Assembly (NCBI RefSeq): GCF_037392515.1
Contig: NC_090291.1
Span: forward strand, 14,262,501-14,326,500
Direction of reading: 5' to 3'
DNA: 64,000 nt
Source of the DNA: Haliotis asinina
Lineage: Eukaryota > Mollusca > Gastropoda > Lepetellida > Haliotidae
In this document: positions 1 through 64,000 of the stretch, piece by piece
How positions within the stretch are numbered: the first letter of the stretch is position 1
Layout of the letters: each line of letters begins with the position of its first letter
Position numbers and translations under genes: made by a program
The notes under the pieces: model-generated
Databases searched by the model: none
What the model saw: the letters and a program-made list of their open reading frames with translations, nothing else
What the model was told of the DNA's origin: nothing

Positions 1-380
1 TGATCTCAACCCCATACAACTATGCTTTTTAAAAAAATCATTATGCCTTGAGAACTGGGCGAGATGTTGCTTCAAGACTGCTGTTTTCACTGTGTTATTT
101 GCGTTATTCAGTGAGAAATTATTGCCTTGGTGTTGTCTATGCCATTTGGGGGGCATACGTAGTAATGAGCTGATGACTGGTCCCTGTGAAATCAAAATTG
201 ACCCCAAGCGCACTTTAATGCCGAAACCTGTTTTAGTTTACTCTCATTACCTCCATAAACAGATTTACCCACAAAAAGCACACATAAGTCTATAAAGGCA
301 TGTATGGGATATAAAGTAACACATGCGTTATTTTTCTTTCCTTTCTTTAGCACTAATTAACCATATTTGTTTGCTTTTAG
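1..380. other. AT-rich flank, probable intron of the lectin gene
   Basis: No recognisable coding or repeat sequence is seen before the first lectin exon. The last 50 bases hold two pyrimidine-rich tracts ending in AG (about 331-350 and 368-380) with a branch-point-like CTAATTAAC between them. This looks like the 3' end of an intron. The exon(s) for the start of the protein would then lie before the window. Confidence 0.5.
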
Positions 381-605
381 GTTCCAAAAATCTTGCACTC
401 CTTCGTCCAGCAACAACAAGTCAGGGCATTGATCCCACGGGGCCAGATAAAGCCGTGGATGGGCTCAATATCACAGTCATGGATGTCTCGAATGGCCTTT
501 TCTGTACCTTCGTGGAGACATATTCTATTTCAGGATGGTGGCAGGTGGATCTACAGACGACTGTCAGAGTAGGGAGTGTCAGGATCACTCCTGCCGAATA
601 TGCAT
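381..605 (+). CDS. Fucolectin-like (F-type lectin/FTP) domain, first visible exon
   Basis: This exon encodes the N-terminal half of a fucolectin/tachylectin-4/pentraxin-1-type (FTP, discoidin-like beta-sandwich) domain. Visible family signatures are NLALLRPATTSQ at the start, then KAVDG and SGWWQVDLQ. Secreted proteins of this fold bind fucosylated glycans in invertebrate immunity or gamete recognition, but ligand binding is not shown here. The exon is bounded by AG at 379-380 and a strong GTATGT donor at 606-611. It starts and ends in phase 1 and joins in frame to 4140. Alternatively, translation could begin at ATG 323, where about 20 hydrophobic residues (MRYFSFLSLALINHICLLLG) resemble a signal peptide. 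I prefer the spliced model because the acceptor is good and its phase matches the later introns. The family's fucose-contacting His/Arg set is not obvious. Confidence 0.75.
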
Positions 606-779
606 GTATGTACAAATGCTGCAAGGCGAGTTTTTTCTCTGCATGTCAAGTTCTGTATAGTTTATATGCCACTGAGTATTCCGTTCATATAAATGTCAAC
701 TGTTTCATGCAAAAGGACGCTTGCAACTAGCACAGTTTAAAGGGTACCGTTCAATTTCACACACAGTAGTCAGAACTCC

Positions 780-1051
780 TGGCCCCGATTTCTCCAAACA
801 AACTTAAGTATCAGTTTTTACTTAAGTTTGAGCTTCCACTCAATTTTGAGTAAACATCGGAATATTGATTTCCCAGAATGAACTGAAATCAATATTAAAC
901 TCGAACAGAGTAGACAGTTTGCGTTTGGTGGATAGATTAATTAAATGTGTATGGGCTTTCTATTTTAAAAATACAGTTGAGTAAATATTCAGCTGTATCA
1001 TTTATCAGCTGTATAAGAACATAAGTTTGTTTCGATAAATCTGGGTCTGGT
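780..1051. mobile_element. MITE-like element with about 30-bp terminal inverted repeats
   Basis: The left end begins GGCCCCGATTTCTCC and continues through AAACAAACTTAAGT. The right end, read in reverse complement, is GACCCAGATTTATCG followed by AAACAAACTTATGT. About 210 bp of AT-rich sequence without coding capacity lie between. It shares the GGCCC terminus with the shorter palindromes at 12165, 36269, 53469 and 61977. A clear target duplication was not identified. Confidence 0.5.
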
Positions 1052-1333
1052 TGCAGTACAAAATCTGGTGTAGCCAGTCTTACTGTTGATCCTTTCTGTG
1101 CACTTTGACCTCGTACTTCTTAGTGGGTTCATGGTGTATGGCATCCCACACCTGGCGCAGAGCTCTCTGCAGTGTTCTCAGATCATGTGACACAGGGAGG
1201 TCTTCGGTAATCACGGCGTCCAAGTTCATCCCATCGGATTAAAGTCGGGGAGGAAGAAAGCTAGTCCATTTTCAAAAAAACCTGTTCTGAATATAGTCGT
1301 TGACCTGTCCACGGTTCGGTCAAACGTTATCAT

Positions 1334-1600
1334 TCTTGGCGGATTGTGACTATTTGTGTACAGTATGTAATGCTTTGGAAGTTGAAGATGAGAATCATGT
1401 CCTTTTCAAATGCACATATTACGAATGTTGGTGTGAAAACTGTTTCTTACAGCTTCGAAAGTGTATAGAGGTCCATTAGCTTTAGAATCAATCCTTAAAT
1501 CAAGAAACAGTCAGGTAATATATTTACTGCCTTAAGTTTGCATAATATATTATAAACAAGATCTGCACCCAGTTGACCTCTGGTCGACCATCGGTTATTA
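1334..1600 (+). pseudogene. LINE ORF2 3' relic (C-terminal CCHC domain)
   Basis: One frame from about 1338 reads DCDYLCTVCNALEVEDENHV followed by LFKCTYYEC. This is the C-x2-C...H...C domain found at the end of many APE-type LINE ORF2 proteins; the LINE at 21718 has the same arrangement (FCHFC...EDEIHVLLYC). Stops appear soon after (about 1480 onward). No reverse transcriptase is seen upstream, so this is a 5'-truncated relic inside the lectin intron, on the same strand as the gene. Confidence 0.6.
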
Positions 1601-2039
1601 TAGGCCAGGTATTACGCAAATAAACTGTCCGTCTTGGCGGATTGGGTCACTTGTGTAGTGGGCCTCATGAATATGGTACCACAATTGGAGCCACTATCGC
1701 ATCCCGCATCGCATCCCAGTGCGATTTCCCACAAGAACAAGTAACCGTGCACTTGCTGCAGCTGCGATTCTACCCCAGATCACCTAAGAAACCACCACCG
1801 ATTCAATAATGACTCACAAATGCAGCATCTTCTAAACGTTAACGACGTCGTCTCCCAGGGCCATCATGAAATAGAAAATTAAACCGGCTTTCAACAATCA
1901 ACAACACTCACGACCACAAACGTTGATTCCTACACTGATGACGTGTGCACCCTAGTAAACGTGATGTCAGTGGCGAACGAACAGCTGGTAACGGATACTA
2001 GCTGGACGTCATCGGCATGTTGCTAATATGTACTTTAGA

Positions 2040-2250
2040 GGCGTTGTTGTATCGTCTTCTGCAATTACAATGTTATATTTTTTCATGTTAGTTTTATGTT
2101 TATATCTGTGATATTCTAGTATTTTAGAATCGTTGGCAGGTTTTTTATAATGTACATATTTTCCATCTCAATGTTAAATGTTCTCGTCACGATCTGGCTG
2201 AAATATTGCCGATGTGACGTTAATTATTAACTGACTCACTCAACTGGCGT
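2040..2250 (+). repeat. SINE family C, 3' part
   Basis: Contains the family-C middle (TATCTGTGATATTCTAGT) and the tail hairpin CGTCAC...GTGACG at about 2185-2220, followed by ACTGACTCACTCAAC. The 5' module is missing or too diverged to see. Confidence 0.6.
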
Positions 2251-2273
2251 TGCGTATAACAAGGCCGGTGAGG

Positions 2274-2590
2274 TTCTGCCTGTGGGTGGTAACCCTACAT
2301 GACGTCCAGATCTTTGGACATACGACCCAGTTGCCCGATGCCCCCGGCCCGAAATCCAACAATCACGCTCTGAGTGACGTTAAAAAGTGGAGCGACCTGA
2401 CGTTGGTTACGTTTCCGCTTTGAGCATTTTAACGATTCTGCCTGTGAGTGGTAACCCTATGACGTCCAGATCTTTGGACATACGACCCAGTTGCCCGATG
2501 CTCTCGGCCCGAAATCCAACGATGACGCTCTGAGTGACGTGGATCAACCTGACGTTGGTTACCTCCCGCTTGGAGCATTTGAACAGCCAG
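2274..2590. repeat. Two-copy tandem duplication, period 162 bp
   Basis: Copy 1 (2274-2435) and copy 2 (2436 to about 2590) both begin TTCTGCCTGTG and share GACGTCCAGATCTTTGGACA, CATACGACCCAGTTGCCCGA and TGACGTTGGTTAC. They differ by substitutions and small indels. No coding potential is recognised. Confidence 0.85.
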
Positions 2591-3050
2591 ACCTCAATTT
2601 TCAATACTCGTAACATCACAATCTTTCAAGAGGATTTTCACTGTCAACCAGGCCTGAAAGCACGTGCTTGTCACCCGATTTGCACGTGACCATACCCCGA
2701 TTTATATGTGCAAGTCGTGGATAGGTTTGCGTTTGACTCTAACGATATGCGTTTATACATGAAAATCGTCAATTGTTGGAATAATTCTCACCGTTTGTTT
2801 ACGTTTTTCATTATTTTCTGAGGTTTACAATTTGTTCCCTGTGCTAATGTCACAATCGTTAATGATGATTTTAACCTCTAACAACTAAGTTTGTCTTACT
2901 GTCAACACTAAATATGATTAAAGTACCACCAGTCATTAGGTGATCCTTCAATAGTTGCTTTGAGTATATATCGTTGCGGCCATGGTTGTCATTGTAGATT
3001 CTACGTTTATTTAATTTTTGGCTAAATCTGACAAAATCGTTAACACTGGA

Positions 3051-3370
3051 ATGGATGGTGTAATTCTACCTAGGCACCATGCAGGTAGCAAAAGTGCACG
3101 AAGTCATCTTGTCTCGTATGCGGATGTAGCTACAGTTGCTAGCGATCTGTAGCCCTTTTCATATCGAGTTGTTCAGAGGTTTAATTTAAAGTCCCTCTCC
3201 AGTTTTAATTCTCTATCTGTGGTAATCTGGTTGTTATTTTAACAGTGTACAGACTTATCATTTTACTGTAATGTGCATTTATACTCTTTCCCTTATTGTT
3301 GGGTTTAGTATTAATTTACAATTTTCACAGTCATGATATAGCTAGACTAATGCCGATCTGCCTTTAAAGT
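3051..3370 (+). repeat. SINE family C, diverged copy
   Basis: Starts with the family-C block GGATGGTGTAATTC and GCACCATGCAGGTAGCAAA and continues through the degenerate GATCTGTAGCCC part. The hairpin tail is degraded. Confidence 0.5.
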
Positions 3371-3748
3371 TTAATTTACTCACTCCAGCAATAATGTTAT
3401 ATACGGATAACAGGTATGTAAAATATTAAATATTATATGTGAAGAACAAATTCAAATAAAAGAATTTTGAAAATGTCAGACGGTGCGACACATTGCCAGT
3501 CATTTTGGTATTTATTTAAAAAATGAGATTTCGGAACTTATTTGTCTTACCTCGGTACTATGATACTCTTGTCTTTTACCCTTTGCGAACATTGTGTGTT
3601 TAAGGTATGTGTCCCTTGATTTATCTGTGTGCAAGATCAATTTGTGCTGCTTGTTTTGATTGTTTCAACAATTATTAAGACGTCCTAAAACAATAGTCAT
3701 TCTTTGTAATTAGTCTTTCTTAAGTATGGCTAAAAACTGTTCATTCAG

Positions 3749-4045
3749 GATGGATGGTGTAAATCCAGCTAGGGTCCATGCAGGTAGCAAAGGTACTGTA
3801 AGTGCCTAGTGTGGTGATCTACCTTCAGTTGTTGGCGATCTATTGCCAAGATTTATATTGTGTTGTCCCTTACAGCTAAAGTGTTTCAGATTTATTTACT
3901 AGTTTTACATGTATATCTGTGATATTCTAGTTATTTTACTGTCTGTCCTTCGTTGACAGGATTGCATAATCTAGTCACGATATGGATTAAACATTGTCAA
4001 AGTGACATAAAGTTTAACTCACTCACTCACTCACTCATTCAGGAT
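3749..4045 (+). repeat. SINE family C
   Basis: Begins GGATGGATGGTGTAAATCCA, then GGGTCCATGCAGGTAGCAAA and TGTGGTGATCTACCTTCAGT. It ends with the tail (AGTCACGATATGG ... AAGTGACATAAAG) and CACTCACTCACTCACTC, about 95 bp before the acceptor of lectin exon 2. Confidence 0.75.
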
Positions 4046-4139
4046 GGAATATTGATCATTCCACGGTCATTCAGTTCGTCTTGCTATAGAAATACGTTCC
4101 ATATTCATTTGAAATTCACGTGAACAGTCTTTTTCACAG

Positions 4140-4358
4140 ATGGGTTACCAAAGGACTTTCAACTGGTTATATACCCCGATCCAATGTGTCCACCAAATCC
4201 ACGACTTTGCTCTGAGTATACTGGAACGTTACAAAGAAGTGTGGCGAAAACTATCTTCTGCTCCACGCCAACAAGAGGACGTTTTGTTCGCCTAATGCAG
4301 AAACAACAAATGTTCTTATGTGAAGTGGAAGTGTATGAATACGAAAACCAGTCACAAG
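4140..4358 (+). CDS. Fucolectin-like domain, second exon
   Basis: Encodes the C-terminal half of the FTP domain: GLPKDFQLVIYPDPMCPPNP, then a Cys-containing middle, GRFVRLMQKQQ and the family-typical end FLCEVEVYEYE. The acceptor is TTTTTCACAG (AG 4138-4139) and the donor is CACAAG|GTAATC at 4359. The last base of the preceding exon (T at 605) plus AT at 4140-4141 makes a Tyr codon, and the frame then stays open across the exon. The exon ends in phase 1 and joins 5119 through a Gly codon. Four cysteines suggest disulfides in a secreted protein. Acceptor, donor, phase and domain all agree, so this is the most secure exon of the gene. Confidence 0.85.
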
Positions 4359-5118
4359 GTAATCATGGTGTTAAACATTTGCATTTATTAACGCAGGTCA
4401 CAATGCAGTTTTCTAACCCACTAAAATGTCGTGTCTATTCTTTAGTTATATATTCATGTCAATGGTACATTGTTCACTCATTAACTTAATTTAAAACGAC
4501 ACAGTTTTCAAGCTATCAACATGAGAAATAGACACGGGCGATTCTCATTTGAGTTGTCATGCTAGGACATGGCCATGCATTTTGACTATCCTTCAGTCTA
4601 AATTGGTTGTTGATAGTACAGCGTATCATGCCGTTCTGTCCACGGGGGCAAAGTGAAAGTCTTCATCAATAATCTTTCATAAAGAATATACGAAGGTTCT
4701 GCTTGGCTCAGATGAACATGCTTGGCCCTTACTGTGACAAAAGGGATAGCTATTTCAAATTTTCCTCCATGGAATATCTTGGTTTTGTCATTTCGATATT
4801 GCTTTTCATTGGAATCAGTTGAGGTTTTCGATTCATCGTGATAAACATAAGTATATATGAATAATATTTAGTAAGTACATATTATACTTTTGAAGAATGA
4901 ACAGAAATGGAAATGGTATCAGAGTATTTATCTGAAAGTACAGTTCGATCAAGTCGCAATAATTTCAAAGTGACTTACAACATACCCACTCACTCACCAA
5001 ATCAAAAGAAACAGTGACATGTGACAAATATGATACTGCCTATTTACGTTTGCACATCGTCAAACTTGATACAGACACTGTACTGCATCATGTTATTAGA
5101 TTATCGTTGTGCTTTCAG

Positions 5119-5357
5119 GAGTCATATTTAACAAGACACCTGAAGAGAAGATTGATCTGGCAGTGCCTGTTCAGATGGAGACCAGGTCCGCTCTCGACTG
5201 TGCAAGACACTGCCTGCAACATGGTTCCTGTCCTGCTTTCAGTTTTAGAAGAGAATCCCAACTGTGTGAAATCTCATTGAGTGGGAACAGCAGTGGACTG
5301 ACTACGGGAAAACCAGAATGGGATGTCTATGTACAGGATTTGTGCTTGGATATTTAA
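5119..5357 (+). CDS. PAN/Apple domain, terminal exon of the lectin gene
   Basis: After the acceptor GTGCTTTCAG the frame reads GVIFNKTPEEKIDLAVPVQM, then SALDCARHCLQHGSCPAFSF and RRESQLCEIS, ending ...VYVQDLCLDI and TAA at 5355-5357. The pattern of two Cys pairs with C.AFSF and LCEI fits a PAN/Apple module, a disulfide fold used for protein or carbohydrate contacts. It follows the FTP domain directly, so the predicted secreted protein is lectin plus PAN. NKT and NSS sequons are present. The exon enters in phase 1. A decayed copy of its second half lies about 45 bp downstream. Confidence 0.8.
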
Positions 5358-5400
5358 CATTTCAAACGAACGGATTTGGCAAACATTACATTGTATTTGC

Positions 5401-5532
5401 CTGCACTTTGGTTCCTGTCCAGTTTTCAATTTTAGAAGAGAATCCCAAGTGTGTCAGATCTCGTATAGCGGGAACAGCAATGGACTGAATACGGGGAACC
5501 CAGAATTAAATTCCTACTCCGAGAGGGGTTGA
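5401..5532 (+). pseudogene. Partial duplicate of the PAN exon
   Basis: Closely matches 5214-5337 of the terminal exon. The protein versions are GSCPVFNFRRESQVCQIS here and GSCPAFSFRRESQLCEIS in the exon, followed by SGNSNGLNTGNPE versus SGNSSGLTTGKPE. It lacks the first half of the exon and any acceptor, and ends at TGA 5530-5532. It lies in the expected 3' UTR. It is probably a tandem exon duplication that lost function. Confidence 0.8.
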
Positions 5533-5606
5533 TGATAAGAGGAGATACATACAATGTTTTTCTGGATGCATTAGACAAGCAAAGGAGTCATATTGCAACA
5601 ACTGGA

Positions 5607-5612
5607 AATAAA
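5607..5612 (+). promoter_or_regulatory. Possible poly(A) signal of the lectin gene
   Basis: AATAAA about 250 bp after the stop codon of the PAN exon, overlapping a second AATAAA. It is the first such signal past the stop, although AT-rich DNA produces this hexamer by chance. Confidence 0.4.
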
Positions 5613-7130
5613 TAAATGAGTAAAGATTTTGTTCAGAATATTCACATCGGCAATATTCCATCTATGCCATGTATTGATAATGATACTAGTAACAATCTGA
5701 TAGTAAAATCTGCCAACAAAGGAAAGCCGAACAAGTCCAGTACCTCAGATATAAACTAGCATTTAACTTACAACATAAGTACTATTCGACTGAACAGAAT
5801 TTAAACAAGCTCTAAAAAGATGCAATCATGCTGACGGAAAATCACCATACTAGGGACCATGAGGACGTGCAGTACCTGCATGGACTCTTACATCTGAGAA
5901 AAAAAGCATTAAAGAAACGTATTGAAACGGTTCCCATGCCAGTCCAGCACATATTGAATTCATATAATAATTTTAGTGTTTATTCACTGACATTTACTCA
6001 AGGGGAACACTGCTGAAACATTATAGCCGCTCCCCTATGGCTATCATACATCATTCAGTTCAGAACTCTGTTCTGTATGTTGATGATTGGAAATATTCAT
6101 GTACCTCTGTGCCATTGGTTGTATTTACCGTTTTTGTGATATAATGGTGAATATTACCATTACAAGATGACTAATAAAGCATAATATATACTTGTCGGTT
6201 GGGCGTATGGTTTTTGTTTGTTTTTCTGTTTTTTTTCTTCTACATATTCCTTTTCCATTTTTGAATGCGAGATATAAGTGTACATGCATACAGGAAGACT
6301 CATTCCAGTGAGAGAGGATCAAGATCTGTCGAACAGACACAATTAAGCAAAACCTGTGTTAGTGGTTTTCAAGACCGAATTCATCTGAGTGTAATGTACT
6401 CTTTGTAAATAATTCGATTTTAAACTGGTTACAGCTGACTCACTCTTGGAGATGATGGAGCATCGCCCCATTCTTATGCCATGATTAGTTGTTACTGATT
6501 CATTAACACCTGGGCACAATTGACATGTGACAGCCAGCGAGTGTACAGCTTGGACACTTGAAGGTAAAATCCTTGCTGAATTATTTCAGTCCACTATAGT
6601 TGTTTCATTTCAGATTACATGGTGTAGCGCTCCATGCTCTGTCTTCTCAATGTGAACATTTAGTTCAGGCGAGGTGAGAGGATGATGTTAGCAGATAGAC
6701 AGAGGAGCGTAAATCCAAAGTAGTCCCCAAAGTAGTGTCGAACAGCTCAGCACCCACTCCTTATATACAAACCTGTCACACATCATTGAATACTATAGCA
6801 TTTGTTAAGCCTCACTGCGATTTTTCTAGAACTTGGCAAAAGAACGCCGAAGACCGGAAGCAGCAAACAACCAAAGGGAGAAAAGCGCAGCTCCTTCCCT
6901 GAACAGTCGAAATTAATTTGCCTCAGCTCAAAGTGCCACTGCAAATCACACTCATCGCGTTACACTTTTGTAGTCCATAACAATACAAAGACAATCAATA
7001 CTTACTTGTACAGGTAACAAATATAGTATCCTGTACGTTCGCCACATGGCGGCATCATTGCCATCGTTCTCATGCCACCAGTGACCGTGCGAATGTCCCC
7101 AAGGCCGGTCGAAGGCTGCGCCGAGGCTGT
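5613..7130. other. Intergenic, no gene recognised
   Basis: AT-rich sequence with only short open frames. The segment from about 6830 onward becomes richer in G, C and CpG. Nothing else was identified. Confidence 0.5.
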
Positions 7131-7139
7131 CAGTGAAAG

Positions 7140-7500
7140 GAAGGGCTCTAAGAGATGATACCCTCCAGAAGCGAGCATCTAGTGGAATCATGGTCCGAAC
7201 TAAACAGCGCGTAATGCACTCACGTATAATACGAGTCGGGAAAAATGCAGTGACCGTATCGAAGACGTGGAGAGGAACTGGACAAAGCCTTCCACACGAC
7301 GGTAGCCAATGCTGCTGCAACCTACGGCGAGGACGTCAGATCTATTTTAGCACTCAGGATCGGGAACGATGGGGCCAGTCTAAGTCAGGGGCCCCTCGTA
7401 CGACCTGATCCCCTACTCTACGGCCTTAAACTCCTGGAAAATGTCTTTAACCGAATCGTGGAGAACGTACGTAACCGGGGCGATTTTCTTTGTTTAAACA
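7140..7500 (+). other. GC-rich segment, possible decayed exon
   Basis: This stretch is much richer in GC and CpG than its surroundings. From about 7275 one frame is open and protein-like (ELDKAFHTTVANAAATYGED, then VRSILALRIGNDGASLSQG and LLYGLKLLENVFNRIVENV). The preceding 30 codons look better in a different frame (DRIEDVERNWTK), which suggests a frameshifted relic. No family was recognised and no clean splice sites delimit it. The opposite strand is also open at 6952-7320 but looks less protein-like. Confidence 0.25.
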
Positions 7501-8008
7501 AAGACAAAGTTTCAGTTACATGTCAAAAGAAGGCCCTCTGGATACAGTGGCGCTTGGGAAAATTAACAATCCTAGATTTGTTTGCTTTTTCAGTGTGGTT
7601 TGAGTTGGGCTTATTCCACGATATAATAAACATATTCACACGGCCATCTTTGCGTATGTGCAATAGCCAATTCACAGACACTGAGCATAATATTGAATAA
7701 AGTGTATGCGCAGAACAACAGAATTCACCTATGCCTTGATGCACGAGTGACAATGTCTGTCATGGAAACGTTCATAACTTGTGGAAATAGAGTTATTTAC
7801 ACGAACATACGAGGTCAAGTAAAGGTTGTTGAAGATAATTTAAATCACGAAGAGGAATATAAGACGTTTTCGTGTTTTCAATGGGTTTTCCTTTTTTATA
7901 TCCATTTTAAGGAAACATTCAGATATATTTTTCCGTCAGTCTTTCATAATTTTACAGCATGAGATAACTGAAGCATTTTTTTTTTACTTTCTCATACTTC
8001 AAGATCTG

Positions 8009-8202
8009 AGTGAGTGAGTCAGTTCAGGTTTACGCCGCACTCACCAATATTCCAGCTATATGGCGGCGGTCTGTAAATGATCTAGTCTGGACCAGACAAT
8101 CCAGTGACCAACAACATGAGCATCGATCTGCGCAAATAGGAACCGATGACATGTGTCAACCAAGTCAGCGAGCCTGACCATCCGATCCCTGAAACACACA
8201 CA

Positions 8203-8301
<99 letters not shown>

Positions 8302-8590
8302 TCGATATGAAGCTGTATAGTCGATGCCAATGGACGGTATGCTCTCTATGAAACAGAACAAATAGAACCAATGGATTGTCATACATTCAGTTAATTAAGG
8401 GTGAAAAGAGATGAAGGGTAAATTTATTTCTAAAGGTACTAAAGACGTACATTACTGCTAGCCAGAAATCGTTAACCCTAACGTGTATAGGCTCCTTGAA
8501 GGAACGACATTGGTTCTTTAAAGGGACGAAACAATTGCCTGTCAGTAAAGCCACAAAAATCAATTAGCGCAGCAATTACACGTGTACTAA
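8009..8590 (-). repeat. Composite repeat: family-B SINE, microsatellite and 290-bp unique arm
   Basis: Positions 8009-8190 are a family-B SINE (reverse orientation) with GCAATATT-type tail sequences and CCAGACAATCCAGTGACCAA. It is followed by (AC)n(GA)n at 8193-8297 and then a 290-bp arm (8298-8590). The same arrangement is present in the opposite orientation at 49069-49575, including the arm (AATGGATTGTCAT, CCTTAATTAACTG/GGGTGAAAAGAG, GGGACGAAACAATTGCCTGT). The two loci are copies of one larger element. Confidence 0.75.
8193..8297. repeat. (AC)n(GA)n compound microsatellite
   Basis: About 50 bp of AC repeats pass directly into about 55 bp of GA repeats. Confidence 0.98.
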
Positions 8591-9004
8591 TAACTTGACT
8601 TTACATCAAGAATGCATTACAAGATTCCAATAAGCACTGATTAATACTTCCAATTAGGGCGTTGTATTTACACAGAGCTTGGGGTAGTACCTTCATTAGA
8701 GTTTTGCATATAAGACCATTCGACCTACAGTACAAAACAGTACATGCTATAGTTACGTTACCCAGTGTGTGTATAGTATGGGCCGAAGACACAAATTTTG
8801 CTAATAGTGTTTCATATAATAAGAATATTTTAAATACACCACAACGTTGTTAATTATGTTACATGTGAGAATGTACAGGATCAGACGTTAAACCTGATAT
8901 TGCGATAATGCATTCCATTCTTGATTGAGGACTTATTCTAATAGAGTATTATGTTCTGTAGATAGATGTATGTTAATGATTGGTAGTTTAGATTAGTAAC
9001 TTGA

Positions 9005-9300
9005 ATTATTACTGGCTCTACCCTCAAAGGGGGTTGAAGTTTTGTACAGTTATTGTCCTCCTGAGAGGGTACGTAAGTCCCAAAAACGTTCAAAGTCAAT
9101 GTAAACTTACCAGGATTTGTAGTATATTGTTCTTTTAAAATTTGTTTAAAACTTCGTACAATCGCCTGCGGCTGAAAGGATGGTGTAAATCCAACTAGAG
9201 TCCATGCAGGTAGCAAATGTACTGTAAGTCCCCGTGGACCCTGGTATGGTGATCTACCTTCAGTTGCTGGCGGTCTATAGCCCGTTTTTTATACTGTACT
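9005..9300 (+). repeat. SINE family C, long form without tail
   Basis: Carries the 5' module (GGTTGAAGTT...GTCCTCCTGAGAGGGTACGT, AAGTCCCAAAA), then the main body GGATGGTGTAAATCCAACTA, CCATGCAGGTAGCAAATGTA and TGGTGATCTACCTTCAGTTG. It stops before the hairpin tail. Confidence 0.75.
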
Positions 9301-9354
9301 GACATCTTTACACTGCTTACATAATGGAACATCAACGGACATTTTGTTCATTAA

Positions 9355-9490
9355 TACGTTCACGCCGAAGACCCGGGTTCGATTCCCCAAATGGGTACAG
9401 TGTGTGAAGCCCATTTCCTTGTGTCCCCCGCCTTGATATTGCTGGAATATTGCTAAAAGCGGCGTAAAACTCACTCACTCACTCACTCAT
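9355..9490 (+). repeat. SINE family A (tRNA-like head)
   Basis: The box-B-like GGGTTCGATTCCCC is at about 9375, then AAGCCCATTTCCTTGTG and the tail GATATTGCTGGAATATTGCT, AAAAGCGGCGTAAAAC and (ACTC)n. Confidence 0.85.
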
Positions 9491-9955
9491 TAATACGTAG
9501 TGGCAGTCGTACAACTACACGAACTGTCGACGTCTGCGTCAGCTATTGGTTGAGTGGCTGTGACTTACAATAACAAACATGTGGACCGCTGTCTCTCTGG
9601 TTGCATTTACTTGACAAAACTACGTAGACACCGTCCATTTTAGACAGAAAGGTTTGGAATACAGTAAATCAACTTGAAACTGTCATCCGCTGTGGACTAT
9701 ACTTTCTGTGCAGTCAGAGTGTAGGTTAATGACATCAGATGCTGTTTCGGATGATGGAAAGGCTGTACTTTCTTGAATACACGTATGGTATAAACACGCG
9801 AGAAAAAGTAGCAAACAGCTCAATCAAATCAAAGTCGGTTTCTTGGCTTCTACCACTGTAACCTGAATCCGTTGCGTTTCCCCGCTGAAACGGAAATCGA
9901 AAACGTTCTGTGTACAAAAGGCAACACATCTCGAAAGTGGAGACTCAAGAGTGTA

Positions 9956-10305
9956 CTGAGTGAGTGAGTTTAGTTTTACACCGCACTCAGCAATATTCCA
10001 CCTATATGGCGGCGGTCTGTAAATAATTGAATGTGGACCAGATGATCAACAACATGAACGTCGATGGGAACTGATGACATGTGTCAACCAAGTCAGTGCG
10101 TCTGACCACCCGATCCCGTTAGTCGCCTCTTACGACAAGCATAGTCGCCTTTTATGGCAAGCATGGGTTGCTGAGGGTCTATGCTACAAGTCAGAGAGCC
10201 TGACCACCCGATCCCGTTAGTCGCCTCTTACGACAAGAATAGTCGCCTTTTATGGCAAGCATGGGTTGCTGAAGGCCTATTCTACCCCGGGACCTTCACG
10301 TGTCC
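9956..10305 (-). repeat. SINE family B with internal 98-bp duplication
   Basis: A complete family-B element in reverse orientation. The part with CTGACCACCCGATCCCGTTA and GTCGCCTCTTACGACAAG occurs twice (starting about 10091 and 10189), so this copy is longer than the usual 250 bp. Confidence 0.85.
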
Positions 10306-10764
10306 TCGGGAGTGCAAGATATAGCAATTGCTTCATACTTTCATCGTTGCATGGTGTAATTTGGTCACAAGATTGCACCAGAGTTTTACTATGCGTAGTT
10401 TCGAAGCCAAGAGACGGACTTGTACAGGAGAAAGTTGAATGAAATTGATCATTACATGAATGACAATGTTTTCAGGTGGAATCAGATCTCTTATTGATAG
10501 GCTGTCAGTTGAAGTACGACAATACTTTGTCAATAAATGTTGCATAGAAGCTTAATCATTATATCAAAAATACATATGGCACAATTACTTGCTTAATGCC
10601 CACAGTGCGACTATATTACGGCGCCGTTCATCGCAATTTGGACATTGTGGCATGACTCAACGAACTTTGACTCTTGCGAAAAGGATAGCCGCTATTTGGA
10701 CTGCTGAAGATTGTTCCCCTTCCCAACCCAGGTGCAGGCATTGAAAGTCAGAGGAGGTTGCTAG

Positions 10765-10945
10765 GCTGTTTGTTTAACCCCGCATTCAGCAATATTCAAG
10801 CTATAAGCGGTCTGCAGATCATCGCGTCTGGGCCAGACGGGCCAGTGACTGGGATAGGATGACACGTGTCAACCAAGTCAGCGAGTCTGACCACCAGATC
10901 AGTTACAAACATGGGTCACTGGAGATCTATTCCCAATTTGTTCAT
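10765..10945 (-). repeat. SINE family B, diverged
   Basis: Recognised by CGCATTCAGCAATATTCAAG, GGTCTGCAGATC, GGCCAGACGGGCCAGTGA and TGTCAACCAAGTCAGCGAGT. Confidence 0.65.
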
Positions 10946-11565
10946 ATAGGAAATAATACATTTGGGTAAAAACTAAAAACAAACAAGTACAAAATCAAAA
11001 ACGTTTATTCAGCAGTCTTGTTTTGTTTCTGCACCTAATATTTTACAGTTTCATCATAATATTTCTTGTCTATTGATACTTTTAACCACGTGATCGCACC
11101 TCGCCCAGAGACTGTAGTATTACAGTGTAGGGAAGAGAAACCCTCCGTCTTCATCCGTCTTTTCGAAGATCTGTACAAGACAGACCTGAAAATATTCATA
11201 ATTATCAGTGCCTGTATTAATATTTCATCGTTGAATTATAGTATTGCTTGTCAATTGCTACGGTAAGCCATGTGATTGTCCCTTGATGTGATACTGTAGT
11301 GTTACTATGTAGAGAGGAAAGTCCTTCGGTTTTCATGCGTCTACGGATTGACTTGAATAACAAAAATCTGTAAACAAAACAAGTAGAATAAAATTATGAA
11401 TCAACATTTCAACTAATACATCGCCTCAATACAATTATGTACACAAAGTACAACTTTTGAAGCCGATTTCTGGAATCCCCCTGCGTAACACCGTGCCTAC
11501 ACGCTACCCAAAAACAATTCAAAACACTAAAATCAGATACTTTTCTGACTGGAATACTGGGCGAA
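10946..11565. other. AT-rich intergenic DNA with a diverged repeat pair
   Basis: Two similar blocks occur at about 11040-11210 and 11235-11345. Both contain TGTC.ATTG, ACCACGTGAT/GCCATGTGATTG and GTAGTGTTAC or GTAGTATTAC. They suggest an old tandem duplication. No gene was recognised. Confidence 0.4.
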
Positions 11566-11735
11566 ATAGTGAGTGAGTTTAATTTTACCCCGCTTTGGGC
11601 AATCTTCCCGTTATATCACGGCGGTGGACACCAGAAAAGAGTTTCACCCATTGTAATCATGTAGGTACTCGAACCCGGATGTCCGCTGTGACGAGCGAAC
11701 GCTTTCACCACTGACTTACCCCAGGCGAAACAGAC
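11566..11735 (-). repeat. SINE family A
   Basis: Reverse orientation: GTGAGTGAGTTTAATTTTAC, a CACGGCGGTGGACACCAGAA block, and the tRNA-like head ending GTACTCGAACCCGG ... GAGCGAACGCTTTCACCACT. Confidence 0.7.
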
Positions 11736-12164
11736 TCGACTGGGTGTATCAGGCAAATTGCGTTAACGTTCATACGAACCTGGATGCGATCAGAATTGAT
11801 GTCAACATTGTTTCTCAACCAAAACAAGATCATCCAAATCGCCTGTGTGCAATCATATAATATCTCCTTATCTCCTAGGAGATATCGTTTTGACAGTAGA
11901 TTTTGTACAATGTCCTCATGAACTTGATGACGTTACAATGCTATGACATCGCTACACTGCAAGTCTGGTGGTAGAGCAGTGTTGAGAGATGTACATTTGT
12001 CATTTTTTTTATGATAAATAGTTCAATTATAACAACACTCGTTGATAAAGGTAAAAATATCGTCAACAAGTCTCGGATATTTTTAATATCATCAACTCAT
12101 ATTGATATAATTGTTATCAGACACTTGGGTTGGATTCTCTATTCACTGTCAGTCCTAAAATCCA

Positions 12165-12267
12165 GGGCCTAGTTTTTCGTAGCTTTGTTAGCGCTAAGAT
12201 AGTCGTAAGTACCATACAGTCACATTAACTGACTTTAGTGATAAGAGAGCTTCTCTTATCTAGGCCC
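12165..12267. mobile_element. Short GGGCCTAG palindromic MITE-like element
   Basis: Begins GGGCCTAGTTTTTCGTAGCT and ends AAGAGAGCTTCTCTTATCTA GGCCC. Internal GCGCTAAGATAGTCGTAAG is shared with the element at 36269. It is about 100 bp with no coding capacity. Confidence 0.6.
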
Positions 12268-12279
12268 AGTTAGTAATGG

Positions 12280-12405
12280 TCTTCAGCAAGACCCTGGGAT
12301 AAACAAGTGGTGTAAGGGTTCGCCCATCATAAGGCTGGGTTTGGATTCCACACATGGCTACAATATGTTGGTTTCCCTCGCCGCGATATTGCTAGAATAA
12401 TCCAT
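12280..12405 (+). repeat. SINE family A, truncated
   Basis: Diverged tRNA-like head (GTGGTGTAAGGGTTCGCCCA, GGTTTGGATTCC) and the start of the tail (CGCCGCGATATTGCTAGAAT). Confidence 0.55.
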
Positions 12406-12426
12406 ACTTGCAAGAATGTTTGGATT

Positions 12427-12660
12427 TGTTTGCTGTTAAACGTCACACATAGCAATATTCAAGCTAAATGACGGAGGTATGGTTACATAGGGTTGGGACC
12501 AGACAATCCAGTGATGAACAGTGGGAGCATCGATCTACACAGATGGAATACAATGACAGGTGCCTACCAATCAGCCATCCTGACGACCCGATCCCTTTGA
12601 TGGAGTCTTAAAGAGCATAGATTACTGAGAACTGATTCAAACTCGGGACGTCACAGGTTA
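12427..12660 (-). repeat. SINE family B, diverged
   Basis: TAGCAATATTCAAGCTAAAT, CCAGACAATCCAGTGATGAA and GACGACCCGATCCCTTTGAT place it in family B. Confidence 0.6.
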
Positions 12661-13010
12661 TAAGTAACGAGAACGAATAAAAAATACGAAAACATGACGG
12701 AAGTAAAGAGAAAAGCTCTCATTTTAAGTACGCAATGATTGAAACCGTATTTAAAGAAATACATTCATGCTTCCAAATGAGCCACTAACAGACGTTCGTA
12801 TAATAATATCGTTACGACCCGATGAAATATTTTATGAACGTTTCAAAAATGCTGCCGCGCTTTACGTTTAACTTTAACTCGGTTAAGTCCAATGAAGTGT
12901 CATTAAAATCACTGACTGAAGGAAGCGAGCGGGTGAGATTGGTTTGAAGCAATATCATGGTGAACGCCAGAAATGGGCTCCAGACATTAGAGCTATGAGG
13001 GGAATCTCAA

Positions 13011-13220
13011 TGATTGAGTGAGTTTAGTTTGGGTATGACACGTGCAGCAATATACAAGCTGTGTGGTGGCGGTCTGTAAATAATTAGTCTGGACCAGACA
13101 ATCCAGAGAACAGCGTCATGAGCACCGATCTACACAACTGGCATTCAAAGTCAACGTGACTGACCATCCCGTAAGTCGCCCTTTACGAAAAGCGTGGGTT
13201 ACTGATCAACTTTAACCCGG
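13011..13220 (-). repeat. SINE family B
   Basis: GAGTGAGTTTAGTTTGGG, GCGGTCTGTAAATAATTAGT, CTGGACCAGACAATCCAGAG and GCGTGGGTTACTGATCAAC follow family order. Confidence 0.65.
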
Positions 13221-13784
13221 ATCTTCGCTAGACGTTTTCAAGAGGAAACAGCATCGCTTCGTGAGTGGTTCTATGCACACAGAGCCAGCTAATACCGCCT
13301 TACAAACGGAATGCCTTGACGCCACCTTAGCAATATATTAGCATTTGAACTTTCAGCAATATTTCAGCATTAAAAATGGACTTCACACATTTGTGTCCAT
13401 GTAGTATATCGAACTCTGGTCCTTCGCAAACATGTTTCTATATAATTAACACATATGGCGCTCCATACGTCAAGGGGACACCGTTTTCGTGGGGACAACA
13501 TGGCTTTGCTAAAATACTCAGAAGACGTGTATATAGCCCCAGCTGATAATTGTGGCAGTTTCGTTTTGTCAAAGGCTTTTCTTACAGTTCAGAATCGTCT
13601 ACATCAGCCCATTTTGTAGCAATAAATTGGACTATTTATGGTTAAAACTGACTGCAGGACCGCCAATTTACTTCCATATAACCGTAGTTGGTTATATGAT
13701 TTTCGACTGTAACTTCGAGCAAGCGACAGGGACGTACATACACAGTCAAATCGTCAGTTCGGTTTAAGCGTGTTGGCTATATAA

Positions 13785-13860
13785 GTAGTGGGTGAGTGTA
13801 CTTTTAAGCCGCTTTTAAGACATGGACTTCACACATTAGGGAATCGAAACCAGCTTACTG
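13785..13860 (-). repeat. SINE family A fragment
   Basis: GTGGGTGAGTGTACTTTTAA, CCGCTTTTAAGACATGGACT, TCACACATTAGGGAATCGAA: the tail-proximal half of family A in reverse. Confidence 0.5.
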
Positions 13861-14097
13861 TACAGTCAAGGGTAAGGGTAGAGAAAGCAAAAGCCAACAT
13901 TCGTCTCATCAAGTACTTACTTTTTAGGGTTTTCCGGATTCAATTTATCTCTTTCATGTTTTATTGCGTAATATCTTCCTTGTCTTGGGGGATTTCTTTT
14001 GAGTCGCATGCCAACTGTTTTAACTCTGAAAAAATAAATCTGTAAATGTACATAATAGTATAAAAGTCTTCGTCAGTTATAAATACTAGCACAAATG

Positions 14098-14165
14098 ACT
14101 GAGTGAGTGAGTGAATTAAAATATATCGTCACGCGGGCAACATTTCAGCCATATCGTGACGCGAG
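14098..14165 (-). repeat. SINE family C tail fragment
   Basis: GAGTGAGTGAGTGAATT followed by ATCGTCACGCGGGCAACATT and TCAGCCATATCGTGACGCG, the reversed tail hairpin of family C. Confidence 0.6.
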
Positions 14166-14500
14166 AAAATTATACATCCATATCCAATATATATGAAAAA
14201 GTATCTATACGATATGAAACCCTCTCTGCAAAAGACAATATAACAATTACAGCTTGTTCAGCTTCCCTGATCAAATGAATACCAATCCACTGCGTGTCAC
14301 AACTGGTTCGGTCTATAAAATGTGTCACTTGATTATCAACATGTCCGAACAGCCGAGACAAGGTCGCCTTTTAACATTCTCTGCTCCCCTCTTTAATGCA
14401 GTTAACTCGACCTGTCGTTTGACCTCCTGGGTCATGACTATGTAGAGTAGCACAGGTCAAACTGAACAAACTGCAGATTATCACATTATCTTTCAAACTA

Positions 14501-16113
14501 TACATCTGGAAAAAAGTATTGCAACACTAGGATTTGGGAAATCTGCTGTGACATATACATATATGATATGGTTGTGCAAAAAATGGATTAAACCCATCAT
14601 CGAGATAAATAGACTATTGACAATAAAATAACAAGAAAACTGCATGTATTCTGTCATATTTTCAATCCATTCTTGTCACTTTAAAATAATCGCACAAAAC
14701 ACACAAAACCGGTTGCAGAATAACTATGGTCATAGCAGTAAGGTACTATTGGTCAGAAGTTAATGGAACACTAATGTCACTAGAATTACTGTTGAAGTCC
14801 TTAAATCAGACAAGAATATCAATATCTGGTGTAACCTCCGTCAGCAGCAACAACTGCAGCAACACGCCTCCTCATTGACAGAACAAGGCGTTGGATTTGC
14901 CTTTGAGGCTATTGGTTCCATTCCTGATGGAGAGCCACATCAAGCTGTGCGAGATTTTGAACTGGAGGTTGACTTTGTCGTATCCTACGCCCTAAAATGT
15001 CCCTCACATGCTCAATAGGATTCAGGTCAGGGCTTCGTGCAGGCCAGGGTAATGTTGTAATGGCTTCCTGACGAAGATAATCGCGAAACAGGGCAGATCT
15101 GTGAGGTCTAACGTTATCATCCATAAACACAGGCCTTGTACGGAGAGAATGGTTGTCAAAGTGTGGAACAACGACCTGTTGCAAGATGTCTCTTTGATAC
15201 TTAACGCCTTTGAGGTTCCCCCTTACAGTCACCAGAAGCAGTTTGCAATCGTAGGAGAAACATCCCCATACCATCAAAGATCCACCGCCGAATGGGACCT
15301 GTTCCATAACTTTCCTCTGTGTGTAAGCGGTGCCTCTCTGTCGCCAAACACGGGTTCTGCCATCTGTCATGAAGAGTAAAAACCTACTCTCATCGGACCA
15401 ATGGACCTTTCTCCACGATGAGTTCCCGTTCCTGTAGTCCCTACACCAACCCAGACGATCAGCTTTGTGAGCAGCTGTCAGCAACGGACGTTTAACAGGC
15501 CGTCTAGCACGAAGACCTGCTACTTTCAGTCGATTCCGGACAGTTCTGTCGGAATTTCGTCGATTGGACAGCCATTCTCGTTTTAAAACATTACTCTGCG
15601 CAAAAGGATTTCGCCGCACATGCCTCAGAAGGGCCCTGTCTTCCCTGTAAGAAGTGCATCGAGGTCTGCCAGAACGCCTTCTGTCCTTCATATCATTAGT
15701 TTCCCGTTACTTTTTTCAAAGTGCGGATGGTGGATGATGACCAATTCGAACACTAATTTGGCGCAGTGACATACCAGCGTTCCTCATTCCAATTATCTGC
15801 CATCTCAATGCTGTCGACAACCGTGGAGGACCCATTTTCTTCACCCATGTGCCCAGAACTGTTGTGCTCTTTGAATTCGGTACTGAACTGATCAAGTTTT
15901 TAAAGTGTCTTTTTATAGGGTTCTTGGTGCATGACTTAAACGTGCATTTTTTCCTGCATGCTTCTTGCATGGGTGTGTTTGGAAGATGGAGGAGATGAAC
16001 AGATGGAGGAGATGAAAAAGTACGGGTTTTCTTCTACAACTAGGTCTCTATCAAAATCAAAGAAATTCCAGCCTTCAATTATTTTGGTGTAGCAATACTT
16101 TTTTCCTGATGTA
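14501..16113 (-). mobile_element. Tc1-like DNA transposon, nearly complete
   Basis: About 1.6 kb bounded by inverted repeats of about 29 bp. The left end is TACATCTGGAAAAAAGTATT GCAACACTA (14501). The right end, in reverse complement, is TACATCAGGAAAAAAGTATT GCTACACCA (16113). Both ends start with TA, as expected for Tc1/mariner target duplication. Inside is one transposase frame on the minus strand. The element lies downstream of galactosyltransferase exon 4, so it is in intron 4 if that gene continues. Confidence 0.9.
14819..15835 (-). pseudogene. Tc1-like DD34E transposase with three in-frame stops
   Basis: Cut-and-paste transposase. The start ATG at 15835 gives MGPPRLSTALRWQIIGMRNA and the helix-turn-helix text AGMSLRQISVRIGHH. 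The GRPR motif follows in RRRSGRPRC. The catalytic residues are the first Asp in HWSDESRF, the second in FMDDN, and the Glu in SPDLNPIEH exactly 34 residues later (DD34E). The C-terminus is DGGYTRY and then TGA at 14819-14821. The frame spans 339 codons, the usual Tc1 length. It is broken by TGA 15716-15718, TAA 15707-15709 (both between the DNA-binding domain and GRPR) and TAG 14909-14911, with no frameshift. The gene is inactive as written, but its inverted repeats could still be mobilised by another copy. Confidence 0.9.
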
Positions 16114-16769
16114 CAGTTTGGGAGCATATGCCATAGTTAATTCACTAAATTAACGACACCACATAAAAAGGGTTATACTGATGGTTGATCATGACAATGA
16201 GAGCAGCAACAGTATCGTGAACGAACGATCTAGTCTGATCTCTAAAAGCCACTGAATGAAATACAAACTGTATTACGTTTTCATGAATGGTAACAATGGA
16301 CACATATACGTATTGCCTCAGGAGAAGAAATTGCCTTGGCGCTTTTCTATTTGTTAAACCAAACAAGAACGTATTAGATGTTTTTCGTGGTTTTTTGGTT
16401 TTTGTTTTTCTGAGATTATACATTGGCTACTATTGGCAAAACTAAACAAACCCAATTGATGACACGCACGTTTTGAAAAGTCTGTACTTTCACAACGTTT
16501 GATGAGATGAGCAGTTTCAGATAATTGCCCTTTCGGTTTATAAATGTTTTCTTCAGAACAGAATGTCTGTTCCGTTAGAATGTGACCATGAGGAAAAGTT
16601 ACAGACAAAATGTACAAAATATTTAACTTCAAAATGTTTAAGGGCGAGATATTGTTTATTGTATATAGTTATGTAATTATAGTTATACAGACTGCCTGCT
16701 CCATTTGAAGATGAGCTTTCGTGAAAGGATACAGAGGAATTTCCATGGTCTTATGTTTAATACTGGTAC
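16114..16769. other. Between Tc1 element and galactosyltransferase exon 4
   Basis: AT-rich with open frames on the minus strand (16145-16423 and 16354-16632) that match nothing I recognise. In particular, no exon resembling the missing last two galactosyltransferase exons was found. Confidence 0.5.
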
Positions 16770-16892
16770 CTTATTTCGAAATCGTCATCCTCCCCACCCC
16801 ATCCAAAGTACCAGTTTGAGAAACCGTTGATCCTCTTGAACTGACTTGGAGAGATCGCAATATTACCTCCAGCATACGAGGGATAAGGAAGC
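16770..16892 (-). CDS. Beta-1,4-galactosyltransferase, exon 4
   Basis: A 123-bp exon encoding LPYPSYAGGNIAISPSQFKR, INGFSNWYFGWGGEDDDFEI. The W-G-W-G-G-E-D-D-D motif is the diagnostic catalytic and acceptor-site segment of the beta-1,4-galactosyltransferases (GT7), which transfer galactose from UDP-Gal to GlcNAc-type acceptors in the Golgi. The acceptor is CTTCTCCTTGCAG and the donor is AAG|GTACCA. The exon begins with one base completing the Lys codon begun in exon 3 (phase 2) and ends in phase 2. As I recall it, the length equals the corresponding human B4GALT1 exon. The following exons, expected on the minus strand below 16770, were not identified. Confidence 0.95.
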
Positions 16893-18372
16893 CTGCAAGG
16901 AGAAGTGCACATGTGTTATTCGTGCATTATGCATGTACTCAGATTATCAGACTTGTTTCTGTACCATGAATTAACATTGAATCACCTGAGAGTTTTGATG
17001 TTATTATCATGTTATTTATACAAAATCTACATAACAGTTAACAACAAACCCCCGGAAAACGATCTCAGAAGGGTCCACAGTCTCAGCCAAATGCCGTTTC
17101 AGTTTTTACATATTTTCTTTAGATCGCTTGGCCCGTTTGTGTTCGAGCTTGGGATTAACATACGCAAGAATTCACACGGATGCCCACAGAGACATCCATG
17201 ATGACACAGTGACGGAGAAACACACACAAAGAAATGCCCAACAGAGTAGCAACAGGGAAACAACCAGAGAAAGCCCAAGAGAAAACACTCCCTCAGAGAA
17301 AGCCCAAGAGAAAACACTCCCTCAGAGAAAGTCCAACAGAAAACACTCCCTCAGAGAAAGTCCAACAGAAAACACTCCCTCAGAGAAAGGCCAACAGAAA
17401 ACACTCCCTCAGAGAAAGTCCAACAGAAAACACTCCCTCAGAGAAGGACCAACAGAAAACACTCCCTCAGAGAAAGGCCAACAGAAAACACTCCCTCAGA
17501 GAAGGGCCAACAAAAAACACTCCCTCAGAGAAGAGCCAACAGAAAACACTCCCTCAGAGAAGAGCCAACAGAGAGCTATCCATGGAGAAATGCTCATCTA
17601 GAGGCCAAGAGAAAACACTCCCTCAGAGGAGGGCCAAGAGAAAACACTCCCTCAGAGAAATGCCAACAGAGAGCTATCCATGGAGAAATGCTCATCGAGG
17701 GGCCAAGAGAAAACACTCCCTCAGAGGAGGGCCAAGAGAAAACACTCCCTCAGAGAAATGCCAACAGAGAGCTATCCATGGAGAAATGCTCATCGAGAGG
17801 CCAAGAAAAACTCTCCCTCAGAGGAGGGCTAAGAGAAAACACTCCCTCAGAGAAATGCCAACAGAGAGCTATCCATGGAGAAATGCTCATCGAGGGGCAC
17901 CAATTAACACCCAAAGAGACAAACACACGAAGACACATGCACATAGGCACACTCACCCAGAGAAAGGCCTACGTTGATAACCCACGGTCACAGAAAAGCA
18001 GACCCAGAGACATGCCCAAAGAGAAACGCTGATTATCAAAGAACACAGAGACACGAACTCAGAAACGACCAAACAGAAACGACAGCAAGGAAATACCAAC
18101 GGACCAAGACCCAAAGAGAAAGTAAACGTGATACCGTCAGTTCACTGTGTACATAACCTTGCACCTATGCACAGAATGAACTGAAAGATGTCACTACTTC
18201 CTCATCTCATTTGAACTGGTATTTCTGTTTGTTTTCTATCACTGCTTTGCAACAGCAAGTCCGTATGACGGCGTTTAGTGGATAATTGAGCATCATAAGT
18301 ATCGTGGACACAATGACATGCACCAACCATGCCAAAAAGTCTGGCTACCAACAAACCGACACACATACATAC
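16893..18372 (-). other. Galactosyltransferase intron 3
   Basis: About 1.48 kb, phase 2, with a GTATGT donor and TTGCAG acceptor. Roughly half is the 29-bp/98-bp minisatellite at 17257-17905. The rest is AT-rich with no exon seen; 18245-18345 may be a decayed family-B SINE piece. Confidence 0.85.
17257..17905. repeat. 29-bp minisatellite passing into a 98-bp higher-order repeat
   Basis: From about 17257 to 17572, roughly ten units of 29 bp each carry CACTCCCTCAGAGAAAG (at 17286, 17315, 17344 and so on). From 17573 the array becomes a 98-bp repeat that adds GCTATCCATGGAGAAATGCT to two 29-bp units, starting at 17573, 17671, 17769 and 17866 (the last interval is 97 bp). All three forward frames are open across much of it because neither 29 nor 98 is a multiple of three. 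Confidence 0.95.
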
Positions 18373-18560
18373 TTATATCCATATTTAGCACTGGCAGTAG
18401 AAAGATGGAGCGGATTTTCTCGACAGCGGTAGTAGTTGTTGCTAGTCTCTGGGATGAGATCAACATCGTGGATGACGATGCAGGTGAAGTTATCCGCCTT
18501 CAGCGCGGCTGCAACTCCCGCGTTGATCATAAGACCTCGATTGAATATTCCTCCCGGCGT
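18373..18560 (-). CDS. Beta-1,4-galactosyltransferase, exon 3
   Basis: A 188-bp exon: TPGGIFNRGLMINAGVAAAL, KADNFTCIVIHDVDLIPETS, then NNYYRCRENPLHLSTASAKY. It carries the DVD metal/UDP-binding motif (DVDLIP), the conserved IFNR start and the YRC...P.HLS segment of GT7 enzymes. The acceptor has a long pyrimidine tract ending TTTTTACAG. The donor is TATAA|GTATGT. Entry is phase 0 from exon 2 and exit is phase 2 into exon 4 (AA+G gives Lys). As I recall it, the length equals the matching human B4GALT1 exon. Confidence 0.95.
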
Positions 18561-20682
18561 CTGTAAAAAGAAAAAAAAACAAGATATGGGGCAAACAAGG
18601 TACCAGTGAGCAAAACGCTTACATCACAATACGCATAAGTTGCCCGATGCTTAATTTCCCTTGCCCATATCATGGGATCGTCGTTAAATATGCATATCCT
18701 TGGGTATAACATACAAATGCAACAAAAGGCAAATAAGCAAACACACTCACAAAATCTAAAGGCGACACAATGTGCAAGTTCCGATACGATCCATGTATAG
18801 ATATGGATCTAGCATTGGATCTAACAACAGTAGTTTAATTCAGACGAAATTCAGAAATATGGGTAATGGTCTTTAAAACCAAAATGCATATCCTGGGTAT
18901 GTTTGGATCCATAACTACAGGATTCTGGCCTTTATACCGTTTTGTGGTCCAGGACTAGTAGGGTTCTGGACTGACTTCATTACTGGATTACAGAAAGAGT
19001 TGGTCGCGTGTTTGGAGTATGAAACACCACTGACATGTGTAAGCGAGAGTGTAGGTCTAACCAGGACGACACATTTAAAATAGTTAATCTCCTTGTAATA
19101 CTAGCAATCGTATTTCGGGAAATAAAATTTATATTTAAAATATATTTAATATATATGTATATCGGGGCAAGTCTTAGGTGGCTTCATAATGTATGGTTGA
19201 ACTATGCAGTTAACTACTACCTTGGCAGTGTTCATGTAGGTGGGGTCAGTATTTTACAGCTGACCTTGTTTTGTTGACGTTCATCAGCTGATGATGATAG
19301 TGATTTACGAGAGCCAATTTCATGATATTGCCATAACTATTTTCAATTCAGTAACTCTCTGTTCGACTGGAAACGTAGTTATGCGACATACTGAAATCGG
19401 GAAATGAAAGACTGTTGGTCTTTTTGTATCCACCTTGACGGGGTCACCCACTGCTGTCAATATTTATAGACGCTTTGAAGGTTTTCCGCGTAAAATATAA
19501 TTCGAAAGTGCCTGTCAACATATACACCAACTTCTATGCGTGTACTGAACAGCTGAGTAGTTAATGCAAATTGACAATTGGCTGTCTGAGGTACGACCAG
19601 GTGATACTGGCGGCATACATTTTGTTGCCAGTAATAGTATTTAGAATAATCTAAACATAAAACATAATCAGGAACCTGACTATGTAGTTATTCATTAGCC
19701 ATTGTTACAGGTTCACATATTATGCTGGGTCAAACCTGATCTTTCGCAACTCATGTTGTCGTAAGGTGGTCGTTCTCACTTACTTGTTTCATGTATGTCA
19801 TCGTATCCTACTTGTGATGAGCGATGCTCATAGTGTCATGACCAAGTTATGTTTATCTGTTTCATGTATATCATTTAGATATTACCAAAATTGAAGCCTG
19901 CATTTTCACGAACGTTACAGTAGAAGCAATGTGTCCATGAGAATGTTACACATGAATATATTTGAGTTGTCCATAAAACCAGTCACTTAATCTTTTGTAT
20001 TTAAAGCAATACGTTTCTGTCGTAATAGATCGAATATTACTCTGTGGTGAAGTTGCAAATATATTGAGACTGAATCGTTTCTGAGGAACTTCTTCAACTT
20101 CATATATGTGCATGTGTACAGTGTACAGAAAGCTGCAGCTGCAAGAACTTGAACGTGTGTACTTCAGCATTTGAAACTGGACTTGCAACATGAGACTGAC
20201 TAACATGTCAGCTGGGAATATACGATGACGGTTAGGAACAAACGACACGAACTGATCTGAAGGAAATTGTTGCTTGCAGTAAGATTCCATGGCTGACTCA
20301 TCATTCGTTGATTAGCAATTGACCTTTGACCAGATCAAAATATGTTTGTGATAAGCATATATGTAATTACAGTGTCAACACATTTAAACAATGATTAGAG
20401 CATTCCAGAACTACTAAATTGGTCAATCCAAATCAGAGTTATTGAATTAAACCATTCATTGATCGGTTGAAATATTAACACAACTGAAACATAATGTTGA
20501 ACCTTTAAAGTGCCCCTGCAGGGTAGTCACGCGCGGTAGCTGATGACAACCGGCTTTAAATCAAAGGTAAATCATTTCTGTTTCTGAAGCATCACAACTC
20601 ATTCGGTCGCCTGACCTTCACCACATTTTCACCATTTTCGGGTCTAGCTTCTGGACCACACATGCTCATCTGTATTATTTAC
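18561..20682 (-). other. Galactosyltransferase intron 2
   Basis: About 2.1 kb, phase 0, from GTAAAT to TTACAG. It contains only short or unconvincing open frames, including a 114-codon minus-strand frame at 19946-20290 that resembles no known domain. No mobile element was recognised. Confidence 0.75.
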
Positions 20683-20912
20683 CTGTTCTGCAACGAATAT
20701 CGTGAAATCCGCCTGTTGTTTTTTGAGGAAAGGGATGAGATTGTTGAGTAGGATCCCCAGATGTTGCTCCCGATCTCTATAAGGTATGACAACAGCCAGC
20801 CTCACCCTGGATCGACATCCCTTGGGCCTGTATATGTCACCGGATTGGGAGGGGTACTTCTTCCGTAACTCATCTAGGGTGATGTTGGTAAGATTCAGCT
20901 TCACGGGTTCAT
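20683..20912 (-). CDS. Beta-1,4-galactosyltransferase, exon 2
   Basis: A 230-bp exon encoding EPVKLNLTNITLDELRKKYP, then GDIYRPKGCRSRVRLAVVIP, YRDREQHLGILLNNLIPFLK and KQQADFTIFVAEQ. It corresponds to the N-terminal part of the catalytic domain: the conserved G..Y.P..C followed by the UDP-sugar-binding AVVIPYRDRE.HL (the family's IPFRxR motif). The acceptor is CCCTTTTAAG and the donor is CAG|GTAAAT. Entry is phase 1, joining exon 1 through an Asn codon, and exit is phase 0. The luminal NLT and NIT are possible N-glycosylation sites. Confidence 0.95.
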
Positions 20913-20944
20913 CTTAAAAGGGGGATAAAATAGTGAAGTAAGAT

Positions 20945-21190
20945 TGATTGTTAGTTGTTTAACGTTGTATTCACCATAAAATTCAATTTTAATGGCGGCT
21001 GTAAGAAAGGCAAATTCGAAGCAGACAAGCCATTGATCGACATATGAGCACCGATATACGCAATTGGGATACGATGACCTTGGTGGGTCTACAAATCAGC
21101 GAGCCTGACCACCCGATCCCGTTAATCGCCTCTAGAAAAGCATGGGAGGTTGAAGATCTATGACCCTCATCGCCTTGGGTAGTGAGATAA
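20945..21190 (-). repeat. SINE family B, diverged
   Basis: AGTTGTTTAACGTTGTATTC, ATATGAGCACCGATATACGC, AATCAGCGAGCCTGACCACC and CGATCCCGTTAATCGCCTCT follow family-B order. Confidence 0.65.
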
Positions 21191-21629
21191 CCCATGATTG
21201 AGCTTCGTGGGATCATCTTACAATAATGAAAACGTACCAGCTGGAAGTTATGAGAAAAGGAGTAACCGTCGCATGTTATTTGTGTTATTTCGAAATTTAT
21301 GCCGATACTTTAGTGCTAGCTCACACGCATAAAGTGACGCCAAGGCGATCAGTCATTGGTTCAACTCTAAATGAAGAGCCCAAGCCACAGTAAAGGGAAG
21401 TACAATATTTAAATTCTTTTGGTGTGATAGTGCCGGGAAACGAACCAGGCATTAAGTTCTCCTGGCACTACGTTATCCAAAACACACGAAGCGCCAAAAC
21501 AACAGAGAATGAGCAGGAAAATGGGTATGTGTCATTTCAGATATCGTCGTAATCGGCGTGCAAGTTTACAAATGGGCCCAACATTTTTTTCGTTGCAAGT
21601 AAAATTTATAAAAGTGCAAAAGTATACAG
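21191..21629. other. Intron sequence between SINE and LINE tail
   Basis: Nothing recognised. The (CAGA)n tract at about 21630-21650 marks the LINE's 3' boundary. Confidence 0.5.
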
Positions 21630-21717
21630 ACAGACAGACAGACAGACAGACATTTTATTCAGTATTAGGCCAGTGGCCCAAAATACAAACATAGGTATAA
21701 TTAGAATTTACATGCGT

Positions 21718-24700
21718 TTATCTAAATACATCAGAATCTCTTATTTTCCCAACATTATATAAAAATAGGCATAAGTTTTTTATAACATCTATATTTTTTG
21801 AAGTCATAATGTTTATAAAACTGTGTTGTGATATAGGGTGTTTCAAGTATTTATCCAGAATTTTTTTTCTTATGTCTAGGTAGGCTTTACAATAAAGTAA
21901 AACATGTATTTCATCTTCAATTACATACAAATTCATTTGATAGCAAAAGTGACAGAATCTTGAATCATAAGGGATATTGTTGTATCTGCCAGTCTCAGAA
22001 CAAAGTTTATATTTGCCGCATCTAAATTTTGTTAAAGAATTTCACAAATATGGGGCAATATCTATAGAGTGATAGGATTCGACATTCAAGGTGGACTTAA
22101 AGAGTATATAATTAGAACACTTGGTTGTATTATGTAGCGATGAGAACCAGTCTTGTGAAAGATTATCAGATAGTCTTTGTTTAAAAACAGACATGAAGAC
22201 ATCAATATTACCAATATCCTGTGCAATCCAGACAAAGCCAAACCCATGTCTATATAATATATTCTTGATATGAGACACCCAAGTCGTTCGTCCAGATTCA
22301 TCTAGTGACTTTAGCATTAAATAACACTGGTGGGGCAACCTACAACTTGGGAGAGTTAAAAGTCTACACCAATATTTAACTGCCCTTGACATATAAGTAA
22401 GCTGAAGAGGGAATCTGCCACATTCACCTAGTGCCATGTTGTTGCAAGTATTTTTACCAACTTTTAAGAAATATTTACATGTTTTTATCTGTATTTGTTC
22501 GATGATTTTACAGTGGGTAACACCCCAAATTTCTGAACCGTAGCAGAGAATCGGTTTTACCATAGCATCAAATATTCTAAAAAGATCTGCACATGACAGA
22601 AAACCTACACGTTTTTGGAATCTAAAGATAGCCATAACGGCTTTATTGGCTTGTGACGCAAGAGTAGTGTGAGCTTTAGTCCACGCTAACCTAGGAGTAA
22701 ACACGATACCCAAATACCTGTAGTATGAAACAACTTCCATCTTTTGCCCAAAAAGAAACCACTTTTCATACTGTCTAAGGGGCCCACTATTTCTGAACAC
22801 AATAACCTTAGTCTTATCAATATTGACCTTCATACCAGTGACTCGACAAAAATTCTCAAGGCCATGAATCTTCTTCTGTAGCTGGAATGCTGTATCTGAG
22901 ACTGAGGAAACATCGTCCGCAAACATTAGAGCATATAGGTTATTAACGTTAGGTGAAATAAATACACCACGGCCGCCAAATTGCTCCATACTTTGCATGA
23001 GCTGATTAATGAAGATAATAAACAGTTGGGGACTGAGGATGCAGCCCTGCCTAGTACCTGTACTACAATCAAAATAGCTTGACAGACCTTTAGATGTTCT
23101 AACACAGGCTGACAACCTATCATACATTGATACCAAGATGTTATAGAATTTACCACCCACACCAACTCTTTTCAGACTTGACAGCAGAATTTTGTGATTA
23201 ACTGTATCAAAGGCCTTAGAGAAATCAATAAACAGACAGTAGAACCTTCCTTTTTTCTTCACTGAGTATTTCTGAACCATAGCTTGAAGTGACAAAATGT
23301 GGTCAGTGGTAGAATAAATGCTCCTAAATCCTAAATCCTAAATAATATTCTTCTCCTCACACCAAACCTGTAATCTACTGTTAAGAATGGAAGTGAATAT
23401 TTTACACACTGAATCAATAAGAGAAATACCTCTGTAATTATTAGGGATACTTTTGCCACCAGATTTATAAAAAGGACAAATAATGCTTCTGCACCAGTGC
23501 ACAGGAAAAATACTTTCCTGGAAAATCTTATTAAACAGCACTGTTAAGTAATTACTGATAAATGTCTTAGAAGCTTTAATGAAGTCAATTGCAATACCAT
23601 CTGGTCCAGGGGACTTGTTTTTTGCCAGTTTATCAATGTGAAATAAGACTTCATTTTCGGTAATGTCACAGTTTAATGTTACAAGCTCTTCATCCTTGTA
23701 GACCTCTGAATTGATATCTCTGTCATGCACATTACCAGAACACTCAGAAAGAAGCCTTGAAAAGTGATTGTACCAGTTTTCACAACTTATATCGTATGTT
23801 TTGTCAGATGTTGATATTGAACCTGATTGCTTTAGTGTTCTCCAGAATTCTCTTGGGTTGTTTCTTGCTGCCATAAGTTTTTCTTTTTGAATATCAAAGT
23901 AAGCTGTTCGTTTGTAGTTGAAAGTCTTCTTGAATGATTTACGTAGGGTTTTATAAATCAATATATCTAGGTTATTATCTCTATGGTCTCTCAGTGCTTT
24001 ATATTTCAAATGTTTTAATTGTTCAAGTTCTTCATCCCACCATGGGGGCTGAGGTTTGGAATTAATGTCATGGAAACCTGGAAATACCTTCCTATTGTGT
24101 TCTGCAGCTCTTTGGTACAGCTAAGTAAAAACATTTAATGAATCTTCAATATTAATGTCTATATAGTGATATAATTCTCTACATAGTTTTCCATACAGAC
24201 TTTGGAACTTAGAGATAAACATATCACAGAGCTCTTCATTCCACACGTATTTGATCCATACTGTTGTTGAATTACTCTCTATGCAATTGCTAGTTGGAGG
24301 ATCTGTTACTACAGGTGACTCGAGCACACCAGTAATGTTGGGTGGCTGGATATTCAGAGAACAGTAAATAGGAAAATGATCAGACACATCACATGTACCA
24401 ACACCAAAATTAGCAACTCTAGGAAACACAGATGTTGATGCAATCATGTAGTCTACTAGACTAGAACCATTATGTGTAACACAAGTAAACTGTCCTTGTT
24501 TATCCTCATACAGTCTACCATTCATGATATGGATTCCAAATGTACAGCACAGTTCCATCAGTTTTTTACCACAGTTGTTATGATGTATGTTGTCTTTACT
24601 TGATCTGGACATTTCAAAATCATCTGAGGGATAATCATCAACATCTCTTACAATAAAATCAATATTATCGTTAGGAATGAAGTCTAAAAAGTCTTTAGTC

Positions 24701-25206
24701 CTAGCATTTAGGTCACCAGCTAGAAATAGTTGTTTGTCCGGGTGATCAGCAACTATAATATCCAAGTAATGTTCAAGCATGGCAATTCCATCACTGTCAC
24801 TAGCATCATACACTGGAGAGCCCTCTGGCGAGATATAAGTAAATATGAGCAGAGTGTCTTTATCCCAATGCAAGCACTTAGTTCAGAAAAGTAAAACAAC
24901 AATGTTTTGAAAATGATCATAAAGTCTTGTAATTATATCATCCTGTAGCCATTTCTCCTTTATCAACACGGTGACTCCGCCACTGTGGCGGCCTAACTGT
25001 TTCATTTTATCTCTCACAGCGTTGACTGCTCGAAAACCGGACAAAAAGGCGGAAAATTCGTTATGAGCCTTCACAAATGATTCACAAAAACATACTATAT
25101 CGAAATTATGACACAAAGGTTTCACCTGGGAATATTCATTGTCATGTTTATGTAGACCGCCGATATTCCACGTCAGAATGTTGAAAATAAGGCCATGGCC
25201 ATCGCA
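21718..25206 (-). pseudogene. LINE ORF2: APE endonuclease, reverse transcriptase, CCHC end
   Basis: ORF2 nicks the target and copies the element RNA. In order along the frame: FNILTWNIGG and FDIVCFCES open the APE endonuclease. FLAGDLNAR, SSLVDYMIAS and SDHFPIYC are its catalytic motifs (to about 24300). RT follows with KNKSPGPDG, NNYRGISLIDSVCKIFTSIL, LFIDFSKAFDTVNH, GTRQGCILSPQLF, the active site LMFADDV and YYRYLGIVF. The end has FCHFC...EDEIHVLLYC and stops at TAA 21718-21720. Four in-frame stops break it: TGA 24883-24885, TAG 24121-24123, TAG 23338-23340 and TGA 22042-22044. No frameshift occurs over about 3.5 kb, so this is a recent inactivation. Catalytic residues appear intact. Confidence 0.92.
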
Positions 25207-26334
25207 TCATTCGTCGGTTTGTTTATCTTCCGACTGGGTCCGTCCTTCACCTTCCTTGTCTATTTCATTTCCGGGTCCAAACAAACTGGCCCACGTGGTT
25301 GTGTTATTGTTTGAGTATGGCGGTTCTTTGTGCGATCCTTTCTCTTTCACGATGTTTTGGGAATTCCTATCATACACAAACACTTGACCATTTACAATAA
25401 GCTTATTTTGCCTCATCTTCGGGTTGTTTCCTGCATTCCTTGCCTTCACAAACCAAGGTGAAAGTGCTCGTCTGTCCTCTCGTATTTTCTGGGGGAAGTC
25501 CTCTGTCACACGCTTGTGTTGTGATCCCTCAGTCCTGTCCGCACGTGCTGCCTTGAAGATGTCGCTCTTATCTTTAGATGTCAAAAATTTCGCAATGATT
25601 GGAGAACCTGGCTTCCGCTGATTTAGCCGATGTGCTCGTATTATCACCATCTCGTAGGCGTTGCCCATATGTAAATCTTCAGATAGAAACTGACGCACCT
25701 TAAGCTTACACTCCGATTGTTCCCACGTCTCGCCTTTATCGCCGGGAATCCCATGGAAAATTAGATTTTCTCTTCGGTTCCTAGATTCGAAGTCAGTAAT
25801 CTTATCTTCCATCGCTGATAGTTTTGACTTTAGCTCTTTGTTTTCTTGTTGTAGATGATGTTGTTGGCTGCTAAAATATGTCGCCATCTTGTCGACCTTG
25901 TCACTGAGGTTTACAAAGTTTTTGTTCATAGATTTGATATCAGTTTTCATTTCAAGGAGTATGGTCAATATATCAGTTCCGTCCTTTTCACTCACGTTTA
26001 TGCCAAGTGCACCCGATTCGTCCACAGCCAGGGTTTGTTGTCGTGTAGTGGGTCCAGGGTTTGACTCGACATCGCCACATGTGATAAGTAGGACACTCAT
26101 CAGACAAATTAAACGCACTCCTAGCGAGAGGTAACACCTCTCAAGTTTTAGTCCATGCATACTTAGGCCTTTTATCTTGTTTGGTTGGCAAAATGTGCCT
26201 ATTTTGGCTCTGTATTGGGCTAAAGAAATGCCCATTTTTCGGAGCTCGTAACTGACACGTCCACACACGAGCTCACGCATGCGCAAGTATGTGCAAAAGT
26301 ATAATAATACATAAATACATAAATGTGCGATCAA
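25207..26334 (-). CDS. LINE ORF1: 2A-like leader, coiled coil, L1-type RNA-binding domain
   Basis: An intact frame of about 375 codons. The first 86 residues include a hydrophobic run (LSLGVRLICLMSVLLI, about 69-84). GDVESNPGP (residues 87-95) is a 2A-like ribosome-skipping motif. A coiled-coil-like heptad region (about 125-185, including HHLQQENKELKSKLSAMEDK) leads into SRNRRENLIFHGIPG and the RRM-like part with IIRAHRLNQRKPGSPIIAKF. EDFPQKIREDRRAL is typical of L1-type ORF1 C-terminal domains. The product would bind element RNA in RNPs. An internal start at Met 34 (MGISLAQYRAK) is also possible. ORF1 ends at TGA 25207-25209, directly in frame with ORF2. Confidence 0.88.
   Translation of the reverse strand: MIAHLCIYVLLYFCTYLRMRELVCGRVSYELRKMGISLAQYRAKIGTFCQPNKIKGLSMHGLKLERCYLSLGVRLICLMSVLLITCGDVESNPGPTTRQQTLAVDESGALGINVSEKDGTDILTILLEMKTDIKSMNKNFVNLSDKVDKMATYFSSQQHHLQQENKELKSKLSAMEDKITDFESRNRRENLIFHGIPGDKGETWEQSECKLKVRQFLSEDLHMGNAYEMVIIRAHRLNQRKPGSPIIAKFLTSKDKSDIFKAARADRTEGSQHKRVTEDFPQKIREDRRALSPWFVKARNAGNNPKMRQNKLIVNGQVFVYDRNSQNIVKEKGSHKEPPYSNNNTTTWASLFGPGNEIDKEGEGRTQSEDKQTDE
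26050..26076 (-). other. 2A-like ribosome-skipping motif in LINE ORF1
   Basis: Encodes GDVESNPGP, matching the D-V/I-E-x-N-P-G-P consensus, with the skip expected between the last Gly and Pro. It would separate a hydrophobic leader of about 94 residues from the RNA-binding ORF1 protein. 2A-like sequences have been described in ORF1 of several APE-type LINEs. Activity here is inferred from the motif only. Confidence 0.85.
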
Positions 26335-26487
26335 ATAATGTTTAGTAAAACACTGAAACCATATAACATGTCCACACTTTGGCTAGTTCCTGACAAAGGA
26401 TAGTGCATACTTCAGCATGCAAAATTAACAAAAATTAACACATTTTTTTTTATAAAACGGAATTTTTTAACTACCTCACTAATGTTT

Positions 26488-26550
26488 TTGAGTGAGTGAG
26501 TGAGTGAGTTTGTGCCGCTTTTAGCAATATTCAACAACTTCACGGCGGGA
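26488..26550 (-). repeat. SINE family A tail fragment
   Basis: GAGTGAGTGAGTGAGTGAGT, TTGTGCCGCTTTTAGCAATA, TTCAACAACTTCACGGCGGG: the reversed tail hairpin of family A. Confidence 0.65.
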
Positions 26551-26769
26551 AACCAAAGTTTTGGGGGCTATGAATGAATGAAAGTATGTTTATAAGTGAT
26601 TCAGCTAATTTAGAGCGTTATTTTGCAAAATAATATTTTCGCCCATATGGGCCAAACTATTTAGCTGAAAGGCGAGGTAATTTATTAACGCACTAAATTA
26701 TCCGAAACATATAAATGAAACTTGCACACGTTCATTTGCATACAACCTCCAAAACATGAATTTTGAACA

Positions 26770-26920
26770 TTTGGTTAAAGCATTTGCTCTTAACGCTGAA
26801 GACCCGGGTTCGATACCCTGATGGGTACAATGTGTGAAGCCCATTTCTGGCGTGCCTGTCCAGATGTTGCTGGAAAATTGCTAACGGTGGCGTAAAACCA
26901 TATTCACTCATTAAATCAAG
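26770..26920 (+). repeat. SINE family A
   Basis: Head TTGGTTAAAGCATTTGCTC and GACCCGGGTTCGATACCCTG, then TGGGTACAATGTGTGAAGCC, CATTTCTGG and a diverged tail ending CATATTCACTCATT. Confidence 0.75.
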
Positions 26921-27029
26921 CAGAACACATTTCATGTGTCTTAACTGTGTCATAGACACATGCCTATGAATGTTGAACGATATTCCGAGTAACACATGTA
27001 CAAACAAGTTAGTTCATGTTGTTAAAATT

Positions 27030-27210
27030 GGTCTTCAGCAATGCATGCTTGTCGACATATTCGACAACGGGAGGTCAACACGTGTCATCAAATCCCCGCT
27101 GCGTAGATCGGTGTTCATAATGTTGACCAATGGATTGTCTGGCCCAGATTCGACTGTTTACAGACCGCCGCGATATAGATGGAATGTTGCTTAGTGAAGT
27201 CACTCAACCA
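27030..27210 (+). repeat. SINE family B, diverged
   Basis: GTCAACACGTGTCATC, CGTAGATCGGTGTTCATAAT, GATTGTCTGGCCCAGATTCG and TTTACAGACCGCCGCGATAT run in sense orientation. Confidence 0.65.
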
Positions 27211-28306
27211 CTGATATATATCTGGGTATAGACAGCCCGGAGCTAACATAGCTCCCGTGTCTCTCTTGTGTCATGCACACGTGTACAGCTGATCCAAGAT
27301 GAACCTATCTCATGTGCAAACTAATATCTTGGGGCCTTTATCCTCTCAAAATCCCCTGTATTTCCGTTGTGGCCTTCCTGAGTATACCCACGGTAAACGT
27401 GAGTTCTGTGGGTCCCAGTACACTGTGACACGGTCCCTGCGTCGTCTGAACAAATATTGAGTCCATCCAAACATCACTGACACGTTTTTGTGCTCCGGGC
27501 CTGCGTTTATCAAACGGGAATCGACCTCCTTGTCAGCAGCAAACACAATACTATCACACGCTGACGAAAACAAAGAAGGCCGTCTGCTATTGGAGCTCCT
27601 GGAGCAGACGACATCACTTACATAATGCACAACACGGTAAAAAAAATCCACTTCTAATATTCTCGAATACAATCACTGACGACGGTAAGGGGCCATTCAT
27701 AACTGTGTAACCCCTGAACTGCAGATGCCCCTCTGCAAGGTGGGGCAGTGGGACGTCTAACGGTAAAACTGTTCGCTTGTGCCGTCGAAAGTTTGGATTC
27801 CAAGTCCATTTCTGTGGCCAATGGCCGTAACGTTGGTGGAATGGTCCTATAAGCGCTGTAAACCTTTGTGCAATATGCCTATCAATGGGTGGCGCACAAC
27901 ATCCAATATAACATATATTCCTAGTTCTTTCATGTATACCTCATTCTGGGTTCGACTTCCGGATGAATCTCCACCCAAATAAGTAAAAACGTGCAGTTTC
28001 CAAAGAAGCCAAATCATACAACTTTCCGTGAATCAAAAAGACTTTAACGCGACAATGCGACAATGAAAATGACGTTCCTTATAAGAATCCATGCCTTCAT
28101 TGAAGCACATTCCACTAGGGTGACAGGTTATCAATTATGAAAGATAACACTGACCTGAGCGTAGTTATCTTCATCAATGTTGTGTAGAAGTACTGATAAT
28201 AATCGGCACTAACCCAAAACGCACCGCCCGGGGTCATTGTCTTAAAGAAGTGACCTAAAATATAATTGAAAATACTAGCAATAATAGTAATGAAGTCTAT
28301 ACTCAC

Positions 28307-28541
28307 TTATATTTGGCGGTGTTTCAGGACATTCCGGGAGTGACTTCCTACCCACTGGCGTCTGCGTTGTTGTCAAATAGTATTTTGTAGTATGGACAGT
28401 CTGAACACCGATGTTACGGAAAGACACACGCTGCCTCATCTGACTTAGATGACCCGAGAACAGTACACCTACACTGAAAACAACCGCCATTATCAAAGTG
28501 CCGAGAAATGCTCTTTTGACGAAGCCCGAGAAGGAAACCAT
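28307..28541 (-). CDS. Beta-1,4-galactosyltransferase, exon 1 with start codon and membrane anchor
   Basis: First coding exon, ATG at 28541 in a good context (CAACATGG, A at -3 and G at +4). It gives a short cytoplasmic end MVSFSGFVKR, a transmembrane segment (about residues 11-30, AFLGTLIMAVVFSVGVLFSG) and a Ser/Thr-rich stem. The stem ends in LPECPETPPNI, whose Cys-Pro-Glu starts the conserved lumenal part. This is the type II Golgi-membrane layout of the family. The donor is AA|GTGAGT in phase 1, joining exon 2 as Asn. The four exons found encode about 257 residues. The family usually ends about 75-90 residues later. Confidence 0.9.
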
Positions 28542-29160
28542 GTTGAGTCGAGATAACTCGCCTGGGTCCGGCTGATAACGTCTCCCAAGTTCAAGATGAC
28601 CTCATTCAACAGTGCATGTTGTGAGCCAGGACGGTCACTGCTTGATCATGTATTCAGGACTTCCTGTTGGTGAAGAAAATACACGTGTTATGTTAGACCT
28701 CTGGCTTGTATATTTAGACAATAACTAACGAATAACGGGGAGTGACTGATTAATTAATGTTAATTACGTAATTGTCGAGCATTGACGTTTAAAACGAGGG
28801 GAAAATAATCTGTCATACCCCAAACTAGTTTTCGATATAATAAAAGGCAAACTGAAAACAGCTTTTTTTTTGTCTTTAAAGAAACAAGCGATGTGGAGAC
28901 AATTCATAACGCTACGCGTTGATTGACTGTTATATTTCTGAAACAGCGAGACAACGTCCATCAAAAAGTGTACCCTCACTAGAGACATTTCCAAATATAT
29001 AAAAGTTAAATCTAGAAAATTAAAAGCAATCATGGTGCGTATGTGCGTTACAGACATGACACAAATTGTCCTAAATTCCTGTCATCATTAGTCACATCAT
29101 GTGCGTACTGCTTTACTTAACCCCTTCATCTAAATAATCAGTTATCATTGGAAGTTGAAT
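28542..29160 (-). other. 5' flank of the galactosyltransferase
   Basis: Sequence upstream of the start codon. The 120 bases nearest the ATG are less AT-rich. No TATA box could be placed with confidence. Confidence 0.4.
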
Positions 29161-29164
29161 TAAC

Positions 29165-29670
29165 AACCAAGATTGTTAGTGGCTGTATCCTCGAAGGGGT
29201 TAAAGTACCGTAAAATTATTGTCCCCCTGAGAGGGTATGTAAGTCCCAAAACAGTTGAAGTCAGATTTAATCTTCCACATTTTTAGTCGTAGGATATGTG
29301 TCATTTCAAATTGTGGCTAATTTTGCATACAGTCGCCAGCAGCTTAGGGGATGGTGTAAATCTAGCTAGGGACCATGCAGGTAGCAGAAGTACTGTAAGT
29401 CCCCATGGCCCCTGGTATGGTGATCTACCTTCAGTTGTTGGTGATCTATATGGCCTGTTTTCATATTGTATTGTCTGAATAGGGATATTAGTTTTAACTT
29501 TTCACGCTAGTTTTATTTCTTATTGTGTTATTCTAGTTGTTTTACTGTTCTTCGTCGACAGGTTTTTTATCATATAAATAGATTACTTTTTCCAAGAATG
29601 CTTTCGTCACGATATGGCTGCAATACTGTCGATGTGACGTTAAATATTAACTCATTCACTCACTCAATAA
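29165..29670 (+). repeat. SINE family C, full-length long form
   Basis: The most complete copy. The 5' module (GAAGGGGTTAAAGTACCGT, GTCCCCCTGAGAGGGTATGT, AAGTCCCAAAAC) is followed by the body GGGGATGGTGTAAATCTAGC, CCATGCAGGTAGCAGAAGTA and GGTATGGTGATCTACCTTCA. Then come CTTCGTCGACAGG and the tail hairpin with arms CGTCAC (29605-29610) and GTGACG (29634-29639), and finally ACTCATTCACTCACTC. Confidence 0.85.
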
Positions 29671-29994
29671 TCACTAAATAATCAGTAAACAATATATACT
29701 GAACAGCGAAGGAAAAGCGATTACGGAAAGAATAACATTTCATGAAAGTCAGCGTTCGTTTATGTATTCTATTTAAAATGGTGACAATAAACAAGAGTAG
29801 CGTTTATTTTGTTATTCCGTATATATAATCATTGTTATTCTGGGTCGCGTGCTTTCGTCCTTTGCGCATTAAAAATGTAGATCTTTGATGTTTGTAAAGA
29901 GATATAGTTCTAACTTATCTCGCTGAAGAGGGCTATCGTTTTGAGCAATCTGAACTCATGCTCAACGTTTCTCAGGTGTTGACATTGTAAAGTG

Positions 29995-30243
29995 ACTGAG
30001 CGAGTGAGTTTAGTTTTACGCCGCACTCAGCAATATTCCAGCTATGTGGCGGCGGTCTCTACATAATCGAGTCTGGACCAGACAATCCAGTGATCAACAG
30101 CATGAGCATCGATCTGCGCAATTGGGAACCGATGACATGTGTCAACCAAGTCAGCGAGTCTGACCACCCGATCCCGTTAGTCGACTTTTACGAAAAGCAT
30201 GGGTTGCTGAAGGCCTATTCTATCCCGGGACCTTCACGGGTCG
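29995..30243 (-). repeat. SINE family B
   Basis: A well preserved reversed copy: GAGTGAGTTTAGTTTTACGC, hairpin arms at 30019-30024 and 30049-30054, CTGGACCAGACAATCCAGTG, CAACCAAGTCAGCGAGTCTG and CTATCCCGGGACCTTCACGG. Confidence 0.9.
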
Positions 30244-30519
30244 ACATTGTAAAGCATACAAATCGGTGTACTGAAAAAAACCCGAAGAGCTGCTATCTCG
30301 ATTCATCTTGTTAGAGTATTTAAGTCTGCAAGACAAAATTAACCAGTCTCGTTTTCGCGACTACAAACACTAACACCCGAATACGTATAATGTCCCACAA
30401 CTTAGATGCTTGATAGGCATTCAGAAGTGGTTAGGATAAAAAGAAGACACTTGATATGGCTGTGCAACATCTTTATTATTTACCCACCACGTTTCTGGGT
30501 TAATACTTGCTACTTAATT

Positions 30520-30830
30520 CATCAACGCACTCCGACGGTATAAAGGTGAGGTGACTCGTGAACGTCCCGGCGTAGATTAAGCCTTCAGCAGCCCATGCTT
30601 GCCACAAAAGGCGACTATGCTTGTCGTAAGAGGCGACTAACGGGATCGGGTGGTCAGGCTCGCTGACTTGGTTGACACATGTCACAGGTTCGCAGTTGCG
30701 CAGATCGTTGCTCATACTGTTAATTACTAGATTGTCTGGTCCAGACTCGATTATTGACAGACTGTCACAATATTGCTGGAATACTGCTGAGTGCGGCGTA
30801 AAACTAAACTCAGCACTCAATCAAAAAGGA
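30520..30830 (+). repeat. SINE family B, sense orientation
   Basis: GAACGTCCCGGCGTAGATTA, CAAAAGGCGACTATGCTTGT, CGGGTGGTCAGGCTCGCTGA, then tail AATATTGCTGGAATACTGCT, GAGTGCGGCGTAAAACTAAA and CTCAGCACTC. Confidence 0.85.
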
Positions 30831-31855
30831 GGGGAGTTGAAATGGGTTTTAATGTCGTACTTAAAAATATTTCGCTCACATGACGACCTGTTTGCATGTG
30901 CACGTGTGGCTGCTTGTACTAATTCAAAGTGAAGCTGGTTTTATAGTGTTTGCTCTCTGAGATACCATGTTGATGGTACGCACTCAGACAGACAAAAATG
31001 ACTCCGAGCCAACCAGTCCTTCTTGTACCCATTAATGCCAAGCGCTAGGCAGGGACCAACAAGTACCATATAGCCTGCGACCTCGTTGTATCGCGGTACT
31101 TGACATATCAGTAATCGGAAATGAATTCTGAGTCCTATTTCATTGTAAAATCCTATTAAAATGACATTTAATCAACATATCTGTGGAAAAAAATATTAAT
31201 TTAGCTTTGATAGTGAGTCAGCGAAAGCCATTTGACGAACGGAGCCTATTAACATTTACCAAAGGAGAGAACTCCATCGTATCGCGGTAAAAAATAAAAG
31301 TCATTTCCCAGGAGATAAATATAGCTCATGACATCACTATTTTTGGCAACAAGGATATGCAGACGACGTAGTTCAGATGAAGTTGGAAGGGTCAAATATA
31401 AAACGCAAATATTATAGCAGGTATTTCATGGATGGGGGTCAGACAGATTCCAGAGTTTAATGTTAATAATTCTGCTGGATTCGATACACCCTGCCGGTTT
31501 TAAAAACTTAAACAAGCCACTGACGCTAGGCTGTCGACTGACATATAAAATCACCCACAAGAAGTGTGTCTAGCGCGTTAAAACGGAAATACCAATTTGC
31601 CTCGATACAACGAGGTCCGAGTATACACTGCCTTTTGGTTTGACGTTCGCGAGGATCGAACTCGAAAGCTTCAGCTCTCCGGGCGGACACCCTGACCACT
31701 ACATCATATAGGCGTTAAAAATGTATTAATTTGAAATCCAATATTCAATATTAAACAAACTTTATGGCTAGGTAGGTCACGGTTCAGCATTTTAGATAAG
31801 CTTGAACGAACACTAATTTAATGGATAATTCATACAAATTGGCTAAATAATTCTT
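30831..31855. other. Intergenic with possible decayed transposon
   Basis: No gene seen. Near-identical phrases recur about 500 bp apart: TCGCGGTACTTGACATATC / TCGTATCGCGGTAAAAAAT and CCTCGTTGTATCGCGG / CTCGATACAACGAGGTC. The latter pair is inverted (about 31083 and 31602), which hints at an old element of about 540 bp with short terminal inverted repeats. Confidence 0.35.
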
Positions 31856-31859
31856 GATG

Positions 31860-32610
31860 TGTTCCTCAATAATTCATCCAATAAGACCACTTCTTCTGTC
31901 TATAGAAAACCAACACACACTGACCAGTATAGTCATTATTTATCCAACCACCATCCACAAATTAAATGAGCCATTTTATCAACTCTAACCAGACGCCACA
32001 AGGCTATCTGCGACCCAGCACACTTCCAAGATGAAATCGACCACCTCAAAACAACTTTCATCACCCTCAGTGGATATCCTAAACAACGAGTAGAGCAGAC
32101 CGTTGCCACCACCCTTCTATGAACGAAATAATCGCACGCGGAAAACTGAACCAAATCCCATCAGGATTAATATTCCATACCAAGGCCAGATTAGCCATCA
32201 CATCAGCCGCCTCATTAGAAGAATTACAAGTTTGGATGTGACATTTTATTCTGACAAAACTTTAAAAACCACCCTGAGAGTAAATGGGAGAGGTGGCAGC
32301 AACCAGAATGAGTCCAATTCCAGAGGATGTATATGCAAAAATTCTTGTGATTGTGGAAGCAGCATTAGACTAAAAGAACACAAAACTTCAGCTGAAATAT
32401 CTGACCTTAAATCTGCAATCTCAGAACACATTGTGAAACAATCAAAATCCCTCTATCAACTGGCACCACTCTCAAATCTTGACATCTAACGTCAATAATT
32501 GTCGGAAAAGAAAACTTCTTGAGTCAAACTTCATTAGAAGATTAGTACCGGAGATCAACAAAGATCTAGGGGTTTACCACCCTAGTGCCTGGTGCAAAGA
32601 CCGACAAGGG
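31860..32610 (+). pseudogene. Penelope-like element fragment (RT end plus GIY-YIG endonuclease)
   Basis: From 31895 the text SVYRKPTHTDQYSHYLSNHH is the start of the C-terminal RT-side region of Penelope proteins, followed by EIDHLKTTFITLSGYP. After stops and a frame change, GRGGSNQNES...CICKNSCDCGSSIRLKEHKT and LKSAISEHIV (to about 32430) match the Cys-rich linker and GIY-YIG-type endonuclease. LLESNFIRRLVPEINKDLGV at about 32515-32575 is the typical protein end. The fragment is broken by several stops, and no intact RT or long terminal repeats were found. Confidence 0.75.
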
Positions 32611-33410
32611 CACCCATGGATGAACAATAATTTGTATGTACTGTTAATAGTAAAATTACTTTACATGCTATACATGCAATACATTATAAAAAAAAAAATC
32701 TTTGTACATGTCCAAACTTACAATTTGGTATAATAAGGATCTGTCATTTCTAATTTAATCCAACAACACTGCTATATATTCACAATAAGACGTATTCATT
32801 CTGTGAGTCATGTTAGTTGTAACCATTCACTACTAATTCTATTATGTTGTCATAGCATTCCTGTTAGCTGCTGGTATCATGCTGTCATAGCATTGTGACG
32901 TCATAAGCATTGTGAGGTCATGGGCAGAGTTAACAGTTAAAAGCTGACGCCAGTTACACATAGGCCAGGAGCGACACAGAGCCGCTGAGTTTGCAATACT
33001 TTAATTTGCCAGGTGACCACCAAGGCCTACTTCCGCCTGCAGGTTTTAAAATCTACAGGCCCTGAAGGAAATATGCAAGTCCATTTTGTTAAGTCAAATT
33101 TTAGAAAAAAACCCCAATACACTACCCTGTACAGAGTTTAGTAAAGACTGTTGCTATTGATGAATTGTGAATGGTTCTCGAACGAGTAATTAAAACAAAT
33201 ATGGGAAAGATTCTGGTTCAAAAACACCAAAACAATTCATCGAAGGCCACAAGGGCCTGCAGATACTTGAAACTGCCGGTGCGGTGCGACACAATAACAA
33301 CCGGCGCTGGGCCTCCTGACCGGCGGTTATTTCGAACGCTGGCTGTGTTATAGGTTTAGGGTACTAAACTCACAAACTCAATGTGTTTTCTGCCATACAT
33401 CCATGAATAA
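32611..33410. other. AT-rich intergenic DNA
   Basis: No gene recognised. The sequence GTCATAGCATT repeats at about 32850-32900. Confidence 0.4.
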
Positions 33411-33415
33411 TATAT

Positions 33416-33710
33416 GTGGAGCTCGGTGGTATAGTGGTTAGCATGCTGGACTCACACGCCAAAAGCCCCAGTTCGAATCCCTGTGGAGACACCAAAGTTT
33501 TTGACCTTGGCTTCATACTGTGTTGTGTCTCTGAGCAAGGCCACTTCGTCCACACTGCACTCATTCCACGCAGGTGCTTAAAATGGGTACCTGAAAAGGC
33601 GGATCTGCGGAACAATACGGTCGTGCTTAACGAGTCAGTATAATTATGTGTAGCGCATTGAGCATACTTGATGTATGGACTATAAGCATCCACATTATTA
33701 TATAGCTTTC
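33416..33710 (+). repeat. tRNA-derived SINE of a fourth type
   Basis: The head has box A (GGTATAGTGGTTAGCATGCT) and box B (CAGTTCGAATCC). A conserved central part reads GTCTCTGAGCAAGGCCACTT and TTAAAATGGGTACCTG, as in SINEs with conserved central domains in marine invertebrates. The 3' end is AGCGCATTGAGCATACTT with ATTATTATA. It lacks the ACTC tail of families A-C, so it probably depends on another LINE. Confidence 0.75.
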
Positions 33711-34500
33711 TCTCTGATTTAAGGTGATAGTTGAGTAAACAGCTCTGTCAAGTTAATTCCCCAACTACTGTCATTGCGACGTAGTAATTCACGAGGAACC
33801 ACAACCAAACGTGCCAAAAGGTCCCCGGACATTTTTTTATTTACATATATTTTTCATGAACATATTTATATTCATGAAAATATAAATAAGATCAATATGG
33901 ATTGGCACAACAGGCCAAAGGCTTCTGTAAGTTCCTCCCCATTAACTACAATATCATACAATCAAAATGTATACAGTACAGAATCAATGAATTGTTTCAG
34001 TAAAAAGCAAAAAAAAATAATAAATAAATAAAATAAATAACAGTTATTTCCACAAAGGCATGAGGTCATTAACATTCGGGAAATAAGTCTGCACAAGTTG
34101 CATTAAATTAGTAACTGTAGTCTAGAAAAATATGAATCTTTTTGAAAACAGTATGTATTTATGAACAGAGTCAATAATAAGTTGATTAATTCTGTTGCTT
34201 GAAGTTTGATTACCTTGAAGAACTGAATTTAAGTCAAAGAGACTTTGTAGAAAAAAATTGATCTGATCTTATTAAGTAATAATAAGAGCAAGAAAAGAAG
34301 TAATTGAGAGAGTCTTCCCATGGATACCCACATGCACAATTTGGAGTATCTGAAATATGTCTATCAAAGCGATGAGGGTTCACATGTTATATTACCCATA
34401 GACAGTATTGTTAGCTTAACTACGAAAAACAGATTGTGCATTATCGATCCAATACGAAGTTATTCAAACCATTTATGAATGCAACATGTGTTTGCGAAAG
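33711..34500. other. AT-rich intergenic DNA
   Basis: No gene or named repeat recognised. Includes an A/T-only stretch at about 34005-34040. Confidence 0.4.
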
Positions 34501-34514
34501 TAAAAGCTGGCATA

Positions 34515-35453
34515 TTGTGATCTCCTATAAAATCTTGTGCTAATTTACCAGTGCTGGCACATGCCAACTGTGATATGGTTCGAAATTTGCTAACTTACCA
34601 CTCCTGGCATGTGTTCACTGTGATTTCATATGGCATTTGCTAACTTACAAGTGTTAGCATGTGTCCAGTGTTATCTAACATGACATCATGTGCTAATGTA
34701 CCAGCAGTAACAACACATTGTGATCTCATAAGACATTTGCTAACTTACCAGTGTGTTCTCTGTGATCTCATGACATTTGCTAACTGACCAGTGCTGACAT
34801 GTGTCCACTGTTACCTAATATATCATCATAAGCTAACTCACCAGCAATAACATGTTCATTGTGATCTCATATGACATCATGTGCTAACTTACCAGTGTTG
34901 ACATGTGTCCTCTGTGATCTCATGTGACATCATGTGCTAACTTACCAGTGTTGACATGTGTCCTTTGTGATCTCATGTGACATCATGTGCTAACTTACCA
35001 GTGTTGGCATGTGTCCTTTGTGATCTCATATGACATCATGTGCTAACTTACCAGTGTTGACATGTGTCCTCTGTGATCTCATGTGACATCATGTGCTAAC
35101 TTACCAGTGTTGACATGTGTCCTTTGTGATCTCATATGACATCATGTGCTAACTTACCAGTGTTGACATGTGTCCTTTGTGATCTCATATGACATCATGT
35201 GCTAACTTACCAGTGTTGACATGTGTCCTCTGTGATCTCATGTGACATCATGTGCTAACTTACCAGTGTTGACATGTGTCCTTTGTGATCTCATGTGACA
35301 TCATGTGCTAACTTACCAGTGTTGGCATGTGTCCTTTGTGATCTCATGTGACATCATGTGCTAACTTACCAGTGTTGACATGTGTCCTTTGTGATCTCAT
35401 GTGACATCATGTGCTAACTTACCAGTGTTGACATGTGTCCTTTGTGATCTCAT
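34515..35453. repeat. 53-bp satellite array
   Basis: A regular array from 34862 of 11 near-identical 53-bp units (TGATCTCATGTGACATCATG, TGCTAACTTACCAGTGTTGA, CATGTGTCCTTTG). It is preceded by about 350 bp of diverged and gapped units. Three variable sites (GTG/ATG, GAC/GGC, TTT/TCT) show that units 1-3 and 7-9 are identical as blocks. Each unit carries CTGGTAAGTTAG on the minus strand. Confidence 0.97.
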
Positions 35454-36268
35454 GTGACATTCCAATGCTTCAAAAATGTGTTTAGAAGCTTCTTGCCACA
35501 GGGCAGGTGACAACAGGAAAGTTGCTTGTCCTGACTTATTTTCCACTTGCCTTTATTTTATGACAATGTTTGGAGTTAATGTTTACTGGGCTATTTATCG
35601 AAGAGTGATAAATTTCAAAGAAGGATATTTCTACTTTATTATTAATGCGAAATTTCATAGCTAAACTATCAGCAGATACGACATGAAATCCAAGTTTATT
35701 TGCATTTTGAAACCGTGAGTAGAAATTATATAGTAGCCCACAGACAAGTAAGATGCCAACATTTGATTGTTAAAAGTGAAACTGATTTGTCCCAGGCATC
35801 AGGTGACTGGACTTTTTAACTTCTGCATCATGTGCTAAGTTACCAGTGCTGACATGTCTTTATTGTGGTCTCGCATGTGCGAACTGAAAACGGGTAGCTT
35901 CGGAACTGCTTTGCCTGGTCAAGTATATGTACATTAGTACAGTACTGCATTAATAAGACTAATATATGAACGACAACTTCTTTTTATTGTCTAACACGAC
36001 GTTTCTGGGCTATTTCTGGAGCCTTCATCACCATCATCATCATCATCAATAAAAATAGGTTGTCATCCATACACACGTCTTATTATATTCACCAACTTCT
36101 AAACGCCTCTCAAGAATCTACAATATTGCAGCTGATTACAAAATACATGCTTGATATGAAATACAATAGCTTCAGTATGGCTGAACATTGCTCAATAAAA
36201 CACTTCCTTATCACAGTGATTACCTACCATATGCCGATTTCACACATATACGAGGTTATTGAAACTCA
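35454..36268. other. AT-rich intergenic DNA
   Basis: A lone satellite-like phrase recurs at about 35826 (CATCATGTGCTAAGTTACCA). A short (CAT)n tract lies at 36028-36048. No gene was seen. Confidence 0.4.
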
Positions 36269-36364
36269 GGGCCTTCTCTTAGCGCTAAGATGGTCGTAAG
36301 TTGATGTTGATGTATGGCACTTATGAATACATTAGCGCTAAGAGAGCTTGGAAAATCTAGGCCC
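36269..36364. mobile_element. Short GGGCC palindromic MITE-like element
   Basis: GGGCCTTCTCTTAGCGCTAA and GATGGTCGTAAG at the left; TTAGCGCTAAGAGAGCTTGG, AAAATCTAGGCCC at the right. Same family as 12165-12267. Confidence 0.6.
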
Positions 36365-36670
36365 AGGAACAGTGATATGGTGCTGACAAAATGAGGAGCC
36401 AAGGTGTCAAAAAGAGAGATTCAAATCCACATCCACATCCACTTGATCCTGCACAGTTCACAGTCGTAGCTAACATAGAATGATTGTGCTTGTATGTGGC
36501 TGCTTTTCACTGTTTGTAAGTACATGGAAATAAATGATTAGTCTAATTAAAACATAAACTTCAGTATGATAAAGAAATTTCAGGTAAAGTATAAATAGGA
36601 TATACCTTTGATGTCAACATTCATGATGCTTAAAATGTACCCATTGAATGGTTACCAGACAAATATCCAT

Positions 36671-36910
36671 AGGAGTTAGTGAGTGAGTTTAGTTTACGCA
36701 CTTAGCAATATTCCAGCTATATGGCGTCAGTCTATTAATCATCAAGTCTAGACCAGACAATCCAGTGATTAACGGCATGAGCATCAATTTGCTCAATTGG
36801 GAACCGATGATGTGTCAACCATGTCAGCGAGCCTGACCACCCAACCCCGTTAGACGCCGTTAGACAAGCATAGTCGCCTTTTATAGCAAACATGGGTTGT
36901 TGGAGGCCTA
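36671..36910 (-). repeat. SINE family B
   Basis: GAGTGAGTTTAGTTTACGCA, CTAGACCAGACAATCCAGTG, TCAGCGAGCCTGACCACCCA and the reversed head. Confidence 0.8.
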
Positions 36911-39169
36911 CTACATCACTAAGTATTGTCTACAATCACTAACACAGGCTGAGTTCTCTAAATTTTAAACTCATTCCGAATCTCTGCCAGGTGGAATCTC
37001 TGCTTGTATTAGTCACAAAACACTAATTCGTTCAAAAACATCCTGCCTCAAATTCCTTAAAACGAACTCCTACCTCAAATAAATGCAGGGTCCAAAATTA
37101 CATTCACTGCTCACATGTAAGGGCTTTCCTAAATGCATAGATTTCGAGCATGTGTAAATTTTGCGGGTAAAAAATTACGGCACGCTGCGCATTTTGAAAA
37201 TGAGATCTTTGTCCATGCCGTGTTAACAGAACCACACTTCCTTTGAACTACTGTCATGCAATTTGTGTGTCGGGTACATAGATCCAATGTGACGGCTACA
37301 TTCGGAAAGTATGCTACATCGCCGCCTCGTTGTTGAAACAAGGAAGTGCATTCAACCTGTAGGGTACATTGATGCATTCATAAAACAAAAAATGTAACTG
37401 AATACAAATATTGTAGATTTATTGTGACATGTTATACTGTTTAAACTTACCAAGTACTCGTTTCGCAATTCCATTTGACTTTCATACCTTCAACATCCCC
37501 TACGAACCACGTCGCTCTGTAGGTCAAGGTGAATACAAAGGGACATCACTCTAACGGTGACAATTACTTCGTTTGTCTCATTAACAGAATAATGGCAAAT
37601 TGGTTGAAGTTCGGACCTAATCTAGCAGTAGACAGGATTTTAACTATGTACGTTTTTTAAGATTTTTTAAGTTTAGAAAAGTATAACGTGTTATTAAACA
37701 TACCTAAGAACAAATGTACATAACACCCGTCTGAAGGACGTTGCGCAAGGTCATAATGACACTTTGATTTGCTTTCACGGGGAAAACACGAACAGCACAG
37801 GTCGGTGAGTCGGTGATCAAAACTCATTAGCCACAGGCGATGATTCATTTATTCTAACGTTATATACACATGCATATTGTTCCAGGCTACATAATTACTT
37901 CGCATTTGCAGTGTCGAATATATAATATGAATGTCCCTTGCAGAGTGTAGAATGGCCCTGAGGCCCCCTATCCCCATTCCCCCATGCAAGTAATCTTACC
38001 TTAGTTGTCGTTGTTCAGCCTAGACGTTCTTCTCAGAGAGAAAAGGTTTTAACTGCTAATGCAACGAACTGTGACAGGCGTTTTACAGCGATAGTCTTTC
38101 GTGTTTATGACCTCAAATAAAGTTGCTTGAGGGACAATTGAATGTCATGAACTTAATGAAGGAAATATGGAGAAGATCTATGAAGGCAGAGATAAGGTCA
38201 CGGGTGGGCCTGGGAACAGGTTCAGCAATGTGTCCACGATAGACAGAATTAGTAGACATGTCAATGGCCTTATGTGCTAACAGCACGAAAAGGATTAGGA
38301 AGTAATGAAGAAAATTAATCGGCAATAATTGGTCCATGAAAGACAATCAAATGAAATTAATTAGGCAAAAGAATGAGATTAGTCTACGGCACTCATTTAA
38401 TATAGGACTAAGAAAATATATTTCCGCTGCATAAACATATAAAATTACTGAAGTAACTTTTGTGTCCTCGTTTCTATAATCGACGCGACAGACATTTAAT
38501 ACAGAACTGAGGAAATTATTTATCAGTAGTTACCTTTTGTGTCATACGTCGTTTCTGTCATCGTCGTGTTTGATAGACAAACCAACCATGGTTTTCCTTC
38601 TAGTGGCAACAGCGCCGTGTGTTGCTGCCACAAATACAGTAAAAACTGTCGAACCCTGAGTTCTCGAAATGCCGATATCTCGAAACTAATCTCTATTCCG
38701 ACCATATAACTATATCATCGACACAGTCGACTGCCTTTCGTGAATGGCGGAAAAATACGTCCATTTGTGATATGTGTCGCATTCATAAATGTCGGGAATA
38801 AATTCGAATTGTTACGGATGAATAATACACTTTCTGTTACTCACTCAAGCTAACAATGCTGTCTATTTTCATAAATATTTTATACAAAGCGTTTAACGAA
38901 CTTGAGAGAGCGAGATAAAGTACCATCCACTCGTCATATTCACACACGTGTGTATTAATTTTGTCAAAATATCTTTCGCAAACACATGTTGCATTCATAA
39001 ATAGGAGGCATAAATTCTTTTTAGCTTGATCACACATAATCTGTTTGTTTGGTTTTTTTTCATTGTTTAAGTATCTGTCTATGTTTGATAAAATATGTTA
39101 ATGAAAATGTTTGGAGACTTTATTGGCACGTTTGGTTGTGGTCAGCTTACTACATAATGACGACAGAGA
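36911..39169. other. Intergenic, no gene recognised
   Basis: AT-rich sequence with scattered short open frames. The minus-strand frame 38113-38346 starts with a hydrophobic stretch but is unsupported otherwise. Confidence 0.4.
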
Positions 39170-39305
39170 GCGACTGAGTGAGCATGAGCTTACGAAATTT
39201 TAGCAGTATTCCAGCACTGTATCTGAGGGATACCTACATTGTACCCATGTGGAGAATCGAACACGGGACTTCGGCGTGACGAGCGAACACTATAACCACT
39301 AGGCT
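39170..39305 (-). repeat. SINE family A
   Basis: GCAGTATTCCAGCA, TACATTGTACCCATGTGGAG, AATCGAACACGGGACTTCGG, GACGAGCGAACACTATAACC: the reversed tail and tRNA-like head. Confidence 0.7.
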
Positions 39306-39664
39306 ATGTCACTGCTCCTCCCAAAATTAGAACATCATCGTGAACTTAGAATCGGAGTCAGTAGGAAAGAAAAAAAATCCAAACATGTTGTTACAAATTT
39401 TGATTTCATAGATTTGTATCTGAGGGCTAGCTTACAGGTTTATCAGTCACGCATATCGAATCACGTATACAAATGGTACGTATACAAAAAATGCGTATCA
39501 AATAGACAACGGAATATTACTCAGAAAGGCCGTAATTGTCAATATCGTCGTCCAGCTAAACTCTCTAAATCTTTCCACAGGGTCCCACCAAAGTTGACAA
39601 TAACATCTTTATTGCCATTTTAATCGGAATTACGTAATACCTGGAAACGGTTTGTTTGTCTATT

Positions 39665-39780
39665 TGTTTAATTGTCTAATTTTATCACATCACCCAGCAA
39701 TAGTCAAGCTATGTGATGACAGTATGTAAATAATCAACTCTAGTCCAGTGGTCAACAGCATGAGCATCAGGGTAGTTTGA
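39665..39780 (-). repeat. SINE family B fragment
   Basis: CAGCAATAGTCAAGCTATGT, AGTATGTAAATAATCAACTC and CAACAGCATGAGCATC. Confidence 0.55.
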
Positions 39781-39897
39781 TCCCCGGCCAATCGATATCG
39801 AAAATACATATAAAATCTTAATAATATTCATGTTTAAACAGTGCATGCGTCACAATTATGTGAGTAGGAAAATCCCAAAGTTGGTGTTTTTGTAATA

Positions 39898-40115
39898 GGT
39901 GAGTTTAGTTTTACGCCGCTTTTAGCAACATTCCAGCAATATTACGGCGGGTGGCATCAGAAATGGGCTTCATACATTTTACCCATGCATGAGGAGAATC
40001 GAATATGGTCTCCCCCAGATTAAGGCCAGAACACAAAATCAGCCATCTAGTTGGGCCACCCGGTGCTTGATCATGTCTCTGGGGTGTGGGTTCAAATCCC
40101 GGATGGGAATCCACC
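39898..40115 (-). repeat. SINE family A, plus a second tRNA-like piece
   Basis: GTGAGTTTAGTTTTACGCCG, CTTTTAGCAACATTCCAGCA, ATATTACGGCGGGTGGCATC and ATGGGCTTCATACATT are family A reversed. At 40077-40110 a separate box-B-like GTGGGTTCAAATCCCGG lies on the plus strand. Confidence 0.7.
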
Positions 40116-40527
40116 AGTCAATTGTGCATGTCATATTGACCAATTTCTAGATGCCATTCGTGAAGCGTAATACTGACGTTCTGAGACATACACACACTGC
40201 TTGTTTCAGAAACAATAGAAACGTAAAATGAGGCAAAAATGACGTCGCTCAATTAGGGCCTAGTTTTCATAATAGAAATAAACTATTTCTAAATGGAAAC
40301 TTTGCCCCAAGGTCAAGCGTATTTTCCTTTACTCAAAAAAATATGAAAAATCGGTTCCTGGTTTTCAAGAAACACAACAGTGTCACTGCATGTTTAGTGA
40401 GTGAGTGCGTTTAATATATATATATAACAATGCTTTTAATATTCCAGCTATATCACCACGTGCACGGTATCGGCAATTGTATTAGGAACATGAACAATCG
40501 ATTTTCATTTACACATATTATTTCCGT

Positions 40528-40687
40528 CACCCAATTCCAGAGCGAACGGGATACGCTACAGAAGTACTGCCAGGTCGGGCAATATTTGATGATCAGAAGG
40601 ACAACAGATGGTAGATTTGTAATATTTTGGAATGAGGCTTTCACGCAGAGACAGTGTGTCAAGTATCTGTGTCCACGTATACGCTGA
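40528..40687 (+). CDS. Possible isolated terminal exon
   Basis: The acceptor-like CACCCAATTCCAG is followed by an open frame SERDTLQKYCQVGQYLMIRR, TTDGRFVIFWNEAFTQRQCV and KYLCPRIR with TGA at 40685-40687. Composition and residues look protein-like, with alternating hydrophobic positions and three Cys. The other two frames close quickly. I do not recognise the family and no partner exon was found, so this may be an exon relic. Confidence 0.3.
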
Positions 40688-41059
40688 GACAGATAATAAT
40701 ATGCAGACCTTTGTTCAAAGTTCACGTGCACTTGATTATTGTTGTGTTAACGTTAAATAACCTTGGCTGTCATTTAATCTATTTGAATCGCATATCATTT
40801 ATATCGTTAACACGTTTGTGGTAGCAAACCCGCTAATTAAAATCTTATTTTGCTACCTGGAAAAAACACAGCAGCAATATCTTGCTACTTGTTATTATTT
40901 AGTGAAACTGCTTACATTCACCAATGAGTCATTCAAAGGATAGATCCCCACTTGTGCACTTTCACTTGTAAATTTACAGATACTGGTATATCACTTTCCC
41001 CCAAAGTGTTGGTCACTAGTAATTGCGACAGTGAACATTCAACTCAGTGTGCATGCGCA

Positions 41060-41300
41060 TCAGTGAAAGAGTGAGGTAGGTTTTACGCCGCACTCGGTGG
41101 TCTGTAAATGATCGAGTCTGGACCACACAATCCTGTGATCAACAGCTTGAGCAACGATCGGCGCAATTGGGAACCGATGACATGTGTCAACCAAGTCAGC
41201 GAGCTTGACCACCCGATCCCGTTAGTCGCCTTTTACGACAAGCATAGTCGCATTTTATGGCAAGCATGGGTTACTATTCTACCTCGGACCTTCTCTGGTA
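41060..41300 (-). repeat. SINE family B
   Basis: Starts GTGAGGTAGGTTTTACGCCG with a deletion in the hairpin part, then CTGTAAATGATCGAGTCTGG, GAACCGATGACATGTGTCAA and CTTGACCACCCGATCCCGTT. Confidence 0.85.
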
Positions 41301-41434
41301 GTTTTTGTAAAAGATTGTTATAATTGAATAACATAGGAGGACGTGCAGTTACTGTGGACTCATCAAGTCACTTCTCGATATTCTAGCCTCACATTTACCT
41401 AGTTGCATAATACTATAGTATGGTTAACATTAAG

Positions 41435-42500
41435 AGTGAGTGAGTGAGTGAGTTTAGATTCAAAGTCACATCGGCTATATTTCAGCCATATCGTGACTAA
41501 AACTAGTTCTATGTCATAAGGTAGACATATATTTTATAAAATATTGTCAACCAAGGACACTAGAGTATCACAGATTGAGTTAAAACTAGCTAGCAGACAT
41601 CTTAAAAACTGAGAAAAATCATTTTGGACAAAACAATGTTAAAATGAGTTACTTATCGCCAACAGCTGAGGATAGATCACCACACCAGAGTCCAATGAAA
41701 TTTCTATCGTTTGAGCTGTGTGAATTAGATAGAAATTGATTTCTCTTCTTGGACAAACCAGATAAAAGGGGAGGTAATGCATGGTCTAGAGGGCGCTGTC
41801 AGATATGTCAGATGTGACGTCATAGGGAGGTAAGTTCATTCTCGGCAGCGACGACCAGTACTGAACATACTGATTTGTTACATTTGAAATAAGCGTTTTG
41901 TTTATTGAGATGGTGCAAGCAGGGCTTTATATAAATATTACCAAAATCGAGATGTGAACACTGCTGCAGTATTGTCATACCTACCTCCTAGGATGAAAAG
42001 ATGTTACAGTAGCATCTGATATTTTACACTGATAATATGATTACTTTTACTTTTAGATGCAAACGTAGAAGCTGCCTTGCAGAAAAGCCGTGGAGTTTAA
42101 TGTGATTGACAGCTTGTAAGCTTGGAACAAGTCGAGGAGTTCTAGGCTTATATCATCACTGATGTCATGTGTTGTACCATGTACAACTGTAATAAACGCC
42201 TCGGTTAGTGTCGCAGGGGACTTACAAAGATGTTTGTTCTTTCATCTGGTTTGTGGTGGTGGCGGAAGGAGACTAGGGATTGACAGTGCCTTTGCTACCT
42301 GCATGGTTGGATTTACACCATCTACTCAGCCACTGCCTGTTGTAGGACAATCTAGCCGAAAATTAAAATAACAAATACGCTACAGTTAAAAATTTGGCAT
42401 GTTTGAATTTTTCCTTGAAAGTTTTGGGGTCTTACGTACCCTCTCAGGGGGACAATAATCTTACAGTACTTTAACCCCCTTTGAAGGTACGGCCACAGAC
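41435..42500 (-). repeat. SINE family C split by a 520-bp insertion
   Basis: Tail and body occupy 41435-41691 (TGAGTGAGTTTAGATTC, CCATATCGTGACTAAAAC, GATAGATCACCACACCAGA). The remainder resumes at about 42215 (AGGGGACTTACA, TTTGCTACCTGCATGGTTGG, ATTTACACCATC) and runs to the 5' module at 42425-42500 (TTACGTACCCTCTCAGGGGG). About 520 bp of foreign sequence lies between. Confidence 0.75.
41692..42214. mobile_element. Insertion inside the family-C SINE, unidentified
   Basis: Interrupts the SINE between GGTCC-equivalent sequence and GGGGACTTACA. It contains TGACGTCAT (a CRE-type palindrome) at 41815-41823 and AATAAA near 42193. No long open frame, terminal repeats or clear target duplication were found. 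Confidence 0.5.
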
Positions 42501-42770
42501 AACCAAAGTTACTAATCAAAACTACCAGTCATATTAAAACACATCTATCTACAGAATATATTTATCAAATTTCAGTAGTTACATCAATTTATTTTAAAAA
42601 AACCCCAAGAATTAAGTGATAATTAACAGTATTAAAAAGATCCTTAACAGAGTTAACATTAAGAAGCTGAATAAACTTAAACATTGTTTAAACATTATAA
42701 TAATATGGTTTAATATACATTCTTCTATAAGCACCATGTTATGTACTTTTTAATATAAAACGCAACTTAT

Positions 42771-42858
42771 CTCCAGGATCATATTTGCACAAAAAACAAA
42801 AACGCTGATCATGCTAATCGTAAATGTTTTTTTTGTGCAAATATGACCCTGGAGAGAC
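42771..42858. mobile_element. Near-perfect hairpin, possible MITE
   Basis: TCTCCAGGATCATATTTGCA CAAAAAAC at the left is matched in reverse complement by the right arm (GTTTTTTTTGTGCAAATATG ACCCTGGAGA), with about 30 bp between. The stem is about 28 bp with one or two mismatches. Confidence 0.75.
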
Positions 42859-43069
42859 AGCTAAATTATGGGAGCTGAGTCGGAGGTTTGATCAATCCTT
42901 CCTACAGAGATAAGCAAAAGATTCATGCAAATAATACCGAAGCAAGTATTGACTGATAACAAATTCATAAATTACACATTTCCACGAGTTTGACAACTGA
43001 CTAAACATAATATGCCTAGCCTGATCATTTATTCCTTGCTCAATAACAGCTGACATGAGATATTGCTTG

Positions 43070-43225
43070 AAGGCGGCCAGGTAGCCCAGTGGTCAAAGCG
43101 TTCTCTCATCACGGGTTGGATTCCTCACACAGGCAAAATGCGTGAATCCCATTTGGTGTACCCGTTGTGATATGGCTGGAATGTTGCTTAGAGGGGAGTA
43201 AAACCCAGCTCACTCACTCTATTGC
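43070..43225 (+). repeat. SINE family A
   Basis: AGGTAGCCCAGTGGTCAAAG, CGTTCTCTCATCACGGGTTG, GATTCCTCACAC, then GTGATATGGCTGGAATGTTG and CTCACTCACTC. Confidence 0.75.
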
Positions 43226-44799
43226 TTGGAGTTCATTATACTGACACCTGTGCTTGACAAAATACATTTAACCTGATACACCCAATTCTTTACACTACTG
43301 GTACACAACTCATCATACAAATACTAATAACAACCCCCTAAAATACTATCAACCGGCGCAAGACGCTTACACCAATATTTAATCATATTAACCAATATTG
43401 CCTCTGAAATAATAGCGGCTAACGATGCACTAACCATAGAATTACACGTTGATCCCTTAATCCTGAGAACCTTTTACAAAAAGTCCAAATGCAACCTTTG
43501 AAAGTTCGAACCTATTTTGTACCCTAATATCTCTACGTAATGAGATAACATACTGCCGAAGTAACAATCCAAGGCAAATAAAAGATTGTTTCAGGATTAA
43601 AAGAAATAGAGCGCGACCTGACATATTTATACATGGAAAAAGGACCTTTCTATCTTGATCAGACACCTGCATCTAAGCCTTGGAAATTCGGTTATTGTAA
43701 CTAAAAACTCTTTCTAAATGGTAAATGTATCTACGAAACTACCTCTGTAACACCAGTGTTCTGAAGAATAACCACGTATTCTAAAAACAACAACATTATG
43801 TGTGTTTTAGCAGTATTCACGGACGATTTGAATAAACCGACAGGAATTTAAGGTGAACGGGATAGGCAAGGTTTGTCCTCAATGTGCCCACATATGAATG
43901 TTTGGGTAAGGGGTCACTAGATTGTGGTCTGATTGACTATGGTCTGATCTTACTTGTTTCGCTGCTAAACACTTCTCACTAGAAGGGAAATAAGGCCATT
44001 TGGGGGAAATCATTGTATTTATAAACTGTGAACTGTTTTAATAGGGCTTGATGTAATAATTAATTGGAAATAAAACAAATAAACTTCTGACATTTAATCA
44101 TAGCTTATCATTTTGACATAAATAACTCATCTGAATCACAAACGATCAATTTTAGTTACAATGCTAATACTAAAACTGGCCAAAATTAAGTGTTAGATGG
44201 TTTCCCATTCAGAGTTTAGTATAGACGTAATATTATTGCAACATGGCTATGGTGGAAAAACAAAACAAAAAAGAACAAAGAAAAAAACCCTGCAAGGCCA
44301 GAGTTACCATTCGCGGGGGTATTCGAGCATCGCCTCTTCCTCAACACACTCACACTTCACAGGAGAACTTGGTAGCAGTCCAAGACGTCGTGCATTAGTT
44401 GAAGGCCAGAGTTTGACTGCAGAGACGTACCTTCTTTGTTAAAGACTATACCTTAATGGACCTTGGTTAACTAATTGGTCACAGCCTGGTGGACTTAGAC
44501 CCTACAAGTAAATGTGGGGAAGGTGAGGTGTCCCCATAGGCAATGAGCATCGGATTAACTTTGTGTGACTTAGCTCTGTGAGTAGACTAATGCTTTTTCT
44601 CTGAAATTATGTAAATTTGATGGCAACAAATAATATCATTTAATCTGAAAAGGAGACCCAATAAAGGCGAAATGAATCTAAACTTGTTTCATTCAGGGCT
44701 TTAGCTTTGCAGGGAGGCCAAGGCAGTAGGGACTATGTTGTTCAAGGGCAGTGGGGCATGGTGACGATGTGACCAATCCCCTTACTCACTAAATTGAAG
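43226..44799. other. Intergenic, no gene recognised
   Basis: AT-rich. The open frame at 44197-44442 has no recognisable domain or splice context. Confidence 0.4.
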
Positions 44800-44945
44800 G
44801 ACGGGTGGGTAGCCTAATGCGCTATGCTGAAGACCTATGTTAGATTCCCCACCCACGAGGGTACAGTCTGTGAAGTCTGTGTCTGGTGTTCGAAGCTGTG
44901 ACATTGCTGAATATTGCTAAAGCGATGTAAAACCATACACACTTC
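44800..44945 (+). repeat. SINE family A, diverged
   Basis: GGGTGGGTAGCCTAATGCGC, GATTCCCCACCCAC, AGGGTACAGTCTGTGAAGTC and TTGCTAAAGCGATGTAAAAC. Confidence 0.6.
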
Positions 44946-45016
44946 CTTGAACATACTGCAGTTCTGCTTCGCTGCATAATATTGGACTGAGCCTTTCCAA
45001 TACCTGATGCTGATAA

Positions 45017-45240
45017 TGGGTGAATGAGTGAGTTTAGTTTTACGCCACACTCAGCAATATTCCAGCAAATAATCGATTCCGGGCCAGACAATCCAGTGAT
45101 CAACAGCGTGAGCATCGACCGGCGCCATTGTGAACCGATTATATGTGTCAGCAAAGTCAGCGAGCCTCACCACCCGATCCCGTTGGTCGCCTCTTAGGAC
45201 AATCCCAGTCGCCTTTTATGGCCTATTCTGCCATGGATCT
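45017..45240 (-). repeat. SINE family B
   Basis: GAGTGAGTTTAGTTTTACGC, CAGACAATCCAGTGATCAAC, GTCAGCGAGCCTCACCACCC, GATCCCGTTGGTCGCCTCTT. Confidence 0.8.
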
Positions 45241-45654
45241 TTACGTGACGCTGATTCTGGAATCTCTCTGGTATCAAAAATTCTTCATGACAGAAAGCAA
45301 CACTGGAACATTCAAGGAATTAATGTTCGGATATGTTTTTCCAAATCTCCTAATATTGAGTGTAATCTCGACTGTACTATAATTTTCGTGATACCAATCG
45401 GCAGATCGATAAGCGGGGAACCGGATCGGGTTACCAAGGATTATGCAATAAAGATCTGAAGCCATATTTTTATTGCTATTGTTGATTACTGTGTTCAGGG
45501 CTTGAAAGGGTGACGCTTATCGGTCAGCGTCATCTTATCTCGGTAGTAGTATTAGTAGTAATGGTTGAGTGCAGCGTTATATAGCCTGGCTTTCAGACCC
45601 TGAAACAAATAAATCCAAAAAGGCCATGCAAGTCTTGAATATGTACAGATAACT

Positions 45655-46018
45655 GGAGAGACGATATCATATAGAGAACCGAAGATAGACGTCATCATAC
45701 AGAGAGCTGGAGAGGCAAGAGCATACAGAGGCGTGGAGAGACGTGGATAGGGAAATGGACAGACGTGATCATACAGAGAACTGGAGAGACAGGATCATAC
45801 AGAGAACAGGAGAGATGTGATCATACAGAGAGTTGGAGAGACGTGATCACAGTAAACTGGACAGACGTGATCAATACAGGGAACTGGACAGACGTGATCA
45901 TACAGAGAACTGGAGAGACAGGATCATACAGCGAACAGGACAGACGGGATCAGACAAAGAACTGGCGAGATGGGACATACAGAGACCCGAAAAGAGATGT
46001 GATCACACAGAGAGCTAG
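45655..46018. repeat. About 25-bp minisatellite
   Basis: Repeats of GATCATACAGAGAACTGGAG AGACG-type units (for example starting at 45767, 45793 and 45819), with substitutions and length variants. The frames at 45765-46022 are products of the repeat. Confidence 0.9.
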
Positions 46019-48000
46019 ATAATCATTTGGGGCTATACAATGAATATTAAACAAACGAGGTATCATACCAGTTTCTACATGTGGGTTGCGGGCAAGAGAA
46101 GGGACGATGGGCGAGCTGGCTATAGCTATTAATCTAGCAAGCTTGGAGGTGCCGTGATCGAGCCCACCTGTGACCGGGTGTAAAAATCCTTTGAAAGTGG
46201 GCATTCGTCATTTCTTGCCCAAGGACGATAAATCATCGTCTGCAAGTACAGTAGGACCTAGGTCAAATCCATGTGACCAAAGACAGTAAAGGGACAGAGA
46301 AGGAGTGAACAGCAGTATGAAAGAATGCTGCCATCTTGTAATGGATCGTGCTACCTGTTTTTAAACCAGGTACCAAGTACTTGTTTGTTGCTAAACACGT
46401 TCATTTCGAAAACTGGTTACATATAAGGGCTTATTTTACGGAAATAAATATGTTTGAATTAAACTCATAGAGCTCGATGGGTGTCACACGTGTAATCTTA
46501 CTTATTGCCACCTTAATCCATTACGCCGACCAGTGTATGCAGATTAGTATCTGTCGGGGTCTTGCTAATCAGACAAGAAAACAGGACATGTGTTCAGCTG
46601 TCACACCTCCTCTATCACAAGTGACAAAATGCCTGACATGTTAGTTTTATATATTCACATATATGCGGCGTCATTTAGCTCTGCTCACAAGTTCCACTTT
46701 CGCGCTTGTTAATAAGAACATGTTGGCCTGGTATTTGAATCATAAAATTTATCTCACCCAAAACCACGTATACACTGAGTAGTTACAGAAAATAGTCTCT
46801 GTTTCAAAGAATATCTTTTCATGTTTCCAGTTACCTGAATCCCGTGATCACACGCTATGTTCATGTATCAGAAACAGTAACACAGGTGTAACGGTACACA
46901 TATTACTGTTCTAAAAATACTCAACTCTTGTAAACATACTCTTCGGAGCAACTAATCATGATATTCATTATAGCTCAGTATCAGTAGTTGACAATATGGA
47001 AGTCTCTTAAACGTATCAGCTATCTGGGACGACATGAAATCAATCCCTGACTGCTTTGCGTGTCAAAGTAATGGATAGCGCTGGCGACACAAACAGATGG
47101 CATTAGGTAAATGGGAACAGGAAAAAAAAACACCAACAGACGTTAAACATTAATGCATTGTTAAGTGATCGTGTAACACAGCTATGCGAAATCTTTATAC
47201 AGTGACATGCCCAATGCGTGTATGTGTAATACTGATACAGGTAACAGTACTTCTCTAATGCTAATACTGCTAGGAGATTAGTCTCTGTAAACACCTTTCC
47301 CTCCGTGTATGAACACTTTGTCTCTGTATCGCTGGGACTTTATACAAACTAGTCTATGTCATACTCCAAACTCTCGGGTTAGTCCTATCTGAATGTCATA
47401 GTCCAAAATGAGGCCAGACTAATTCTGTAATCTCTCTCTCTCCTCCCCCCTCTCTCTCTGTCTATCTATCTATCTATCTATCTCAAATTTGAACAAACTG
47501 GGAAAGATGAGTTGGATCGCCTTTCAAAAGACGTTATAGGACAAAAATGATTCCTGCTCGTGCCTCTATTACCTCAACGTGTACATGTGTGCAGGGCTTT
47601 CCAATATGAACTCTCCTCGAATTATGAGAAATGTCACATACCTCTCTTGCAGCCGGTTGCGTGTGGAGAATGAAATTCTGAGCCCCTGTAAGTGGCTTTT
47701 GTTAGCGTGAGAGCATATCGTACACCTCACTGATAACAATACCAACAAAGTCCACAGTATTCATGAGGTCATTGTATTGATTACCGTCAGTTGTAAGCGT
47801 ACCTTAGCTTTAATGCGATAGGGCATGGAGACTTAGAAGCGGAAGTGGACGACATTTCTTCGAGACAAAAGCGACAAAAACTCTTTCAGTAATCACACGA
47901 AATATAACCTAGACCAATCCACTTTACGATTATATAATCTTTAGAAGTTGTATTACCTGTAGGTGCTGTTAAAAGTACCGCTATAAATACGTGAGTTTGT
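46019..48000. other. Intergenic, no gene recognised
   Basis: AT-rich. A CT-rich tract with (ATCT)n lies at 47411-47482. Nothing else was identified. Confidence 0.4.
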
Positions 48001-48310
48001 GTGCTTAGTTTTTGTGTGTTCTACGCTTGTGTTTGTGTGTGTGTTATGCTTGTGTTTGTGTTTGTGTGTTCTATGCGTTTGTTTGTGTGTTTTGTGTTTT
48101 TGTGTTTCATGCTTTTATGGTTGTGTTTGTGTTTGCATTTTGTATTAATTTTGTGTTTTTCGTTGTGTTGGTGTTTGTGTTGTTGGTTTTATGCTTGTGT
48201 TTGCGTGTTTTGTGTTTGTATCTCTGTGTTTGTGTGGTTGTATTTGTTTGTTTGTGTCTTTTGGTTTCGTGTTTGGGTGTGCGTTTGCGTTTTTGTGTTT
48301 GAGTTTGATG
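48001..48310. repeat. TG/TTTG-rich low-complexity tract
   Basis: Dense TGTGTTTG-type repeats on the plus strand, open in several frames purely because of composition. Confidence 0.9.
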
Positions 48311-49068
48311 GTTGGATTGGGGGCGAGGGGAGTTGAGTTGTTAGCTGTTTCGTCGCAGTGACATGGCTTGCCATTCCAACTACACGCCCTAACATATATC
48401 GAATGCAACTCGCTCAAACCAAATGTTTAATTAATATCTGGCTTTAATTTACACATAACTATGAAGTCAAAAATAATCCAATACTTATTATTGTCCCTGA
48501 TTACATGCACGTCTTCTATGAAATTACGCGCGGAAGGCAAACAATATTTAAATGTGTTTGTATACTATCAACAGTAGAATCGATCTGAAGTGATGTTATC
48601 AGCCTATTTGTGTGATGAGTTAATGGAACGACTGAGTTAGCTGTTTAAATTAAAGGGACAAAATCCTTTCGACACCCATAACAAGTTTCTGGTAAAAGTA
48701 GAGCTGACTGTACAACTCCTACTGTATTAGGAGGATGTCTCAGTCATAACACAACTGTTGCGGGCCGTAAACAATCACGTCTGGACCAGACATTCCAGTG
48801 ATTGAAATCATGTAATCGAGTACGGTATTTGTTTATGAATCACTTTAATCTATGGTGATGCCAGGAGTTTGGGCAAGGGAACAGATTTTTAAATGCCTTG
48901 GAGCGTGTTATCGTCGTTATAAAAACCGCACAGCTGTTTAAAACTAGAAGCATGGTAATTAAATGCTGACAGGGCTCGAGATTCGGTAAACATGTAAACA
49001 AAAGGTATAGAAACTCCATTCGTTTGTTTTGTCTTTGTTATTCTAATGCGGGGGAACTCGATGTTAAT

Positions 49069-49356
49069 TGTACACGTGTAAGTGCTGCGCCAATTGACTT
49101 TTGTGGCTTAATTGACAGGAAATTGTTTCGTCCCTTCAAGGAGCCAATACACGTTCGATTTCTGACTAGCAGTAGTGTGTTTTTTCTTGAGTGCTTTTAG
49201 AAATAGTTTTACCCTTCAACTCTTTTCACCCTTAATTAAGTGAATCTATGACAATCCATTGGTTCTATTTGTTCTGTTACATAGAGAGCATACCGTCCAC
49301 TGGCATCGATTATACAGCTTCATATCTAAGTTATATCTTGCCTCTGTCTCTCTCTC

Positions 49357-49399
<43 letters not shown>

Positions 49400-49575
49400 G
49401 TGTGTTTTAGGGATCGGGTGGCCAGGCTCGCTGATTTGGTTGACACATGTCATCGGTTCCCAATTTTGCAGATCGATGCTCATGCTGTTGATCTGTGGAT
49501 TGTCTGGTCCAGACTCGATTACTTACAGACATATAGCCGTAATATTGCTAGGTGCGCCGTGAAACTATACTCACT
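49069..49575 (+). repeat. Second copy of the composite B-SINE/microsatellite element
   Basis: The inverted counterpart of 8009-8590: arm 49069-49341 (GTGGCTTAATTGACAGGAAA, TTTCACCCTTAATTAAGTGA, CAATCCATTGGTTCTATTTG), (CT)n at 49342-49395, then the family-B SINE in sense orientation (GGATCGGGTGGCCAGGCTCG ... GATTGTCTGGTCCAGACTCG). The CA part of the microsatellite is almost absent in this copy. Confidence 0.75.
49342..49395. repeat. (CT)n microsatellite
   Basis: About 54 bp of nearly pure CT repeats. Confidence 0.97.
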
Positions 49576-51874
49576 CTAAATGCCATTTACCTGATCTCCA
49601 AACTACTACCTATGTTATCGAGACTGACGTTTCAAACGTCATTTCTTCTTGCAAACTTTACTTTGCTTTGTTTACAGTTTGCACATTCGTATGTAAAACC
49701 TGCACAAAGTTTATGGCAAGTCCTGATGGTACCTGACACATTGGTCTAGAAAATGCCGCAAGGAGCTGATTCCAGACTGAATCTCTCCTCCGTTGCAAGT
49801 TGTTTTGAAGGGGTGCATATTATCATAATTGTCATTATAGCCACAATTGCTGTTCATGTCTTGCAAATGCTACTTTATTTTGTGAACTTGGTCCATTTCA
49901 GCTGTTAATTATAGCACATTTTTGTTGATTTGTTTATTTCACAGTTTCAATCTGGTAGTCAGTACCCAACAAAAACATTTACGGTAATGGTCCCTGCTGT
50001 ATACAGTGACACAAAGGTCCATCACTAATAATGAAGAGGATCAGTTGCAAATCGTTATTTAAATATTGACAAGCCAGACATACATTACCTGCAGCTATAT
50101 AATTACTACAGGCGATGAAGGCCAACACACCTTAATGTTAAACATAAATCTTCACTGTCTGCCCTTCACTCTTCCTTAATGTTACATAAATGAAAAAACA
50201 AAACAAAACCAAACAACCAAAAAAAACCCAAAAAAAACAAAACAACGAAAAATTCCCAAACCAAAAAACAATACCCCCCCAAAACACAAATAAACAAACA
50301 AACAAAACAAAACAAAAATACAAAACAAAAAAACATAAACAAAGAAAAACAAAGAAAACCAAACAAACAAAAATGTAAAATCACATTAGCCTCCATTGCG
50401 TTCAAATACAGTGTTTCAGTTTTAGAACAAAATATATATTCTTTCTGTTGATGCAATAAAATACTTTCTATCCCTTACGACTTGCCTGAAATTTATAATT
50501 GGAACTTTGAGGCGAACAGTTTCCACACACGGAATACATGGAACGTAAACAATTGCTCCGTACTGTGTTTGGTGTTTGCCGAACTTGCTACAATGACATA
50601 GCTCTATGGGGGTTCGCTTGAATTAATATTCGGCAGGTAGTGGACGATTTAAAGCAACTTTGCATTAATTCAAAAGACATATTTAATTTAACATTGTAAT
50701 ATAAATATATATTTTAGCAACTTGTATGGAGGCTTCCTTGAGGGTTTAGGGTCAGTATTATTGAGAGAAATGCATTATGATTTTAGAGTGTGATGTGACA
50801 TTGTGCCTTTAAGAATCGAAATTTTGAAACTGTGGATATTTTTAGACACACATTTTAACACACATTCCACAACACCGATTGTTACAGACTTACACACAAA
50901 CAACAATAGCTTGCATGTACTTACATGAGGATGCATGAATAGTCCCTACTGCGAGTGTATCCCCTTTCCTGTGCCAAAGCGTATATTTTACGAATGTACA
51001 CGTGACGTATGTATATTTGACAAGGATATGTTCTTTCTGCGTGAGTATGGTTCCAGGGACAGTCCATTAATACGCATAGCTTTCTAGATCATCTCACAAC
51101 TGGCATGCCTTATCTTCGGAATGTGTGGGCTATTATTCTTTCCGGTCATGCGCTTCAGCAAATTTTACAAAAAATATTCTTCCTGCATTGCGCATTACTT
51201 TATTCTATGTGTGTCAACTGTATAAGCTCGACAATACATTGTGTTTGATGCCGATCGCAGCATTGTCTGACATTTGCGGCAATTAAAGATTTATAATGCC
51301 ATTCCCAGCAACATAGAATATGTGGCATCGGGATCCACTGAGCATGTGTGTGGATGTCAAGTTCCTTGGATACAGATAGTCACATGCAGATAGAACGAAT
51401 ATAGACAAGCCATTATATGAGTTAATCAATCGAATATTTTTCATAAAAAATCTTCCTTCAAATGATTAAGGTTCTGCTATTTGAAATATTTTTTCATATC
51501 AATTATTCATATTTAAGGATTCATTACGAGTAACTGAGAACAGTATGCAATCCACCGTAAGGTCCAATACAAACCAAAACACTCGGGCGCGCAGGCACAT
51601 CCACAAAGGCACGCACCCACGTTTCGAAAAAGAAGCATATGTGCTTCACATTATGGTGGTATTTTTGTGGTTTTAAACGATAAACAGCAAACACCCAGAA
51701 ATATGGACATCCGAGCCATTATTAACACAAATCCATAACGCTGATCCATAACTGTCTAAAACATTAATACCTTACCTTATTTCACAAACAGAAGTCTGTC
51801 ATTCAGTACAAAGAAGCAGGTGGATTGTATCGTGCCAGAAATGGAATACATTCACAGCCTCCTGCAATAGCGGT
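49576..51874. other. Intergenic with A/C-rich tract
   Basis: No gene recognised. Positions 50190-50375 consist almost only of A and C in CAAAA/CAAAC-like units. Confidence 0.5.
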
Positions 51875-52000
51875 GGCAGTGTGGTAGCATAGTTGTTAAA
51901 ACGTTCGCCCGTGACGACAATGTGTGAAGTCCATTCCTGATGTCACCAGCCGTGACATTGCTGCACTATGGTTCAAATAGGCGTAAAACCATATTCAGAG
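51875..52000 (+). repeat. SINE family A
   Basis: GGCAGTGTGGTAGCATAGTT, AAAACGTTCGCCCGTGACG, AATGTGTGAAGTCCATTCCT, CAGCCGTGACATTGCTGCAC; the box-B part is deleted. Confidence 0.65.
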
Positions 52001-52689
52001 CGCCATGCATTCGCCCTCGTTATAACAGTTCTGTGTGTACTGTTATAACGATGAATGCATACTTATTAGTAATTTAAACTGTGAAACAAAAATACTCAAA
52101 TGTAATCCTATACCGTCGAGAATGTGGGACACGTCTAGATTACCCCAGTCCTAAAATATGTTCATTTCAGACACCAGGTGTTTTCGTATTGTCGACAAAA
52201 CGGGCCGGATCGTTCCTGCCATCTGACCATAGTCGGGGTAGGTCTGTGCGTGTATGCGGGTCGATGCAATGAGTCAGTGTGAATTGGATAATATTCCTGT
52301 CTGCAGAAAGGCGATATTAAAAATTGCCATGCGTTCGTGAGTTTGATATGGAGACTTATCATGTGTCCGAGTTAAATATTAAACGAAACCTTATACAGAA
52401 TCTTCATGTGTTTGAAACGAATTACTCGTAATATCGGTATTTTGGTGTATATTGTGGCTTGTCTAAACTGTATTCCCGTTCACCGATGTCGAATGTGTCG
52501 AACATGATTAAAATTAAGGGTAACTTACCACAGAGTGTTTCTCGCGACATTTTGGTAAACCATTCCTCCTTATCATATTACATCCCTTAGTTCCAATGGT
52601 ATCAAACCCAAGACGAAAAGAAACCGGCCAGTCTATCTCTGATGACGGTGAGCATTAAACTGAAACTTTTTGTCTCCATGACGTACACA

Positions 52690-53780
52690 CGGGCTTGCGA
52701 CGCTGCGGAATGAGCTGATGATATTCAGCGTCACCAGAAACACCAGTCTGATTCATGTCTGGAAGCACGACGCAATGTGTTTGGTGACATGCACATTTGA
52801 ACAACTGGGAGCGTTCCCAAAATCCCGATACCAAAGCCCAAGGCATAATACTGATCCCTCAAGTTATCGTCATATATCAATAACTAGCTGTGTTTGTAAA
52901 ACCATGGAACGCATGGTTAACAGTCGATCAACCTGGTTCTTGGAGACCAACAATCTCTTGTTTGACCTTCAGTGTGGTTTCCGAAAAAGTTACCACTGAC
53001 CTCCTGGTGCATCTAGAATTATTGACGTTAACTCCAGTGTTAACAAAGAACGTACTGTATATATAATTTGACTTAGAAAAGGCACATGCTGCAACGTGGA
53101 AACAAGGTATATGAAAAGATTTGTGTGAATTTGGATTGAGGGGCAGATTATCTTAGTTCATAACTCAGGCTTTATGCAACAGATCCGATTATTTTATCCA
53201 CGATCAGGGCGATGTGCTCAAGGCAGCACCCTGTCTGTCACACTTGCATCAAAATTAACAGCCTCACTAACGTTTTGAACAGTTGTGTTGATGCGTCCCC
53301 TTTCATGGATGTTTTCGATATTTTATTCCGTGATAAGAATATGCACACAATAGACAGGCAGCTACAACTCTGTGTCAACAAAATTTGAAAACAAATTTGT
53401 CAATGAAAAGGTTTTCAAAATCAGAAACAATTTGCTTTCACTTTTTGTATCCTCTACACAAAGATCCAGGGGCCCGTTTCAGAAAGCTCTCGTAACCTTA
53501 AGATAGCGTACGTTTCCTCGTAGCATCTGCACCTCCTATGCTGTAGCATTGGAGGTACCAATGTTACGAGAAAAGTTTCCAGATCTTAAACCTGCGAAAG
53601 CTTTGTGAAACGGGTCCCTAACCTACCTTTAGATGATACTCCTACCAAGGTGGTAGATGTGGCCAAATACCTGGGACTAATTCTTAGCCGTCACTTGATA
53701 TTCTTACCAGACATAAGATCAAAAGCAATTAGAAAAATATAGTTTCTTTCTACAAAGTAAGCTTTAGGCTTTATGGACCC
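52690..53780 (+). pseudogene. Jockey-like LINE reverse transcriptase relic, split by a MITE
   Basis: SSYRHISITSCVCKTMERMV and ETNNLLFDLQCGFRKS (52850-52995) match the Jockey-type YRPIxLTSxLCKxxERMV...QxGFRK region. IIFDLEKAHAATW and FGLRGRL follow with frame changes. The usual Y-x-D-D box has become SPFMDVFDILF, so catalysis is lost. After an inserted palindrome (53469-53618) the same protein continues as NLPLDDTPTKVVDVAKYLGL and ILSRHLIFLPDIRSKAIRK. It has many stops and frameshifts, so it is much older than the 21-26 kb LINE. Confidence 0.8.
53469..53618. mobile_element. GGGGCCCGTTTC palindromic MITE-like insertion
   Basis: Left GGGGCCCGTTTCAGAAAGCT CTCGTAAC; right CTGCGAAAGCTTTGTGAAAC GGGTCCC. 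The termini are inverted repeats of about 28 bp with mismatches. An inner inverted pair (CTCGTAGCAT / CAATGTTACGAG) adds to the fold. It interrupts the RT relic precisely enough that the protein resumes after it. Confidence 0.75.
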
Positions 53781-55009
53781 CTCCGATGGACAGTCTATAA
53801 GCTGAGGTTAACGAACCTCCCTCTGAACAATGCCGCATTGAACTGTCCTGTGTCCCTTCACGGGTCATTAGATCTCAGACATGGGACAAAAGATCCGTCT
53901 AGAAATCAAATCCCCAAATGGTGAAAATGTGCTTTTCTGGCCATCGAATGGAATATGATTTTCATAATCATGGATGATTTAAGTTTAATGTAAAACCGAT
54001 TATCATCAGCAATCGCGCATAACCACCGCATAAGGGCCCTTTTTAAGGTGACACGTATCGTGTTGGTTATGGTGACATTTTAAACGATAGTTGTATGGTT
54101 TAAACTTGAATTTGACCAATTTCTCAGAAATTAAAATAGAAGGTTTCGAATGCTCAGATCATGTTTAAAATTGCGATATGTTCAAAGGTCAGTTTTAATA
54201 GAAAGGGCATTTGATGAGAAGATGTGTGTTGAACTTTACATATGTAAGGTACTTTTTCCAAAATTAAGTTTTTCTGATGTATCTATATCATTTCTAGATC
54301 ATATATGTGCCTTTGGTTGTGACTGCAAGCATGGAAAACTCATAGGTTAACAAACGTTGGTACGTTGTATTTCCATCCGCAAAATAGTGCATGATGTGTG
54401 TTCAACAGCGACAGCGCCCCATGCTTTACAAACATTAATATGTCGAAGATACTGTTGGACTGTCATTGTAATCAAACAGGATAACAGAAGACCCTGAAAT
54501 GTATAATTCTATTATGCCAGACGTTTTTCTTTTGTCATCAAACAATAATGGGTCGGTCATGATATCATAACGCTATAACGAATATGAATTCGTATTTATT
54601 GTTCTTAATAGTCATAGTGTATTCCCACCTGACACGTTAGTCAATCTTAACAATGTCAAGATCGCGGGATCCTGTTTCAAGTCCACATACACATACTGAA
54701 GTACATTGCAGGTTTAGTCTCCTACAGCTGAACCTTCCTGAACATTGTCTTTTACATGTACATATATTAAGTTGAAGAAGGTCCACAGAAACGATTCAGT
54801 CTGAACTTATTTGCAACATTATCACAGGGGTATATTTCTTGAAAATTCGTTACGCCAAAAACGTATTTACGTATCAAACATTAAGTGACAACTTTTATGA
54901 ACAGCTCAATGATATTCTTAGATAATATTCACATAAACATCTTGCTTCTGCTGTAACGTTCATACAATTATGCAGGCCTCAGTTTTAGTCATATGTAATG
55001 ATACACACA
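53781..55009. other. Intergenic, no gene recognised
   Basis: AT-rich with short open frames only. Confidence 0.4.
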
Positions 55010-55165
55010 CACAAGAGTTACACGTAACATGGTGATGGCACCATGACCATCGATCTTCACAAGTGGGACACAATGGCATGGGTCAAGCAAGTATTTGGAA
55101 CGACCACCTGATCACATTAGTTCCCTCTCAAGGCAACACAGCTTGACCAAACACATTTGTTAATC
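55010..55165 (-). repeat. SINE family B, strongly diverged
   Basis: CATGACCATCGATCTTCACA, AGTGGGACACAATGGCATGG and GACCACCTGATCACATTAGT follow family-B order. Confidence 0.5.
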
Positions 55166-55716
55166 CGGGAGAATGGTTAATAAATAATTCACAGTCAGTC
55201 ATGACATGGATTGTAGATCATTCCAAATTGTATCATTGACGCCAGTATCAAATGGTCTCTGCATAAGGCGTACCTCAGGGAACCAACTGCTAAGTTGCAT
55301 CTAATTACTACCAGCTATTCAATTCATGCACAGCCGTTGCTATATACGTTGACCGACTTTAGACGTCGATTTTGCGGGGAAAACCTCGACATCATCTACA
55401 TTTATTAACAGTAATGAGTGACCTCACTTTGTGGATACTAGAAGACCAACTGTGGTACATTTCCCGACTTCAGTATATCGAATGACTACTCTGTCCTTTA
55501 GGAAGAGGGTTAATGAACAGCTATCGCATCATGGGACTGACATCTGATAAACGCCGCCAATACAACTTGAGTTCTAAAATGTTGACAGACCTCACCTTGA
55601 TGAAAACTACCAAGTACGACTTTGTTCGCCGCATTGCTCCAACATATTTCATGAAGCCACCTGCTGCGTCCTTTGCATGGAGGACGTCGTTTTGCTCCCA
55701 CCCCCTATATATATAC

Positions 55717-55719
<3 letters not shown>

Positions 55720-55757
<38 letters not shown>
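55720..55757. repeat. (GT)n microsatellite
   Basis: 38 bp of pure GT after a short TA tract. Confidence 0.97.
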
Positions 55758-55758
<1 letters not shown>

Positions 55759-56057
55759 TTGTAAGTCTTTAATATTCTATTATATATTGTGAATAATCGT
55801 AGGCCAGGTGGTCGGGTGCTGTTTTTATGTATTTTTACATGAGTATAAAATCTGTACCTCAGCATGTGTCACTCAAATAAAATATTCTTCTTCTTCTTTT
55901 CCAACCTATGATAATCACTAAATACTAATAACTGAAACCAAATGAAGCCATTCTGATTTACTTAAATCTAATATATATGAGTAATAGAAACGGAAATCAA
56001 AGTTAACCTAACTGAACTAAGCATAGAAATAAAACCAAATTAAAGCAGTGGATAAGG

Positions 56058-56155
56058 AGTGAGTGAGTTAGTTAGTTTTAGTTTTACGCCGCTTTTAGCA
56101 ATATTCCAACAATATCACGGCGGGCGACACTAGAAAATGGGCTTCACACATTGCA
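56058..56155 (-). repeat. SINE family A, tail half
   Basis: GAGTGAGTGAGTTAGTTAGT, TTTACGCCGCTTTTAGCAAT, ATTCCAACAATATCACGGCG: hairpin arms CGCCG (56087-56091) and CGGCG (56118-56122). Confidence 0.8.
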
Positions 56156-57274
56156 GTGGATAAGGAAACCTTATGGACACTTTGGGGGAATCTGGGTAAC
56201 TGAAACCAACCGGAGACTTAGTAGACTCTGGATGACGGAAACTCACTGGAGTCCTGCGGGAATCTGGGTTACGGAAACGAAAAATTTCTGTTTTCCGGAA
56301 AACTGAAGGAAATGTAGAGAAAAGATTCGGAAATCTAATTGAAACTTAAGTTTCCATTTTCTTTCAGTTAGGTTTCCGGACACCAAAAAATAATTTTTCA
56401 AGTTTATGTTGGTTAGGTTTCGTTGAAGATGAACCAATGTATCCCATATGCATATTCGCATTGTAATCGGATGCGTTTTGATAGTGACACAAATTACGAG
56501 AATTGCTGAAACCATGAGTCATGAACCGTAATGCTAATTGGATGGCACCATCTAGTATGTACATTAGTTCCTATTTCCCTCTGTGTGTAGGCGTATTTTG
56601 ACTAATTTTTCCCTTTATTAACAGAGTCCTAGCAATATCTTCCAGTGAAATGACGGAAGTAACATACACAATTTTAGCTGACATCATTGCTTGTTTAAAG
56701 TATTTTAAAACAATATTTCAGTTCCAATAATATTTTTATTATCTGTATGAACCGATACTGTACTGTTTGGCCCGAGGAGGGCGTGGCGTGGTTTATGCTT
56801 TTTACGCTTCTTATAGAAATTAAGGTTTTTACTATTTTTCAAAATATTAATTGACTATATTATGAACACAAGAGACCGGTATTGAGGATATGCATGCTAC
56901 AAATAGACAAAATTAATGGATGTAGGACAACTTAAGAAAATGCTACAGAATGAAGAAATTTAAGTTTTCATTATTTACATTTCCAACAAGCGCAGACTTA
57001 CTGGCAAAACGGTTCAAATTGGTTTGGTGACCCAGAAATGTGTTATTGGATTGTCTAAAATGTATACGTATGAGTTATTCAGTGATGTCTTTGTGTGAAA
57101 CATACGTGATGTAATGGGCGTCTCCAGACCGGCCTCAATTGTGGCAGAAAGCTTATACATACTACAGCCAACATTTTTCTATAGATTAGTTCGATCCAGT
57201 GATTTCATTCCGCAAGCAATACGAAAGGAGAACACCCCAGCCGCAATAAGACCGCATCATAAATTATGGCTGGG

Positions 57275-57275
<1 letters not shown>
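56156..57275. other. Intergenic, no gene recognised
   Basis: AT-rich. An imperfect tandem/inverted set of GGTTTCCGGACACC/GGAAACC-type phrases lies at 56190-56420 (ACTGGAGTCCTGCGGGAATC, GGTTACGGAAAC, TTTCCGGAAAACTG). Function unknown. Confidence 0.4.
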
Positions 57276-57318
<43 letters not shown>

Positions 57319-57319
57319 T
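57276..57319. repeat. (GAT)n microsatellite
   Basis: About 14 GAT units, read as poly-Asp or poly-His in chance frames. Confidence 0.97.
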
Positions 57320-58850
57320 ATAGGAGGTGACCCATTTTGTTCTGGGGAGGTTGTGGGGTCATCAGTTTTATACACGTGTGGAGAAGGGGTCATTGATTTT
57401 GTACATGTCACGTGTGTGGGGTTGAGGGGTGTCACTTACTTTGTACATTAATTTTAGGGGAGGTAATTCACATTGTACATGCAACTCCATAACCAAAAAA
57501 AAGGAAAAAACATCGTCACCCCCCACCCTAACCCCAACAGACACCCCCCAACCGCCAACCATATACTATGAACTGTCCCTAAGGCTGCCTCAGCGTAAAG
57601 TAGATTCGTGCAACGGAATGTCAACCTTCGTAAACGACTAAGGTTAAAATTTATGGAGATAAGATAACAAGTAAGGTCGTTTTTCACAACAACACCCTGA
57701 TATTCTGTGTTGGAATAATCCAGTTGACGACAGCCAGGTTGTTTGAGTTCACCTTGGTGCGGTCTGTCAGTATATATATATATAATCAAACCTCTACGTG
57801 TGTATTGAATACCTCAAACTAAGTACACGTGTATATGTAAACTGACAATTCCGTCTGTGAGATATGCAGAGACCAGTTGATATTCTCAAGATACACTGAG
57901 TTCTCTATAACAGTATTGGGTATCCATATCGGGAGACTGATACACATATATTCGTTACCATCCTCACAGTTTGATAAATATGTTGGCCCCGTAACATATG
58001 TTGGTTAGAATTTCTCGTCAGAAACCAGTGTTGTTATTTACTTGTTTGAAAAATTATCCCACTTGAGATCCACACTCATGTACCATGTTATAGCTATGTC
58101 TTATGTGAATATTATTGTACATCGTGCTAAATCGGTGGCCTACTCATATGTTTAACGAGTTATAGTAACGTGCAAGCAGTATTAGTTTTATCTTTGAACT
58201 GCCAACAAAACAACAAACAAAACACAGGCTTTATGTACTGTTTGTACTGTAATGTCAGTAGTTCTTCCTCAAATATTCATTTGTGACAATGTTGCAAGTT
58301 TAGACCGTGACCTATGTGTATCCCTCAAATGGGATAAAACTCTTAATAGGTGAAACTTACATGTTTAATCTGTTGGATGTCTTCCATTTTGTTGTCGTGT
58401 CTGATTGAAAGAACTTTAGCCCTTAGCCAATGTATGTTTCTCATTGCTGTTGCAACAGAGAATCCAAGGGAGGTAATGTGTAGTTCCACATGTCATGGAG
58501 TTATTTCCCTTTGACCAGGGGATAGCGTTTGAGACTTTCCAGCAAATGTAAATTTGTTGCATACATTTACTTGAGAACATCTTTTAGATTTAATATTTCC
58601 TTTTTGATAATGCCAATTATAGGAGATACACAGGTGATACTTTTCGACAATAACAACGACAAAATTTCATGCAGACTATTTTAATTTAGCATCATAAGTC
58701 GCTTCAATATCACCTTCCATGGACAATTTCAGAGAAAGGAGACTTTAGTAATTTCGACTTTCAACAATAGGTTAAATATTCTTTGCACAGGTTTGCCCCA
58801 AAGTTGAAATGAAATTTTAAACATACAGTAAAGAATGTGAACAGGAACAT
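57320..58850. other. Intergenic, no gene recognised
   Basis: AT-rich; a short (TA)n tract lies near 57770-57783. Confidence 0.4.
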
Positions 58851-58941
58851 TTGCACTGTGACCTACTTTATATCCGTTGCAGCATAAGTAAAATGGAATA
58901 TTGGTTTGAAAGTTGTGCCTGTCCCCTTTTCGTCATTCCAG

Positions 58942-59113
58942 ATGGCGGCAGCTACCAAAACTGGATTCGTCGGCATCTGACGCCAGTGCAGGTGCAAGAA
59001 GTCGGGACAATGACCCGATCCATCACAATTCGCTGACCAGCGGGGCGATCACCACAGAAAGCCACGACGGGGATGGACTTGAATACTCGGAGACATCGGT
59101 TGGACAGTCTTGA
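58942..59113 (+). CDS. Possible terminal exon: acidic, Ser-rich protein end
   Basis: A classical pyrimidine tract and CATTCCAG (AG 58940-58941) precede a GC-richer open frame that starts in phase 1 or 2: WRQLPKLDSSASDASAGARS, RDNDPIHHNSLTSGAITTES, HDGDGLEYSETSVGQS and TGA 59111-59113. The composition resembles the cytoplasmic tail of a receptor. No upstream exon or domain was identified in the window, so both gene identity and use are uncertain. Confidence 0.4.
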
Positions 59114-59267
59114 CCGACTTCTAAAGGTTAAGCATCTGGTGGTCCTGAAAGATGCATTCATGATTAAGCGTCAATCAGGTTGAAATAATCACTTCAATGA
59201 ACATCTGTAAATCTTGGCGAAGCATTTGAACAAGCTCGGTGCTGAAGACCATCGGTTATTATGAATA

Positions 59268-59450
59268 TGAATGAGTGAGTGAGTGAGTGAGTGAGTATTT
59301 AACGTCACGTCGGCAATATTGCAGCCATATCGTGACGAGAACGATTAATTACAAAAATACAAATGAATTAATAGCACATACATTGAAATGAATTAATAGC
59401 ACATACATTGTAAAAACCTGTCAACGAAGGACAGTAAAACTAACTTGAAT
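59268..59450 (-). repeat. SINE family C, tail and body
   Basis: GAGTGAGTGAGTGAGTGAGT, AACGTCACGTCGGCAATATT, GCAGCCATATCGTGACGAGA (arms 59303-59308 and 59332-59337), then AACCTGTCAACGAAGGACAG. A 30-bp direct repeat (TGAATTAATAGCACATACAT) lies inside. Confidence 0.8.
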
Positions 59451-60139
59451 GAATAAGAATGAAGGATTCAAACCAACTATCAGTGAAACCACGCTCGTCT
59501 ATGGGGCGCAGCAGCGCACACGCTGATCGGGGATTATTCTTCTCTTTTGTGGCAATGTTGTTGTTTGGTATTTATGGGCCATGGTGGGCGCGCTTACCAA
59601 AGCGCTACGCTAGAGATGACGGGATCGGACCGGGTGTAAAACACCTTGGCGTCAACTTTGTCTTTTGTTGTTGTCACAACCTCCAGTGCACAGTACTCAA
59701 CCCTGTACGCTTAAAAGAACCCACGAATCCGTTGGTATATGACCTGATGTTGGTAACATGAATACATGCAAACACCTAGTTGCGTGTACAGCAACGTGCA
59801 GTAAACTTGAAGTACTGTCACTATGTGTCTCAGTCCACCCACCAGTGAATGGGTACCTCGGAAGGATGAGAATGTTGCAATGATTCGATGAGAGAGTTGT
59901 AAGCTCCCGGGGCGTTCAGATTGATAATAGGATGTGCCGTTGAGACTGACATTCAGTTATCGAGGGGAACAGCGCCTTTCTGCTATGCTCTACGGCGGTC
60001 TTTCACTCACAGAAGCCAATTATCATTCACGAAACGTACAAAACAGAACAAAAGAATGCATAAATAAAAAAGCATTCATTTTTTTACGTTTCGGCAATAT
60101 GAAACAGTCGGTTCCTAAGTACGACGGCAGAAGTACAAA
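59451..60139. other. Intergenic, no gene recognised
   Basis: The open frame at 59459-59761 has a hydrophobic middle but no supporting context. Confidence 0.4.
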
Positions 60140-60240
60140 CGGGATTGGGTGCTCAGACTCGCTGACTTGGTTGACACACATCATCGTATCTCGGTTGCTC
60201 ATGCTGTTGATCACACGATTGTCTGAGTGCGACGTTAGAC
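60140..60240 (+). repeat. SINE family B fragment
   Basis: GGGATTGGGTGCTCAGACTC, GCTGACTTGGTTGACACACA, TCATCGTATCTCGG and GTTGATCACACGATTGTCTG; a second fragment (TCGATGTTCATG, TTCTGGTCCAGACAATATGG) follows at about 60275. Confidence 0.6.
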
Positions 60241-60355
60241 AAAAACCAACCAACCAACCCAATTGTGTAAATCGATGTTCATGATAAAGGGATTTTCTGG
60301 TCCAGACAATATGGAATATTGTCAAATGAGGTGTTAAACTACAAACGAAACAAAC

Positions 60356-60484
60356 CTGCAGACAGCAAAATGGATGGTGGGTTGAATGCCGAGTATCACC
60401 CAGCAAGTGTCATTGGCATCTCCCGTGTAGCTCCGTAACACCATCATGTCTGCTGGGCATAGGTCCTTGGTCAAGTTGACCAAC
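60356..60484 (-). CDS. Unrecognised secreted protein, exon C
   Basis: A 129-bp exon on the minus strand encoding LVNLTKDLCPADMMVLRSYT, GDANDTCWVILGIQPTIHFA and VCR. The acceptor is GTATTTCAG and the donor is CTGCAG|GTTTGT. It enters in phase 2 (AT+G gives Met) and exits in phase 2. Three Cys and sequons NLT and NDT fit an extracellular protein. I do not recognise the family. An exon after it must exist because no stop is reached, but none was found. Confidence 0.6.
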
Positions 60485-60529
60485 CTGAAATACCGGGAAC
60501 AATTACTCAATGGGGGAAAACTTGGCCAA

Positions 60530-60745
60530 TACAGGAAAGCTTAAACAATAAGGGAAAGCTCTGTCAGTGAGGGAAAGCGTACCCAATAAGGGAAAGATCT
60601 GTCGGTGAGGGAAAGCGCACCCATTAAGGGAAAGCTCTGTCGGTGAGGGAAAGCGTACCCAATAAGGGAAAGCTTAGTGAAAAAGAGAAAGCTTAGTCAA
60701 CACGGGAAAGCTTGCCCCAAAAAGGAAAGCTAATAAGGGAAGACA
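60530..60745. repeat. 19-bp/38-bp minisatellite
   Basis: Units begin GGGAAAG at 60552, 60571, 60590, 60609, 60628 and 60647, exactly 19 bp apart. Two types alternate (GGGAAAGCTCTGTCGGTGA and GGGAAAGCGTACCCAATAA), giving a 38-bp higher-order period, then decay toward 60745. It lies in the intron between exons B and C of the secreted-protein gene. Confidence 0.9.
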
Positions 60746-60747
60746 AT

Positions 60748-60960
60748 GCTTGAGTGAGTTTAGTTTTATGCCGCTTTTAGCAATATTCCACCAATGCCAC
60801 GACGGTGGACAGCAGAAATGACCTTCGCACATTGTATCTATTTGGTACTTTAAAATGTAACTCACACACGCATTCTTTTACCCATGTGCGAATCGAACCT
60901 GGGGCTTTGACGAGAGCCCTTTGACATAATGAGCGAACGCTTTAACCACTAGGCTAACCC
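60748..60960 (-). repeat. SINE family A
   Basis: GAGTGAGTTTAGTTTTATGC, CGCTTTTAGCAATATTCCAC, GTGCGAATCGAACCTGGGGC, GAGCGAACGCTTTAACCACT: nearly full length, with a small insertion. Confidence 0.8.
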
Positions 60961-61135
60961 TCTGCCCTAACATTCTCTCTATCCACTATCCACTCGCCAC
61001 TATCCACAAACCACAGGCATTTAATCTGGCACTAAACATGGTCAACATTGGCGACATCCAATTGTTCGATACAAGCGCTAATTGCATCCCGCTGAGACAG
61101 CTCGTTCGTTTGTATTGTCCTGGAATTATACTTAC

Positions 61136-61234
61136 ATGGGATCCTCTGGAATTTTAGGCTCAGCCGATGAAGTGTTGAATAAATTCAGGCATCCAGTGAG
61201 GTTCACCGCAGCGGTCTCGTTGTTGATAGCTTCC
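61136..61234 (-). CDS. Unrecognised secreted protein, exon B
   Basis: A 99-bp exon encoding EAINNETAAVNLTGCLNLFN, TSSAEPKIPEDP. The acceptor is TTTCATTCAG and the donor CCCAT|GTAAGT is close to consensus. Phase 2 on both sides: GC+G gives Ala with exon A, and AT+G gives Met with exon C. It has three sequons (NET, NLT, NTS) and one Cys. Frame continuity across three independent splice junctions is the main evidence that it is real. Confidence 0.65.
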
Positions 61235-61264
61235 CTGAATGAAATAGCGACATAACCTTGAGGA

Positions 61265-61575
61265 ATGCGTGAACATTTAATGTCACATCAGCAATAATTC
61301 AGCTATATCGTGACTACAACAAAACAGTCTTACAATAATACATTGATAAATTTAGACAATAAAAGCTTTTTCACAACTGGCAACAACAACAACCATAACT
61401 AGAGTAGTTTAAATAAATATCTGTATATCTGTCTGTATAACTAACAGGTATCCCTAAATTAATTAATAATTTTATAATTATGTTTCTATTGAAAACGATG
61501 CAACACAAAATGAGATATAGATCGCCGGCAACTGATAGAAGGACCCAGCAACTGATAGAAGGATCAAGGGCTATT
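61265..61575 (-). repeat. SINE family C
   Basis: TTTAATGTCACATCAGCAAT, AATTCAGCTATATCGTGACT, then the reversed body (AGATCGCCGGCAACTGATAG). The ACTC tail is missing. A short direct repeat (CAGCAACTGATAGAAGGA) lies at the far end. Confidence 0.65.
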
Positions 61576-61976
61576 GCCATTGCTACATCTTCAGGTGTGG
61601 GAGATTACTGACTAAATTCTGACATTAGAAGAATACATGTACATACTCTTTGATGAAACTTTCTTTGAATGGCTGGGGCTTACGTAACCTCCTAGGGTGC
61701 AATTATTTACGTTTTTACAACTATAGCTGATGAATTGAAACACTGATCCTTTCTGATTGATAAACATAACACAAAGAAAACAAAATGTGAGAACATGGAG
61801 AATTCGACAACATTAATCAAATGTTACTGAAAGTAAGCGAATCGATACGTTTGTCAGTGGTTGTCATCAAGCTGATCTCAGTTTAGGAGTTGCAAAGGGT
61901 TATGGGTCTAGTAAGATATCTCAATTCACGGGACCTTAAACCTACGATGAAACCCGTCAGATATAGTAGGTTCCAG

Positions 61977-62086
61977 GACCCCGTTCCATAAAACGGCCTT
62001 AGAGCTCAAGTTATCGTAAGTCCCACACCTAACGTAGGGTTACGACATCAGGGTGCTAAGATCACTTTAATGAACGAGGCTTTGGG
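61977..62086. mobile_element. GGACCCCGTTCC palindromic MITE-like element, diverged
   Basis: GGACCCCGTTCCATAAAACG and GTTATCGTAAGTC on the left; GGTGCTAAGATCAC and AATGAACGAGGC on the right. It resembles the GGGCCC palindrome family. Confidence 0.45.
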
Positions 62087-62235
62087 TCTTGGAACTGTAA
62101 TGAGCTCTGAAAGAACATTATTTTTCGGGCCTTAAACACTGTGATGGCATCTGGAAAAAGCCTCAGGTTCCATAGCCTTAGCATTGTAATGAGGTCTGAA
62201 TGAACATTATTTTCCGGGGGAAATCCACGGCGAAC
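62087..62235. repeat. Diverged tandem pair, period about 95 bp
   Basis: TGTAATGAGCTCTGAAAGAA CATTATTTTTCGGG and TGTAATGAGGTCTGAATGAA CATTATTTTCCGGG lie about 95 bp apart, each preceded by a CTT(T)GGGT/CAGGTTCCATAGCCTT-like phrase. Confidence 0.6.
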
Positions 62236-62913
62236 GCACTTTAATGCAGATAAGTAGTTCTTATCTGCCAGGTCTTTTCAGTGTAATGGAATCAGCCGGA
62301 TATTTCAACTTTATGGACCGCCGTACTACAATTAGGCATCTAAACAAACGCTGTGTTCGTCGCCTGATGGGGCCTGTTCAGTGGAATTGAGTCGGGAAAT
62401 GGCAGATACCAGGACCATTGGAATGGAAGGAGCACACAGCAGACAGCCCGTAAGGCTAATACGGGGGTTGATCGTAGTAACTGCATTTAGATGACCCTCT
62501 TAAATAAACAGGTCAAATCTTTGTCTTTGCTGCTTTCTGTGAATGAACCGTTTGATTATTCCCAAACAGGTGTCCAGTCGGTTTATACATTGGAGGCATT
62601 TTAGATAGGTCGCTTCATCAGGTTTTAGTCTGTTCCTTGTCATGAAGTTCATCTGAACATTTATAGTCCAAACAGGGTATATCGTTTTCAGGCCTTGGGA
62701 ATCGTAAGAGCAAACATAGAAATACCTCTCCGGTTAGCCTGGTACCAGTTACAGCGGGATAGACAATGAAATGGGATTTATCCGTAGTTACAAGATTGGG
62801 GTCTGTTTTCTATCTGATTCAGTAAAGACGGAAATAAATACACCGCGAAGAATCCCCCAAAGTTGCATCATTGCCATCAGTTTCAGTGAGATGGACAAAA
62901 CAAGTGTCCTTAC
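62236..62913 (-). other. Intron between exons A and B, upper part
   Basis: No repeat or exon recognised in this part of the intron (62913 down to 61235 overall). Confidence 0.4.
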
Positions 62914-63107
62914 GCAGGGTATTCGGTTGCGTTGCTGGACAACATGAATGGCTGTGAGAAGTCAGTTTGTTGAGGGCAGTTTGCGACGAATTTCCAGATG
63001 AAGCGTTTGTCTCTCACGTTGGCCTCTTCCAAGTCATCATCAATGTTGACGTCATCAACGTCACTGGACACGACAGCAGGGATGATCAGGACGACCAGAA
63101 GTAGAAG
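62914..63107 (-). CDS. Unrecognised secreted protein, exon A with signal peptide core
   Basis: A 194-bp exon entered in phase 0: LLLLVVLIIPAVVSSDVDDV, NIDDDLEEANVRDKRFIWKF, VANCPQQTDFSQPFMLSSNA, TEYPA. The first 15 residues form a signal-peptide core that ends in A-x-S-S. An acidic stretch and the dibasic DKR follow, so a propeptide cleaved after KR is possible. The acceptor is GTACTTCAG, with a stop just upstream in the same frame, so the initiator Met must be in an earlier exon (above 63120, not identified). The donor is CCCTGC|GTAAGG, phase 2. The three exons together give about 140 residues with five Cys. Confidence 0.6.
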
Positions 63108-63132
63108 CTGAAGTACACGTTAATCAACATTA

Positions 63133-63235
63133 TACATAGAAGGATCTAATGTGGTTACATATACAAGGATCTAAAGTGGTTACACGTGGAAGGATATCAA
63201 GTGTTTACACGTAGAAGGATCTCAAGTGGTTAAGG
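63133..63235. repeat. About 25-bp minisatellite, four units
   Basis: Units of the form TACACGTAGAAGGATCTCAA GTGGT, 23-25 bp long, lie immediately upstream of exon A. Confidence 0.85.
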
Positions 63236-63239
63236 CATC

Positions 63240-63440
63240 AACAACTTGACACGTCCGGGTCAGAATCGGCCTTCATCAGCCGGTGATTATCGTAAGAGCC
63301 GACTAACAGGATCGGGTTGGACAAACTTGCTGACTTGGTTAACATAATTATTATATTGTATCCCTATTGCGTGGATGGATGCTCATGATGTCAATCACCG
63401 TGCTGTCTGGTCCAGATTGATTATTTACATATTGTGTACA
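63240..63440 (+). repeat. SINE family B, diverged
   Basis: GGCCTTCATCAGCC, ATCGTAAGAGCCGACTAACA, GGATCGGGTTGGACAAACTT, GCTGTCTGGTCCAGATTGAT in sense orientation. Confidence 0.7.
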
Positions 63441-64000
63441 AAAGCTACACTTGTGGCAAGCATAGCTACAAAGTCTTAATATATCTGTTATACTACGAAT
63501 TAACCAGAAATCAATTGACTGTATCGCTATGCACAGTTTTCTGATTGTATCAAATGGCCGTTCTATAAACTTTATGTGTCCATCATACAAATCTGTGTCG
63601 TATGTCTGTGTTTGTGAATGACCTAGAATCTGAGAATATAAAGGAATAGTAACTGGATGTATAATTTTGGGGAAAAGAATTCTGAAATGATATAAGTATC
63701 AATCTGCTGAAGCAAAATTCAGTGCAATAATACACCTGCGTTTTTTGCGATCACGATTAATGGTCCGCTCGCACCACAAGCATATATCTTACACCAAAGC
63801 TCGACATTTATGCTTTCATCACTGTACACGCTTGTATTAAAAATACATACCTAACATAATGCAACTGGAAAATTCTTCAAGAACTGTAAGGTCACACTCG
63901 TTCACTCACTATGTCACTAATATTAAACACTGACAATTTGTCGCTTTCTAGCCCACTCGCGTTCCCTCACCCACCATGTCTATGCACTCTGCACATACGA
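63441..64000. other. Window end, no gene recognised
   Basis: AT-rich. It would contain or precede the first exon of the secreted-protein gene if that gene starts nearby. Confidence 0.4.

Follow-up and report, generated by a model that had tools for sequence, protein, structure and literature searches.

A 3' tail hairpin common to an RNase H-type LINE and two SINE families in Haliotis asinina

We found that one hairpin, followed by a short (ACTC)n repeat, terminates both a LINE and two SINE families of different bodies, A and B, in a 64,000-nucleotide stretch of Haliotis asinina DNA (hereafter the window). Core and ACTC tail are common to the SINEs and the LINE of this one genome, and the stem differs between them by compensated changes. 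The hairpin together with (ACTC)n most probably serves this LINE, which has the order APE-RT-RNase H (I-superfamily type), as a 3' recognition tail, and the LINE or a close sibling most probably copies SINEs A and B in trans. SINEs borrowing the copying enzyme of a LINE most simply account for the common hairpin.

The tail hairpin and its copies

In A, B and C, the three families distinguished at the outset, a stem-loop precedes a short tandem repeat. The tail runs, 5' to 3', from a 6-bp outer stem through a GATAT or CATAT internal-loop side, an inner helix and the core GCTGNAATATTGC to the 3' internal-loop side, the outer stem, CGTAAAAC or CGTTAAAT, and (ACTC)n. The outer helix of 6 bp and an inner helix of 4 bp thus enclose GCTGNAATATTGC. 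All three family consensuses adopt a hairpin of this kind (C, -13.5; B, -15.9; A, -11.8 kcal/mol), with only 2 of the 4 inner pairs appearing in the minimum-energy fold of A; in several decayed copies, the minimum-energy fold departs from the hairpin.

An earlier note on this DNA had described different bodies with one common tail hairpin, and this description is borne out. Its stem positions are all correct: CGTCAC/GTGACG lies at 29605-29610/29634-29639 and 59303-59308/59332-59337 in family C, and CGCCGC/GCGGCG at 30019-30024/30049-30054 in family B. For family A, CGCCG/CGGCG is present at 56087-56091/56118-56122, but the note omitted that the closing pair of this outer stem is a U-G wobble and that the inner helix contains one U-U mismatch. 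The copies in the window are as follows.

29144..29665, plus strand: 5'-truncated LINE 3' end (C29617), with UTR 29144-29604, hairpin 29605-29639 and ACTC tail; homology starts at 29144
29605..29639, plus strand: hairpin of C29617, outer stem CGTCAC/GTGACG, inner helix TGGC/GTCG (family consensus GCCG), loop TGCAATACT
29130-29142 (left) and 29674-29686 (right): target-site duplication CTAAATAATCAGT of C29617, at most 2 bases from the homology breakpoint
29993..30242, minus strand: SINE B copy B30030, hairpin 30019-30054 with CGCCGC/GCGGCG
30243-30254 and 29981-29992: duplication CTTTACAATGTC of B30030
56059..56152, minus strand: 5'-truncated SINE A copy A56098, hairpin 56086-56123
56153-56166 and 56045-56058: duplication TCCTTATCCACTGC of A56098
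9360..9486, plus strand: 5'-truncated SINE A copy A9441, directly downstream of a C-LINE UTR fragment (8950-9301)
9348-9359 and 9487-9498: duplication TCATTAATACGT of A9441
59266..59361, minus strand: strongly 5'-truncated C-LINE 3' end, hairpin 59302-59338
41436..42651, minus strand: C-LINE copy C41474, with the final ORF2 codons (..KDLFNTVNYHLILGVFLK*), a 3' UTR interrupted by about 580 bp of other DNA, and hairpin 41463-41499
42652-42664 and 41423-41435: 13-bp duplication TCTTAATGTTAAC of C41474
43070..43222, plus strand: SINE A copy A43175, lying within another LINE's ORF2 remnant; its A and B boxes look tRNA-like by eye
2184..2220, plus strand: C hairpin; UTR homology starts at 2072
3972..4008, plus strand: C hairpin; body begins at 3752; duplication TCATTCAGGATGGA
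14126..14162, minus strand: C hairpin, by covariance model
61280..61316, minus strand: C hairpin, by covariance model
8032..8069, minus strand: SINE B hairpin, by covariance model
9978..10015, minus strand: SINE B hairpin, by covariance model
36697..36730, minus strand: decayed SINE B hairpin, by covariance model
39913..39950, minus strand: SINE A hairpin, by covariance model
60768..60805, minus strand: SINE A hairpin, by covariance model
52682..53150, plus strand: LINE RT fragment containing CVCKTMERMVNSR, resembling the C-LINE ORF2 (CVCKTMERMINNR), with RVT_1 below the curated cut-off; no plus-strand hairpin was found within 3 kb after it

At up to 2 mismatches, the 64-kb window contains 31 matches to the core GCTGGAATATTGC, compared with a mean of 1.26 and a maximum of 5 in 100 dinucleotide shuffles of the window. 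At E<0.01, a covariance model picked out 29 hairpins of the window, including 22 that belonged to its training set. No Rfam family reached its gathering score for the hairpin; two weaker matches lay elsewhere. Genome-wide counts were made in the window's own assembly (1,143,192,487 bases, or 1.14 Gb, in 159 contigs). There, exact copies number 12,272 (6,162 + 6,110) for the A/B tail pattern, in which 21 bases are fixed, and 3,227 (1,599 + 1,628) for the C tail pattern; the reversed-pattern controls gave 0 for A/B and 0 for C.

Complete SINE A copies (loci L022 and L035) total about 170-180 bp, are flanked by target-site duplications and have a tRNA-like head, the A box TAGCCTAGTGG and B box GGTTCGATTCC at their 5' ends being assigned by eye against a tRNA promoter consensus. 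SINE B is a separate repeat, 250 bp long in copy B30030, with box-like stretches by eye at its 5' end; ARAGORN reported no tRNA gene in the window. The fetched loci and the window together yielded 147 distinct tails, and the 117 with a recognisable ACTC repeat were tested for duplications. Of these 117 copies, 20 (13 of 43 SINE and 7 of 74 LINE copies) have a duplication of 11 bp or longer where the tail ends, compared with 0 SINE and 1 LINE copies when flanks of other elements were used, a few pairs being skipped in this control. The duplications of C29617, B30030, A9441 and A56098 are 12-14 bp long and each lie at most 2 bases from the homology breakpoints; a chance match of at least 13 bases is found in 1.2% of random flank pairs in this window.

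Other features were observed in the window. A Tc1/mariner-type transposase lies at 14912-16033 (minus strand), with HTH_Tnp_Tc3_2 and DDE_3 in 14912-15706 and an apparently interrupted frame. Tandem arrays are present at 34538-35882 (53-bp unit, 13 overlapping register copies listed, a 50-bp variant at the start), at 17207-17898 (plus strand; 29-bp unit, open in three plus frames with repeats such as NTPSEK, and an interleaved 98-bp higher-order unit) and at 45675-46019 (plus strand; 26-bp repeats with a 115-codon open frame). A PAN domain exon (Pfam) is located at 5100-5354 (plus strand), and a frame at 320-727 (plus strand) resembles an F5/8-type lectin domain by eye. Two exon-like frames at 18348-20913 (minus strand) resemble beta-1,4-galactosyltransferase by eye.

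Family C is the 3' end of a LINE

The earlier note took A, B and C for three SINE families. This did not hold for C, which is a LINE 3' end, so the SINEs are A and B. In a young copy spanning the contiguous loci L105 and L081, an uninterrupted ORF2 of 1,237 aa carries APE, RVT_1 (1.2e-37) and RNase H (2e-10; Pfam) within a single frame. It is followed by a stop, a 477-nt 3' UTR that is the C body, the hairpin and (ACTC)n. A search of the assembly with the C body, in which 40 of 8,220 first-look candidates were scored and 30 loci taken, gave young C copies with a long ORF situated behind the C body. For the ORF2 C-terminus, the assembly gave 16,953 first-look candidates, and 150 of them were scored. 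The UTR of C29617 is likewise found behind ORF2 in other copies.

We also sampled 30 C-tail and 30 A/B-tail loci, in each case the first places, all on contig 1. ORF2 homology lies upstream of 29 of the 30 C tails, all 30 of which match the UTR. By contrast, it precedes 0 of the 30 A/B tails, where a B body was found in 18, an A body in 8 and neither in 4. The fetched loci gave 64 distinct 3' ends of ORF2; the C tail had served to choose 30 of the source loci and the UTR another 29. The hairpin comes next in 56 of these ends (54 with CGTCAC, 1 with CGTTAC and 1 with TGTCAC), and the A/B stem follows none of the 64. Four of the 8 ends lacking the hairpin run off the available sequence. The hairpin is present in 3 of the 6 ends that were selected by neither tail nor UTR and have enough sequence. 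Thus, the search of LINE 3' UTRs for the same hairpin plus ACTC tail, which the earlier note had proposed, did yield such a LINE. Reading C as a third SINE could draw on the window copies, upstream of which no long open ORF2 was seen; ORF2 homology before 29 of 30 sampled C tails, once as an open frame of 1,237 aa, refutes it and leaves it virtually no probability.

CR1-clade LINEs are not known to carry RNase H in ORF2; the C-LINE has RNase H, which we take as the marker placing it with I-superfamily LINEs and not with CR1. Its ORF2 relatives, judged from 120 of 4,336 listed, are 48-66% identical, many of them 1,220-1,250 aa long, and include a Patella caerulea protein and proteins from lucinid-clam symbiont assemblies. 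The gastropod I-superfamily LINEs Ingi and Nimbus (PMC11203168) are, like the C-LINE, non-LTR elements with the ORF2 order APE-RT-RNase H; the passages of that paper on them mention no tail or hairpin, and the clade of the C-LINE is assigned here by domains.

Two further elements of the window were considered as the partner of C and rejected. An ORF2 remnant at 43794-42652 looked continuous with the C body, but genomic copies disagree: they place the start of the ORF2 end that belongs to the C-LINE at 42651, at the 13-bp duplication, so the remnant upstream of it is another LINE. The other candidate, a LINE at 21.7-26.4 kb (minus strand), was discarded because it ends in a CTGT repeat and has no hairpin. 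Three elements are nested at 42652-43794 (minus strand), namely the ORF2 remnant, SINE A (43070-43222) inside it and the C-LINE copy interrupting that remnant. The remnant matches the same protein family as the LINE at 21721-26382 (minus strand), which is of another type, with interrupted APE and RT frames, terminal CTGT repeats and, in its ORF1, the sequence GDVESNPGP, which we take to be a 2A-like motif.

Stem differences between and within families

Differences between families were scored by alignment column. Between B and C, the bases differ in 6 of the 20 paired columns and in 3 of the 17 unpaired ones, and the six form exactly three compensated pairs. Two of these (columns 5/36 and 7/34) are in the outer stem and one (14/28) in the inner helix, which reads AGC/GCT in B vs GGC/GCC in C. 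The placement of these differences gives P of about 0.003 in a post hoc test, helices and families having been chosen after data inspection. The two outer-stem compensations on which the earlier note relied are real. It had missed the third. With only four or five independent stem versions, the covariation is weaker than it implied.

A fourth version of the hairpin stem is found in mussel SINEs. Scanning bacterial contigs with a first pattern gave no match, and a second pattern matched 14 contigs, two of which come from Bathymodiolus gill-symbiont assemblies with host-like DNA; the other 12 were unrelated by eye. Viral contigs searched for the hairpin gave nothing usable. When the two Bathymodiolus assemblies were searched with the model and 150 candidates scored per assembly, 11 hairpins had E <=0.001. 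A V-type SINE has the stem CGCCAT/GTGGCG (GTGGAG in one copy) and an AAATC-like tail, and a second element has CGCCA/TGGCG and an ACTC tail. The V-type stem carries A-U at 7/34 as in C and C-G at 5/36 as in A/B. Locus L002 combines a tRNA-like head with a V-like segment, judged by eye without a reference V domain; that the host-like contigs are mussel DNA and the segment a V domain are our readings. L002, L006 and other loci of these assemblies (G001 and G002) are mussel-like host DNA within gill-symbiont assemblies, with SINEs and, in G002, 21 LINE RT matches. Twelve of these 21 were taken as mussel LINE loci (L107-L118), and none has a hairpin reaching E 0.5; contig L130 has a partial hairpin match at E 0.54. 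Exact copies of the mussel stem type number only 8 in the window's genome.

Comparing C with V (a two-copy consensus, ties resolved to L002) gave two compensated pairs among 5 differing paired columns, with a placement P of 0.046. The same test was not significant for A/C (0.08), B/V (0.16) and A/V (0.31), and A/B showed no two-sided change. Random-substitution tests gave P <=0.018 for every family pair. When only transitions were allowed, simple pair retention gave P of 0.087 for B/C, 0.22 for B/V and 0.11 for C/V; all three B/C compensations are transitions. The stem is more variable than the unpaired part in 4 of 6 family comparisons: besides B/C, these are A/C (8/20 paired vs 3/17 unpaired columns), A/V (4/20 vs 2/17) and C/V (5/20 vs 1/16). 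The exceptions are A/B (3/20 vs 3/18) and B/V (3/20 vs 5/17). A kept loop with a free stem is thus a tendency.

Covariation was measured on 25 tails, 22 from the window and 3 from mussel-like DNA, with the structure derived from the same sequences. Across them, 84.0% of cells pair vs 79.4 in shuffles, cells with two-sided changes number 21 vs 8.1, and the covariation score is 0.317 vs 0.232; none of 500 shuffles reached any of these values. Two of the five covariation measures are not above shuffles, namely pairs with two-sided change (146/500) and pair types (344/500). Slid controls were all lower in cells paired (best 61.8%), two-sided cells (best 10) and covariation score, whereas the control slid by +1 exceeds the named structure in two-sided pairs (5 vs 4) and pair types (15 vs 14). 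RNAalifold gave a weak consensus of 6 pairs (-1.58 kcal/mol).

Within families, one-sided changes in the 22 window copies comprise 27 breaking a pair and 17 keeping it, and two-sided changes 3 paired and 4 broken. Family consensuses are paired throughout, except for the U-U of A. The earlier note had also suggested a genome-wide covariation check; within LINE C at pair 5/36 (TA 3,227, CA 41, TG 54, CG 1), there is none, CG being found once vs 0.69 expected under independence. These counts indicate that inserted copies decay freely at this pair, and that compensation appears between source families.

A recognition tail and its alternatives

Most likely, to judge from sequence, the hairpin is where the ORF2 protein binds as reverse transcription begins, a site that A and B would have borrowed. 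In binding it, the protein would rely on the conserved core GCTGNAATATTGC and, in the stem, on shape more than on letters. Alignment of the ACTC repeat with the nicked target would come next, setting up target-primed reverse transcription. The C-LINE or a close sibling would copy in trans both SINE A and SINE B, whose bodies differ and whose tails are versions of the LINE's. The hairpin may in this way be an entry site for reverse transcriptase, with a LINE subfamily putatively paired to its SINEs. A near-constant core with compensated stem letters fits the two-part recognition described for zebrafish L2 LINEs, in which a stem swap was tolerated and a loop swap was not (PMC4176376).

The sharing of tails between SINEs and LINEs is already published, molluscs included, and the present case is a well-resolved further example. 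A survey counts 58 SINEs whose tail is common to a partner LINE, mostly of the CR1 and RTE clades (PMC3747384 section 1.4). For the L1 and SINE tails of maize and sorghum, it describes a hairpin whose stem mutations compensate each other and whose loop nucleotides are conserved (section 4.3). As here, a LINE and a SINE carry one 3' hairpin with a compensated stem and conserved loop nucleotides; there, the LINE is of the plant L1 clade and the sequence is another. In eel UnaL2/UnaSINE1 and zebrafish ZfL2, a terminal stem-loop with an internal loop also precedes a short tandem repeat (PMC5135761 section 11; PMC4176376). These are L2-clade LINEs, UnaL2 having a GGAUA loop and TGTAA repeats; specific reading of the loop and more general reading of the stem were tested by experiment there and are suggested here by sequence. 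Bivalve Vhc SINE 3' ends are reported to be homologous to the 3' end of a CR1-clade LINE in Crassostrea, and 3' stem-loops are predicted for mollusc SINEs (Matetovici et al. 2016, via PMC5135761 section 11). Both 3'-end homology and stem-loops recur here, and the mussel V-type SINE carries the window's hairpin; the Matetovici pairs, compared through the summary in PMC5135761, involve CR1-clade LINEs, whereas the present ORF2 has RNase H. A full-text search with six 13-14-base forms of the core returned one unrelated paper. This hairpin, tied to an RNase H-type LINE, was not met in the literature searched, the main mollusc SINE papers lying outside its reach, and no absence is claimed.

Alternative explanations concern the owner of the A/B tail and the origin of the likeness. 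A LINE carrying the A/B stem was not encountered (0/30, a small sample on one contig), so the partner of A and B could be a different element. They might be served by a sibling subfamily of LINEs in which the stem is CGCCG, the C-LINE then being only a cousin. The stem and 3' flank CGTAAAACTAAACTC common to A/B tails are absent from all sampled LINE ends, the A/B stem joined to the LINE flank TTAAATATTAACTC has 0 exact copies genome-wide, and the compensated stem versions of the SINEs were not seen on sampled LINEs. Yet no such sibling turned up in 30 A/B-tail loci or 64 LINE 3' ends, in samples that are limited and include 30 LINE loci chosen by their C tails; we consider this alternative possible, if rather unlikely.

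Less probable still is that the tails descend from one LINE tail and that stem differences are neutral drift, with no selection on structure. Such drift is favoured by the four or five independent stem versions, the exclusively transitional B/C compensations and the mainly one-sided changes within families. It is opposed by the full compensation of all three B/C stem differences, and one-sided decay is expected of dead copies, while the family consensuses remain paired except at A's U-U. Independent (CACTC)n microsatellites of chance similarity, the case against itself that the earlier note named, would suit the ACTC arrays common in the window; with 12,272 exact copies of a 21-fixed-base pattern vs 0 reversed, a fixed anatomy and target-site duplications, its probability is negligible, and the copy counts refute it.

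Recognition of the tail by the C-LINE or a close sibling, our preferred reading, may extend beyond this genome. We tentatively suggest, while regarding it as doubtful, that one RNase H LINE lineage has kept a single hairpin code, core conserved and stem free, since before the gastropod-bivalve split, that several SINE families of different bodies adopted it in both groups, and that core plus stem shape would be the whole entry ticket. The owner of this genome's very common ACTC-tailed hairpin is now evident. A single core set on four or more stem versions, in a LINE as well as in SINEs, provides a natural experiment, and the rule shown for zebrafish L2 LINEs (a loop that is read, a stem that matters mainly by its shape) becomes directly testable in an RNase H-type LINE.
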